DNA from: an uncultured Clostridia bacterium
GTDB taxonomy: Bacteria > Bacillota > Clostridia > Oscillospirales > Ruminococcaceae
Reading direction: 5' to 3'
Assembly: GCA_947628615.1 (NCBI GenBank)
Contig: CANRAO010000014.1
Coordinates: forward strand, 1-45,372
DNA length: 45,372 bases
Shown here: positions 1 to 45,372 of the stretch, piece after piece
Layout: each line of letters opens with the position of its first letter
Numbering within the stretch: position 1 is the stretch's first letter
The notes under the pieces: generated by a model
The model's database searches: none
Told to the model about the DNA's origin: nothing
Seen by the model: the letters and a program-made list of their open reading frames with translations, nothing else
Translations under genes and position numbers: made by a program

Positions 1-57
1 GAACCTGCGGCATCTTGGTCCCAAACCAAGCACTCTACCAAACTGAGTTACATCCCG
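1..57 (-). tRNA. tRNA-Pro (UGG), 3' end cut by window edge
   Basis: Read on the minus strand the sequence starts CGGGATG at 57, followed by a D-arm (AACTCAGTTTGGTAGAG), a perfect 5-bp anticodon stem CTTGG/CCAAG around the loop TTTGGGA, and the start of the T-arm (GCAGGTTC). The anticodon is TGG (bases 23-21), read as proline. About 20 nt (rest of the T-arm, acceptor 3' strand) lie outside the window. It is divergent from leuA; no convincing promoter was found for it. Confidence 0.93.
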
Positions 58-184
58 ATCTATGTAAAGTCAAACAGTGCAAAAACAGTCAACCGTTTGA
101 CAGCTATATAATTATAAAGTATAAAAACAACTTTGTCAAGACTTTTTTCAAAAAAGTTTTTAGAAAAAATTTATAACAAAATGC

Positions 185-213
185 TTGACAAATCATATAA
201 TATGTAATATACT
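185..213 (+). promoter_or_regulatory. Sigma-A type promoter for leuA
   Basis: TTGACA at 185-190 and TATACT at 208-213 with a 17-bp spacer. This places the transcription start near 220, just before the T-box leader. Confidence 0.75.
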
Positions 214-235
214 ATAAATACTTTCAATATTATAA

Positions 236-490
236 ATGCTTTGATAGGAAGCAAAGGCTTTTACTTCTAAGCACAGAGAACTGACGGTCGGTGCAAGTCA
301 GCGTTAGAGAAAGGCTATAACTCGTCCTTGAGCAGGTGCGGTGAATGTTAATTAGCTGCATACGGGAACTCCCGTTACAGAGTAACACATTGATAGATGT
401 GACTGAGGTGTATAGTGTGAGCTGTACATAAATGAGAGTGGTAACACGGGTATTTCGCTCGTCTCTGTTTTATCGGAGACGGGCGTTTTT
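236..490 (+). promoter_or_regulatory. T-box riboswitch (leucine), leuA leader
   Basis: Stem I distal motif AGAGAACTGACGG.. with GGTGCAAGTCAG lies at about 276-302. The specifier loop reads AACTCGTCC, giving specifier codon CTC (321-323) for leucine, which agrees with the downstream gene. The antiterminator T-box is GAGTGGTAACACGGG (about 435-449); its TGGT would pair with an ACCA tRNA end, as expected for tRNA-Leu with discriminator A. The competing terminator is the 10-bp stem CGCTCGTCTC (456-465) / GAGACGGGCG (476-485) followed by TTTTT. Uncharged tRNA-Leu is expected to stabilise the antiterminator and switch leuA on. The 5' boundary is approximate. Confidence 0.9.
456..490 (+). terminator. 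T-box attenuator terminator
   Basis: A perfect (one G-U) 10-bp stem, 456-465 with 476-485, is followed by five T. Its 5' arm lies directly after the T-box bulge sequence, so it competes with the antiterminator fold. Confidence 0.88.
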
Positions 491-560
491 GATTAACCGA
501 TGAAATTTCACAAGCAGGAAATACCTGCGTATATGATTTATAAGTAAAGGGAGGATCATT

Positions 561-2234
561 ATGAAAAACGTACAAAAATACCAAAGAGGCTATTATATGC
601 CGCCTTATGAATGTCTTAACTGGACAAAGAAAGAATACATAGACCACGCTCCTATGTGGTGCTCTGTAGATTTGAGAGACGGCAATCAGGCGCTTATCAT
701 TCCGATGAGTCTGGAGGAGAAACTGGAGTTTTTTAATCATCTTGTAAAGATAGGCTTTAAAGAGATAGAAATTGGTTTTCCTGCCGCATCTGAAACCGAA
801 TACGAATTCTGCCGCACTCTTATTGAGAGAAATATGATTCCCGACGACGTTAGAATTCAGGTTTTAACGCAGTCAAGAGAACATATTATTAAGAAAACCT
901 TCAAGGCTCTTGAAGGCTGTAAAAACGCAGTAGTACATCTGTATAATTCAACGTCTGTCGCTCAGAGAGAACAGGTTTTCCGCAAGAGCAAGGACGAGAT
1001 AAAGGAAATTGCGGTAAGCGGTGCAAAAATCTGCGAGGAGTACCGTCAAAAAACCGACGGCAACTTCATTTTCGAGTATTCGCCTGAGAGCTTTACAGGA
1101 ACAGAGCCTGAGTATGCTCTTGAAGTATGCAATGCCGTTTTAGACGTTTGGCAGCCGACGCCTGAAAGAAAGGTTATAATCAATCTTCCTGTAACGGTAG
1201 AGATGTCTTTGCCTCACGTTTATGCTTCGCAAATCGAGTATATGTGCAGTAATATGAAATACCGTGAGAATGTTATTATTTCACTTCACCCGCATAATGA
1301 CAGAGGCTGTGCAGTTGCAGATTCCGAGCTGGGTCTGCTCGCAGGCGCTGACAGAATAGAGGGTACTTGCTTCGGAAACGGCGAAAGAACTGGAAATGTT
1401 GACATTGTAACTCTGGCTATGAATATGTATACTCACGGAGTTGATCCAGAACTCGACTTTTCAGATATGCCGTCGCTGGTTGAGATATACGAAAGAGTTA
1501 CAAGAATGAAGGTTTACGAACGTACACCGTATGCCGGCAGACTGGTATTTGCTGCATTTTCGGGTTCTCATCAGGACGCTATCGCAAAGGGTATGAAATG
1601 GCGTGAGGAAAAGGACCCCGACCATTGGACAGTTCCTTATCTCCCACTTGACCCAAAGGACGTAGGCAGAGAATACGAGGGTGATGTTATAAGAATCAAT
1701 TCGCAGTCGGGCAAGGGCGGAATAGGATTTCTTCTCCAGCAGCAATACGGATACGATCTGCCTAAAAAGATGAGAGAGGATTTCGGCTATTCTGTAAAGG
1801 CTGTTTCTGACCACAAGCATAAAGAGCTTATGCCTAACGAGGTCTACGACATCTTCTGCGAAAGATATATGAATATCAATACTCCCGTTAAAGTTATCGA
1901 GTCGCATTATATTCAGCAGCCTGACGGTAAGATCACTGCTTTTGTAACTGCCGACATAAAGGGCAGAGATAAGGTCGGAACATATAAAGCAGACGGAAAC
2001 GGACGTCTTGACGCTGTTTCAAACGCACTAAAAGAGGCTTTGAAAATAGACTTCACAATTGCAGACTACAATGAACATTCTCTTGAAAAGACTTCAAAAT
2101 CTCAGGCTGTTTCATATGTGGGAATTGAGCATAACGGAGAGACCTTCTGGGGCGCAGGACGGGATACTGATATTATAAACTCGTCTATTCTCGCTTTGGT
2201 TTCAGCTATTAATAAAATTGTAAAACCCCTATAG
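561..2234 (+). CDS. leuA: 2-isopropylmalate synthase
   Basis: Condenses acetyl-CoA with 2-oxoisovalerate, the first committed step of leucine synthesis, in the cytoplasm. The 557-aa length fits the long Clostridia/actinobacterial LeuA type. The DRE-TIM barrel shows LRDGNQ (about 38-43), the metal-binding HPHND (H243, H245, N246) and GNGERTGN (272-279). The last ~150 residues, with SHYIQQPDGK and DAVSNALKEAL, resemble the C-terminal leucine-feedback (LeuA dimer) domain. The ATG at 561 follows GGGAGG at good spacing. The gene is controlled by the leucine T-box upstream and followed by its own terminator, so it appears monocistronic; leuBCD are not nearby. Confidence 0.96.
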   Translation: MKNVQKYQRGYYMPPYECLNWTKKEYIDHAPMWCSVDLRDGNQALIIPMSLEEKLEFFNHLVKIGFKEIEIGFPAASETEYEFCRTLIERNMIPDDVRIQVLTQSREHIIKKTFKALEGCKNAVVHLYNSTSVAQREQVFRKSKDEIKEIAVSGAKICEEYRQKTDGNFIFEYSPESFTGTEPEYALEVCNAVLDVWQPTPERKVIINLPVTVEMSLPHVYASQIEYMCSNMKYRENVIISLHPHNDRGCAVADSELGLLAGADRIEGTCFGNGERTGNVDIVTLAMNMYTHGVDPELDFSDMPSLVEIYERVTRMKVYERTPYAGRLVFAAFSGSHQDAIAKGMKWREEKDPDHWTVPYLPLDPKDVGREYEGDVIRINSQSGKGGIGFLLQQQYGYDLPKKMREDFGYSVKAVSDHKHKELMPNEVYDIFCERYMNINTPVKVIESHYIQQPDGKITAFVTADIKGRDKVGTYKADGNGRLDAVSNALKEALKIDFTIADYNEHSLEKTSKSQAVSYVGIEHNGETFWGAGRDTDIINSSILALVSAINKIVKPL

Positions 2235-2268
2235 CGGAGTTAAAACTTTATAAATTTATAATAAATAA

Positions 2269-2308
2269 ATCCGTTTCCGGTATGAGAATATAATCGGAAA
2301 CGGATTTT
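2269..2308 (+). terminator. Intrinsic terminator after leuA
   Basis: Inverted repeat AATCCGTTTCCG (2269-2279) / CGGAAACGGATT (2295-2306) with a 15-nt loop, followed by TTTTAT. Confidence 0.85.
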
Positions 2309-2323
2309 ATTCCAGTAAAAATA

Positions 2324-2352
2324 TTGTAAACAATAAATTAAAGGTATATAAT
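2324..2352 (+). promoter_or_regulatory. Promoter for the D,D-carboxypeptidase gene
   Basis: TTGTAA (2324-2329) and TATAAT (2347-2352) with a 17-bp spacer, between the leuA terminator and the start at 2406. Confidence 0.7.
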
Positions 2353-2405
2353 ACAATAAAGATGAATAAATTTAAGAATTTTGAATATATATAGGAAGTG
2401 ATAAA

Positions 2406-3356
2406 ATGAGACAAAGCAGAATAAAAGCTCTTGTTGTCACAATTTTTACTCTGGGGGCAATAATTTTAATGACAGCTGCTACTTCCGACAATAATTATTC
2501 AAAAAGCAATTTCGTATCGGCAGAATCCTCTGAAACATTATTAACAAAACCTGTTCTGACAGCAAAACTTAAAAAAAGCAGTCTTAAACTCAATTGGACA
2601 AAGGCTGAAAATGCAAACGAATATAAAATATACCGCTCTAAGAAAAAGAACGGCAAGTACAAAAAACTGGCAGAGGTAACCGCAGATACGCTTACTTTCT
2701 CTGACAAGGACTTTAAGGGTGAGAGAAAAACATACTACTATAAGATAAAAGCAGTTACAAGGTCGGGCGAAAGTGTTGAACACACATATTCAAACACAAT
2801 AAAAAAGACCGTGTACAAACGAAAATCAAAAGTACACGGGGTTACCTACATAGACGGAATATTAATAGCCAATAAAACATATAAACTGCCAAAGACCTAT
2901 AATCCGGGAACAAACAGCAAAGCCTATAAAGCCTTTCAGAAAATGCAGTCTGCCGCTTATAAGGACGGTATCAGTCTATTTATAGCTTCCGGTTTCAGGT
3001 CTTACTCCTACCAAAAAAACTTATACAACAGCTATAAAGCAAGAGACGGAAAGGAAATAGCAGATACATATTCCGCAAGAGCAGGTTATTCTGAGCACCA
3101 AACAGGTCTTGCATTTGACATTAACAACCCAAGCAGCACTTTTGACAATACAAAAGAAGCAAAATGGCTCGCAAAGAATTGCACAAAATACGGCTTTATA
3201 ATCAGATACCAGAAATCTAAAGAAAAAATCACGGGATATAAATATGAATCGTGGCATATCAGATATTTAGGTAAAAGTCTGGCAAAAAAGGTAACGAAAT
3301 CAGGTAAATGCCTTGAGGAATATCTAGGTATCACATCAGAGTACAAACATAGGTAA
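2406..3356 (+). CDS. Secreted VanY-type D-alanyl-D-alanine carboxypeptidase with FN3-like domain
   Basis: Predicted extracytoplasmic Zn peptidase that trims the terminal D-Ala of peptidoglycan stem peptides (peptidase M15B). An N-terminal hydrophobic segment (about 6-26) acts as signal peptide or anchor. Residues 48-135 look like one fibronectin III-like beta domain (LKLNWTKAENANEYKIYRS). The catalytic domain (about 145-310) has SGFRSYSYQ, the metal motif SEHQTGLAFD (H231, D238) and ESWHIRYLG (H284 as third ligand, E281 as likely catalytic base). ATG at 2406 follows AGGAAGTG. It is a single-gene unit with its own promoter. The FN3 domain probably binds the cell surface or positions the enzyme (inference). 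Nothing nearby suggests a vancomycin-resistance operon, so a housekeeping wall role is likelier. Confidence 0.9.
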   Translation: MRQSRIKALVVTIFTLGAIILMTAATSDNNYSKSNFVSAESSETLLTKPVLTAKLKKSSLKLNWTKAENANEYKIYRSKKKNGKYKKLAEVTADTLTFSDKDFKGERKTYYYKIKAVTRSGESVEHTYSNTIKKTVYKRKSKVHGVTYIDGILIANKTYKLPKTYNPGTNSKAYKAFQKMQSAAYKDGISLFIASGFRSYSYQKNLYNSYKARDGKEIADTYSARAGYSEHQTGLAFDINNPSSTFDNTKEAKWLAKNCTKYGFIIRYQKSKEKITGYKYESWHIRYLGKSLAKKVTKSGKCLEEYLGITSEYKHR

Positions 3357-3445
3357 TGTTTTTGAACCAAAAAGGGTACGGGGTAATACTATAAAAACCT
3401 TTTGAAAAAGATAGGTTCTTGTTTATAACATCTAGCCTCTGATTA

Positions 3446-3985
3446 TCAGTAATCCGCCTTTTTATTCAGACTTCTAATATACTTAAAAGTTTCTTTCTCT
3501 CCCTTTTGAGAAAGCATAACCAAAAGCGACTCCAAAAGCTCTGAGGTGTCGGGATGTATCATTCTTCGCGGTTTGCCGTTTTGAAAGTATTCAAGCGGGT
3601 GTTTATCAGTATAATTCTTACCGCGATATACCTTGCTTGCCGCAACCCTGTCGCAGAACATTTCTATAACATACTTCATAGGCATTTTAACAGGTGCAAC
3701 ACGCTTTTCCTGCTTGCTGTAATCAGTCCAGTATTCAAAGTGATGCTTGTTTCTGCCTTTATGGTGCATCCAAGCCTTTGAGTAACCGTATGCCTCACGT
3801 TCTCCCTCGTTAGGGCTTTTGTCTCCCTGATAAAACTTAACGCCTGCTGAAAACTCCGTCGGGGAATACTTTGACAGATCATGAAAAAGCCCCTGCCTAA
3901 GGATACCTGCCTTTGCACAGTTTCTTATGACCTGATGGCGGTGCTTTGTTATTGTTATAAAATGCCTTAATACATTCAACGACAA
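3446..3985 (-). CDS. DUF5662 family protein (His-rich, HD-like)
   Basis: About 180 aa with a dense conserved His/Asp pattern: KHRHQV near the N-terminus, QGLFHDLSKYSPTEF, GYSKAWMHHKGRNKHHFEYW, MPMKYVIEMFCDR and a C-terminal HPDTSELL. I recognise this as the DUF5662 family; the function is not established. The HDLSK and HHKGRNKHH motifs suggest a metal-binding all-helical fold reminiscent of HD phosphohydrolases (inference only). The start is ambiguous: GAGGTG sits 6 nt before TTG at 3985, chosen here, while GTG at 3994 would overlap the Shine-Dalgarno sequence. It is a single gene with its own promoter, convergent with the carboxypeptidase. Confidence 0.8.
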   Translation of the reverse strand: MSLNVLRHFITITKHRHQVIRNCAKAGILRQGLFHDLSKYSPTEFSAGVKFYQGDKSPNEGEREAYGYSKAWMHHKGRNKHHFEYWTDYSKQEKRVAPVKMPMKYVIEMFCDRVAASKVYRGKNYTDKHPLEYFQNGKPRRMIHPDTSELLESLLVMLSQKGEKETFKYIRSLNKKADY

Positions 3986-4009
3986 TTTATCCACCTCGCT
4001 GTTAGATAT

Positions 4010-4038
4010 ATTTTATCATAATAATTCTTGAAAATCAA
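4010..4038 (-). promoter_or_regulatory. Promoter for the DUF5662 gene
   Basis: On the minus strand TTGATT (4038-4033) and TAAAAT (4015-4010) are separated by 17 bp, about 25 bp before the coding start. Confidence 0.5.
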
Positions 4039-4107
4039 TTGCGATAGCCTTATGTTTTGAACTTATGATGTTCTGCAGAAAAATATTGAAAAAATTTTAT
4101 AAAATGC

Positions 4108-4136
4108 TTGACAGGAAAATAAACATATGCTATAAT
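4108..4136 (+). promoter_or_regulatory. Strong promoter for rplJ-rplL
   Basis: Consensus TTGACA (4108-4113) and TATAAT (4131-4136) with a 17-bp spacer, directly upstream of the L10 leader. Confidence 0.88.
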
Positions 4137-4142
4137 ATGCCT

Positions 4143-4275
4143 TGCATTCGTATCTAAAGACAGCAGGTGGTGTAAGAACCGTAAATCCTGCCGAGGAAAG
4201 AATAGCAAAGTTTTTATAGTATAATTATAACCGAAACTTTGTTCCTCTTTTGTCTTTTGATAAAAGGGGATTTTT
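4143..4275 (+). promoter_or_regulatory. Ribosomal protein L10 leader with attenuator
   Basis: The typical L10-leader core is visible: TAAAGACAGCAGG (4154-4167) and GTAAATCCTGCCGAGG (4181-4196), in which GCAGG pairs with CCTGC. It is followed by a CAAAGTTT / AAACTTTG stem (4206-4213 with 4234-4241) and a final hairpin CCTCTTTT (4244-4251) / AAAAGGGG (4262-4269) with a T run. The L10(L12)4 complex is known to bind such leaders and repress the operon. The final hairpin makes premature termination the likely mechanism here (inference). Confidence 0.88.
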
Positions 4276-4321
4276 ATTTACTTTTTTGATACGGAAATAT
4301 ATTAAAAGAGGTGAAATCTAT

Positions 4322-4834
4322 ATGCCAAGCGAAAAGGTATTGCTTCAAAAGCAGGAAAAGGTAAACGCTTTGACTGAGCTTCTTAAAAATGCATCTGCTG
4401 GTGTGCTTGTTGACTACAAAGGCATCACAGTAGAAGAGGATACCCAGCTTAGAAAAGAACTGAGAGAAGCAGGCGTTACCTATTCGGTAGAGAAGAACAC
4501 AATGCTTCGTTTTGCAATGAAAAACTGCGGAATGGATGAGCTTACGAACGTTCTTGAAGGTACAACGGCTATTGCTGTTTCAAGCGATGACCAGACCGCT
4601 CCTGCAAGAGTACTCGGAAAATTCGCAAGCGAGCATGACGACAAGTTCACGCTAAAAGCAGGATTTATCGGTGAAGATATTTATGACGAGGCAGGAGTTA
4701 TGGCTCTGTCAAAAATTCCTCCGAGAGATGTATTGCTTGCACAGCTTGTTGGTTCTCTGCAAGGACCTATTCAAAAACTTGCTGCGATTCTCAAGGCTGT
4801 TGTTGACAGCAAAAATGACGGCGACGCAGCTTAG
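4322..4834 (+). CDS. rplJ: 50S ribosomal protein L10
   Basis: 170 aa, the usual length for L10. It carries GVLVDYKGITVEEDTQLRKE and REAGVTYSVEKNTMLRFAM, typical of the rRNA-binding N-terminal domain, and ends in a C-terminal helix (AQLVGSLQGPIQKLAAILKA) that anchors L12 dimers. It forms the base of the ribosomal stalk and is also the repressor acting on the leader upstream. The ATG at 4322 is chosen because AGAGGTG precedes it at correct spacing; an in-frame ATG at 4250 lies inside the attenuator hairpin and has no Shine-Dalgarno sequence. Co-transcribed with rplL, 88 bp downstream. Confidence 0.97.
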   Translation: MPSEKVLLQKQEKVNALTELLKNASAGVLVDYKGITVEEDTQLRKELREAGVTYSVEKNTMLRFAMKNCGMDELTNVLEGTTAIAVSSDDQTAPARVLGKFASEHDDKFTLKAGFIGEDIYDEAGVMALSKIPPRDVLLAQLVGSLQGPIQKLAAILKAVVDSKNDGDAA

Positions 4835-4922
4835 ACTGCCTTGCTAAAAGTAAAAGAAAAAGTTAAAAATCAAGAGGTTTAAAGCCTCAAGACAAAAATA
4901 TTTATTAAAGGAGAAAATTATC

Positions 4923-5294
4923 ATGGCTTCAGAGAAGATTTTAAAATTTGTAGAAGATATTAAAGAGCTTTCAGTTCTCGAGCTTTCAGAGCTTGTAGAC
5001 GCAATCCAGGAAGAATTTGGCGTAACTGCTGCTATTGCAGCTGCTGCACCTGCTGCAGGCGGTGCTGCTGCTGAAGAGGAAAAAACTGAATTTGACGTTG
5101 TTCTGACATCTTTCGGCGACTCTAAAATGCCTGTTATCAAGGCTGTTAAGGAAATCACAGGTCTTGGACTTAAAGAGTCAAAAGAGCTTGTTGAGTCAGC
5201 ACCTAAGGCTATTAAGGAAGGTGCTTCTAAGGCAGACGCTGAGGAAATTAAGACTAAGCTTGAAGAAGCAGGAGCTACTGTTGAGCTCAAGTAA
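4923..5294 (+). CDS. rplL: 50S ribosomal protein L7/L12
   Basis: 123 aa. An N-terminal dimerisation helix region ([20 protein letters not shown]) is followed by an Ala/Gly-rich flexible hinge (about 38-52) and the C-terminal factor-binding domain with [20 protein letters not shown]. It forms the mobile stalk that recruits and activates the translational GTPases. AAAGGAG precedes the ATG. A terminator follows directly and the next gene is on the other strand, so rpoB/rpoC are not downstream as they are in most bacteria. Confidence 0.97.
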
Positions 5295-5312
5295 TTACTG
5301 CATAACTAAAAC

Positions 5313-5350
5313 AATCCCTGACAAACTATACAGTCTGTCGGGGATTTTTT
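5313..5350. terminator. Bidirectional terminator between rplL and the sulfotransferase-fold gene
   Basis: AATCCCTGACAAACT (5313-5327) pairs with the complementary arm up to GGGGATT (5338-5345), followed by T6 on the plus strand. It lies between two convergent genes; the minus-strand T run is weaker. Confidence 0.85.
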
Positions 5351-5354
5351 ATTT

Positions 5355-6542
5355 CTATTTAAAAAGAGTATGATAAATCTTTGCGACAAATTTTCTCTTT
5401 AATGAACTCCTTTCATATGTAAGTTCCCTTTTAACACTGTCAAGCTCTGCCTTCATATCTGAAAGCCTGTTTTTCATATCTTTATTCCGAAACTCAAGTA
5501 CTTTTCCGCATATGAACACAAGATCCTCGTAAGAATAACTTTTATCGCTATTCCCCCTACCCCTTTTGCGAATTGCTCCCCTGAAAAGGGTAGTGTCTTC
5601 ACGATTTAAAAACTCTCTTGCAATGGCTTGGTTGCCTTGTTTGTATTTTTCCAAAAAAGCTATTCGCTGTTCATAAGTAAAATAATCGCACTTTAAACTG
5701 CCTTTGATTTTTTCTTCTTCCTCCTGAAAAATTTTCAAATACCTTGCCACCCAGTTATCCTTCCTTGTTCTGAAACAATCAATTCCATTAAGAATACGCT
5801 TTATCTCCAGATATTTTCCGTGCAAACTGGTATTAACAAGCATATCTGAAGATATGTATCTTTCGTCAAGTTCAAGTCCTAAAGTCTTCAAAAAATCAGA
5901 AATCAACGTATTTCCGTTTCCCTCATACTGTTTCTTTTCATAAACCCGAACGATAATGTTCTCTTTGCCTATAGCCTGTTCAATTTCTTTAAGCTGAGTG
6001 TAATAATCAAGTTTAAAATAATTTATGTCCTCAGAATTCAAATAATCCTGAAAACTATCGTTTACTTTAATCTTCACCCTTTGCGCATAATAAGATTCTA
6101 CAACCAGATCTTGTCTTCTTAGATATACGATTACCCTTAAATCTATTCCACGCTCTGATAAAGCGCTCTTTAATACCTGCCAGAAATTTTCTCTGTTTTT
6201 ATATCCGTTCCATATGTTTTCATCAGACATTATTATATTCGGAAAAAAATCTGCGAGTTCTTTTATTCTGTCAAGTCCCTCATAAAAGCGTTCGTCCTCC
6301 GCCTTACGAATTTCAGCTTCCCTTTCAGGCTTGCAAATCTGACGATGCACAAGAAAATGTGCATTACGATACTGATTTACTCCATAGAACCGATAACCGA
6401 AATCAGGAAAGCAAAAGCCTTTTTCCTCCAGCAATTTTTTATTTAACGGTAAAAAATTCTGTATTGCTGTCGTACCCGTTTTTGGGGTTCCTATATGAAG
6501 GTATAATCTCGGCATTACATTCTCACTGTTAGACGCTGGCAT
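5355..6542 (-). CDS. Sulfotransferase-fold protein
   Basis: 395 aa. The N-terminus shows a PAPS-type P-loop, LHIGTPKTGTT (about 15-25), matching the 5'-phosphosulfate loop of sulfotransferases. VIVYLRRQDLVVESYY (about 137-152) matches the 3'-phosphate-binding strand-helix, where Arg/Ser contact the nucleotide. The C-terminus ends in a predicted coiled coil (about 350-385) and a basic tail. The substrate is unknown; surface glycans are a natural guess because many bacterial members modify polysaccharides. No signal peptide is visible. The ATG at 6542 is preferred: CAAAGGAG lies 7 nt upstream, whereas the longer open frame has no Shine-Dalgarno sequence. It is a single gene downstream of, and codirectional with, pyrG. 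A PAPS supply (cysN/D/C) is not in the window. Confidence 0.75.
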   Translation of the reverse strand: MPASNSENVMPRLYLHIGTPKTGTTAIQNFLPLNKKLLEEKGFCFPDFGYRFYGVNQYRNAHFLVHRQICKPEREAEIRKAEDERFYEGLDRIKELADFFPNIIMSDENIWNGYKNRENFWQVLKSALSERGIDLRVIVYLRRQDLVVESYYAQRVKIKVNDSFQDYLNSEDINYFKLDYYTQLKEIEQAIGKENIIVRVYEKKQYEGNGNTLISDFLKTLGLELDERYISSDMLVNTSLHGKYLEIKRILNGIDCFRTRKDNWVARYLKIFQEEEEKIKGSLKCDYFTYEQRIAFLEKYKQGNQAIAREFLNREDTTLFRGAIRKRGRGNSDKSYSYEDLVFICGKVLEFRNKDMKNRLSDMKAELDSVKRELTYERSSLKRKFVAKIYHTLFK

Positions 6543-6677
6543 TTCATTTCTCCTTTGTATTAAATCCTGACGTATTAAGTCATATTTACATCTTCTTTCT
6601 ACTGTATATCTGATTATACAAGAATTTAATACAATCACTGTGAAATAAAAGTGAAGAATATAAACTTTACAACAAAG

Positions 6678-6709
6678 AGCGTAGCAGGCAAAACAAGCCG
6701 TACTACGCT
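6678..6709 (-). terminator. Probable pyrG terminator
   Basis: Hairpin AGCGTAG (minus, 6709-6703) / CTACGCT (6684-6678) with inner GGC/GCC pairing, 20 bp past the pyrG stop. The following U run is weak (CTTTGTTG), so termination may be partial. Confidence 0.5.
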
Positions 6710-6728
6710 TCAAAAAGATATTCATTAA

Positions 6729-8456
<1,728 letters not shown>

Positions 8457-8461
8457 TTAAT

Positions 8462-8490
8462 ATTTTAACAAATTTCGAGTTAAATTTCAA
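8462..8490 (-). promoter_or_regulatory. Putative pyrG promoter
   Basis: Minus-strand TTGAAA (8490-8485) and TAAAAT (8467-8462) with a 17-bp spacer, downstream of the proA terminator. Confidence 0.5.
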
Positions 8491-8559
8491 GAGTGAAATA
8501 CTACAGATTTTGACTTAATTATTAACATAGTTATAAATGACAAATTGATAATATAACAT

Positions 8560-8587
8560 AAGCCCCGCAGATTATGCCGCAGGGCTT
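8560..8587 (-). terminator. Probable proBA terminator
   Basis: Perfect 11-bp stem, minus strand AAGCCCTGCGG / CTGCGGGGCTT with one wobble, just past the proA stop. The following sequence ATGTTATATT is only moderately U-rich. Confidence 0.65.
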
Positions 8588-8592
8588 GAATA

Positions 8593-9861
8593 TCATTCTC
8601 TGATCTGACCGTCTCCGTTTATCAAAAACTTATTTGTAGTAAGCTCTTTAAGTCCCATAGGACCTCTTGCATGAAGCTTTTGTGTAGAAATTCCTATCTC
8701 GGCACCCAACCCAAACTCCTCGCCGTCGGTAAAGCGAGTAGAGCAATTTACATAAACTGCGGCAGAATCTATCTGTCTTTGAAATTCCTCTGCTGAAAAA
8801 AGACTTTCTGTTACAATGCACTCTGAATGTCCCGAAGAATACTTATCTATATGCTCAATTGCCTGAGCAAGGTCATCAACAACACGAATTGCTATGATAT
8901 AGTCGAGAAATTCTTTTTTATAGTCGTCCTCGGTAACAGGTACAACGCTGTTACCAAGTATCATTTTAGTAATATTACAGCCTCTTATCTCAACATTTTT
9001 TTCGTCCAGACGTCTTTTCAGCATAGGGAGAAATTCCTCTGCAATATCTCTGTGAACAAGACAGGTTTCAATTGCGTTGCAAACACTCGGGCGCGAGCAT
9101 TTGCCGTTATAAACAATATCTGCTGCCATTCTTAAATCTGCCGAGTTATCTACATAAACATGGCAGTTTCCCACGCCTGTCTGAATTACCGGAACAGTTG
9201 CGTTCTCAACAACAGCGTTTATAAGTCCGCCGCCGCCTCTTGGAACTAAAACATCGATATACTCATTGAGTTTCATCATTTCCATAACTACATCTCTGGA
9301 GGTATCTGTAACTATCTGAATAATGTTCTCGTCAAGACCCGCTTTTGATATAGCCTCACGCATGATCTTTGCAAGTATTTTGTTTGAGTGAATAGCTTCT
9401 TTTCCGCCGCGAAGAATAACCGCATTTCCGCTTTTAAGACAAAGCGCAGCAGCATCAACCGTTACGTTAGGGCGGGACTCATATATTATGCCCACAACAC
9501 CCAAAGGCACGCTCACTTTCTGAATTTTCATTCCGTTAGGGCGTACAGAACCGCTTTGGATAACACCGACCGGGTCTTCCAAATTAGTCAAATTCACGCA
9601 AGCCTTTGCAATATTGCGGATTCTTGTCTCGCTTAACGTCAGTCTGTCTATCATAGCGTTTGACATTCCGTTTTCGCGGGCTCTTTGAATGTCTACTGCA
9701 TTTTCCTCCAATACTCTCTCTATCGAAGACTCCAAAGCATATGAAATTTCAAGCAAAGCGTCATTCTTCTGCCCTGTGGTGGCAACGGCAATGCTTTTCT
9801 TAGCCGCTTTTGCCTTTTTGCCGAGAGTTTCAATATAGCTTTCAAAATTAATAAATTCCAT
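8593..9861 (-). CDS. proA: Gamma-glutamyl phosphate reductase
   Basis: NADPH-dependent reduction of gamma-glutamyl phosphate to glutamate semialdehyde, the second step of proline synthesis. 422 aa, aldehyde dehydrogenase fold. Typical motifs are VPLGVVGIIYESRPNVTVDAAALCLKSGN.. (residues 117-145), LRGGKEA, VPRGGGGLI and the catalytic Cys in SRPSVCNA. AAAGGAA precedes the ATG at 9861. It lies 43 bp after proB, the usual proBA pair, and ends before a terminator. Confidence 0.96.
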   Translation of the reverse strand: MEFINFESYIETLGKKAKAAKKSIAVATTGQKNDALLEISYALESSIERVLEENAVDIQRARENGMSNAMIDRLTLSETRIRNIAKACVNLTNLEDPVGVIQSGSVRPNGMKIQKVSVPLGVVGIIYESRPNVTVDAAALCLKSGNAVILRGGKEAIHSNKILAKIMREAISKAGLDENIIQIVTDTSRDVVMEMMKLNEYIDVLVPRGGGGLINAVVENATVPVIQTGVGNCHVYVDNSADLRMAADIVYNGKCSRPSVCNAIETCLVHRDIAEEFLPMLKRRLDEKNVEIRGCNITKMILGNSVVPVTEDDYKKEFLDYIIAIRVVDDLAQAIEHIDKYSSGHSECIVTESLFSAEEFQRQIDSAAVYVNCSTRFTDGEEFGLGAEIGISTQKLHARGPMGLKELTTNKFLINGDGQIRE

Positions 9862-9904
9862 TGTGAGTTCCTTTCACTGTAAAAAATAACTTAAAACGTC
9901 GAAA

Positions 9905-10699
9905 TTATTGTTCATATGAAACAAATCTTGTACCTATCTGTTTGCCTTCAAATAAATCATATAATTTCTCAGGTTTTTTTCCGTTCATAATAACGGTGTC
10001 AATTCCTGCTTGAGATGCAATTTCCGCAGCTTCGATTTTTGTTGCCATTCCGCCTGTTCCGAGCTTTGAACCCGACCCTTTTGCAATAGCTTTTATATTG
10101 TTATCAATGTCTTTAACAACTGATATAAGCCTTGCATCATTATTTTTTTTAGGGTCATCGTCAAATAGACCGTCAATATCTGAAAGTATAACCAAAGCGT
10201 CAGCCTTTGCAACAGAGGCAATTGTCGCCGCAAGAGAATCGTTCTCTCCCATTTCAAGTTCCAGCTCGTCAATTGCTACCGTATCATTTTCATTAACTAT
10301 CGGGATAACCCCTTGTTCAAGCAGTTTGTTCACTGCGTTTTCTACATTGGATTTTCTCTCCTCAAGCAGAATATACTTTGTAAGTAAAAGCTGTGCAACA
10401 ACAATATTATATTCCCCGAACATCTTGTCATACATATACATAAGCTCGCACTGTCCCACAGCGGCAAGTGCTTGCTTTGACGGTGTATCGGTAGGCTTTT
10501 TTAAATATCCCAGCTTGCCCATACCAAGCCCCATAGCACCGCTTGATACCAAAATAATTTCCCTGCCCGAATTTGATAAGTCTGCAAGAATTTTAACAAG
10601 CCTTTCGACCCGTCTGATATTCAGCTTTCCTGTCTTGTGCGCAAGTGTCGAAGTTCCAACCTTAACAACTATTCTTTTGTTATCTTTAAAATTTTTCAT
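9905..10699 (-). CDS. proB: Glutamate 5-kinase, short form without PUA domain
   Basis: Phosphorylates glutamate for proline synthesis. 264 aa with the amino acid kinase fold: VVKVGTSTL (11-19), LVSSGAMGLG, NENDTVA, DNDSLAA-like GENDSLAATIA, LSDIDGLF and KLGTGGMATKI. The sequence stops after the kinase domain, so the ~100-aa C-terminal PUA domain of the E. coli enzyme is missing; such short forms are known in other Firmicutes. Start ATG at 10699 behind AAGGAATAA. It is directly upstream of proA and 70 bp downstream of a dehydrogenase gene, probably one operon. Confidence 0.95.
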   Translation of the reverse strand: MKNFKDNKRIVVKVGTSTLAHKTGKLNIRRVERLVKILADLSNSGREIILVSSGAMGLGMGKLGYLKKPTDTPSKQALAAVGQCELMYMYDKMFGEYNIVVAQLLLTKYILLEERKSNVENAVNKLLEQGVIPIVNENDTVAIDELELEMGENDSLAATIASVAKADALVILSDIDGLFDDDPKKNNDARLISVVKDIDNNIKAIAKGSGSKLGTGGMATKIEAAEIASQAGIDTVIMNGKKPEKLYDLFEGKQIGTRFVSYEQ

Positions 10700-10769
10700 T
10701 TGTTTTATTCCTTAAATTATGTAAAATAGACCTGAAGTGCAATTTCAGTAAATAATATATCCCAAAATA

Positions 10770-11747
10770 CTAATTTACTTTATTTATCGGCGCTCCGTCA
10801 ATATATGCTTTAAGATTTTGTGCTACAATTTCTAAAAGTCTCTCTCTTGTCTGCTTGGGCGCCCACGCTATATGCGGAGTTATAGTTATGTTCTTTGCCC
10901 CTCTCAAAGGGCAGTCCTCTCTCATAGGCTCTTCTGTGATAACATCAACGCTTGCGTGCGCAATAACACCTTTATTAAGTGCGTCTGCCAGATCCTGCTC
11001 GTTTATAACTCCGCCCCTTGACGTGTTTATAAGAAGCGCTGTGTTTTTCATAAGTTTTAATGTATCTTTATTTATAAGTTCGTTTGTATCCTCTGTCAGC
11101 GGACAATGAAGCGTTACAATATCTGAACCTGACAAAAGCTCTTCTAAACTGCAGCATTTGACTTTGTCGCCTAAATTGTTTTCTTTTTTAAATATGTCGA
11201 CCCTAGACGAGGTTCTCGTATAAACCAAAACTTTCATACCGAATGCCAGACTAAGCCTTGCCACCTGCTGACCTATATCGCCGAACCCGATAATTCCTAT
11301 TTTCATATCCTTAATTTCAAAAATCGGCAGATAGAAATAGGAAAACAGTTTATAATTTACCCAATCGCCGTTTTGAACTGTTTTTGAATATTCCGAAACC
11401 CGATTGAAATAATCAAGTATAAAAGCAAAGGTGTGCTGTGCAACCGAATGCGTAGAATACGACGGAACATTGCACACAACTGCACCGTGCTTTGTTGCCG
11501 CTTCTATATCGACATTGTTGTAGCCTGTAGCAAAAAGACCTACATATTTTAAATTCGGGCATAACTCAAAGACTTCTTTTGTTATTTTGCACTTGTTGCA
11601 GATAACCCCGTCGCTGTTACCTATTCTTTGAGCTACTTCCTCAGGTTTTGTCGAACCGTAAACCGTTGTTTCTGCGAGAGAAGTAATCCCGTCAAGAGAA
11701 ATATCATTCTTAGATACCGTTTCTGAATCAAGTATACATAATTTCAT
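10770..11747 (-). CDS. D-2-hydroxyacid dehydrogenase (glycerate/hydroxypyruvate reductase type)
   Basis: 325 aa. NAD(P)-dependent D-isomer-specific dehydrogenase. The Rossmann motif GIIGFGDIGQQVA sits mid-protein. Catalytic residues are visible as Arg in INTSRGGVI, Glu in DVITEEPM and His in ITPHIAWAP. VGLFATGYNNVD is the usual substrate-side strand. The true substrate is uncertain: hydroxypyruvate/glycerate, or a 2-keto acid. No ACT or extra regulatory domain is present, so it is not a classical long SerA. ATG at 11747 is favoured (AGGAG 8 nt upstream); a TTG at 11750 is possible. It sits in the operon with proB-proA, 26 bp after a small membrane protein gene. Confidence 0.88.
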   Translation of the reverse strand: MKLCILDSETVSKNDISLDGITSLAETTVYGSTKPEEVAQRIGNSDGVICNKCKITKEVFELCPNLKYVGLFATGYNNVDIEAATKHGAVVCNVPSYSTHSVAQHTFAFILDYFNRVSEYSKTVQNGDWVNYKLFSYFYLPIFEIKDMKIGIIGFGDIGQQVARLSLAFGMKVLVYTRTSSRVDIFKKENNLGDKVKCCSLEELLSGSDIVTLHCPLTEDTNELINKDTLKLMKNTALLINTSRGGVINEQDLADALNKGVIAHASVDVITEEPMREDCPLRGAKNITITPHIAWAPKQTRERLLEIVAQNLKAYIDGAPINKVN

Positions 11748-11773
11748 CAAATAAGCTCCTGCCGAATAACCTT

Positions 11774-12199
11774 TTACTTTTCGCTGTCTAAATCGTTCAG
11801 TTCCTTGTCAAACGCTTTATCCAGAACATCTGCGTCTGATATAGCTTCTTCTTTCTCACGCTCTTTTTGCTGACTGTCTAACAGGCGTTTCTTTTCTTTT
11901 TCTTCACGCATAGTTTTTTTATTTTTTACATATGCAACCGCTATATCAATTATACATCCTGCTACCAATAATAATTCAAATACCTCAAGAAAAAATATAG
12001 TACCTTTATTTTCAAACGCATAATGAGTTATAAGCGTTGCGTCAATTGCCAATGTAGCTAGCAAATAGCAAACCCTTTTCTTTCTGAAAAATTGTATAAG
12101 CAATACTATTGTTGCAAATATGATGAATACCAAATGTATCTTAAACGGTAATGGTGTGTATACGTTCTGAAGTCCTACCTGTTCTGTAAATGCTGCCAT
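11774..12199 (-). CDS. Small membrane protein, unknown function
   Basis: 141 aa. Three hydrophobic segments (about 20-38, 43-60 and 67-90) are followed by a highly charged Lys/Glu-rich cytoplasmic tail (about 92-141) likely to be helical. No family recognised. GGAG precedes the ATG (AACAGGAGAATTATA). First gene of the operon leading to the hydroxyacid dehydrogenase and proBA; the pairing does not suggest a clear role. Confidence 0.7.
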   Translation of the reverse strand: MAAFTEQVGLQNVYTPLPFKIHLVFIIFATIVLLIQFFRKKRVCYLLATLAIDATLITHYAFENKGTIFFLEVFELLLVAGCIIDIAVAYVKNKKTMREEKEKKRLLDSQQKEREKEEAISDADVLDKAFDKELNDLDSEK

Positions 12200-12277
12200 T
12201 ATAATTCTCCTGTTCTTTTATACTTAGTATCCTAAACTGTTATTGTTTTAGGTAAATTGTGCTATTTAACCTTTTTT

Positions 12278-12306
12278 ATTATACTCTATTTACTCTTTAA
12301 AGGCAA
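12278..12306 (-). promoter_or_regulatory. Promoter for the membrane protein-dehydrogenase-proBA operon
   Basis: Minus-strand TTGCCT (12306-12301) and TATAAT (12283-12278) with a 17-bp spacer, about 80 bp before the first gene. Confidence 0.7.
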
Positions 12307-12405
12307 GAGGAAATCAAAAGATTTAATAAATTTAATAAAATGTAATATAAAATGCCCGCAAAGCTAATTCGGCTTCTAACTTTTTGCCCCTTGCCTCTTG
12401 CCTTT

Positions 12406-12656
12406 GGCAGCAGAGCCGGTGGCGGCTCGCCATTACTTTACTTATTTCTATCACTTATAATTGCTAAGTACTAGCCTGCCGTTAAACAAAGCAAACACAA
12501 TTTACAAACCTTCCAAAGGCAGCAGAGCCGGTGGCGGCTCGCCATTACTTTACTTATTTTTATTTCTTGCAACTGCTAAGTACTAGCCTGCCGTTAAACA
12601 AAGCAAACACAATTTACAAACTTTCCAAAGGCAGCAGAGCCGGTGGCGGCTCGCCA
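12406..12656. repeat. 112-bp tandem intergenic repeat, 2.2 copies
   Basis: Units start GGCAGCAGAGCCGGTGGCGG at 12406, 12518 and 12630, exactly 112 bp apart; the third is cut short at about 12656. Copies 1 and 2 differ mainly in a short patch (12450-12470 versus 12562-12582). Each unit contains the hairpin GAGCCG-GTGG-CGGCTC and ends TTAAACAAAGCAAACACAATTTACAAA. A diverged copy lies inverted at 31762-31817, so this is a dispersed family. The region has no credible gene and separates two divergent promoters. Confidence 0.92.
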
Positions 12657-12659
12657 CCG

Positions 12660-12688
12660 TTGCCAAAAATATATAATTGTGGTATAAT
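12660..12688 (+). promoter_or_regulatory. Promoter for the flippase gene
   Basis: TTGCCA (12660-12665) and TATAAT (12683-12688) with a 17-bp spacer and a TGG extended -10. It begins a few bases after the truncated third repeat copy. Confidence 0.75.
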
Positions 12689-12720
12689 AATTAATACTAA
12701 AATCAGAAAGGCAAAAGAAT

Positions 12721-14178
12721 ATGTCTGAGGAAACGCAAAAATCTAAAAGCAGCTATAAAAAGCTCTTTTCAAATACAATAATATTTGCCATCGGTCAGTT
12801 CAGCTCAAAAATACTGGTACTGCTTCTGGTTCCTATCTACACTTACGCTATGACCGACGCAGAATTCGGAATAACCGATGTCATAATTCAGATGGCAAAC
12901 TGGCTTGTACCTATTGTTTCTCTGTCAGTTTCCGAATCTATAACAAGATACGGTCTTGACAAGGATTACGACAAAGCAAGTGTATTTACTATCGGAAATG
13001 CGGCGAATATAGGCGGATTAGTACTGCTCGGCATTATCATACCGTTTATAAGCGGAACAAGTTTTATTCACAGGTTTATTGACAATTATACTGTACTGCT
13101 GTATATTTATGTTATCACATCAAGTCTGAAGCTGTTGTATTCATACTTTGTAAGAGCGCTTGAAATGATAAAGCTGTACGCTTTTTGCAGTATATTCACC
13201 ACATTCAGCACGCTTATATTGACTATACTGTTTTTGCTTGTATTAAAAATCGGAGTTACAGGCTATCTGCTTGCGATCATAATATCAGACCTTGCATCAA
13301 TAATCTTTCTTATATACGCAGCAAAACTGTGGCGGTTTATCAGTTTCAAGAAGCTCGACGGAACTCTTGCAAAGCAAATGCTTAAATATTGCATACCGCT
13401 TATTCCTGCGCAGCTTTTGTGGCTTATCACCAATTCGTCGAATTCATTTTTAGCTACTTATTTTCTGGGTCAGGAAAAAAACGGAATACTTTCGGCGTCA
13501 TATAAAATACCTAACATAGTGTCAACAATATATATGATTTTCGGAATGGCTTGGAATATGTCGGCAATAACCGAAAAAGATTCAGGCGAGCAGGAACGGT
13601 TTTATACAAACGTCTTTGACTCTAATCAATCTGTTTTGTATATAGTATCCGCATTTATACTTCTGGTGGTAACTCCTGTTACGAACATTTGGATAGGCCC
13701 GGCATTCAGAGAATCCATTAACTATGCGCCTATACTAATATTCGCAACTATTTTCACCTGCTATGTAACATTCTTCGGAACAATTTATTCAGTTGCACAA
13801 AAATCTATGCGTTCGCTTGTTACAAGCCTTATTGCAGGCGTGATAAATGTTCTGATAAACATAACGCTCATTCCCGTAATAGGACTTTACGCCACTGCGA
13901 TTTCAACACTCGCATCATATTTGACGGTATTTATAATAAGAGCAGTAGATACTCAGAAATATCAAAAGTTTGATCTCGGTGTGAGAAAGCTCGTTACAAA
14001 CTGTGTTTTGCTGATACTTATGACTCTTTCAAATTATATTGGGAATATATATATTAAGTACACATTTCTTCTCATATTATTTATGGTAGTATTTTTACTT
14101 AATTATAAAAGTTTGTTTAAGGTTGCAAAAACCGTATTACCGCAAAAGGTATTGAGGTTTTTACCTTTCATAAAATAA
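12721..14178 (+). CDS. Wzx/MATE-like polysaccharide flippase family protein
   Basis: 485 aa, very hydrophobic, with about 12-14 predicted membrane segments. The N-terminus (SSYKKLFSNTIIFAIGQFSSKILVLLLVPIYTYAMTDAEFG) is typical of the RfbX/Wzx branch of the MOP superfamily, which flips lipid-linked oligosaccharides or related lipids across the membrane. No glycosyltransferases are nearby, so the cargo is unknown; a wall-polymer precursor is a reasonable guess. ATG at 12721 follows GAAAGG. It is read with the PC4-like gene 18 bp downstream. Confidence 0.86.
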   Translation: MSEETQKSKSSYKKLFSNTIIFAIGQFSSKILVLLLVPIYTYAMTDAEFGITDVIIQMANWLVPIVSLSVSESITRYGLDKDYDKASVFTIGNAANIGGLVLLGIIIPFISGTSFIHRFIDNYTVLLYIYVITSSLKLLYSYFVRALEMIKLYAFCSIFTTFSTLILTILFLLVLKIGVTGYLLAIIISDLASIIFLIYAAKLWRFISFKKLDGTLAKQMLKYCIPLIPAQLLWLITNSSNSFLATYFLGQEKNGILSASYKIPNIVSTIYMIFGMAWNMSAITEKDSGEQERFYTNVFDSNQSVLYIVSAFILLVVTPVTNIWIGPAFRESINYAPILIFATIFTCYVTFFGTIYSVAQKSMRSLVTSLIAGVINVLINITLIPVIGLYATAISTLASYLTVFIIRAVDTQKYQKFDLGVRKLVTNCVLLILMTLSNYIGNIYIKYTFLLILFMVVFLLNYKSLFKVAKTVLPQKVLRFLPFIK

Positions 14179-14196
14179 ATATTGGAGGTTACACAA

Positions 14197-14448
14197 ATGG
14201 CAGAACTAAAATTTGAAATCACAAAAGAGCTGGGTGTATTGTCTACAAACGCAAAGGGCTGGACAAAGGAACTTAATATGATTTCCTGGAATGAAAGAGA
14301 ACCCAAATACGATTTAAGAGAATGGAGTCCCGATCACACACGAATGGGAAAGGGAGTTACTCTAACTGAAGAAGAAGTAGAATCGCTTCGTGCAATATTA
14401 AACGGCGAAGAACTTGATGACGATATTGACGAAGATATGATTCTTTAA
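14197..14448 (+). CDS. YdbC-like PC4-family ssDNA-binding protein
   Basis: 83 aa. ELKFEITKELGVLSTNAKGW..ELNMISWNEREPKYDLREW matches the small bacterial YdbC/PC4 (transcriptional coactivator p15) family, dimeric proteins known to bind single-stranded DNA in Lactococcus. The C-terminus is acidic (EELDDDIDEDM). Start ATG 14197 follows GGAGG at 8 nt; an upstream ATT in frame is not used. It probably acts in transcription or ssDNA handling; linkage to the flippase gene appears to be transcriptional convenience. Confidence 0.85.
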   Translation: MAELKFEITKELGVLSTNAKGWTKELNMISWNEREPKYDLREWSPDHTRMGKGVTLTEEEVESLRAILNGEELDDDIDEDMIL

Positions 14449-14471
14449 TCTCTATATTAACAAAATCACAC

Positions 14472-14503
14472 AAAACCGCCGAACCGAATGGCTCAGCGGT
14501 TTT
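14472..14503. terminator. Terminator between the PC4-like and ROK genes
   Basis: AAAACCGC (14472-14479) pairs with GCGGTTTT (14496-14503), with partial inner pairing, and continues TATTTC. It serves the rightward genes and possibly the convergent ROK gene. Confidence 0.75.
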
Positions 14504-14544
14504 ATTTCTATTTCCGAATAAGTTCTGAATATGTAATTACAATT

Positions 14545-15786
14545 TTATTTATTCTTTTCTGCCGAATCATATCCGCCTCTTGTAAAGAATAGCTCCCTGA
14601 TGGCTATTGCGCAGCCTGACAAAAATCCATGCTTTTTATCTATTATACTCATATCCAGCTTTGAAGCTACTTCTTCACCTACAACATTTGCAACCTCTTT
14701 TTTTACGTAATCAAACTCTTCATTAGTTAATCTCAGATTTTGCAGAACAATTCTCTGCGGATTAGTAGAATAGTATAGGTTATTGATCAGTACAGCACCT
14801 AGCCTTACTGCCTTATCAACTATTTTGCGAATAGTTGTATCACCGTTTAAAACAGCAGATTTTATTGTTTCGTACTTCACTTTATTAATGTCACCGTCAG
14901 TAAGTTCAAAAAGCACAGGTGTATTTTTCTCTGAATAAGCCTCAATAATTTTTTTCATAATCCCTATGTGGCTTAATTCCTCTTTCACAGACCCTTTAAA
15001 CGGTCTGTCATTATTTACATCTGACGGGTCTATTATAATATTGTCAACAAAGTCAGTTCTGTTTTCAAAATCAACAACAGAGTCGACTAAATCAGCAACT
15101 ACAAAGTGAAGACTTTCACCATATCTCAAAAAAGCAATGTCATTTCTGTTTTGGTTTTTTTTCGGGTGAAAATCAATATTAGCCATTGCCATACCCTTTA
15201 TGGAATTGTCAAAAATCAACGGGATTTTAAATCTTTCATATATATCAACAGCAAGCATTTTATAATCAGGTTTCCCGCTATCAGTTATCTGAACTGCAGC
15301 ATTATTATACATTCCGGGATATACCGCAAATCCTATTCCCAATATTTCATCTAATTGCAAACAGTTATCAAATAATATAGAATTAATAGACTCAATTATA
15401 AAATCCACAATTTCCTGATAAACTATGTCTTTGTTTATATTAAGACTTCTTTTATCCAAAACCGCTCCTGAAAGAGTCGAAATACCTACGCTTATCATAT
15501 CATTATCAATAAGCACGCCTAAAACAAATTTATAGTTCTGATTTATGTCAATAAGAATTTTCTTTCTGCCTCTCGGAGCTTTTTGATTAACGTTCTGATA
15601 TTCTCCAATTTCGTGTATAACTCCCTGAGCGATCATTTCATTTGTAATAATAGTAACAGCAGCTCTTGTAAGTCCAAGCATATTTGCAATATCAATCCTC
15701 GATGTAGGTCCCTGCTGTTTTAAAATTCTGAGAACCTGAGTACGGTTTTGTTTTTTATCTAATTTGCTTAAACCATACTTCTGCAT
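14545..15786 (-). CDS. ROK-family transcriptional regulator, degenerate kinase domain
   Basis: 413 aa. An N-terminal winged helix (about 15-70, QNRTQVLRILKQQGPTSRIDIANMLGLTRAAVTIITNEMI) is joined to a ROK domain, as in XylR/NagC-like sugar-responsive repressors. In the ROK part the phosphate motif DxGxT is absent (GVLIDNDMISVGISTLSG) and the usual zinc motif CxCGxxGC is not visible, so it is probably a ligand-sensing regulator rather than a kinase. It has no sugar genes next to it, so the target is unclear. ATG at 15786 is chosen (AAGAGGTG 6 nt upstream); a GTG at 15795 overlaps the Shine-Dalgarno sequence. Confidence 0.85.
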   Translation of the reverse strand: MQKYGLSKLDKKQNRTQVLRILKQQGPTSRIDIANMLGLTRAAVTIITNEMIAQGVIHEIGEYQNVNQKAPRGRKKILIDINQNYKFVLGVLIDNDMISVGISTLSGAVLDKRSLNINKDIVYQEIVDFIIESINSILFDNCLQLDEILGIGFAVYPGMYNNAAVQITDSGKPDYKMLAVDIYERFKIPLIFDNSIKGMAMANIDFHPKKNQNRNDIAFLRYGESLHFVVADLVDSVVDFENRTDFVDNIIIDPSDVNNDRPFKGSVKEELSHIGIMKKIIEAYSEKNTPVLFELTDGDINKVKYETIKSAVLNGDTTIRKIVDKAVRLGAVLINNLYYSTNPQRIVLQNLRLTNEEFDYVKKEVANVVGEEVASKLDMSIIDKKHGFLSGCAIAIRELFFTRGGYDSAEKNK

Positions 15787-15917
15787 AACTTGCACCTCTT
15801 TGTAAATTGGATTTAAAATATAACTTTATAATAATTCATTTTAATTGTATATCATAATTATTATTAAACTGTTAAATTCGCATTTCGAGATTAACAAATT
15901 TTTATTTACTATATATA

Positions 15918-15952
15918 AAATGTCCCCCGCCTTTAAAATCGGGGGATGTTTT
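15918..15952. terminator. Terminator downstream of the opp-pepV-tyrA operon
   Basis: TCCCCCG (15923-15929) pairs with CGGGGGA (15940-15946), extended by flanking AAAATG/TGTTTT, so it can end transcription on either strand. It lies about 115 bp beyond the tyrA stop. The rest of 15787-16066 shows nothing else but AT-rich sequence. Confidence 0.7.
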
Positions 15953-16066
15953 CATATTTCACTATACCTTTTTATTATTTATTACATCTTGCATACTGTC
16001 AATCATCAATTAATAATCCGCTGTTATGCATAGTTTTACATTTAACCAACTAATAGTAGGCTGATT

Positions 16067-16927
16067 TTACTTCATTGCATTAAGCTCGTTAGACTTTTCT
16101 TTAAGTTCCCTTCCGTCCTTTAACAGATTATAGAGAGTTTTTCTATCCTTATTTTCAAGTGCTGTTTTGTATTCGGCCAGATGTTCTATAATATGATCGA
16201 TTTCCCCTAAAAGAGCAGATCTGTTCATCATAAAGAGCGTAGTCCACATATCCTCATTTAACTTTGCAACACGGGTCAGATCCTTAAAACTGCCCGCCGA
16301 AAAGCCCGACTGATTCAAAAGCGAAGGACTTTTTACATAAGCGCTTGAAACAATATGCGCAAGCTGAGATGTAAACGCAATTATTTCGTCGTGTTTTTTT
16401 GGGGTTGATATTACATTTTTGATAAATCCTATTTCCTTTGAGAATTCCATAAGCCTTTTCAAAGCCTCTTGATTGGTATTCTCCGTTGGAGTTATTATAA
16501 AGCTGGCCTTGTCAAAAAGGTTGTCGAGCGAGTATTCAAAGCCCGAAAACTCTCTTCCTGCCATCGGGTGACAGCCTATAAAGTATACTCCCATATCATT
16601 GAGCTTTTGGTCAACTGCTTTGATTATTTCTTCCTTAACACCGCAGGTGTCTATAACGATTCCGCCCTTTTTGAAGTTTGACAAATTCTCGTCAATAAAA
16701 TTTATAGTATCGTCAGGATAAAGCCCCAGAATAACTAAGTCAAATGAAGACAGCTGATTCGGTGCAAAGCTCCCGTCTATAGATTCCTGCTGTATTGCGT
16801 CAGCAATAGCCTTGCTGTTTATATCATAAGCAAAGCATATATAATCAGTATTTTTCTTTATAGCCTTTGCCATCGAGCCGCCTATCAAACCAAGTCCTAC
16901 AATTCCAATTTTCATTCCAATTACCAT
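16067..16927 (-). CDS. tyrA: Prephenate dehydrogenase
   Basis: Oxidative decarboxylation of prephenate to 4-hydroxyphenylpyruvate in tyrosine synthesis. 286 aa. N-terminal NAD site GIVGLGLIGGSMAKAI, then GCHPMAGREFSGFE, and the helical domain with the catalytic-region AFTSQLAHIVSSAYV. There is no ACT domain, so feedback inhibition is not obvious. Start at 16927 has a weak GGAAAG; an internal ATG at 16915 (MKIGIVG) matches homologues better but has no Shine-Dalgarno sequence. It is the last gene after pepV in the peptide operon direction, 69 bp downstream. No other aromatic amino acid gene is near. Confidence 0.92.
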   Translation of the reverse strand: MVIGMKIGIVGLGLIGGSMAKAIKKNTDYICFAYDINSKAIADAIQQESIDGSFAPNQLSSFDLVILGLYPDDTINFIDENLSNFKKGGIVIDTCGVKEEIIKAVDQKLNDMGVYFIGCHPMAGREFSGFEYSLDNLFDKASFIITPTENTNQEALKRLMEFSKEIGFIKNVISTPKKHDEIIAFTSQLAHIVSSAYVKSPSLLNQSGFSAGSFKDLTRVAKLNEDMWTTLFMMNRSALLGEIDHIIEHLAEYKTALENKDRKTLYNLLKDGRELKEKSNELNAMK

Positions 16928-16996
16928 CTTTCCAACATAAAAAATTTCACGCTAATCCTTATCTTCAACCAGTACTTTTCTTAAATACGGACTTCA

Positions 16997-18436
16997 TTAC
17001 TCCGCACACAACTTAAAAATTACATCTGCATAAATTTTAGCTATATTCATAAATGTACTTATGTTTATGTGTTCGTCAGCGGCGTGCATATTGTTGTTTT
17101 CCCCCGGGAACTCTGCACCGAAGCCCACACCCATTTTGCTTGTGTGCAGATATGTTGCTCCACCCTCAGCCAGACATCCGCCCTTTAAACCGGTCAGCTC
17201 TGTATAAGATTTCAAAAGCGTCTGAATAAATTCGGAATTTTCTTCAACGTAATGAGGCTCCATAGCGTCATCATCTACATACGTCTGACCCAATTTTTCT
17301 AAATGCTCATCTAGCTTTGAATATATCTCTTTAAGACTTGTGCAAACGGGAAAACGAATATCCATTCCGCCCTTATACTTACCGCCGCCTATGTCAATCA
17401 GACTGTATACCTCCGTAATTTTTCCTGAAACATCATCCTCACAGAATAAATCAAGAGCCTCTCCGTGATACTCTCCGTAAGGGAAAAGCTTTGCAAGCTC
17501 GCATACAAGGTCATATGCTCCGCCCTTATCAAATGGAATAGCTGTAAGCAAATTAAGCAGAGCAGTTATTGCATTTTCTCCAAGCTCCGGCAGCGAACCG
17601 TGAGCAGATTTGCCTAATGAAGTAATTTTGATCTTACCGCCTGTTTCCTCTGCCACAAATTTTACGTTCATAGGCATTTCTGAAATTGTTTTGTCAATTA
17701 CGCTCTTTTCAATTCCTTTTACGATCGCATATGCCCTGTCAGGAACAGCGTTGATCACCGTTCCGCCCGAAACGCTTTCAATAACCGCACCGTCTATTTT
17801 ATTATTATAATTGCCCACCATAATAATATGAGATACGCCCTTTTCAACATTTACAACAGGAAAAGAAGAGTCAGGTGTAAGCATTTTGTCAGGAAGTCCT
17901 ATCTTGTTTGAATAGTACTTTAAATCCTCCATACCTGTTTCTTCACTTGCACCAAGCATAACCCTGACTTTCTTGTTCAGCTTAACGCCCAAGTCCTTGA
18001 TTGCCTTAACAGCGTATAAAACCGCAACGGCAGGACCCTTGTCGTCAATAGTTCCTCTGCCGTAAAGCTTGCCCTCGTCCTCATTGACTGTCAGTTTAAA
18101 GGGCTCATACGTCCAGCCCGAGCCTTTAGGAACAACATCTAAATGTGCAATAATTCCAAGCTCCGGTTTATCTGCCTGCTCACCGCCATAATCAAAAGTA
18201 ACCATATAATTTTCGTGATTTTGAAAAATAAATCCATTTTCGTGAAGTATTTCCCCGGCAGTTTCTAAGACCTTTGCAGGTCCTTCGCCGAAAGGCTTAT
18301 TGCTCTGCAAATCCTTTTTGCCGAGAACACTCTCTATCTCAACAAGTCTTGCAAGAGTTTTGAACATCTCCTGCCTGTTTTCATTAAGATATTCAGAAAC
18401 ACTGTCTCTGAACGCTTTTAGTTCTTTATTAGTCAT
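16997..18436 (-). CDS. pepV: M20 family dipeptidase PepV
   Basis: 479 aa cytoplasmic Zn dipeptidase that cleaves dipeptides with a free N-terminus, such as those released from imported peptides. The two-zinc site motifs are in order: HLDVVPKG, GRGTIDDKGP, SEETGMEDLKYY, the lid-domain AHGSLPELGENA and the C-terminal MHAADEHINI. The length and the insert after EETG fit PepV rather than carboxypeptidase G2. It lies 67 bp downstream of the Xaa-Pro peptidase gene in the opp operon direction, which supports a joint role in peptide use. Confidence 0.93.
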   Translation of the reverse strand: MTNKELKAFRDSVSEYLNENRQEMFKTLARLVEIESVLGKKDLQSNKPFGEGPAKVLETAGEILHENGFIFQNHENYMVTFDYGGEQADKPELGIIAHLDVVPKGSGWTYEPFKLTVNEDEGKLYGRGTIDDKGPAVAVLYAVKAIKDLGVKLNKKVRVMLGASEETGMEDLKYYSNKIGLPDKMLTPDSSFPVVNVEKGVSHIIMVGNYNNKIDGAVIESVSGGTVINAVPDRAYAIVKGIEKSVIDKTISEMPMNVKFVAEETGGKIKITSLGKSAHGSLPELGENAITALLNLLTAIPFDKGGAYDLVCELAKLFPYGEYHGEALDLFCEDDVSGKITEVYSLIDIGGGKYKGGMDIRFPVCTSLKEIYSKLDEHLEKLGQTYVDDDAMEPHYVEENSEFIQTLLKSYTELTGLKGGCLAEGGATYLHTSKMGVGFGAEFPGENNNMHAADEHINISTFMNIAKIYADVIFKLCAE

Positions 18437-18503
18437 AAAAGTTATCCTCTCTATGTAAAAACGAGAGCAAGAACCACTTGCCCTCTGTGATCATAATAAA
18501 AAA

Positions 18504-19580
18504 TCAATATACTATTTCCAGCTCTTTGCTGTAATGATTAAGAATTTCTACTCCGTTTTGAGTTACAAGAACCAAGTCCTCAATTCTCACGCCGACATCA
18601 CCGTCAATGTATATGCCGGGTTCTATTGAGAAAATCATTCCTTCTTCGACGGTATTTTCATTTACCGATGATACATCGCCGTACTCATGACACTCTATCC
18701 CTATAGAATGTCCCAAACGGTGGGTGAATTTATCACCGAAGCCCGCCTGCTCGATAATATCTCTTGCTGTCTTGTCAATATCGCAGAACCGAACTCCGGG
18801 TTTTATAATACTTTCAGCGGCTTTCTGTGCTTTGAGAACAGTTTCATATATCTTTCTATGCTCATCACTGACCTTTTTATAAAAAAATGTCCTTGTCATA
18901 TCCGAGCAATACCCGTCCTTTACACAGCCCATATCTATAAGAATACAGTCGCCCTCGCAAAGCGTGTTGTTACCGGCCTCATAATGACCGATAGCAGCAC
19001 ATTTCCCAAAGCCGACCAGCGGGTCGAACGAATACCCATAAGCGCCCATTGAAGCATATATATCCTTTAACTGCGAAGCTAATTCCCGTTCTGTCATACC
19101 TTCTCTGATACGGGTTTTCAGCTCACGCATAGCCTCGTCGTTCACTCTGGACGCCTCTCTCATAAGAGCTATTTCTTCACTATCCTTGCAGGCGCGAACA
19201 GTATCCACACAGACAGATGTATTCTTATAATCTAAAGCGCATCCAAGCTCCATAAGCCTCAGCAAAAACCTCGCAGGCAAATTTTTATCCACTCCGAGAG
19301 TTTTATCTCTGTCAATATACCGAGCGGCTATCCCGCAAGGATCGTCCTCGTCGCTAAACCACACCTTTTCCGCCCCCAGTTCCTCAGGAACGGTAAAAAG
19401 AGAGTTGATAAAAATTATATTCTCGCCGTCAGCATTAATGAGCAAAGCGAAAAATCTCTCGCCGGGATCTATCATCTTTCCGGTAAGGTAGAAAATTGAC
19501 GCAGGATCGCTTATCAGCATTTGCGAAACGCCGTTTTCAGTGAGCTTTGAAACCACTCTGTTAAGTCTGTTTACTTTCAA
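18504..19580 (-). CDS. M24 family Xaa-Pro peptidase
   Basis: 358 aa. Creatinase-type N-terminal domain (1-130) followed by the pita-bread metallopeptidase domain. Metal ligands are visible: Asp in CILIDMGCVKDG, Asp in SDMTRTFF, His in HRLGHSIGIECHEYG, Glu in FSIEPGIYI and Glu in VRIEDLVLV. It may be a prolidase (PepQ) or aminopeptidase P; the sequence alone does not decide. It sits 23 bp after oppF and before pepV, so it likely degrades proline-containing peptides brought in by Opp. Confidence 0.9.
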   Translation of the reverse strand: MKVNRLNRVVSKLTENGVSQMLISDPASIFYLTGKMIDPGERFFALLINADGENIIFINSLFTVPEELGAEKVWFSDEDDPCGIAARYIDRDKTLGVDKNLPARFLLRLMELGCALDYKNTSVCVDTVRACKDSEEIALMREASRVNDEAMRELKTRIREGMTERELASQLKDIYASMGAYGYSFDPLVGFGKCAAIGHYEAGNNTLCEGDCILIDMGCVKDGYCSDMTRTFFYKKVSDEHRKIYETVLKAQKAAESIIKPGVRFCDIDKTARDIIEQAGFGDKFTHRLGHSIGIECHEYGDVSSVNENTVEEGMIFSIEPGIYIDGDVGVRIEDLVLVTQNGVEILNHYSKELEIVY

Positions 19581-19603
19581 ATATATTCTTCTCTCTTTAA
19601 TTT

Positions 19604-20581
19604 CTATTTACCGCAAATATCGCAGGCAACAAAATGTCCGTCTCCTACATCTGCAAGCTGAGGACAATGCTCGTTGCATTTATTCTCAGCCTTAAAGCAT
19701 CTAGACGCAAATCTGCATCCGTCAGGCGGGTTTATAGGCGTAGGAACATCGCCCTTTAAAATTATTCTTTCCTTCTTGTGAGTAATGTCTACAGACGGGA
19801 TTGCCGATAAAAGTGCCTGAGTATAAGGATTGAGCGGATTGTTGTAAAGCTCGTTTTTCTCTGCTATCTCCATCAGCTTGCCCAGATACATAACGCCTAC
19901 TCTGTCGCTTATATGCTTGACAACATTAAGACCGTGAGCAATAAACAAATATGTAAGACCAAATTCGTCCTTTAAGTCGTCAAGAAGATTTAACACCTGC
20001 GCCTGAATAGAAACGTCAAGAGCCGAAACAGGCTCGTCGCAAACTATCAGCTTCGGATTAACAGCCAAAGCTCTTGCAATACCGACTCTCTGTCTTTGAC
20101 CTCCTGAAAACTCGTGCGGATACCTGTTTCTTTGGTGGTTTGCAAGTCCAACGCAGTCGAGCAGATAGTTTACTCTTTTCTCTACCTCGTTCTTAGGCAG
20201 GATTTTATTTATAATTATCGGCTCTGCTATAATATCGCCGACGGTCATTTTCGGGTTTAATGAAGCATAAGGGTCTTGGAAAATAAGCTGAATTTCTCTG
20301 CAGTATTTTCTCCTTTCCTTTTGCTTTAACGCCGTAAGCTCAACGCCGTCGTAAATGATTTTTCCGCTTGTCGGCGTATAGAGATTTACAAGCATTTTTC
20401 CGATAGTTGACTTTCCGCAGCCTGACTCTCCAACAAGACCGAATGCCTCGCCCTTGTATATTTTGAATGAAACGTCGTCAACAGCCTTTAAAACGTCTAT
20501 AGGCTTGCCGAAAAAGCTGGTGTTTACGGTAAAGAACTTCGATAAGTTCTGAACCTCTAAAAGAACTTCTCTGTTTTCCAT
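19604..20581 (-). CDS. oppF: Oligopeptide/dipeptide ABC transporter ATPase F subunit
   Basis: 325 aa. ATPase that powers peptide import with OppD. Walker A GESGCGKST, Q-loop LIFQDPYASLNP, signature FSGGQRQR, Walker B LIVCDEPVSALD, and switch His in FIAHGLNVV. The C-terminal oligopeptide transporter region carries a Cys cluster (CRFASRCF, NKCNEHCP), a motif known in Opp/Dpp ATPases to bind an iron-sulfur cluster. The ATG shares one base with the oppD stop (TAATG), so translation is probably coupled. Confidence 0.95.
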   Translation of the reverse strand: MENREVLLEVQNLSKFFTVNTSFFGKPIDVLKAVDDVSFKIYKGEAFGLVGESGCGKSTIGKMLVNLYTPTSGKIIYDGVELTALKQKERRKYCREIQLIFQDPYASLNPKMTVGDIIAEPIIINKILPKNEVEKRVNYLLDCVGLANHQRNRYPHEFSGGQRQRVGIARALAVNPKLIVCDEPVSALDVSIQAQVLNLLDDLKDEFGLTYLFIAHGLNVVKHISDRVGVMYLGKLMEIAEKNELYNNPLNPYTQALLSAIPSVDITHKKERIILKGDVPTPINPPDGCRFASRCFKAENKCNEHCPQLADVGDGHFVACDICGK

Positions 20582-21555
20582 TAAACATCAACCTCCTCTT
20601 CATCACTATGTAAAAAGCATCTTACTTTTCTTCCGTTCACATCTACAAGTGCAGGCATATGCTCCTTGCATTTTTCCATACAATGGTCGCATCTGTCAGC
20701 AAAAGAACATCCCTTAGGCAGCTTAGTCGGGTCGGGAACGACTCCCTTTATCATAAACAGCCTGTCTTTGTCCTCCTCCATTCGGGGTATAGACTCAAGC
20801 AAGCCCTTTGTATAAGGGTGAAGCGGGTCTGTGAATATGTCCTTAACGTCTGCCTGCTCAACAATTCTTCCGCAGTACATTACAACAACTCTGTCAGCGG
20901 TTTCAGCAACTACTCCCAAATCGTGAGTAATAAGCAAGACCGCCATACCTATTTTATTTCTCAGCTTGTCAATAAGCTCTAAAATCTGTGCCTGGATTGT
21001 AACATCAAGAGCGGTTGTAGGTTCATCGGCAATCAAAACCTCAGGATTGCACGAAAGTGCCATAGCAATCATAACTCTCTGACGCATTCCTCCGCTCATC
21101 TGATGCGGATAGTCCTCCATTCTCTGCTCAGGAGACGGTATGCCAACTAAATCAAGCATTTTTATTGCAGTTTTTCTCGCTTCAGACTTTGATAAGTCTG
21201 TATGAGTCAGTATCGACTCCATAATCTGATCGCCTATTTTATAAACAGGGTTTAAAGAGGTCATAGGCTCTTGGAAAATCATCGAGATCTTATCGCCTCT
21301 GATTTTGTTCATTTCCTTTTTGGTCTTATCAACCAGATTTTCACCGTGGAACATTATCCTCCCGCCGGTTACTTTTCCCGGGTCTCGGATAAGCCCCATA
21401 ACAGACAGCGAAGATACACTTTTTCCTGAGCCTGATTCGCCTACGATAGCCAGTATCTCGCCCTTTTCAACGCCAAAGCTGACATTGTTTACAGCCTTGA
21501 CCGTTCCTCTTTTAACTTTAAATTCCGTTTTTAGATTCTCAACTTCTAATAACAT
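20581..21555 (-). CDS. oppD: Oligopeptide/dipeptide ABC transporter ATPase D subunit
   Basis: 324 aa. Walker [10 protein letters not shown]-loop [12 protein letters not shown], signature MSGGMRQR, Walker [13 protein letters not shown], and switch His in [11 protein letters not shown]. The C-terminus has the Cys motif [14 protein letters not shown] plus a later Cys. AGGAGG precedes the ATG. Located 11 bp after oppC and overlapping oppF by one base. Confidence 0.95.
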
Positions 21556-21566
21556 CCCGCAACCTC

Positions 21567-22475
21567 CTAACTTCTTGACTTAGGATCAAGAGCGTCTCTC
21601 AATCCGTCACCGAACAGGTTAAACGCAAGCACAGCAAGTGTTATAGCAAGTCCGGGGAATATAAGCATATAAGGATATACTAAAATCATACTTCTTACAC
21701 GACCTAACATATCTCCCCATTCTGCCGTAGGCGGCTGAACGCCCAGACCTAAGAATCCCAAAGCGGCAGTATCAAGAATAGCCGTTGAAATTCCCAGAGT
21801 AGCTCTTACTACGATCGATGAAACTACGTTAGGTATGATGTGGTGGAATATGATTCTCCTATCGCTGTTTCCCAAAACCTTTGCCGCAGCGACATAGTCG
21901 TTTTCTTTTGTAGACAAAATAGAACTTCTAATAATTCTTGCGTATTCAGGAATTGAAACAACGCCGATAGCGATAATAGCCTTGTCAATACCTTTACCCA
22001 AAGCCGCCATAAGCGTAATAGCAAGCAATATAGACGGAATTGAAAGCATCATATCCATAATTCTCATAATAACGGCGTCAATCTTTCCACCGAAGTAACC
22101 TGCAATCGAACCGAGAATTGTTCCGATAAGAAGCGACATAGCGACCGCAGCAATACCTACAAATAGAGATACTCTTGTTCCGACGATTATACGGCTGAAA
22201 ATATCTCTTCCCAGATTATCAGTGCCGAACCAGTGTGCTGCTGACGGTTTCTGATATGCTTCGCTCATAACCTGAGCATTAGGGTCATAAGGTGTTATGT
22301 AAGGCCCTATGATTGCAATTATAACCAGAACAACGATAACAAACAGACCGAACAGAGCCGCTTTGTTTTTCTTAAGCGTATCCCACATCGCTTTAAATCG
22401 TGATTCAGGCTTTTCTATAGCGGCAGCCTCCTGAACGTCAACGCCGTCGGCTGCTAAAACTTTTTTTCTAGCCAT
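21567..22475 (-). CDS. oppC: Oligopeptide/dipeptide ABC transporter permease C subunit
   Basis: 302 aa inner membrane permease. A cytoplasmic N-terminal segment, one TM near 40-60, then [21 protein letters not shown], typical of OppC/DppC, and the EAA loop region [23 protein letters not shown] that contacts the ATPases. Starts at 22475 behind GAGGAG. Followed at 11 bp by oppD. Confidence 0.95.
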
Positions 22476-22563
22476 TAAAATTTACTCCTCTCATTGTTTT
22501 TGCATTAATTAAAAACAGTATAAATCTTATAGCAAAAACTTATATTTGAAAACCCTTGATTTG

Positions 22564-23580
22564 TCAGCTTTCTTTCTTTCCGTACTTGATTCTCGGGTCT
22601 AAGAACGCATAAATTATATCGACAATCAAGTTCATAAGCACGAATATAGTTGCAATTATCAGCACGACTGCCTGAATTACAGGGAAGTCTGATTTAGTTA
22701 TACATTCAACAGTGTAGCTTCCTATTCCGGGCCATGCAAAAACCGTCTCGGTCAAAACCGCTCCGCCTAACAATGAGCCGAATTGAAGTCCTATTACCGT
22801 TACTATCGGCATAAGTGCATTTCTCAAACCGTGCTTGAGAACAACTTTTCCCTCGCTTATTCCCTTTGAACGTGCAGTTCTTATGTAATCCTGATTTAAA
22901 GCGTCAAGCATACTCGACCTTGTCATTCTCGAAATTATCGCAAGAGTGTAAAGCGCTAAAGTAACTCCCGGTAAAATTAAATGCCATAAAGCATTTTTAA
23001 ACGCCTCAAAATCTCCCTGAACAAGAGTGTCTATAAGGTAAAATCCGGTGCCTCCGTCAGGTCTGAGCATTGAGTCGATTCTTCCGCTGGCAGGAAGCCA
23101 GCCTAATATCTTTACAAATAGTATGATAAACAAAATTCCCAGCCAGAATATCGGTATTGAAACTCCCACAAGGGACAAAACCATACTTGCGTTATCAATA
23201 ATACTGTTTTTCTTAACTGCGGCAATTACGCCTATTAAAATTCCGAAAACGGTTGCAACTATAATTGCAAATATCGCAATTTCTATAGTAGCAGGAAATC
23301 TTGAGCCTATTTCATTAAGCACAGAGTTATTTGTGTAATACGATTCTCCGAAGTCTCCTGTAACTGCTCCCTTTATAAAGTTCACATACTGAACGACTAT
23401 ATTCTCATTCAAACCGTTTGCTTCACGCCACTCCTGCATCGAAGCCTCTGTTGCGTGCTGACCTAAAACAACAGGCGCAGGGTCGGGAGCGCAAACTCGC
23501 AATAAGAAAAATACGATTATTGATACGCCTATCAAAACCGGAATAAGCATAAGCAATCGCTTGATGATATACTTGATCAT
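22564..23580 (-). CDS. oppB: Oligopeptide/dipeptide ABC transporter permease B subunit
   Basis: 338 aa. N-terminus MIKYIIKRLLMLIPVLIGVS and GNIV/ENIVVQYVNFIKGAVTGDFG are characteristic of OppB/DppB. The EAA loop is YIRTARSKGISEGKVVLKHGLRNALMP, and the end (LNLIVDIIYAFLDPRIKYG) is also typical. ATG at 23580 matches homologous N-termini; the AAAGGA Shine-Dalgarno sequence is 13 nt upstream, so in-frame starts at 23592 or 23604 remain possible. It is separated from oppA by 284 bp holding a strong hairpin. Confidence 0.93.
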   Translation of the reverse strand: MIKYIIKRLLMLIPVLIGVSIIVFFLLRVCAPDPAPVVLGQHATEASMQEWREANGLNENIVVQYVNFIKGAVTGDFGESYYTNNSVLNEIGSRFPATIEIAIFAIIVATVFGILIGVIAAVKKNSIIDNASMVLSLVGVSIPIFWLGILFIILFVKILGWLPASGRIDSMLRPDGGTGFYLIDTLVQGDFEAFKNALWHLILPGVTLALYTLAIISRMTRSSMLDALNQDYIRTARSKGISEGKVVLKHGLRNALMPIVTVIGLQFGSLLGGAVLTETVFAWPGIGSYTVECITKSDFPVIQAVVLIIATIFVLMNLIVDIIYAFLDPRIKYGKKES

Positions 23581-23782
23581 ATAAAATATCATTCCTTTCT
23601 GCACATTTACAAGCAGAATCCAAATCAGCCGGAATTAACTAATCGATTTAAACCTGCAAATCTGCATAAACTTTTTCACGCTATACCTATCTTTATAACT
23701 TTTCTATTTGAAAGCTATTAGTTCTCTTTTCAGCATATATTTTTCAGCTATGTACTTCAATGTATGCTGAAAATAAAACTGA

Positions 23783-23843
23783 TAAAAACAACAATGGCAA
23801 ATATAGAGAAAACGCCATTGTTTCCGTCATTCTCTATATTTGC
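23783..23843 (-). terminator. Attenuator-like hairpin between oppA and oppB
   Basis: On the minus strand GCAAATATAGAGAA (23843-23830) is a perfect 14-bp match to TTCTCTATATTTGC (23810-23797), followed by CATTGTTGTTTTTATC. Within the loop CAATGGC (23820-23814) can instead pair with GCCATTG (23798-23792), so two folds compete. It lies 20 bp past the oppA stop and is expected to end or stabilise most oppA transcripts, giving more binding protein than permease. Confidence 0.8.
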
Positions 23844-23864
23844 TTGTTGTAAAAAGTTTAAAAT

Positions 23865-25436
23865 TTAGTTTTTAGTAACCTTATACAGCTTAACTGTAGC
23901 TGTGCAGTGATATACGAAATCCTTAACATTCGACTTGCAAGCTGTAAGATCCTGCTGGTGTGAAATAGGCAGCCAGATTGCACGGTCTGCAACATACTGC
24001 TCCATATCAGCATACATCTTGTTTCTTGAGTCGCCTGCTGGCTCTTTAGCAGCGTCAGAGATCATCTTTGCATACTCTTTATATGCTGCCTTATCGTCCT
24101 TATTCTTAGCAAGGTTGAATCTTGCTACGTTCATTCCTGCGTTTGTATCGCTCATAAGGTTCATAAAGTTATCAGGGTCTCCGTTATCTCCCGACCAGCC
24201 ATAGAAACATATATCGTAGTCGCCTGCGATAGTTCTGTCTTTATATGTTGTCCAGTCATAAGCGTCAATAGTACACTCAACGCCGACATCTGCCAAATAT
24301 CCCTGAACTGCCTCAGTCAATGTCTGACCTGTAGCGGTATTATAAGGTCTTGGGTTTGTATATGTGATAACATGGAGCTTCTTAATGCCCTTCTTCTCAA
24401 GAGTTGCCTTTGCAGCGTCTTTATCATAAGCTATCTGCTTTACATCTTGGCTGTAGCCAGGAACAAATGAAGGAAGAACTGTTGTAGCCTTTTCAGCATA
24501 GCCGTTGTAAAGTGTCTGAACCATCTCGTCAACGTTTATAGCCTGTGAAAGAGCAACACGGGTTTCCTTGTCAAGTCTCTCAATGTTGTATGCCATATAG
24601 TTGATGTTCATACCCGGAGTCTGAGAAACTGTGATATTGCTGTCCTTCTTCAGGTTCTCCATCTGGTTTGTATCAATACCGTCGATAATGTCTACATCGC
24701 CTGACTGTAACTCAACTATCTTTGTTGAAGCGTCCTTGATAGTACGGATAACAACGTTCTTAGTCTTAGCCAGATTATCCTTATCCCAGTAATCCTCGTT
24801 AGCAACGAGCTTAACGTCCTGATCCTTGTTCCACTCAACGAACTTGTAAGGACCTGTACCTACAGGGTTGTTCATAAGATCGCCCTTTTGAGCAGCCGTA
24901 GGACTTACCATAGGTGCGCCGAATACCATTGCAAGGTTAGCAAGGAACGGTGTTGAAGGCTGTTTCAGTGTGATTTTGATTGTGTAATCGTCAACTACTT
25001 CACTCTTGTCAACATATCCCCATACGAAATCTGCGTATGTCATATCCTCAGTCTTGTTGATAGTGTTACGCTCAACATTGAATTTAACAGCCTCAGCGTT
25101 AAAGTCTGTTCCGTCGTGGAACTTAACGCCCTGTCTCAGCTTGAATGTGTAAACAAGTCCGTCATCAGAAATCTCCCATGACTCAGCTAAGCAAGGCTTG
25201 ACCTCTGTTGAATCGTCAGCATAGGTCAATAATCCCTCATAGATCTGGTTTGTGACCTTTGCAGATTCTCCGTCGTCAACAATCTGAGGGTCAAGACCTC
25301 TCGGGTCAGCACCCTGTGCGTAAACTAAAGTATCTGCACTTGATGAGCCGCCGGATTTCTTGTCTCCGCCGCAGGCTGCAAGACAGGATACTGCCATTAC
25401 CGCAGCCAATAATGCACTAAACACCTTTTTCTTCAT
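23865..25436 (-). CDS. oppA: Oligopeptide ABC transporter substrate-binding lipoprotein
   Basis: 523 aa. Lipoprotein signal peptide MKKKVFSALLAAVMAVSCLAACGG with lipobox LAAC (Cys22), then a Ser/Gly linker. The mature part is an SBP family 5 peptide-binding protein: LAESWEISDDGLVYTFKLRQGVKFHDGT, NPVGTGPYKFVEWNKDQ, SQAINVDEMVQTLYNGYAEKA. It captures peptides outside the membrane for OppBCDF. The ATG at 25436 follows GAAAGGAAG; the longer open frame upstream lies in the untranslated leader. The exact peptide specificity is not readable from sequence; the DppA/nickel branch is not excluded, but the peptidases downstream favour peptides. Confidence 0.95.
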   Translation of the reverse strand: MKKKVFSALLAAVMAVSCLAACGGDKKSGGSSSADTLVYAQGADPRGLDPQIVDDGESAKVTNQIYEGLLTYADDSTEVKPCLAESWEISDDGLVYTFKLRQGVKFHDGTDFNAEAVKFNVERNTINKTEDMTYADFVWGYVDKSEVVDDYTIKITLKQPSTPFLANLAMVFGAPMVSPTAAQKGDLMNNPVGTGPYKFVEWNKDQDVKLVANEDYWDKDNLAKTKNVVIRTIKDASTKIVELQSGDVDIIDGIDTNQMENLKKDSNITVSQTPGMNINYMAYNIERLDKETRVALSQAINVDEMVQTLYNGYAEKATTVLPSFVPGYSQDVKQIAYDKDAAKATLEKKGIKKLHVITYTNPRPYNTATGQTLTEAVQGYLADVGVECTIDAYDWTTYKDRTIAGDYDICFYGWSGDNGDPDNFMNLMSDTNAGMNVARFNLAKNKDDKAAYKEYAKMISDAAKEPAGDSRNKMYADMEQYVADRAIWLPISHQQDLTACKSNVKDFVYHCTATVKLYKVTKN

Positions 25437-25552
25437 GTCTTTTCTTCCTTTCAGTTTTACAAAAATAAGGACGCTCACAAAAACAATTACAAAACACATA
25501 TAGTTAATGTAAATGTGATTTAAAGCATCCTTGCCTTTGCTGTTTTTATTAC

Positions 25553-25570
25553 ACCCGAAATAAATCGGGT
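25553..25570 (-). promoter_or_regulatory. Hairpin at the 5' end of the oppA transcript
   Basis: ACCCGA-AATAAA/TTTATT-TCGGGT, a perfect 6-bp stem a few bases after the predicted start. It may stabilise the mRNA or serve as an operator. The rest of the ~335-bp stretch 25437-25771 shows only the promoter and AT-rich sequence. Confidence 0.4.
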
Positions 25571-25580
25571 TTAATACATT

Positions 25581-25610
25581 ATTATACACATATATTATAA
25601 ACTATTTCAA
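25581..25610 (-). promoter_or_regulatory. Promoter for the opp operon
   Basis: Minus-strand TTGAAA (25610-25605) and TATAAT (25586-25581) with an 18-bp spacer, leaving a leader of about 135 nt before oppA. Confidence 0.65.
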
Positions 25611-25771
25611 AAACATATTCAATAGTAAATGTAAACAAATAGAACATTCAAATTTCGTCAATGTATTCAGATTTTATTACGAAACTTTTGTGATATTATG
25701 TCTATTTGTATTTGTACCCATCTGCAAGACCTTAAAATTATAAATCTTTATACAAATTCAAACATATGATT

Positions 25772-26578
25772 TTACAACTTTTTGCCACATTCGGTACAAA
25801 ACACATATCCGTCTTGAGTAACAGCTCCGCAGTTAGAACAGGTGTTTTCAACTATCTCAGCCTTTGCCGTCTCAACGCTTTCCGACGGCTTATAACCATC
25901 GGGAGATGTTTTTTCAAAAGTTTTGTCCTTATTCGAGTATTCATAAGACTGTGATGCGTCCTCGTCCTCCATAATGAAAGATACATCTTTCTCACCGTTT
26001 TCCCTTGGGCGTTTCATATCAGTTTTTGCAGGAAAAGCCGCAAACAGTGATACCAGCAGCATAAGCAAGCCCAGTGATAAAACAGGAACCGCTGAAAATA
26101 TCAGCATCCATTTTCCTGCTGTGAATACACTTTCATAACCTGCATAATAATCCCCAGCAATGCTAGATACAACAGGACCTGTTATAAATCCCAAAACGAT
26201 TAGCAAACAGGAAATACATATAAGTGATACTCCGTATCCCCTGAACGCTCTGTAGGTATAAACGCGGTTTAATTTATAAAGAGAAACCCAAATAACAAGC
26301 AAGAGTATGATTATAACTATTAATGCAACAAGCATAGGAGCAGAACCAATCCAGCTTATCGAACGGTTGATACCAAAAACCTCCGGAATTTCAATATCCT
26401 CTATGCCCACTGTTTCAAGAAATCTCTGCATTCCTTGATAACTATGAAGGACGATTCTTATAAAACACGAAGCGGTAAAAAGAAATGCAGTTATTATCGT
26501 TGTAATAACTAAAACAACCGTTGTTATTACACCGCTAGTACCAAGCCGATTTTCAAGCCTGAATTTTTCCTTGCTCAT
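25772..26578 (-). CDS. Membrane protein with C-terminal zinc ribbon, unknown function
   Basis: 268 aa. Four hydrophobic segments (about 17-42, 78-103, 114-135 and 157-186) are followed by a polar linker (about 190-245) and a zinc ribbon, CSNCGAVTQDGYVFCTECG, at the extreme C-terminus. The zinc ribbon is likely cytoplasmic. No specific family recognised; similar membrane-plus-zinc-ribbon proteins are common in Clostridia with no known role. The gene has its own promoter and lies codirectional with opp but separated by over 190 bp from the opp promoter. Confidence 0.78.
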   Translation of the reverse strand: MSKEKFRLENRLGTSGVITTVVLVITTIITAFLFTASCFIRIVLHSYQGMQRFLETVGIEDIEIPEVFGINRSISWIGSAPMLVALIVIIILLLVIWVSLYKLNRVYTYRAFRGYGVSLICISCLLIVLGFITGPVVSSIAGDYYAGYESVFTAGKWMLIFSAVPVLSLGLLMLLVSLFAAFPAKTDMKRPRENGEKDVSFIMEDEDASQSYEYSNKDKTFEKTSPDGYKPSESVETAKAEIVENTCSNCGAVTQDGYVFCTECGKKL

Positions 26579-26614
26579 TATACCCTCCTAGTTTGTACTA
26601 AAATTTATATTTTT

Positions 26615-26643
26615 ATTATAGCTTTTTTAGTGTATTTTGTCAA
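26615..26643 (-). promoter_or_regulatory. Promoter for the membrane zinc-ribbon gene
   Basis: Minus-strand TTGACA (26643-26638) and TATAAT (26620-26615) with a 17-bp spacer, 37 bp before the start codon. Confidence 0.82.
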
Positions 26644-26810
26644 TAACACAACTTAGGTAACTAATATTTTATATATTTTTCCCAACTAGATTCAATTTAA
26701 TTCTTAATCAATAAATTTTTATTTCTCTTAAAAATATTACAAGAGTAGATGAATTATGTTTTAACGCCAATTTCTAACCTATTTCTTACCTCTTGCATCT
26801 GACTTCTTGC

Positions 26811-26825
26811 AGGGCTTGCAGCCCT
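26811..26825. repeat. Palindrome in the divergent intergenic region
   Basis: AGGGCT-TGC-AGCCCT is a perfect 6-bp inverted repeat with 3-nt loop, flanked by TTGC and preceded by TTGC-rich text (CTCTTGCATCTGACTTCTTGC). Apart from this palindrome and the two promoters, the 410-bp gap 26579-26989 holds no gene. Confidence 0.5.
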
Positions 26826-26884
26826 TTGTACATATTTAGCAAAAATATTTATAAAATCATATAAAAATTCTGCTTGGCTATACC

Positions 26885-26913
26885 TTGACATTTATACTTA
26901 ACTATGTTAAAGT
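26885..26913 (+). promoter_or_regulatory. Promoter for the marR-ABC-ABC operon
   Basis: TTGACA (26885-26890) with TAAAGT at 26908-26913, 17-bp spacer. The -10 is imperfect and is overlapped by the first palindromic operator. Confidence 0.6.
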
Positions 26914-26942
26914 ATAACGCAGTTAACTTTTAACTATGTTAA
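26898..26942 (+). promoter_or_regulatory. Two identical palindromic operators, probable MarR autoregulation
   Basis: TTAAC-TAT-GTTAA occurs exactly at 26898-26910 and again at 26930-26942, 32 bp (about three helical turns) apart, with a further GTTAAC at 26922-26927. Site 1 covers the spacer/-10 and site 2 the early transcribed region. Position, symmetry and duplication suit a dimeric winged-helix repressor, here the product of the next gene. Confidence 0.75.
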
Positions 26943-26989
26943 ATATTTTGCGAATTGTCCAAATCAAAAATAAAGAACGGAGAATTAAA

Positions 26990-27472
26990 ATGCAAAAGTT
27001 TGAGGAATATCAAAAGGGTTCAGAGTTTTTTAAATTCTTAGTAATAATGAAAAAATTTCATATTTTAGCGTCATCGCTTCACAATATGCCATTAAATGTG
27101 TCTCACACTGATTTTCACACTATGTCTTATATTGCTAAAAGTGCTGAATCAAACCCTCAGGGGGTAAGTATGGGCGACTTGGCCAAAGAGCTTCAGATCT
27201 CACCGCCTGCAGTCTCACGAGCAATCTCCTCACTTGAGAAAAGAGGATATGTACAGAGAATGACCGACTTAAGCAACCGAAGGAGCGTTACTGTTACTCC
27301 AACCATTGAGGGCATAACGGCAATGAACGAGGATAGAAAATTTTTTGAAAAAATCACTAAAAGAATATCCAGTGAAATGGGCGGAAAAAAACTTAACGAA
27401 CTTGAAGCATTACTTAAACAGCTTTACAAAATTGTAAATGACACTATTAACGAGGAGATTACCCACCTATGA
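26990..27472 (+). CDS. MarR family transcriptional regulator
   Basis: 160 aa. Dimerisation helices at both ends flank the winged helix (about 58-103): GVSMGDLAKELQISPPAVSR is the DNA-binding helix pair and LSNRRSVTVTPT the wing. It probably represses its own operon and is released by a substrate of the exporter or by stress. ATG at 26990 follows CGGAG; an upstream in-frame ATG at 26936 lies inside operator 2 and is rejected. Its stop overlaps the next start by 4 bases (ATGA). The arrangement MarR-ABC-ABC recalls rcrRPQ of Streptococcus mutans. Confidence 0.9.
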   Translation: MQKFEEYQKGSEFFKFLVIMKKFHILASSLHNMPLNVSHTDFHTMSYIAKSAESNPQGVSMGDLAKELQISPPAVSRAISSLEKRGYVQRMTDLSNRRSVTVTPTIEGITAMNEDRKFFEKITKRISSEMGGKKLNELEALLKQLYKIVNDTINEEITHL

Positions 27473-29892
27473 AAAACATCTTTAAATACTTAAAAAATTA
27501 CTGGCTTCAATGTATTTTTGTGTTAGTCCTGCTGCTGGTTCAAGCCTATTGTGATCTAGCACTTCCTGATTATACGTCAAAGATAGTTGACACAGGTATA
27601 CAAAACAACGGTGTGGAAACCGTTGCGCCTGAAGTGATTACAGAAAGCGATTTTGATAATCTTGAAATATTTTTAAAGGACAGCGAAATCAGCTATATCA
27701 AAAAGTTTTACAAAAAAACCGATAATTTAAATGACGTAGATATTCCTATTAAGGGAAACAAAAACACAGAATTTTATGTTTTAAACACAAGTGAAGAAAA
27801 AGACTTAAAAGCTCTTGAAAACACTTTTACTGGAGCAATGGTTGCTGTTTCTTCTCTTAATAACGTAACAAAGGAACAATTTAATAAAATGTCTGCTGCT
27901 GAGGCAAATCAAAGCCTTTCAGCTAATCAGAACAGCTTACAGGGCGCTCAGACATCACAGGCTGAAAACGACGTTTCAAGCACCTCAAAAAAATCAATTA
28001 ATGAAAATCAGACTGCTGTGCAAAATATGACCCCTGAGCAAACAGATGCACTTTTGCAGATTGAAGAAATGATGAAAAATGACAGCGACTTTAATGCAGT
28101 TGAACTTTTCGGTCTTCAGGTTAAGGCGGGGTTAATGTCAAAAGATGACTTAATACTAATCAGAGATAAAATGTTCGATTCGTACGGAGAGGATATGGCG
28201 GACTCTGTTGCCGTAAACTATACTAAGCAAATTTATTCTAATGCAGGAGTTGATTTAGATAAACTCCAGCATAATTATCTGTTGTCTACAGGAGCAAAAA
28301 TGCTGCTGCTTGCATTACTTATGATGGCAGCGTCAATAATCGTCGGACTTATAGCTTCGAGAGTTTCGGCAGGGTTAAGCGTTGATTTAAGAAGCAGTTT
28401 GTTTAAGAAGGTAGTATCCTTTTCACATACCGAAATGGATAAGTTTTCGACATCTTCACTGATAACAAGAAGCACAAATGATATTCAGCAGATACAGATG
28501 GTTGTCGTTATGTTTTTGCGAATGATCGCATATGCGCCTATACTTGCTATAGGTGGAATATTCAAGGTGCTTTCTACTACTGTTTCCATGACGTGGATCG
28601 TCGGAATTGCAGTTATAGCGGTTTTATGTGTAGTTTTTGTTCTTATGGCTATTGCTATGCCTAAGTTCAAAATTATGCAGAAGCTCATCGACAATCTTAA
28701 CCTTATCGCAAGAGAAATTCTTACAGGACTTCCGGTAATAAGAGCGTTCAGCCGAGAAAAGTATGAGGAAGAGAGATTTAGCAAAGCCAATATGAATCTA
28801 AAAAGCACACAGCTTTTCACCAACAGGGTAATGACATTTATGATGCCATCTATGATGCTTGTTATGAACGCTGTTACCGTTTTAATCATATGGGTAGCTG
28901 CAAAGCATATCGACAGTGGTACGCTTCAGGTAGGTCAAATGACAGCGTTTATCACATATTCTATGCAGATAATAATGTCATTTCTGATGCTGACAATGAT
29001 TTCGGTTATGCTCCCCCGTGCTATAATTTCCGCTAACAGAGTTGAAGAGGTTCTTCAAACCGAACCTGTTATCAAAGATAAAACAAACACAACTATGCAG
29101 AAAATTTCAAAAGCCGAGGTTAAGTTTGATCACGTCTGGTTTAAATACCCCGACGCTGACGAATATGTTTTAGAGGATATTGACCTCACAGCCAAAACCG
29201 GAGAAATCACTGCTTTTATCGGAAGTACGGGAAGCGGAAAATCAACGCTTATTCATCTTATACCGAGATTTTATGACGTTACAGAGGGAAGCATAACCAT
29301 TGACGGAATAGATATACGGGATATGTCTCAAAGCGAACTCAGAAAGAATATAGGCTTTGTTCCGCAAAAGGGAATACTTTTCTCGGGAACTATTGAATCA
29401 AATCTGCGTTTTGGTAAAGATGACGCCACAGATGAACAAATCAAAAAGGCAGCGTCAATTGCTCAGGCAGCTGAGTTTATTGAAGAAAAGCCTGATAAGT
29501 ACGAAAGTGAAATTGCTCAGGGAGGAGATAATGTATCAGGCGGACAAAAGCAAAGGCTATCCATTGCAAGGGCTATTGTAAAAGACCCTAAGATATTTAT
29601 CTTTGACGACAGCTTTTCTGCACTTGATTTTAAAACAGACGCTACACTTAGAAAAGAGCTTTTAAAAAACATTTCAGACGCAACTGTATTTATTGTTGCG
29701 CAGAGAATTTCAACAATTATGAACGCAGACCAGATAATTGTGCTTAACGAAGGAAAAATAGTAGGGAAAGGAACTCACAAAGAGTTATTGAAAACCTGCG
29801 AGGTATACAAACAAATAGCATTATCACAGCTTTCGCAAAGCGAGCTTGACAGCAATAATACAAAAAATACCGATGAAAGGGAGGCGAAATAA
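27469..29892 (+). CDS. Heterodimeric ABC exporter subunit with degenerate ATP site and large extracellular insertion
   Basis: 807 aa, against ~570-600 for a usual half-exporter. TM1 (about 13-33) is followed by a hydrophilic insertion of ~230 residues (about 41-270; Gln/Asn/Ser-rich near 140-190) before TM2 (about 276-296), which should face outside. The nucleotide domain has Walker A GSTGSGKST (585-593), signature VSGGQKQR (689-696) and Walker B IFIFDD (709-714). The catalytic Glu is replaced by Asp714 and the switch His by Gln (VAQRIST). Such changes mark the non-hydrolysing site of heterodimers such as TM287/288. The partner follows with 1 bp between stop and start codons. The substrate is unknown: drug, lipid or peptide. 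Confidence 0.9.
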   Translation: MKNIFKYLKNYWLQCIFVLVLLLVQAYCDLALPDYTSKIVDTGIQNNGVETVAPEVITESDFDNLEIFLKDSEISYIKKFYKKTDNLNDVDIPIKGNKNTEFYVLNTSEEKDLKALENTFTGAMVAVSSLNNVTKEQFNKMSAAEANQSLSANQNSLQGAQTSQAENDVSSTSKKSINENQTAVQNMTPEQTDALLQIEEMMKNDSDFNAVELFGLQVKAGLMSKDDLILIRDKMFDSYGEDMADSVAVNYTKQIYSNAGVDLDKLQHNYLLSTGAKMLLLALLMMAASIIVGLIASRVSAGLSVDLRSSLFKKVVSFSHTEMDKFSTSSLITRSTNDIQQIQMVVVMFLRMIAYAPILAIGGIFKVLSTTVSMTWIVGIAVIAVLCVVFVLMAIAMPKFKIMQKLIDNLNLIAREILTGLPVIRAFSREKYEEERFSKANMNLKSTQLFTNRVMTFMMPSMMLVMNAVTVLIIWVAAKHIDSGTLQVGQMTAFITYSMQIIMSFLMLTMISVMLPRAIISANRVEEVLQTEPVIKDKTNTTMQKISKAEVKFDHVWFKYPDADEYVLEDIDLTAKTGEITAFIGSTGSGKSTLIHLIPRFYDVTEGSITIDGIDIRDMSQSELRKNIGFVPQKGILFSGTIESNLRFGKDDATDEQIKKAASIAQAAEFIEEKPDKYESEIAQGGDNVSGGQKQRLSIARAIVKDPKIFIFDDSFSALDFKTDATLRKELLKNISDATVFIVAQRISTIMNADQIIVLNEGKIVGKGTHKELLKTCEVYKQIALSQLSQSELDSNNTKNTDEREAK

Positions 29893-29893
29893 T

Positions 29894-31744
29894 ATGGCAG
29901 AAACAAGAAAAGCTCCCATACGCAGAGGACCTCACGGTCCGGGCAGGGGAATGCCGCTGGAAAAGCCAAAGGACTTTAAGGGTTCTATTATAAAGCTTAT
30001 CGGCTATATCGGCAAATATAAGATCGATATGCTGCTTGCGATAATTTTTGCCGTCGGCGGAACTGTGTTTAACATAATAGGCCCGAAGGTTTCAGGTAAA
30101 GCCACAACAAAGCTCTTTAACGGTCTTGTGGCAAAAATTCAGGGCACGGGAGGAATTGACTTTGACGCTATTAAACGGCTTTTGCTGATTCTTTTAGGCT
30201 TGTACTGTCTTTCAGCGGCATTTACCTTGATTCAGGGCTGGATAATGACCGGCATTTCGCAAAGTATTGCCTTTAAACTCAGAAAAGAACTTTCGCAAAA
30301 GCTCAATAGACTGCCGATGAGCTTTTATGACAAAAATACCAACGGAGAGATCCTCTCGCGTATCACAAATGACGTAGATACTCTTTCAATGAACCTGAAC
30401 CAAGCGGCGACGCAGCTTATCACTTCAATCACAACCCTTATCGGAATACTTATTATGATGCTTTCAATCAGCGGAGTAATGACGCTTATTGCTCTTATAA
30501 TGCTACCTGTTTCGGCGATATTGATTATGCTTGTAATCAAAAAGTCGCAGAAATTCTTTAAAGCTCAGCAGGATTATCTCGGACACATCAACGGTCAGGT
30601 AGAAGAGGTATACGGCGGACATACGGTTATAAAGGCATTCAACAGAGAGAAAGCCGCTATAAAGGAGTTTCAGCATACCAGTAATATTCTTTATAAAGCG
30701 AGCTGGAGAGCACAGTTCCTTTCAGGTATGATGATGCCTATTATGCAGTTTGTAGGAAATCTAGGGTATGTTGCCGTTTCGGTAAGCGGAGCTTACCTTG
30801 CCGTAAGAGGTAGCATTGAAGTCGGAGATATACAGTCGTTCATTCAGTATGTAAAGCAGTTCACCCAGCCAATTCAGCAGGTAGCACAGGTTTCAAATAT
30901 GCTTCAGGCGACTGCCGCAGCCGCAGAGAGGGTCTTTGAATTTTTAGAAGAACCCGAAGAATCTCAGCTTGCTGAAAATCATGCGCCTATTGACGCTTCA
31001 GAGCTAAAGGGAAATGTTGAATTTGACCATGTATCTTTCGGATACTCTCCTGATAAAATCATAATCAACGACTTTTCTGCCGACATAAAAGAAGGTCAGA
31101 AGATAGCGATCGTCGGACCTACAGGAGCGGGAAAAACAACTATGGTCAAGCTGATTATGAGGTTCTACGACATAAATTCGGGCAACATAAAGATAGACGG
31201 ATATAATGTTCGTGATTTTGACAGAAGCGAGCTTAGAAATGCGTTCGGTATGGTACTTCAGGACACATGGCTTTTCAAAGGCACTGTTATGGAAAACATT
31301 CGCTACGGACGTCTTGACGCAACTGATGATGAAGTCATCGCCGCTGCGAAAGCCGCTCACGTTCACCATTTTATACAGACGCTGCCCAATGGTTACAATA
31401 TGGAGCTTAATGAAGAAGCCTCAAACGTATCAGGGGGTCAGAAACAGCTGCTTACCATTGCAAGGGCTATTCTTGCCGATAACAAGATACTGATTCTCGA
31501 TGAGGCGACCTCATCGGTTGACACACGCACTGAGATAAGAATTCAAAAGGCTATGGATAATCTTATGAAAGGCAGAACCAGCTTTATCATTGCCCACAGG
31601 CTTTCTACAATTAAGGATGCCGATTTGATTCTGGTTATGAAAGACGGAGACATTGTCGAGCAGGGAAAACACGACGAGCTTTTAGCTAAGAACGGTCTTT
31701 ATGCTGAACTATACAACTCGCAGTTTGATTCAGCCACCGCGTAG
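29894..31744 (+). CDS. Heterodimeric ABC exporter subunit with canonical ATP site
   Basis: 616 aa, type IV (B-type) exporter fold with six TM segments after a Gly/Pro/Arg-rich N-terminal tail (PIRRGPHGPGRGMPL). The ATPase domain is fully canonical: Walker A GPTGAGKTT, signature VSGGQKQ, Walker B ILILDEATSSVD with catalytic Glu, and switch His in IAHRLSTI. It complements the degenerate site of the preceding gene. ATG at 29894 behind GGGAGG; an in-frame upstream ATG at 29846 lies within the previous gene. Followed by a repeat element and a terminator. Confidence 0.93.
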   Translation: MAETRKAPIRRGPHGPGRGMPLEKPKDFKGSIIKLIGYIGKYKIDMLLAIIFAVGGTVFNIIGPKVSGKATTKLFNGLVAKIQGTGGIDFDAIKRLLLILLGLYCLSAAFTLIQGWIMTGISQSIAFKLRKELSQKLNRLPMSFYDKNTNGEILSRITNDVDTLSMNLNQAATQLITSITTLIGILIMMLSISGVMTLIALIMLPVSAILIMLVIKKSQKFFKAQQDYLGHINGQVEEVYGGHTVIKAFNREKAAIKEFQHTSNILYKASWRAQFLSGMMMPIMQFVGNLGYVAVSVSGAYLAVRGSIEVGDIQSFIQYVKQFTQPIQQVAQVSNMLQATAAAAERVFEFLEEPEESQLAENHAPIDASELKGNVEFDHVSFGYSPDKIIINDFSADIKEGQKIAIVGPTGAGKTTMVKLIMRFYDINSGNIKIDGYNVRDFDRSELRNAFGMVLQDTWLFKGTVMENIRYGRLDATDDEVIAAAKAAHVHHFIQTLPNGYNMELNEEASNVSGGQKQLLTIARAILADNKILILDEATSSVDTRTEIRIQKAMDNLMKGRTSFIIAHRLSTIKDADLILVMKDGDIVEQGKHDELLAKNGLYAELYNSQFDSATA

Positions 31745-31761
31745 CCAGCGTGACGCTAGAT

Positions 31762-31817
31762 GCTCTGCTGCCTTTTGGAAGTTTGCAAAATGTATTTACT
31801 TTGCACAACGGCAGGCT
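31762..31817 (-). repeat. Diverged, inverted copy of the 112-bp repeat
   Basis: GCTCTGCTGCC TTTTGGAAGTTTGCAAAATG.. to AACGGCAGGCT resembles, in reverse complement, the junction between units of the array at 12406-12656 (about 80% identity over ~55 bp by eye). It shows that the element is dispersed in this genome. Confidence 0.75.
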
Positions 31818-31820
31818 TAT

Positions 31821-31854
31821 TAATTGATAATTGACAATTGACAATGGATAATTG
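31821..31854. repeat. Short iterated AATTGATA/AATTGACA element
   Basis: TAATTGATAATTGACAATTGACAATGGATAATTG, an imperfect 10-bp iteration directly after the diverged repeat copy. Noncoding; probably part of the same intergenic element. Confidence 0.6.
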
Positions 31855-31865
31855 CAAGAAGTAAG

Positions 31866-31901
31866 AAGCGTCCGGAATTATTTCCGAACGCTTTAATTTT
31901 T
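31866..31901. terminator. Terminator of the exporter operon, possibly bidirectional
   Basis: AAGCGTCCGGAA (31866-31877) pairs with TTCCGAACGCTT (31882-31893) over 12 bp with one mismatch, followed by TAATTTTT on the plus strand. It lies between two convergent operons. Confidence 0.82.
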
Positions 31902-32544
31902 ACAGCTTGTCATATGTTGCATATTTTTGAATAATACCTACCTGAGTTTCTTCAACCTTTCCTGTTTCGGGATTTCTCGGAGAATGAATATTGTACAAAT
32001 ACCCCGTATCACCATAACGCCCAAGTTTTTCTACATTATAGTGATCCTCGTCCATACAAATTCCAATAACCTTTACACACATTATAACATGATTGCTGTC
32101 TGGTACAATTTCCTTTTCCCATACGTATTCGCACTCTAAATTCAAAAAGCACTCTTTAATACGAGGTGCATTGACTTTAACAGCAGATTCAACAGACAAT
32201 CCCGAAGCTGTAATTTCATCTGTATCATAAGCATTATTTTTTATTGTTTTCATACACTTCATAAAAACATCTTTTGAGGGAAAATTAATAACCAACTGCT
32301 TTGTCTTGTTTATTGTCGAATACATATGCATATATTTATTAACGCTTGAAAACAGGCAGTAAAAACCATCTTCTCCTACAAAAGTACACCACGATTGCAT
32401 TGTTGCGTTTGGCAGACCGTTATCCTTATAGCTTGTAACCACCACAAGCGGAGAAGGTACTGCTAAAACGTGTTCCAACCAAGAAAATCCGTATAGTTTT
32501 GATTCGTCAATTTTTTCAGGACAACTGAAAAATTCTTTTTTCAT
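31900..32544 (-). CDS. Flavin reductase-like FMN-binding protein
   Basis: 214 aa. PSPLVVVTSYKDNGLPNATMQSWCTFVG and LVINFPSKDVFMKCMKTIKNNAYDTDE fit the flavin reductase-like split-barrel family, which binds FMN. The C-terminal part (GYLYNIHSPRNPETGK) is also seen in Clostridia members. It is likely a cytoplasmic oxidoreductase; the physiological substrate is unknown. GGAGGAGT precedes the ATG. It lies 45 bp after the GH26 gene, but a functional link is not evident. Confidence 0.82.
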   Translation of the reverse strand: MKKEFFSCPEKIDESKLYGFSWLEHVLAVPSPLVVVTSYKDNGLPNATMQSWCTFVGEDGFYCLFSSVNKYMHMYSTINKTKQLVINFPSKDVFMKCMKTIKNNAYDTDEITASGLSVESAVKVNAPRIKECFLNLECEYVWEKEIVPDSNHVIMCVKVIGICMDEDHYNVEKLGRYGDTGYLYNIHSPRNPETGKVEETQVGIIQKYATYDKL

Positions 32545-32589
32545 TGATACTCCTCCTCAAAATTAATTTTGCCGATTAAAAAATATATG

Positions 32590-34164
32590 CTATTTCCACG
32601 CACTATTCAAAGTAATTACCTTATTGTTATTATAAACCTCAATCAGTCTGTCCTTAGTTATATATTTCTCCGAAAGACTGCCATCGTCGTTCATAATATA
32701 GTTTCCGCTCCAAACGCCGAACCACGACCACATCGCCTTATCACGAACCATATTGCTTATATCGGGTGTGTTTGCACACTCTGATAGTGTAATAGGCTTG
32801 TTCTTTGAAATATCATAAAGCGAAAGAAATGATTCGATCTGACTTGATTCACTTCCATTATCATAAATGTCGGCAGAAATTATATCGCAATATTTATCAC
32901 CCACATACCAGTCCTTGCTCTGGGCAGACCACACCCAGATAAGGTTGTCGAGCTTAAAATATTTAGTCTGACGCTCGTACATAAGCCTCCAAAGCCAGTT
33001 ATAGCTTTTAAAGCCTTTAGCTCCCCACCAGAAGCCCGCATTTTTCCTTGAAGCGTCATGCAAAGGTCTCCACAAAACAGGTATGTCAAGCTCCTTGAGC
33101 CTTAAAAGCTGCTTTGATACAGTATCAATATCTTTGACAAGTTCCACACACTCTTTTGAAATCTTTCCGTCTTTTTGCAGCTTTTCAATTTCCTTTATTG
33201 ATAGTTCTGCGATATTTTTATCCGTAACCGCCTTAGATAAATCAAAAGACGTTTCATCAGCATAATAGGCACTATCTTCAGGCGATTCCCAATGCCACAT
33301 ATAGCTTACAATTCCGCCCTTTTTTGCCCACTCAATTGCCTGCTCGGTTTCATTAACCTCCAGCGAATCTGACGTATAAGAAAGCATATCTCCGCATCTT
33401 ATTGCTGGATATTTCCCGGTCGTTTTATAAATAAGTTCAAGCTCATTATTTGTTCCTACAGATGCATACTGACCGCTTAATATTTTCTTTCCGTAGTTTT
33501 TTAGAATGCTATTGTATAATTTGAGTGTATTTTTGTTCTTTGATTTATTTATGAGTTTAGGTTTGTTTTTGAATTCAAACGACAGATTTGATATATCGTC
33601 TGACGCCTCAACCTTAATATTATCAACAGCAATTTCTCCGTCATAAGCAACAACAGAAACAGTAAAACTGTCCTCGTCGATATACTGATTTTTAAAACTG
33701 ACAGTTTCAAACTTACCGCTTCCCGATGAAGCAAATCTTTTTATCTCATTACCGTTTACGGCAAATGCATTGACAACCTCATTTTTTGTCATTATTCTGA
33801 GGGTAATATCATAATACTGCTTGATCTTTGGGGAAAACTTTACGCTGAGCGTTCCTTTTCCATCAGAACTCAACCCTTCCACATATCCTTTTCCTTTGTA
33901 CCCTTTTACTTTTTTAGACACCTTTGCGTTTCCCTTTAAAGTGCCCGACTCTGCCTCTACTGTTTTTGAATACTTGACATATTTCGGGGTGGGCGCATTT
34001 ATCTCCTTTTCAGAATACACAGGAACTTCCTTAGTATCGTCCTCAACACTTTTGAAATTGCCTTCTGAACTTGTATCAATCTGCATTGTCTGAATCTTAC
34101 CGCAGCCTGAAAATGCCGTTGTTATAATGAATAATGCACTTAAAATTGCTATTATTTTTTTCAT
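32590..34164 (-). CDS. GH26 family lipoprotein with CBM35-like domain (putative beta-mannanase)
   Basis: 524 aa. Lipoprotein signal with lipobox FSGC (Cys21), an acidic linker, then a CBM35-like beta-sandwich (about 67-187; VEAESGTLKGNA..NIKVE) and a GH26 TIM barrel (about 210-520). Typical GH26 text: KKILSGQYAS, GGIVSYMWHW, IPVLWRPLHDAS, FWWGAKG, LIWVWSAQ, DIISADIYD, PITLSECAN. The expected nucleophile is Glu462. The acid/base position after WRPLH is Asp370, whereas the family normally has Glu. Predicted to act on surface-bound mannan, with activity uncertain. ATG at 34164 begins a textbook signal peptide (GGTG 6 nt upstream); an open frame extends upstream without stop to 34323. Confidence 0.88.
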   Translation of the reverse strand: MKKIIAILSALFIITTAFSGCGKIQTMQIDTSSEGNFKSVEDDTKEVPVYSEKEINAPTPKYVKYSKTVEAESGTLKGNAKVSKKVKGYKGKGYVEGLSSDGKGTLSVKFSPKIKQYYDITLRIMTKNEVVNAFAVNGNEIKRFASSGSGKFETVSFKNQYIDEDSFTVSVVAYDGEIAVDNIKVEASDDISNLSFEFKNKPKLINKSKNKNTLKLYNSILKNYGKKILSGQYASVGTNNELELIYKTTGKYPAIRCGDMLSYTSDSLEVNETEQAIEWAKKGGIVSYMWHWESPEDSAYYADETSFDLSKAVTDKNIAELSIKEIEKLQKDGKISKECVELVKDIDTVSKQLLRLKELDIPVLWRPLHDASRKNAGFWWGAKGFKSYNWLWRLMYERQTKYFKLDNLIWVWSAQSKDWYVGDKYCDIISADIYDNGSESSQIESFLSLYDISKNKPITLSECANTPDISNMVRDKAMWSWFGVWSGNYIMNDDGSLSEKYITKDRLIEVYNNNKVITLNSAWK

Positions 34165-34205
34165 ATAAATCACCATACCTTTGCTTGCAAAGGCTCTCCT
34201 TTGAG

Positions 34206-34230
34206 CGGTTTTATGAGCCGGTTTCGGCTC
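34206..34230. repeat. GAGCCG-GTTT-CGGCTC hairpin upstream of the GH26 gene
   Basis: A perfect 6-bp stem with tetraloop at about 34210-34225. Stem and neighbouring GGCAGAG text resemble the hairpin GAGCCG-GTGG-CGGCTC inside the 112-bp repeat. It lies in the GH26 leader. Confidence 0.45.
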
Positions 34231-34345
34231 TGCCGAAATTGCCGCATTGATATTTGCGACAAAGGCTAGTAATTCGTGCGCGAAAAGCATTTTTACGCTA
34301 ACTCCTTTAAATATTTCTTGCACTAAATACTATACGAATTTGTTT

Positions 34346-36631
34346 CTACACTATTTTCACTTGATACGATTTTCCCTTGCAGGTATCAAATACAACCGCA
34401 CCGTCCTTTTCCTCACAGTGTATCTCCTCACCGTCACAGTAAACCTTAACAGTCACATTAACAACAAGCCTGCAAGTCTCGCCGCAGTTTGAAACTATCA
34501 AAGCCTCTTGAAGTTTTGAATTTTCCCACTTGCAGGAGACAGTAAATCCGCCCCTTGCTTTTAGGTTTTCAAACGAACCGTTCCCCCACTCTTTAGGCAG
34601 TGCAGGAAGTAAAATAAGTTCCTGATTAATACTTTGTAATAAAGCCTCTGATATTCCAGCCACACCGCCGAAATTTCCGTCGATCTGAAACGGCGGGTGA
34701 TTATCAAACATATTCTTGTTTGTCGAATAAGACAAAAGTGCCTCAATGTTTTCATAAACTTTTTCGCCATCGTTAAGCCTTGCCCAAAGATTAATTATCC
34801 AAGCTCTGCTCCAGCCTGTATGACCTCCTCCGTGAGAAAGCCTTCTTTCGATCGTTGCTCTTGCAGCGTCCGCCAGCTTAGGCGTTTTTCTTACAGAAAT
34901 CATATCAGCCGGATATAATGCAAACAACTGTGAAATATGTCTGTGACCCGGCTCGGCTTCATCATAGTCTACAGCCCATTCCTTTATCTGACCGTACTTT
35001 CCTATCTCAGGTTTGGGGAGCCTTTCCCGCATTGACTTTAGCTTATCTGCGTAGTCAGAATCAACGCCCAAAATATCGCTTGACTTAATTACCGCCGTAA
35101 ACAGCTCGTAAATTATCTGACTGTCCATAGAAGGTCCTATGCAAAGCGAACCCTTTTCACCTGATTCTGTAATATATGTATTCTCAGGAGAAACAGACGG
35201 GCAGGTCACAAGCTGACCGTTTTTATTTTCGATAAGAAAATCCGTAAAAAACTCGCTTGCCTCTTTTATGGTTTCATATTTTTCCTTTAAGAAGTCCTTA
35301 TCCATAGTGAACATATAATGTTCCCATATATGCAGACAAAGCCACGCAGCACCCATAGGCCACTGTGTTGCAGGCATCCACAAATCCTGCGGTGCAGTAT
35401 CACCCCAAAGGTCAGTGTTATGATGGCAGACAAAGCCTTTGCAGTCATACATTTCTCTTGCAGTTATTTTGCCGTTCGGACGCATTTTCTCTATAAGGTC
35501 AAAAAGCGGATTTGCCAGTTCTGATAAACCAGAGCTTTCAACAGGCCAGTAATTCATCTCAGTATTTATATTAATCGTAAACTTACAGCCCCACGCAGGC
35601 CACATATCCTTGTTCCATATTCCCTGAAGATTCAAAGGCAGCGTTCCCTCACGGCTTCCCGCAATCATAAGATACCGAGCGAAGTTATAGTAAAGCTCGA
35701 TCAGCTTGTTGTCTTTTCCTCCGCTTTGTATATTTGCTAGCCGTTCATCTGTCGGGAGTTCAGATTTTCCTCCGCTGTTATCTTCAAGCTCTATTTTAAC
35801 CCTGTCATAATACTTTTTATAATCCCTGATATGGCGTTCTTTTATGTCTGCAAACGACAGCTTTACAGCCTTTTCAATATCTTTTTTAGCCTCTTTTTTG
35901 TAGTCATCATATCTGTAGCTTGTCTGGCAGGAAATTAAAATAGTTACCTCATCACATTTCTCTGCGATAATAAAACTGCCCCAGCGTTTAACTATACCAG
36001 AATCCGCAATAACTTTTATATAAGACGCAAAATTTATTCCGTCCTCTCCGCCCATTCCGCCGTAATAGAATATTTCGTCGTCAGACACAGGCGAGTTATC
36101 GTCAAAGTAATCATCTCTGCCGTCAATATGTATGCGAATATTAATGCTTTCCTTTTTATCAGCCCTGATATTGACAGCCAGAACATTATCAGGATATGAC
36201 GCTATGACCTCACGAATATATTTTACTCCGTTTGACGAAAACTCAACAGACTGTACCGCTGTTTCAAGGTCAAGACTTCTCTTATAATTATGTATATCGC
36301 CTAAACCTCTTTGGTCGATAATAAAATCTCCCAACGGCATATAGTGACGCTGATTTATAGGAGTTCCGCAGAATGCGTCATGCACTATCTCTTCCGCCTC
36401 AGAAATTTTCTCCTCAAACAAAAGCTGTCTTACCTTTTTAAGATTTTCAAGCGCAGACATATTGTTTCTCTTTCTGTATCCGCCCGACCATATTGAATCC
36501 TCATTGAGTGAAATCGTGTCATAGTATGGATTTCCGTATACCATACCGCCTATTCTTCCGTTTCCGACAGGAAGCGCCTCGTTCCAGTCCTCAGCCCATT
36601 TATTATACCAAAGCTCTGTTGATGTTTTCAT
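34346..36631 (-). CDS. GH95 glycoside hydrolase (putative alpha-L-fucosidase)
   Basis: 761 aa, no signal peptide, so probably cytoplasmic. The N-terminal beta domain begins with WNEALPVGNGRIGGMVYGNPYYDTISLNEDSIWSGG (residues 17-50). The (alpha/alpha)6 barrel has GIWNKDMWPAWGCKFTININTEMNYWP (N354, N356), CHHNTDLWGD, PSVSPENTY, EWAVDYDEAEPGHRHISQLFALYP and QIDGNFGGVAGISEALLQS (D651), all conserved in GH95. Known members release alpha-1,2-fucose or alpha-galactose by inversion. Being intracellular, it would act on imported oligosaccharides, matching the adjacent sugar permease operon. ATG at 36631 behind GAGGAG, own promoter. Confidence 0.93.
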   Translation of the reverse strand: MKTSTELWYNKWAEDWNEALPVGNGRIGGMVYGNPYYDTISLNEDSIWSGGYRKRNNMSALENLKKVRQLLFEEKISEAEEIVHDAFCGTPINQRHYMPLGDFIIDQRGLGDIHNYKRSLDLETAVQSVEFSSNGVKYIREVIASYPDNVLAVNIRADKKESINIRIHIDGRDDYFDDNSPVSDDEIFYYGGMGGEDGINFASYIKVIADSGIVKRWGSFIIAEKCDEVTILISCQTSYRYDDYKKEAKKDIEKAVKLSFADIKERHIRDYKKYYDRVKIELEDNSGGKSELPTDERLANIQSGGKDNKLIELYYNFARYLMIAGSREGTLPLNLQGIWNKDMWPAWGCKFTININTEMNYWPVESSGLSELANPLFDLIEKMRPNGKITAREMYDCKGFVCHHNTDLWGDTAPQDLWMPATQWPMGAAWLCLHIWEHYMFTMDKDFLKEKYETIKEASEFFTDFLIENKNGQLVTCPSVSPENTYITESGEKGSLCIGPSMDSQIIYELFTAVIKSSDILGVDSDYADKLKSMRERLPKPEIGKYGQIKEWAVDYDEAEPGHRHISQLFALYPADMISVRKTPKLADAARATIERRLSHGGGHTGWSRAWIINLWARLNDGEKVYENIEALLSYSTNKNMFDNHPPFQIDGNFGGVAGISEALLQSINQELILLPALPKEWGNGSFENLKARGGFTVSCKWENSKLQEALIVSNCGETCRLVVNVTVKVYCDGEEIHCEEKDGAVVFDTCKGKSYQVKIV

Positions 36632-36700
36632 AATTTACTCCTCATATTCCGGTTTGTTACTGTCTGCTCATTAATGTGCAGAAATAATTATTCTGAAATC

Positions 36701-36730
36701 ATTATACCACATTCTCTATATTCTTTACAA
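36701..36730 (-). promoter_or_regulatory. Promoter for the GH95 gene
   Basis: Minus-strand TTGTAA (36730-36725) and TATAAT (36706-36701), 18-bp spacer, with a TGG extended -10 (TGTGGTATAAT). Confidence 0.75.
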
Positions 36731-36780
36731 CTCCATATACGGTGTTTTTGTATTTTTCAGCAATAATATTTACAAATAAC

Positions 36781-36810
36781 AAAAAAGCCGACCGAATAAA
36801 TCGGTCGGCT
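36781..36810 (-). terminator. Strong terminator of the sugar permease operon
   Basis: Perfect 10-bp stem AGCCGACCGA/TCGGTCGGCT with 5-nt loop and a run of six U on the minus strand, 18 bp past the last permease stop. It separates the operon from the GH95 gene. Confidence 0.93.
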
Positions 36811-36828
36811 GGTTATTAAGTATTAAGT

Positions 36829-37875
36829 TTATCCAACAAGTCCCGAACGCTCAATACCTTCTGTAAAGTATTTCTGTAAGAATACATACATAACAAGTAT
36901 AGGAGTTATTGCAAGAATACATCCTGATTCAAGCCAAACAATCATCTGACGAGGACCTACTGTCTGGTTATCAAACAACTCCGACTGAAGCGTTGCAGTC
37001 AGGTTTTTAAGCATTAATGCAACGGTATCATTCTGATTGAAGAATGATGACGATACATAGTAGTCATTCCAGTACCATACAACCGAGAACAGGAATACTG
37101 TCAAGAATGATGATGCAGCGTTAGGAACCATTACAACGATAAATGTTTTAAGCGGTCCGCATCCGTCAAGATAAGCTGCGTCCTCGAGTTCCTTCGGAAG
37201 TCCCCTGAAGAATTGCCTAAATATAAGGATAAACAGTCCGGCTCTCAAGCCGTTAGCGAACAACGCCGGCAAATACATTGTAAGACCGCTGTTGATAAGT
37301 GAGATCGTATCACCTGTGAATAGCTTAACCAATCCCAGCGGATTGAAGTATGAATACTGCATATACAGTGGGATCGTAGTAATCTGAGGCGGTACTATGA
37401 TCATCAAAACAACAATTACAAACAAAAAACCTTTGCCCTTGAAGTTAAATCTTGCAAATCCGTAGCCAGTAATCGCACAGGTAATAACCTGAAGGATTGA
37501 AGCCACAAGGTTCAGCTTTATTGTGTTAAGAACAGTTGCACCGTACTTCATAACATCCCATGTTTCCTTAATGTTTTGAAGCGTCAGACTCTTTGGAATC
37601 CATACTATTGATGGATCATTCATCTGATCATTAGGTCTGAACGCCGTTGAAATCATGAATATCAAGGGATACAGAATGACAAAACACAAACCAAACAGAA
37701 TTAAAAATCTGAATATCGGCCAAACTGAACTTGTAAAGGCTTTACGTCTGTTATACCTTTTTTGTTCGGGGGTGATCTCTATAGTGATTCCGGCTTCTTT
37801 CATAGCTTTTAACTTAGCTTTTTTAGCGGCTTTCATTTCTTTTTCAAAGCGCTTTTCTTCTTTTTTAGTTGCCAT
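36829..37875 (-). CDS. Carbohydrate ABC transporter permease, MalG type (second pair)
   Basis: 348 aa. An unusual, highly charged N-terminal extension (about 1-45, Lys/Glu-rich, probably coiled coil) precedes six TM segments. The EAA loop ELEDAAYLDGCGPLKTFIVVMVPN is the ATPase contact of sugar permeases; the C-terminus FLQKYFTEGIERSGLVG is typical of MalG-like proteins. Works with the preceding MalF-type permease; the ATPase must be supplied from elsewhere (MsmX/MsmK type, inference). Last gene of the operon. Confidence 0.93.
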   Translation of the reverse strand: MATKKEEKRFEKEMKAAKKAKLKAMKEAGITIEITPEQKRYNRRKAFTSSVWPIFRFLILFGLCFVILYPLIFMISTAFRPNDQMNDPSIVWIPKSLTLQNIKETWDVMKYGATVLNTIKLNLVASILQVITCAITGYGFARFNFKGKGFLFVIVVLMIIVPPQITTIPLYMQYSYFNPLGLVKLFTGDTISLINSGLTMYLPALFANGLRAGLFILIFRQFFRGLPKELEDAAYLDGCGPLKTFIVVMVPNAASSFLTVFLFSVVWYWNDYYVSSSFFNQNDTVALMLKNLTATLQSELFDNQTVGPRQMIVWLESGCILAITPILVMYVFLQKYFTEGIERSGLVG

Positions 37876-37887
37876 CTATATCCCCCC

Positions 37888-38874
37888 TTATCCTACTTCG
37901 TAATATACAAACTTGTTTATAATAGCAACAAGTATCGCCAACGCCACTCCGACTATCAGGAAGTATGCCCATGCCATCGCAGACATATATCCATAATTCC
38001 AGTCGCTTCCCTGCGTCAGAATAAGTTTCATAACCTTATTCTCAGGATCAACGAACGAGTCGATAACTGTGTAAACTAAACTTGCTAGTATCATCGGGCT
38101 TATGTATGGAATTGTAATCTTCCAGAAGTATTCCCAAGCAGTTGCACCCTCCATCTGAGCTGCTTCCTTTGCGGAGAACGGTATGTTCTGCAAAGCCGCT
38201 AAAAACAGAAGAATCTGAATACCCGAGTTCCATACAAGGTTGAATATGTCAGAGGTTACTGATGTGATCGTATTGGTAAGAGTATCGCTTATTCCGTATA
38301 TTCCGAGAAACTCCAGCAACTGATCGACCAGATCGGTTTCAAAGAGCGTGTTGAACTGCTCTCCGCCTCCTGCTGCATATCCGCCGGTATCCATATTACC
38401 GTTAATTACTTCAATTACAGGTCCCGTTGCTATAATAACAGGCAGGAAGAAAACTGCTCTTGCAAAAGTTCTTCCTCTGAACTTCTGATTTAATATAACT
38501 GCCACGAATATCGAGAATATAATGATCAGCGGCGTTTTCAAAGCTGTAGAACCAAGTATCTCAACTAAATACTGTGAATAATACTGGTCTTTTCTAAAGG
38601 CATCATGATAGTGACCAAGACCGTTCCATTCAAGCTGCATAACTCCTCTTTGAGGCTGAGTCTCGTTAAACGAATAAACTAACGACTCAAACAGAGGCAA
38701 AATAAAGAAATAAATCGTTCCTATGAGCCACAGTGCAATAAATGCGTATCCGTAAAGAGCCTTTCTTCTTTCATACGGAATTTTTAGTCCCTTTTGCTTA
38801 ACGCCTTTTGGAGGTTTCAGGGCCTTTACTTCTTCCTTTGTAGGTGTTGAAACAACATTTTCTGTGTTTGTCAT
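37888..38874 (-). CDS. Carbohydrate ABC transporter permease, MalF type (second pair)
   Basis: 328 aa. A charged N-terminal tail, then YGYAFIALWLIGTIYFFILPLFESLVYSFNE as first TM and six TM in total. EAA loop SAKEAAQMEGATAWEYFWKITIPYISP. The periplasm-side loop between the first and second TM segments is typical of MalF-like permeases. Its ATG overlaps the DUF5696 stop (TAATG), suggesting translational coupling between the exported protein and the permease. MalG partner follows after 12 bp. Confidence 0.93.
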   Translation of the reverse strand: MTNTENVVSTPTKEEVKALKPPKGVKQKGLKIPYERRKALYGYAFIALWLIGTIYFFILPLFESLVYSFNETQPQRGVMQLEWNGLGHYHDAFRKDQYYSQYLVEILGSTALKTPLIIIFSIFVAVILNQKFRGRTFARAVFFLPVIIATGPVIEVINGNMDTGGYAAGGGEQFNTLFETDLVDQLLEFLGIYGISDTLTNTITSVTSDIFNLVWNSGIQILLFLAALQNIPFSAKEAAQMEGATAWEYFWKITIPYISPMILASLVYTVIDSFVDPENKVMKLILTQGSDWNYGYMSAMAWAYFLIVGVALAILVAIINKFVYYEVG

Positions 38875-41261
38875 TAGCCTTGTGCGCCTCCTTCCTTAAT
38901 AACCTGACTGACATCAACATTAGATCCGTCGATTGAAACCGCTCCTTTGTTCAAATCGACCTGTACAACTGTTTCTGCTGCACTTCCGTCTTCGCTTCCA
39001 TAGGTCGTTTTCAAAATGTTGTTCTGTCTGTCAATTTCAAAATTAGTAATTACCTTATTGCTTACTGCTCCCAAAACCTGTTTTGCAGCCTTTGATTCAG
39101 CAGCTGCCGTGTCGATCCAGCCCTCATAATTTGCATAGTACAAATCACTGTATGCAGTATCAGACAGCTTTGAACTCTGCTCATACAGCATATCATAATG
39201 CAGTGACGAACCGTATGCAAGTGCCAGCAAGAATGTTTCTTCTGAATTAGAGCTCTTGTTTATTGCCTGTGTTGAATAAGGTACATATCCGTGAACTACC
39301 ATCTGATAGAAAGGTATATCATAGTCAACAATATTGAAACCGCTCGAATTAACAGGAATATTTGTAACATGGTCAACATATGGGAGAATATAAGAATTTG
39401 CCCCATCTGCCAAAATTGAACCTACGTCTTTATTCGCCTTTTCATAACCCTCAAGAATGGTGTTCATCGTATCTTGTCTGCTGGAGAAATTCTTCTCTGA
39501 GAAGTCGGAAACAAGTTTTGAAGAAAAACCGCCGAATGAAATATTCTTCAATTCTTCGTCTTTATAGCTTGTAATGATCTCATTAAACACCTTTGAGTAA
39601 ACCGTCGGCGTCAAAAGTGCCGGAGCAGTATCCGTAGCTCCGCCGAATGCCGGGTTGTACTGAATTTGTCTCGAATAAGCATTTGAAACTCTCGTAGCTG
39701 TGCTGGAGAACGTCCAATATCCCCACGAACTGCTTTCCATCTCCATATTGTCAATAGCCGGATAGACCTTAATTCCGTTAGACTCGGCAAAGGACATCAT
39801 ATCTTCAAAATCTCCTCTTCCGCCGAGAGTTCCCGCAGGCTTTGCCTTTGTGGAAATCTTCTTTGCTATAGACTTATCCGTCCAGTCGTTATAGTTTGCA
39901 ATTATGTCTGTTACTCCATTATCCTGAAGCTTCTCAAGAATCGTTTTTGCCTGTTTAAATGAAGTAACCGAAGTTTTCAAGTCAAACGGTATTCCGAGAA
40001 TTGATTTCTGCATTACAACTCCGCCGTACAAGTCTACATAAAGGTTTGATTGGTTTTCCGCTACTTTTGAAGTAAGACCCTTATTCTTAATCAGATAGTT
40101 TCTGTAAACCCTTGCGCAGTCTGCATAGTTTACATCATTCTTCTTAGCAATTGGATAATAAGTTACTGCGATTTCCTCCTGAACAATGCTGCCTTTCTGG
40201 AAAACCTCAAGCGGATCAGACTCACCGCTTAAATAGTAGTCGTCAGAAGTTCTTACCTCAAAGCTGAAATAAGAATTATTGTAAGTCTGATTGTTCTGCC
40301 CGCTTACCTGCGCATTTACAGAAACATTTGCGTCGCCGCTTGTTGCAACCGCCACAAGCGCCTTATTACCTGAAACAGTTGCCGTTACCGGCATATAAGC
40401 CTGCTCTGTAGTTTTAGAAGCTGTCAACGGAACAGTTGTGTAGTCTCTTCCGTAAACCTTTTGAGAATACGAACTTGAATAACTTGATTTTCCGTTGTTA
40501 AATTCAATAACAGCGCCGCTTCCGTCCGGTACTATCATATAGCCGTTTACTGTTTTTCCATTTAAGTCTTTAGCAGGCGCCGCACCAAATGATGGCGTTA
40601 GCTGAATCTGAGTTATAACCTTTCCGTCTTTAACAGAAATGTTATCCTCTTTTATCTTTGACGTATCACACGAAACCTTCAATGAATCATCACCCAAGGT
40701 ATATTCCACTGGAATCGTGAACCCGTCTGTGAAGTCGTATGTAAAAACAACTCCGTCGTTTTTAGTTTCTATTTTAGTTTTGCAAATATCTCTTGTTCTT
40801 GAAGCTACTCCGGAATACAGAGGAGAAGTTGTTCTCTTGGCCTGATCACCGTATTCAAGAGCCAGACCTGAGTTTAACTGCTGTCTCTGGGTATCCTTCA
40901 TATAGGAATCTCCCCTTGCCGTCTTGCCAAGCGGAGTATCGTCTGCTAAAGCATTAATAGGAGTACTCCACCAATAGTTAGGCGTCGACAATGATTTATC
41001 AAGAAGACAAACCCTTTCATTTTCTTCATCGTACCAAAGCTCGAGATTTCCGGCTTGTGCAGCTTTTTTACAGTTTTTAAACGCCTGCTCGTCAGTAATC
41101 TTTGCCGGAAGCTCATTCATACTTGTGCTTTGAGACGTTGAAGAATTACTTTTATCTGCTGCATCAGTCTCTTCGTCAGTTGAACCTACCAAAGTTCCGA
41201 TAGGAAGCATCATGGCAACAACTAATGCAGATATAATGATTTTTCTTAATCTCTCATGCAT
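38874..41261 (-). CDS. DUF5696 family large exported protein
   Basis: 795 aa. Signal peptide (RLRKIIISALVVAMMLPIGTLVG, no lipobox), a Ser/Thr-rich linker, then an all-beta region (about 60-370) with family text NGYMIVPDGSGAVIEFNNGK. A C-terminal region (about 410-720) reads like a TIM barrel: KTILEKLQDNGVTDIIANYNDW, LGGRGDFEDMMSFAESNGIKVYPAIDNMEM. I recognise DUF5696, commonly seen beside sugar ABC permeases; no activity is established to my knowledge. The beta-sandwich plus barrel layout resembles glycoside hydrolases of the GH31/GH97/GH101 kind (inference). Acidic candidates are Asp/Glu in NYNDWTD and PAIDNMEME. It lies between a YIP1 protein and a MalF permease. Confidence 0.85.
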   Translation of the reverse strand: MHERLRKIIISALVVAMMLPIGTLVGSTDEETDAADKSNSSTSQSTSMNELPAKITDEQAFKNCKKAAQAGNLELWYDEENERVCLLDKSLSTPNYWWSTPINALADDTPLGKTARGDSYMKDTQRQQLNSGLALEYGDQAKRTTSPLYSGVASRTRDICKTKIETKNDGVVFTYDFTDGFTIPVEYTLGDDSLKVSCDTSKIKEDNISVKDGKVITQIQLTPSFGAAPAKDLNGKTVNGYMIVPDGSGAVIEFNNGKSSYSSSYSQKVYGRDYTTVPLTASKTTEQAYMPVTATVSGNKALVAVATSGDANVSVNAQVSGQNNQTYNNSYFSFEVRTSDDYYLSGESDPLEVFQKGSIVQEEIAVTYYPIAKKNDVNYADCARVYRNYLIKNKGLTSKVAENQSNLYVDLYGGVVMQKSILGIPFDLKTSVTSFKQAKTILEKLQDNGVTDIIANYNDWTDKSIAKKISTKAKPAGTLGGRGDFEDMMSFAESNGIKVYPAIDNMEMESSSWGYWTFSSTATRVSNAYSRQIQYNPAFGGATDTAPALLTPTVYSKVFNEIITSYKDEELKNISFGGFSSKLVSDFSEKNFSSRQDTMNTILEGYEKANKDVGSILADGANSYILPYVDHVTNIPVNSSGFNIVDYDIPFYQMVVHGYVPYSTQAINKSSNSEETFLLALAYGSSLHYDMLYEQSSKLSDTAYSDLYYANYEGWIDTAAAESKAAKQVLGAVSNKVITNFEIDRQNNILKTTYGSEDGSAAETVVQVDLNKGAVSIDGSNVDVSQVIKEGGAQG

Positions 41262-41275
41262 AATTATTACCTCCT

Positions 41276-41905
41276 TTAACCTCTGAACCGATATGTCAAC
41301 TCTGTGTAGATCGATGCAATAAACACATATACTTGCTGGAACAAGCTAATCAAAAGAACTAACAAGAATAGAATTACCAGCATTGCCACCAGCGTAAATA
41401 CAATTGAAAGTAGTGTTTTCGGGAACGAGTACTGGTGAACCGTCCTTATCGCCTGAATCATCAGAACAACTGACCATCCCAGTCCAACATAGTAAATTAC
41501 ATTCATCCAAACTATCTCATCGCTGACAATAAAGTTAGAGATAAACACGCTTAAAAATGTACCAACGATATACGGTACTAATGCATATGCCGAATAAATG
41601 CAAATTCTCTTGATTGTTCCCTCGCCGTTAAAGAGTGTACACAAAGCCCAGTTTGCTATTACCCATGTAAAAAAGTAAACGATACTTTGCACAAATAACG
41701 GAACAACATTAAATATCTTTACATATGAACCATTAAACTGAAATCCTGTAAGCTGTCTGTTTACAACCATGGCTACGAAAAGCAATAGCACAATTACCAT
41801 TGAAATTTTCATAGAACCTTTTTTCTTCCACCGTAAATCATCATATCCCTCAACCGGATGGAAAATAACATGCTTCAACCAACCGAGCTCTGAAAATTCA
41901 TACAT
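41276..41905 (-). CDS. YIP1 family membrane protein
   Basis: 209 aa with about five or six TM segments. The N-terminus WLKHVIFHPVEGYDDLRWKKKGS is the cytoplasmic lead-in typical of bacterial YIP1 domain proteins, and CTLFNGEGTIKRICIYSAYALVPYIVG is the characteristic core. The molecular role in bacteria is unknown. It is placed 1 bp after the NHL/TPR gene and 14 bp before DUF5696, so the three are almost certainly co-translated and may form one membrane complex (inference). Confidence 0.86.
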   Translation of the reverse strand: MYEFSELGWLKHVIFHPVEGYDDLRWKKKGSMKISMVIVLLLFVAMVVNRQLTGFQFNGSYVKIFNVVPLFVQSIVYFFTWVIANWALCTLFNGEGTIKRICIYSAYALVPYIVGTFLSVFISNFIVSDEIVWMNVIYYVGLGWSVVLMIQAIRTVHQYSFPKTLLSIVFTLVAMLVILFLLVLLISLFQQVYVFIASIYTELTYRFRG

Positions 41906-41906
41906 A

Positions 41907-43535
41907 TTATTTACCCTCCTTTTCCGGTTTCTTTTTTAGCTTAGGCATTTTTATTATGCCTTTCTTGAACAGCTTCCGCAATACTATGATCGCAACTATT
42001 ATAATAAGTAAAATTATTATAATCAAAGTGAAATTTGCTCTAAGAAAATCGTCACGTTCATATTTATAAGCTCTGTCATATGAACTTTTTGCAACAGAAA
42101 CCTTGAAGTTTTCCATAGCCTTATCATATTCGCCCGTGTTAAGATAAGCCTTTCCGAGACCGTAATATGCTAATGAATATCCGCCATCTCTCTTGATTAC
42201 CTCGTTCCACGGGTCAATAGCCTGCTCATAAAGTCCCTTCTCGTAAAGGGCAGCCGCCTCGTGAACATATTTTCCGAAGGTCGTTTCAACGAAAATTGTT
42301 ATATCGTTTTTCTTACCGTCAATAACATAAATCTTTTCGCCAATCGCCTCAATACCGTTCGGTGCTGTGAAAGTACCTCTCTGATCTGACGTTCCGTTCT
42401 TTGTACCGAATATGAACAGCAAATCATTGTCCTGAGTGTACTGGAATACACGTCCTGTTTCATAGTCCAAAAGATTTATAATTCCGTCATCCCCGACTAC
42501 AATATCCGTAAGTCTTGAAGCATATTTGCTTGTATCGCAATCCGCAAACTCAGGTAAATCACCGAATTCATACTCGTTTCCGGTAGCAGTATTCCAAATG
42601 TTTTCACCGGCAGGATTCAGCTTTTTAACTGCGTCGGTAGACGCGTTTGCAGCCTCTGTTACGGTGTAAATAAATCCTTCGCTGTCAATATCAAAGTTTG
42701 CATATTCTACAGGAACGTTTCTCGTCATTGAAGCTATTTGCTCGTTTGAAGCAAATTTTCTCCAGATCGCCTGACGAATAACAGCAGCCGTCTGTTCAAC
42801 TCTGTTAGCTCCGTAGAAACCAGTAAATTCACCCGTTTCACTGAATACAACAGCTCCCGTTGTTACCGATGAAACAACTACATATAGAATTCCAGCACTG
42901 TCAACCAAAATCTTTGACGGATTAAACGTTCGTGAAGCATTTGCATAAAGCTCTGAATCAGGCTTTGTGTACTCAAACATACATTTCGCAGAGTTCTTCG
43001 ACTCCGCAACAGCCTTTACAACTCTTGCATTTTTATTGTCCGCAACATAGAATACAGGCTTGTTAGTTGCCTTGTCTATATTAACATATACACCTGTCGG
43101 ATTTGAAAAGGTCGAAAGACCTGTTTCTGCATCAACTGATGTTTGGGAATTTGAAACTCCCTTATAGCATCCGATAACCTTTAGGTTAGAGTCAGTTCTC
43201 AAAATTCTGTCATTATCCGAATCTGCTATCCAAAACTCTTTTGTATTTTTTTCGTAAAATATATCGGAAGCACCTGAAAGGTTAGTAGGCTCGGTTTCAC
43301 TGACAAATAAATCACTTTTCGGATCAGCCAGCTTATCGAGCTCCATCTCATAGCCGGTAATAGTCTCATCAACTCTGTATCCGCTCTGAGACGGAATAGC
43401 GTCTCCCCAAGCGTCGTAGTTATATGATACATACGGTTCACCCGCATAAGCAGTCAGGGACATTGCCACTGTTATGCTTAGTGCGAGTCCGACTGAGATA
43501 ATATTTTTTATGTGTTTTTTCATTCTCGACACCAT
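41907..43535 (-). CDS. Membrane-anchored NHL beta-propeller / TPR protein
   Basis: 542 aa. Signal peptide ending near AYA-G (about residue 32). Residues ~85-430 hold repeated NHL-like blades (EFWIADSDNDRILRTDSNLKVIG, PVFYVADNKNARVVKA, GILYVVV, GIINLLDYETGRVFQYTQDNDLLFIFG, FTAPNGIEAIGEKIYVID). Residues ~430-490 contain two TPR-like helices pairs (AAALYEKGLYEQAIDPWNEVI, YYGLGKAYLNTGEYDKAMENF). One C-terminal TM (about 498-518) and a Lys-rich cytoplasmic tail follow. It thus presents a propeller and TPR outside the cell. It may bind glycan or scaffold the transporter (inference). ATG at 43535 follows AAAAAGGTG; 43523 is an alternative. Confidence 0.83.
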   Translation of the reverse strand: MVSRMKKHIKNIISVGLALSITVAMSLTAYAGEPYVSYNYDAWGDAIPSQSGYRVDETITGYEMELDKLADPKSDLFVSETEPTNLSGASDIFYEKNTKEFWIADSDNDRILRTDSNLKVIGCYKGVSNSQTSVDAETGLSTFSNPTGVYVNIDKATNKPVFYVADNKNARVVKAVAESKNSAKCMFEYTKPDSELYANASRTFNPSKILVDSAGILYVVVSSVTTGAVVFSETGEFTGFYGANRVEQTAAVIRQAIWRKFASNEQIASMTRNVPVEYANFDIDSEGFIYTVTEAANASTDAVKKLNPAGENIWNTATGNEYEFGDLPEFADCDTSKYASRLTDIVVGDDGIINLLDYETGRVFQYTQDNDLLFIFGTKNGTSDQRGTFTAPNGIEAIGEKIYVIDGKKNDITIFVETTFGKYVHEAAALYEKGLYEQAIDPWNEVIKRDGGYSLAYYGLGKAYLNTGEYDKAMENFKVSVAKSSYDRAYKYERDDFLRANFTLIIIILLIIIVAIIVLRKLFKKGIIKMPKLKKKPEKEGK

Positions 43536-43577
43536 TATCACCTTTTTTCCTTTTTAATATATTTGAATAATTATCCG

Positions 43578-44474
43578 TTAGTCTTTAATTCCTGAATTAG
43601 CCATTGTTTCCATTACATTACCTTGAGCTATCATGAATACGACCAGCGGAGGAATTAAAAGTAATACTGCTGTCGCAAACGTTACGCCCTGACGGGCAAT
43701 ACCCGCAGCTGTTATCTGCTGCAAAATTGTCGGAAGCGTTTTAAGTTCCTCTGAATAAATCAGAGATCCGCCTTGAATCTGCCATGCTGCCTGGAATGCA
43801 AAGATGATAAGCGTCATCAATGCAGGCTTTGAGTTTGGAATAACTATTCCCCAGCAGATTCTGAAAAGTCCTGCGCCGTCAACCTTAGCAGCTTCAATCA
43901 TTGAATCGTGAATTGTAGAAATGCTCTGCCTCATCAAGAACAAGTTCATAGGAGTTGCGATACTCGGAAGTATAAGTGCCCAATATGTATCGATCATACC
44001 GAGTTTTGCCATTACTAAGAACTGCATGATCCACAATGCCTGCGATGTAAACAAAAGAGCTGTTACAATGATCTTGTTGATCACATTGCTTCCCGGAAAT
44101 CTGCATTTTGCAAGTACGAATGCTGCCATACAAGATACAAACAGATTGGCAACCGTTACAACGATCGTAACAAATACGCTGTTGAAAATGTATCTGGAAA
44201 GCGGGACCCATAAACTTGCAGCTATTTTAAACATATCCGAATAGTTAGTTAAAGTTGGATCTAAAACGTAAAGCTTAGGCGGGAATACGAATAGCTCATG
44301 CACCGGTTTGAAGGATTGAATAAGTGCATAGTAAATAGGGAAAATCATAAATATTCCGAGCAAGCACAGAAACAGGAAAATCACTATATCTCCGCCAAGA
44401 GAACCGTTTACTCTCTTTTTCTTGTCTCTGACCTTCAGCTTTTCAATATCCTTCTTCTTTCTCTTTTTTGACAT
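43578..44474 (-). CDS. Carbohydrate ABC transporter permease, MalG type (first pair)
   Basis: 298 aa. Lys/Arg-rich N-terminal tail (about 1-22) and six TM segments. EAA loop SMIEAAKVDGAGLFRICWGIVIPNSKP. It differs clearly from the second MalG-type permease (36829-37875) in sequence and length, so the two are not a recent duplication. Pairs with the MalF-type permease upstream (16-bp gap). Confidence 0.93.
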   Translation of the reverse strand: MSKKRKKKDIEKLKVRDKKKRVNGSLGGDIVIFLFLCLLGIFMIFPIYYALIQSFKPVHELFVFPPKLYVLDPTLTNYSDMFKIAASLWVPLSRYIFNSVFVTIVVTVANLFVSCMAAFVLAKCRFPGSNVINKIIVTALLFTSQALWIMQFLVMAKLGMIDTYWALILPSIATPMNLFLMRQSISTIHDSMIEAAKVDGAGLFRICWGIVIPNSKPALMTLIIFAFQAAWQIQGGSLIYSEELKTLPTILQQITAAGIARQGVTFATAVLLLIPPLVVFMIAQGNVMETMANSGIKD

Positions 44475-44490
44475 ATCGTATTCACCTCCC

Positions 44491-45372
44491 CTAATCTAAG
44501 TATTTGGCAAGCAGCCAGTTAATAAACTTATTTACCAACAGCATCGCGGCGAATAATACGAAACATATTGCCGAAGCATATCCCATTTCGTAACGTATTG
44601 TTCCGTAGTCGGTAGCGTGGTTCATTATTGTGTGTACCTTGTAGTCTGTAGAAGGCAAACCGATAAGCGATTGTCCTACAACTCCGACTGTGAATGCCGC
44701 TGAAATCTGGAGTACAGCTGCGAATAACAGCTGCGGTCCCATTGAAGGAATAGTGATGGTGAAAAGCTCCTGCCATCTGTTTTTGATTCCTTCGATTGCT
44801 CCTGCTTCGTACATCGACTTGTCAATGTTCTGGAAACCTGCACGGAGTGCCAAGAATCCTGCACCCATTGAAATCCATAACTGAACCACAATAACAACTC
44901 CGAACATATAGGCTGTATCTGTCAGCCACTGAACAGGTGCGTTTATAAAGCCTAAGTCTAGTAATACCGAGTTGAAATATCCGTATGTATCTCCCGAGAA
45001 CAGCAACTGCCATATTACATAAACAGAAGGCGTCATTGAAGGAGCGTAGAATACGAATGTAAAAATTGTTTTCAAAGCAGGGTGCATTTCATTTATGAGC
45101 CAAGCTAGGAAAAAGCTTAGAACATAACTGAACGGACCTGTAAAAATTGCAAATACCAATGTGTTTTTAACCGCTGTTAAGAATATGTCGTCATTCAAAA
45201 ACAGGGTATAAAAGTTTGATAAACCGATAAACTTTGGAAATTGCACCATATTAAAGTTTGTAAATCCCATAGGTAGCGACATTATAACAGGGATTATCAT
45301 AAATATTGTAAACAATATCATAAAAGGAGCAAGCATTCCATAGCAACCGATATTTACTCTCATCTGATGCAG
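44491..45372 (-). CDS. Carbohydrate ABC transporter permease, MalF type (first pair), probably 5'-truncated by the window
   Basis: At least 290 aa visible from an in-frame ATG at 45363. First TM GMLAPFMILFTIFMIIPVIMSLPMGFTNFN, EAA loop YEAGAIEGIKNRWQELFTITIPSMGP, six TM in all. The reading frame stays open to the window edge (codons for L-H-Q before the ATG), and no Shine-Dalgarno sequence can be judged, so the true start may lie outside. First visible gene of the seven-gene operon; a solute-binding protein gene may lie further upstream. Confidence 0.9.
   Translation of the reverse strand: MHQMRVNIGCYGMLAPFMILFTIFMIIPVIMSLPMGFTNFNMVQFPKFIGLSNFYTLFLNDDIFLTAVKNTLVFAIFTGPFSYVLSFFLAWLINEMHPALKTIFTFVFYAPSMTPSVYVIWQLLFSGDTYGYFNSVLLDLGFINAPVQWLTDTAYMFGVVIVVQLWISMGAGFLALRAGFQNIDKSMYEAGAIEGIKNRWQELFTITIPSMGPQLLFAAVLQISAAFTVGVVGQSLIGLPSTDYKVHTIMNHATDYGTIRYEMGYASAICFVLFAAMLLVNKFINWLLAKYLD

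What the first reader, a model, noticed from the sequence alone, without database searches (positions are those of the whole stretch)
36829..45372. Seven-gene operon: two sugar-permease pairs enclosing NHL/TPR, YIP1 and DUF5696 proteins
All seven genes run leftward with gaps of 1-42 bp or TAATG overlaps and end at one strong terminator. Two non-identical MalF/MalG pairs flank three proteins of unknown role: an exported propeller/TPR protein with C-terminal anchor, a YIP1 membrane protein and a large exported DUF5696 protein. There is no ATPase and no binding protein in the visible part. Permeases normally come as one pair with a binding protein; here the middle trio may capture, process or hand over a glycan to two transport channels, or regulate them. 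I recall DUF5696 and YIP1 genes near sugar permeases in other Firmicutes, but know of no described function.
Basis: partly seen in the sequence, partly recalled or inferred. Interest (0 to 1): 0.7.

Follow-up and report, generated by a model that had tools for sequence, protein, structure and literature searches.

The report
Two-channel sugar uptake gene cluster
A gut bacterium carries a sugar-import gene set with two membrane channels, one oversized sugar-catching protein and three companion proteins; the same set recurs in the same order across many distantly related bacteria, which suggests it works as one machine although it has been described only in passing.

Summary
The contig ends inside the first permease gene; the next gene (adjoining contig, 77-bp overlap) is a 985-aa solute-binding protein (SBP1). 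SBP1–MF1–MG1–NHL/TPR–(Yip1)–DUF5696–MF2–MG2 stands in exactly this order in 90 of 97 full-flank loci of the window's class and in 13 of 21 further phylum or plasmid loci. Yip1 is a separate gene or appears fused to the NHL/TPR protein. DUF5696 folds like GH129 glycosidases, but the GH129 catalytic pair is mostly missing. By my reading, the four permeases are the only sugar-type (CUT1) ones in this 93%-complete genome, which has one MalK/MsmK-type ATPase; in two other loci such a gene lies directly upstream of SBP1. One locus is the xylan operon of Anaerocellum bescii (xloEFG-X-GH129-axoFGE): xylan-induced, and growth on xylan is impaired without MsmK (published). Most likely: an MsmK-powered oligosaccharide importer with two permease pairs, a carbohydrate-binding SBP, a membrane-anchored NHL–Yip1 scaffold and a largely non-catalytic GH129-like glycan binder. 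That it is one complex is inferred, not shown. New variant of a known kind.

The parts
44491..45372 (-). MF1: MalF-type permease of pair 1, N-terminus cut off by the contig end (293 aa; 317 aa in relatives); EAA loop EAGAIEG...
   Evidence: (BPD_transp_1 36.6 bits)
43578..44474 (-). MG1: MalG-type permease of pair 1 (298 aa); EAA loop EAAKVDG...
   Evidence: (41.5 bits)
41907..43541 (-). NHL/TPR protein (544 aa): N-terminal hydrophobic segment, NHL repeats, TPR near residues 430-490, C-terminal TM segment; proposed extracellular scaffold
   Evidence: Yip1-fused form in relatives
41276..41905 (-). Yip1 family membrane protein (209 aa); proposed assembly partner
   Evidence: 61 bits; apparently fused to NHL/TPR in 22 of 90 exact-order loci
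38874..41261 (-). DUF5696 protein (795 aa): N-terminal hydrophobic segment, GH129-like fold, canonical GH129 catalytic pair not kept
   Evidence: (558 bits)
37888..38874 (-). MF2: MalF-type permease of pair 2 (328 aa); EAA loop EAAQMEG...
   Evidence: (20.2 bits, under the Pfam cut-off); 25% identical to MF1
36829..37875 (-). MG2: MalG-type permease of pair 2 (348 aa); EAA loop DAAYLDG...
   Evidence: (50.8 bits); 19% identical to MG1
36786..36810 (-). Intrinsic-terminator-like hairpin closing the operon
   Evidence: 10 pairs, 7 G-C, T run
34346..36631 (-). GH95 enzyme downstream of the terminator; also the next gene after MG2 in the fetched same-genus loci
32590..34323 (-). GH26 enzyme, lineage-specific neighbour

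Best explanation
The genes encode one oligosaccharide-uptake machine: a CUT1-type ABC importer with two MalF/MalG heterodimers. SBP1 (two N-terminal beta-sandwich domains, a helical bundle and a maltose-binding-protein-like domain) catches the oligosaccharide outside the cell. The NHL propeller/TPR protein, anchored by its C-terminal TM segment and acting together with Yip1, is a membrane scaffold that holds SBP1 (which mostly lacks a lipid anchor) and DUF5696 over the permeases. DUF5696 is a GH129-fold protein that in most members has lost the GH129 catalytic pair; it most likely binds or threads the glycan rather than cutting it. ATP comes from the shared MsmK-type ATPase encoded elsewhere. 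Shown here: gene order, fusion, folds, missing catalytic residues, genome inventory of permeases and ATPase. From print: xylan induction of the A. bescii locus and the MsmK requirement. Inferred: physical assembly, scaffold role, glycan binding by DUF5696.
Against: No direct evidence of a complex. The A. bescii authors treat the same genes as two transporters (XloEFG, AxoFGE). In 6 of 21 phylum-level loci the set is permuted or only NHL-DUF5696-MF2-MG2 is seen in the fetched stretch, so the blocks can be encoded apart. Many loci have extra SBPs next to MG2 (SBP_bac_1 in 11 of 59 first downstream genes scanned), which could serve pair 2. Two LolD-like ATPases precede SBP1 in many Ruminococcus-like loci and are unexplained. 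In DUF5696, D586 and D646 are kept in 95 and 92 of 115, and an acidic residue stands at both GH129 columns in 20 of 115 (26 within two residues), so altered catalysis is not excluded; the true D/E-plus-E pair is kept in 1 of 115 and 3 of 21. MG2 lacks even a loose EAA pattern in 8 of 91.
Confidence: 0.55

Rival explanations
1. Two ordinary CUT1 importers that are merely co-expressed: importer 1 = SBP1-MF1-MG1, importer 2 = MF2-MG2 with lipoprotein SBPs, each with its own substrate; NHL, Yip1 and DUF5696 are accessories of one of them (gene linkage points to importer 2).
For: PMC8579813 annotates XloEFG and AxoFGE as two transporters. Block NHL-DUF5696-MF2-MG2 is permuted or alone in the stretch in 6 of 21 phylum-level loci. 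SBPs follow MG2 in 11 of 59 scanned neighbours and lie downstream in L228 and L229. SBPs without permease genes nearby exist in this genome.
Against: In the window's class the two pairs are nearly always together (90 of 97). All 6 genomes searched (three whose fetched locus showed the block alone, three more of the same two families) encode SBP1.
Confidence: 0.3
2. DUF5696 is an active surface glycosidase that trims the captured glycan before import, as the published 'GH129' label implies.
Against: D/E at the nucleophile column together with E at the acid/base column in only 1 of 115 operon members (4 within two residues), while 5 of 5 short non-operon homologues keep both.
Confidence: 0.25
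3. One permease pair with the NHL-Yip1 protein is a sensor that monitors transport and signals to regulation, rather than a second channel.
For: Propeller and TPR domains are common in interaction and signalling proteins (general knowledge).
Against: All four permeases keep coupling loops in most loci; the Pfam scans of the window trio and of five fusions listed no signalling domain above cut-off.
Confidence: 0.07
4. The two LolD-like ATPases upstream, not MsmK, drive the permeases, perhaps for export.
For: An ATPB gene directly precedes SBP1 in 42 of the 90 exact-order loci; both ATPases are nearest to the LolD profile.
Against: Not called in the other 48, some of which have little sequence upstream of SBP1; in L080, a same-genus locus with full flank, a 636-aa ORF directly precedes SBP1. 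MsmK/UgpC-type genes take the same place in L176 and L229; SBP1 implies import.
Confidence: 0.05

Closest known systems
Xylan degradation locus (XDL) of Anaerocellum (Caldicellulosiruptor) bescii, xloEFG-X-GH129-axoFGE (PMC8579813)
   Same: Same gene order; L208 contains the exact published operator before SBP1. Gene roles map one to one.
   Different: In print it is two transporters plus X and GH129; there a further SBP (AxoE) follows MG2, and X is an NHL-Yip1 fusion (716 aa). In the window Yip1 is separate, no SBP follows MG2, and GH95/GH26 stand where xylanases do.
CUT1 ABC importers with shared ATPase MsmK/MsmX
   Same: MalF/MalG-type permeases with EAA loops, sugar SBP, no MalK-type ATPase gene beside most loci
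   Different: Two permease pairs, an oversized SBP mostly without lipobox, and three extra conserved subunits
GH129 (NagBb of Bifidobacterium bifidum; ZgGH129 of Zobellia galactanivorans)
   Different: 11-14% identity in the structural alignments; GH129 catalytic pair not kept in most operon members
YknWXYZ of Bacillus (YknW is a Yip1 family protein that modulates assembly of an ABC transporter; PMC4887032, passages read)
   Same: Yip1 protein as a companion of an ABC transporter
   Different: YknYZ is a MacB-like exporter; no such permease is among this operon's genes
Butyrivibrio fibrisolvens plasmid pNP243 and Paenibacillus cellulosilyticus plasmid loci (annotation as in PLSDB)
   Same: Complete module in the same order with the same domain names
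   Different: I know of no study of them; Paenibacillus has ugpC in front and the Yip1 fusion

Membership tests
CUT1-type (MalFG/MsmFG) sugar ABC importer | Two permease subunits with BPD_transp_1 domain and EAA loop | tested here: met
   MF2 is under the Pfam cut-off (20.2 against 26.4 bits) but carries EAAQMEG and matches UgpA, below that model's own cut-off
CUT1-type (MalFG/MsmFG) sugar ABC importer | Sugar solute-binding protein in the operon | tested here: met
   SBP1 on the overlapping contig; nearest structures are oligosaccharide SBPs
CUT1-type (MalFG/MsmFG) sugar ABC importer | MalK/MsmK-type ATPase with OB/TOBE domain available | tested here: met
   One in the genome, not in the operon itself; adjacent to the module in L176 and L229
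CUT1-type (MalFG/MsmFG) sugar ABC importer | A single permease pair per system | tested here: not met
   Two pairs in 90 of 97 full-flank loci. So it is filed as a variant built from CUT1 parts, not as an ordinary member
CUT1-type (MalFG/MsmFG) sugar ABC importer | ATP-dependent sugar uptake | not testable with these tools
   Needs transport assays
GH129 | Fold: N-terminal beta-sandwich plus TIM barrel like NagBb | tested here: met
GH129 | Catalytic nucleophile Asp and acid/base Glu (NagBb D435, E478: roles recalled, positions read from the alignment) | tested here: not met
   Window protein has Gly and Asp at these columns. Both kept in 1 of 115 and 3 of 21 operon members; any acidic residue at both in 20 of 115
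GH129 | Pfam Glyco_hydro_129 sequence match | tested here: not met
   Not listed for the window protein (E up to 0.01) nor for the L163 and L177 members (E up to 1); a weak match for the short homologue L195
Yip1 family (PF04893) | Pfam Yip1 domain above cut-off | tested here: met
   61 bits against 28.6
YknWXYZ / MacAB-like exporter | MacB/FtsX-type permease in the operon | tested here: not met
   Pfam scans of the window genes and of the SBP and ATPase genes in the relative L075 list none

The most novel reading that the evidence does not exclude
An obligate dual-channel ABC importer: two different MalFG heterodimers, powered by one MsmK, sit in one assembly around an NHL-Yip1 scaffold, fed by a carbohydrate-binding SBP and a pseudo-glycosidase that presents long glycans, giving Gram-positive bacteria a surface machine that plays the part SusCD plays in Bacteroidota.
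Probability: 0.3. Interest if true: 0.85.

Novelty: new variant of a known kind. Interest (0 to 1): 0.6.

Why it matters
DUF5696 (no paper found by that name) and this Yip1 group lack an assigned role in sugar uptake as far as my searches show. A fixed eight-role module that recurs in Clostridia and in a Paenibacillus (Bacilli) gives both a testable one and suggests that some Gram-positive glycan importers have extra subunits beyond the textbook SBP-permease-ATPase set. The A. bescii locus is genetically tractable and already known to be xylan-induced, so the idea can be tested at once. It also warns that a 'GH129' label on these genes may mark a non-catalytic protein.

Tried and rejected
phmmer of the DUF5696 protein against solved structures gave nothing at E up to 1, so the fold route was taken. 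A profile of A1 gave a 69-residue match to ZgGH129 and repeat-protein noise; the residue mapping therefore rests on the short homologue L195 aligned to NagBb and on MAFFT, a remote alignment. 'Longer extracellular loop in MF2' was checked and dropped: only about 13 residues longer than in MF1. Lipobox counts are by a simple pattern: SBP1 6 of 90, DUF5696 15 of 91, NHL 2 of 91, against 11 of 16 hand-picked SBP candidates beside the module, one of them truncated; a rough guide only. EAA misses were re-examined with a looser pattern: 4 of 4 MF1, 9 of 10 MG1, 13 of 16 MF2 and 4 of 12 MG2 misses then match. The N-terminal domains of SBP1 were not searched alone; CBM_35 matches are under cut-off. 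The 999-aa frame with a weak permease match (C19) was not inspected. Literature searches: DUF5696, YIP1 with ABC transporter, permease and NHL repeat (25), Yip1 family protein with ABC transporter, MsmK and shared ATPase, GH129 with ABC transporter and permease, Athe_0176-0181 (50), Caldicellulosiruptor xylan degradation locus (53), two permease pairs, NHL/Yip1/PF18952 combinations, XloEFG/AxoFGE/Csac_2415/2416 (109). Among the listings and passages I saw, no paper describes the module as a unit; only open-access papers are held. Passages read of PMC4887032, PMC8579813 (also the whole of section 16), PMC12285236, PMC5658599, PMC11212667, PMC4300822, PMC12838199; the rest seen in listings only. 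Sampling: loci were chosen by hand from the listed matches (40 stretches after, 40 after, 20 stretches covering 19 places) plus all 51 and two plasmids; of 132 stretches (window included), 7 with short or distant homologues (L195-L201) were dropped, then 10 duplicates, then 18 with cut flanks, leaving 97.
Full report
OBSERVATION. The window is a complete contig (G000:C14, 45,372 bp) of a 1.86-Mb, 93%-complete assembly; its closest named relatives are Clostridia MAGs called 'Lapin' (rabbit, by the name). The rightmost gene is cut by the contig end. SBP1, found with the SBP of a relative, lies at the left end of contig C22 on the matching strand, and the two contig ends share exactly 77 bases. 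So the operon goes on with a 985-aa SBP, a 351-aa LolD-like ATPase with a C-terminal MazE/AbrB-like domain and a roughly 225-aa LolD-like ATPase, then thrS (ATPase domains scanned on the closely similar L075 genes, thrS by my reading).

CONSERVATION. I built profiles for ten roles and called them on the window, the start of C22 and 131 fetched stretches. 125 stretches held a DUF5696 gene above 400 bits; 10 were duplicates, leaving 115, of which 97 had enough flank. 90 of 97 show exactly SBP1-MF1-MG1-NHL-(YIP)-DUF5696-MF2-MG2. The seven exceptions: two YIP calls in a row (L045), MF2-MG2 moved upstream (L064), MG1 not called (L071, L175), DUF5696 in two pieces (L165), MG2 not found nearby (L122, L123). 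A further 21 loci from the phylum sample and from two plasmids (Butyrivibrio fibrisolvens, Paenibacillus cellulosilyticus) gave 13 exact; L210 has MG1 in two pieces, L220-L222 run NHL-DUF5696-MF2-MG2-SBP1-MF1-MG1 (two of them with one role not called), L216, L218 and L224 show NHL-DUF5696-MF2-MG2 without SBP1 in the stretch (L218 is a 13-kb contig), and L223 is partial. Six genomes searched with the SBP1 profile (G506, G525 and G484, which hold the last three, plus G578, G607 and G544 of the same two families) all encode SBP1. DUF5696 above cut-off occurs in 96 of 391 class genomes and 39 of 398 phylum genomes, short non-operon homologues included. The seven window genes are under purifying selection against L077 (dN/dS 0.00-0.08).

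FUSION. Of the 90, 65 have a called Yip1 gene between NHL and DUF5696 and 3 more (L042, L090, L095) have one by tblastn that my ORF resolver dropped. In the remaining 22 the NHL protein is 676-915 aa with extra hydrophobic segments; Pfam finds Yip1 at the C-terminus of 5 of 5 tested, one below cut-off. Paenibacillus carries a 724-aa NHL-type protein annotated as YIP1 family. NHL/TPR and Yip1 thus behave as one functional unit.

SBP1. Pfam and structure place residues of about 570-977 with oligosaccharide SBPs (Tlet_1705, cycloalternan-binding Lmo0181, CbpB, beta-1,2-glucan SBP). The model (pLDDT 82) has two N-terminal beta-sandwich domains and a helical bundle in front, with CBM_35 matches under cut-off. 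A lipobox pattern is seen in 6 of 90 SBP1 proteins against 11 of 16 hand-picked SBPs beside the module, so SBP1 probably needs another anchor; the TM-anchored NHL/TPR protein is the obvious candidate (inference).

MOTOR. The genome has 12 matches to the permease domain. Apart from the four here they are, by my reading of the ORFs and the scan, an oligopeptide-type pair, a Pst pair, a Pot pair with its own ATPase, one Ssu-like protein and one weak hit in a 999-aa frame that I did not inspect. It has one OB_MalK ATPase, on C22 about 17 kb from SBP1. 14 of 15 genus genomes have exactly one, G012 none. In 155 stretches searched with it, three MsmK-like genes scored above 150 bits; two lie 29 and 37 bp upstream of SBP1 (L176; L229, annotated ugpC), the third is near the short homologue L195. 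The LolD-like ATPB precedes SBP1 in 42 of 90; it is not called in the rest, some of which lack upstream sequence, and L080 of the same genus has a 636-aa ORF there instead. So these ATPases are unlikely to be the general motor; their role is open.

LINK TO PRINT. PMC8579813 lists the A. bescii operon xloEFG-X-GH129-axoFGE-xynF-xynE..., up on xylan (proximal XDL genes in the 10- to 100-fold group) and reports that msmK deletion severely impairs growth on cellobiose, cellulose, xylan and pectin (passages and section 16 read). PMC12285236 gives the XDL operator. One phylum genome (2.9 Mb, 3 contigs) carries that 28-nt probe exactly, about 150 bp before SBP1, followed by SBP1-MF1-MG1-NHL.Yip1-DUF5696-MF2-MG2 and a 601-aa gene in the place of axoE. 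So that genome is A. bescii or a near relative, and X and GH129 are the NHL-Yip1 fusion and DUF5696. In C. saccharolyticus the transporter genes named (Csac_2412, Csac_2417-2419) and XynF as Csac_2411 fit one gene per role (PMC5658599, passages; sequence not seen). L167 shows the module next to GH10 and GH43-CBM-GH43-CBM6 genes laid out like XynF. Elsewhere the first gene after MG2 (59 scanned of 71 within 600 bp; 12 same-genus repeats left out) matches SBP_bac_1 in 11, GH95 in 4, GDSL esterase in 4, GH36 in 3, and many others once or twice: the module seems generic, the substrate varies.

VERDICT. An ancient, fixed module built from CUT1 importer parts plus three conserved companions. Import of oligosaccharides, powered by MsmK, is well supported though not tested directly. 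One assembly with two channels is plausible but unproven; two co-expressed importers sharing a scaffold is the main rival. For this organism, the GH95 and GH26 neighbours suggest a fucosylated or mannan-type plant glycan, but the substrate is not established.

Noticed in passing
L132:3226-5026 (G000:C22), - strand: Two LolD-like ATPase genes between thrS and SBP1, one with a C-terminal MazE/AbrB-like domain, with no permease gene beside them other than the CUT1 ones; seen in many Ruminococcus-like loci, role unknown.
   Followed up: partly
L206:5062-6471; L207:2293-3711 and 3915-5351: Three lipoprotein-like SBPs (469, 472, 478 aa) with no permease genes in the fetched stretches, in a genome whose only CUT1 permeases (by my reading) are the four of this operon: candidate extra binding proteins for it.
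   Followed up: partly
L195-L199: Short (about 560-600 aa) DUF5696 homologues outside the operon keep both GH129 catalytic residues, so PF18952 mixes probable active glycosidases with the operon type.
   Followed up: partly
window 16997-25589: Oligopeptide-type ABC importer genes with M20 and M24 peptidase genes, probably peptide uptake.
   Followed up: no
L228 (Butyrivibrio fibrisolvens pNP243): The complete module sits on a 243-kb plasmid with a GH43 gene and two further SBPs, so it can be carried on replicons other than the chromosome.
   Followed up: no
L127:1-8190 (G000:C22): Two adjacent very large proteins (898 aa or more, and 1644 aa) that begin with the same signal-like sequence, next to the MsmK gene.
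   Followed up: no
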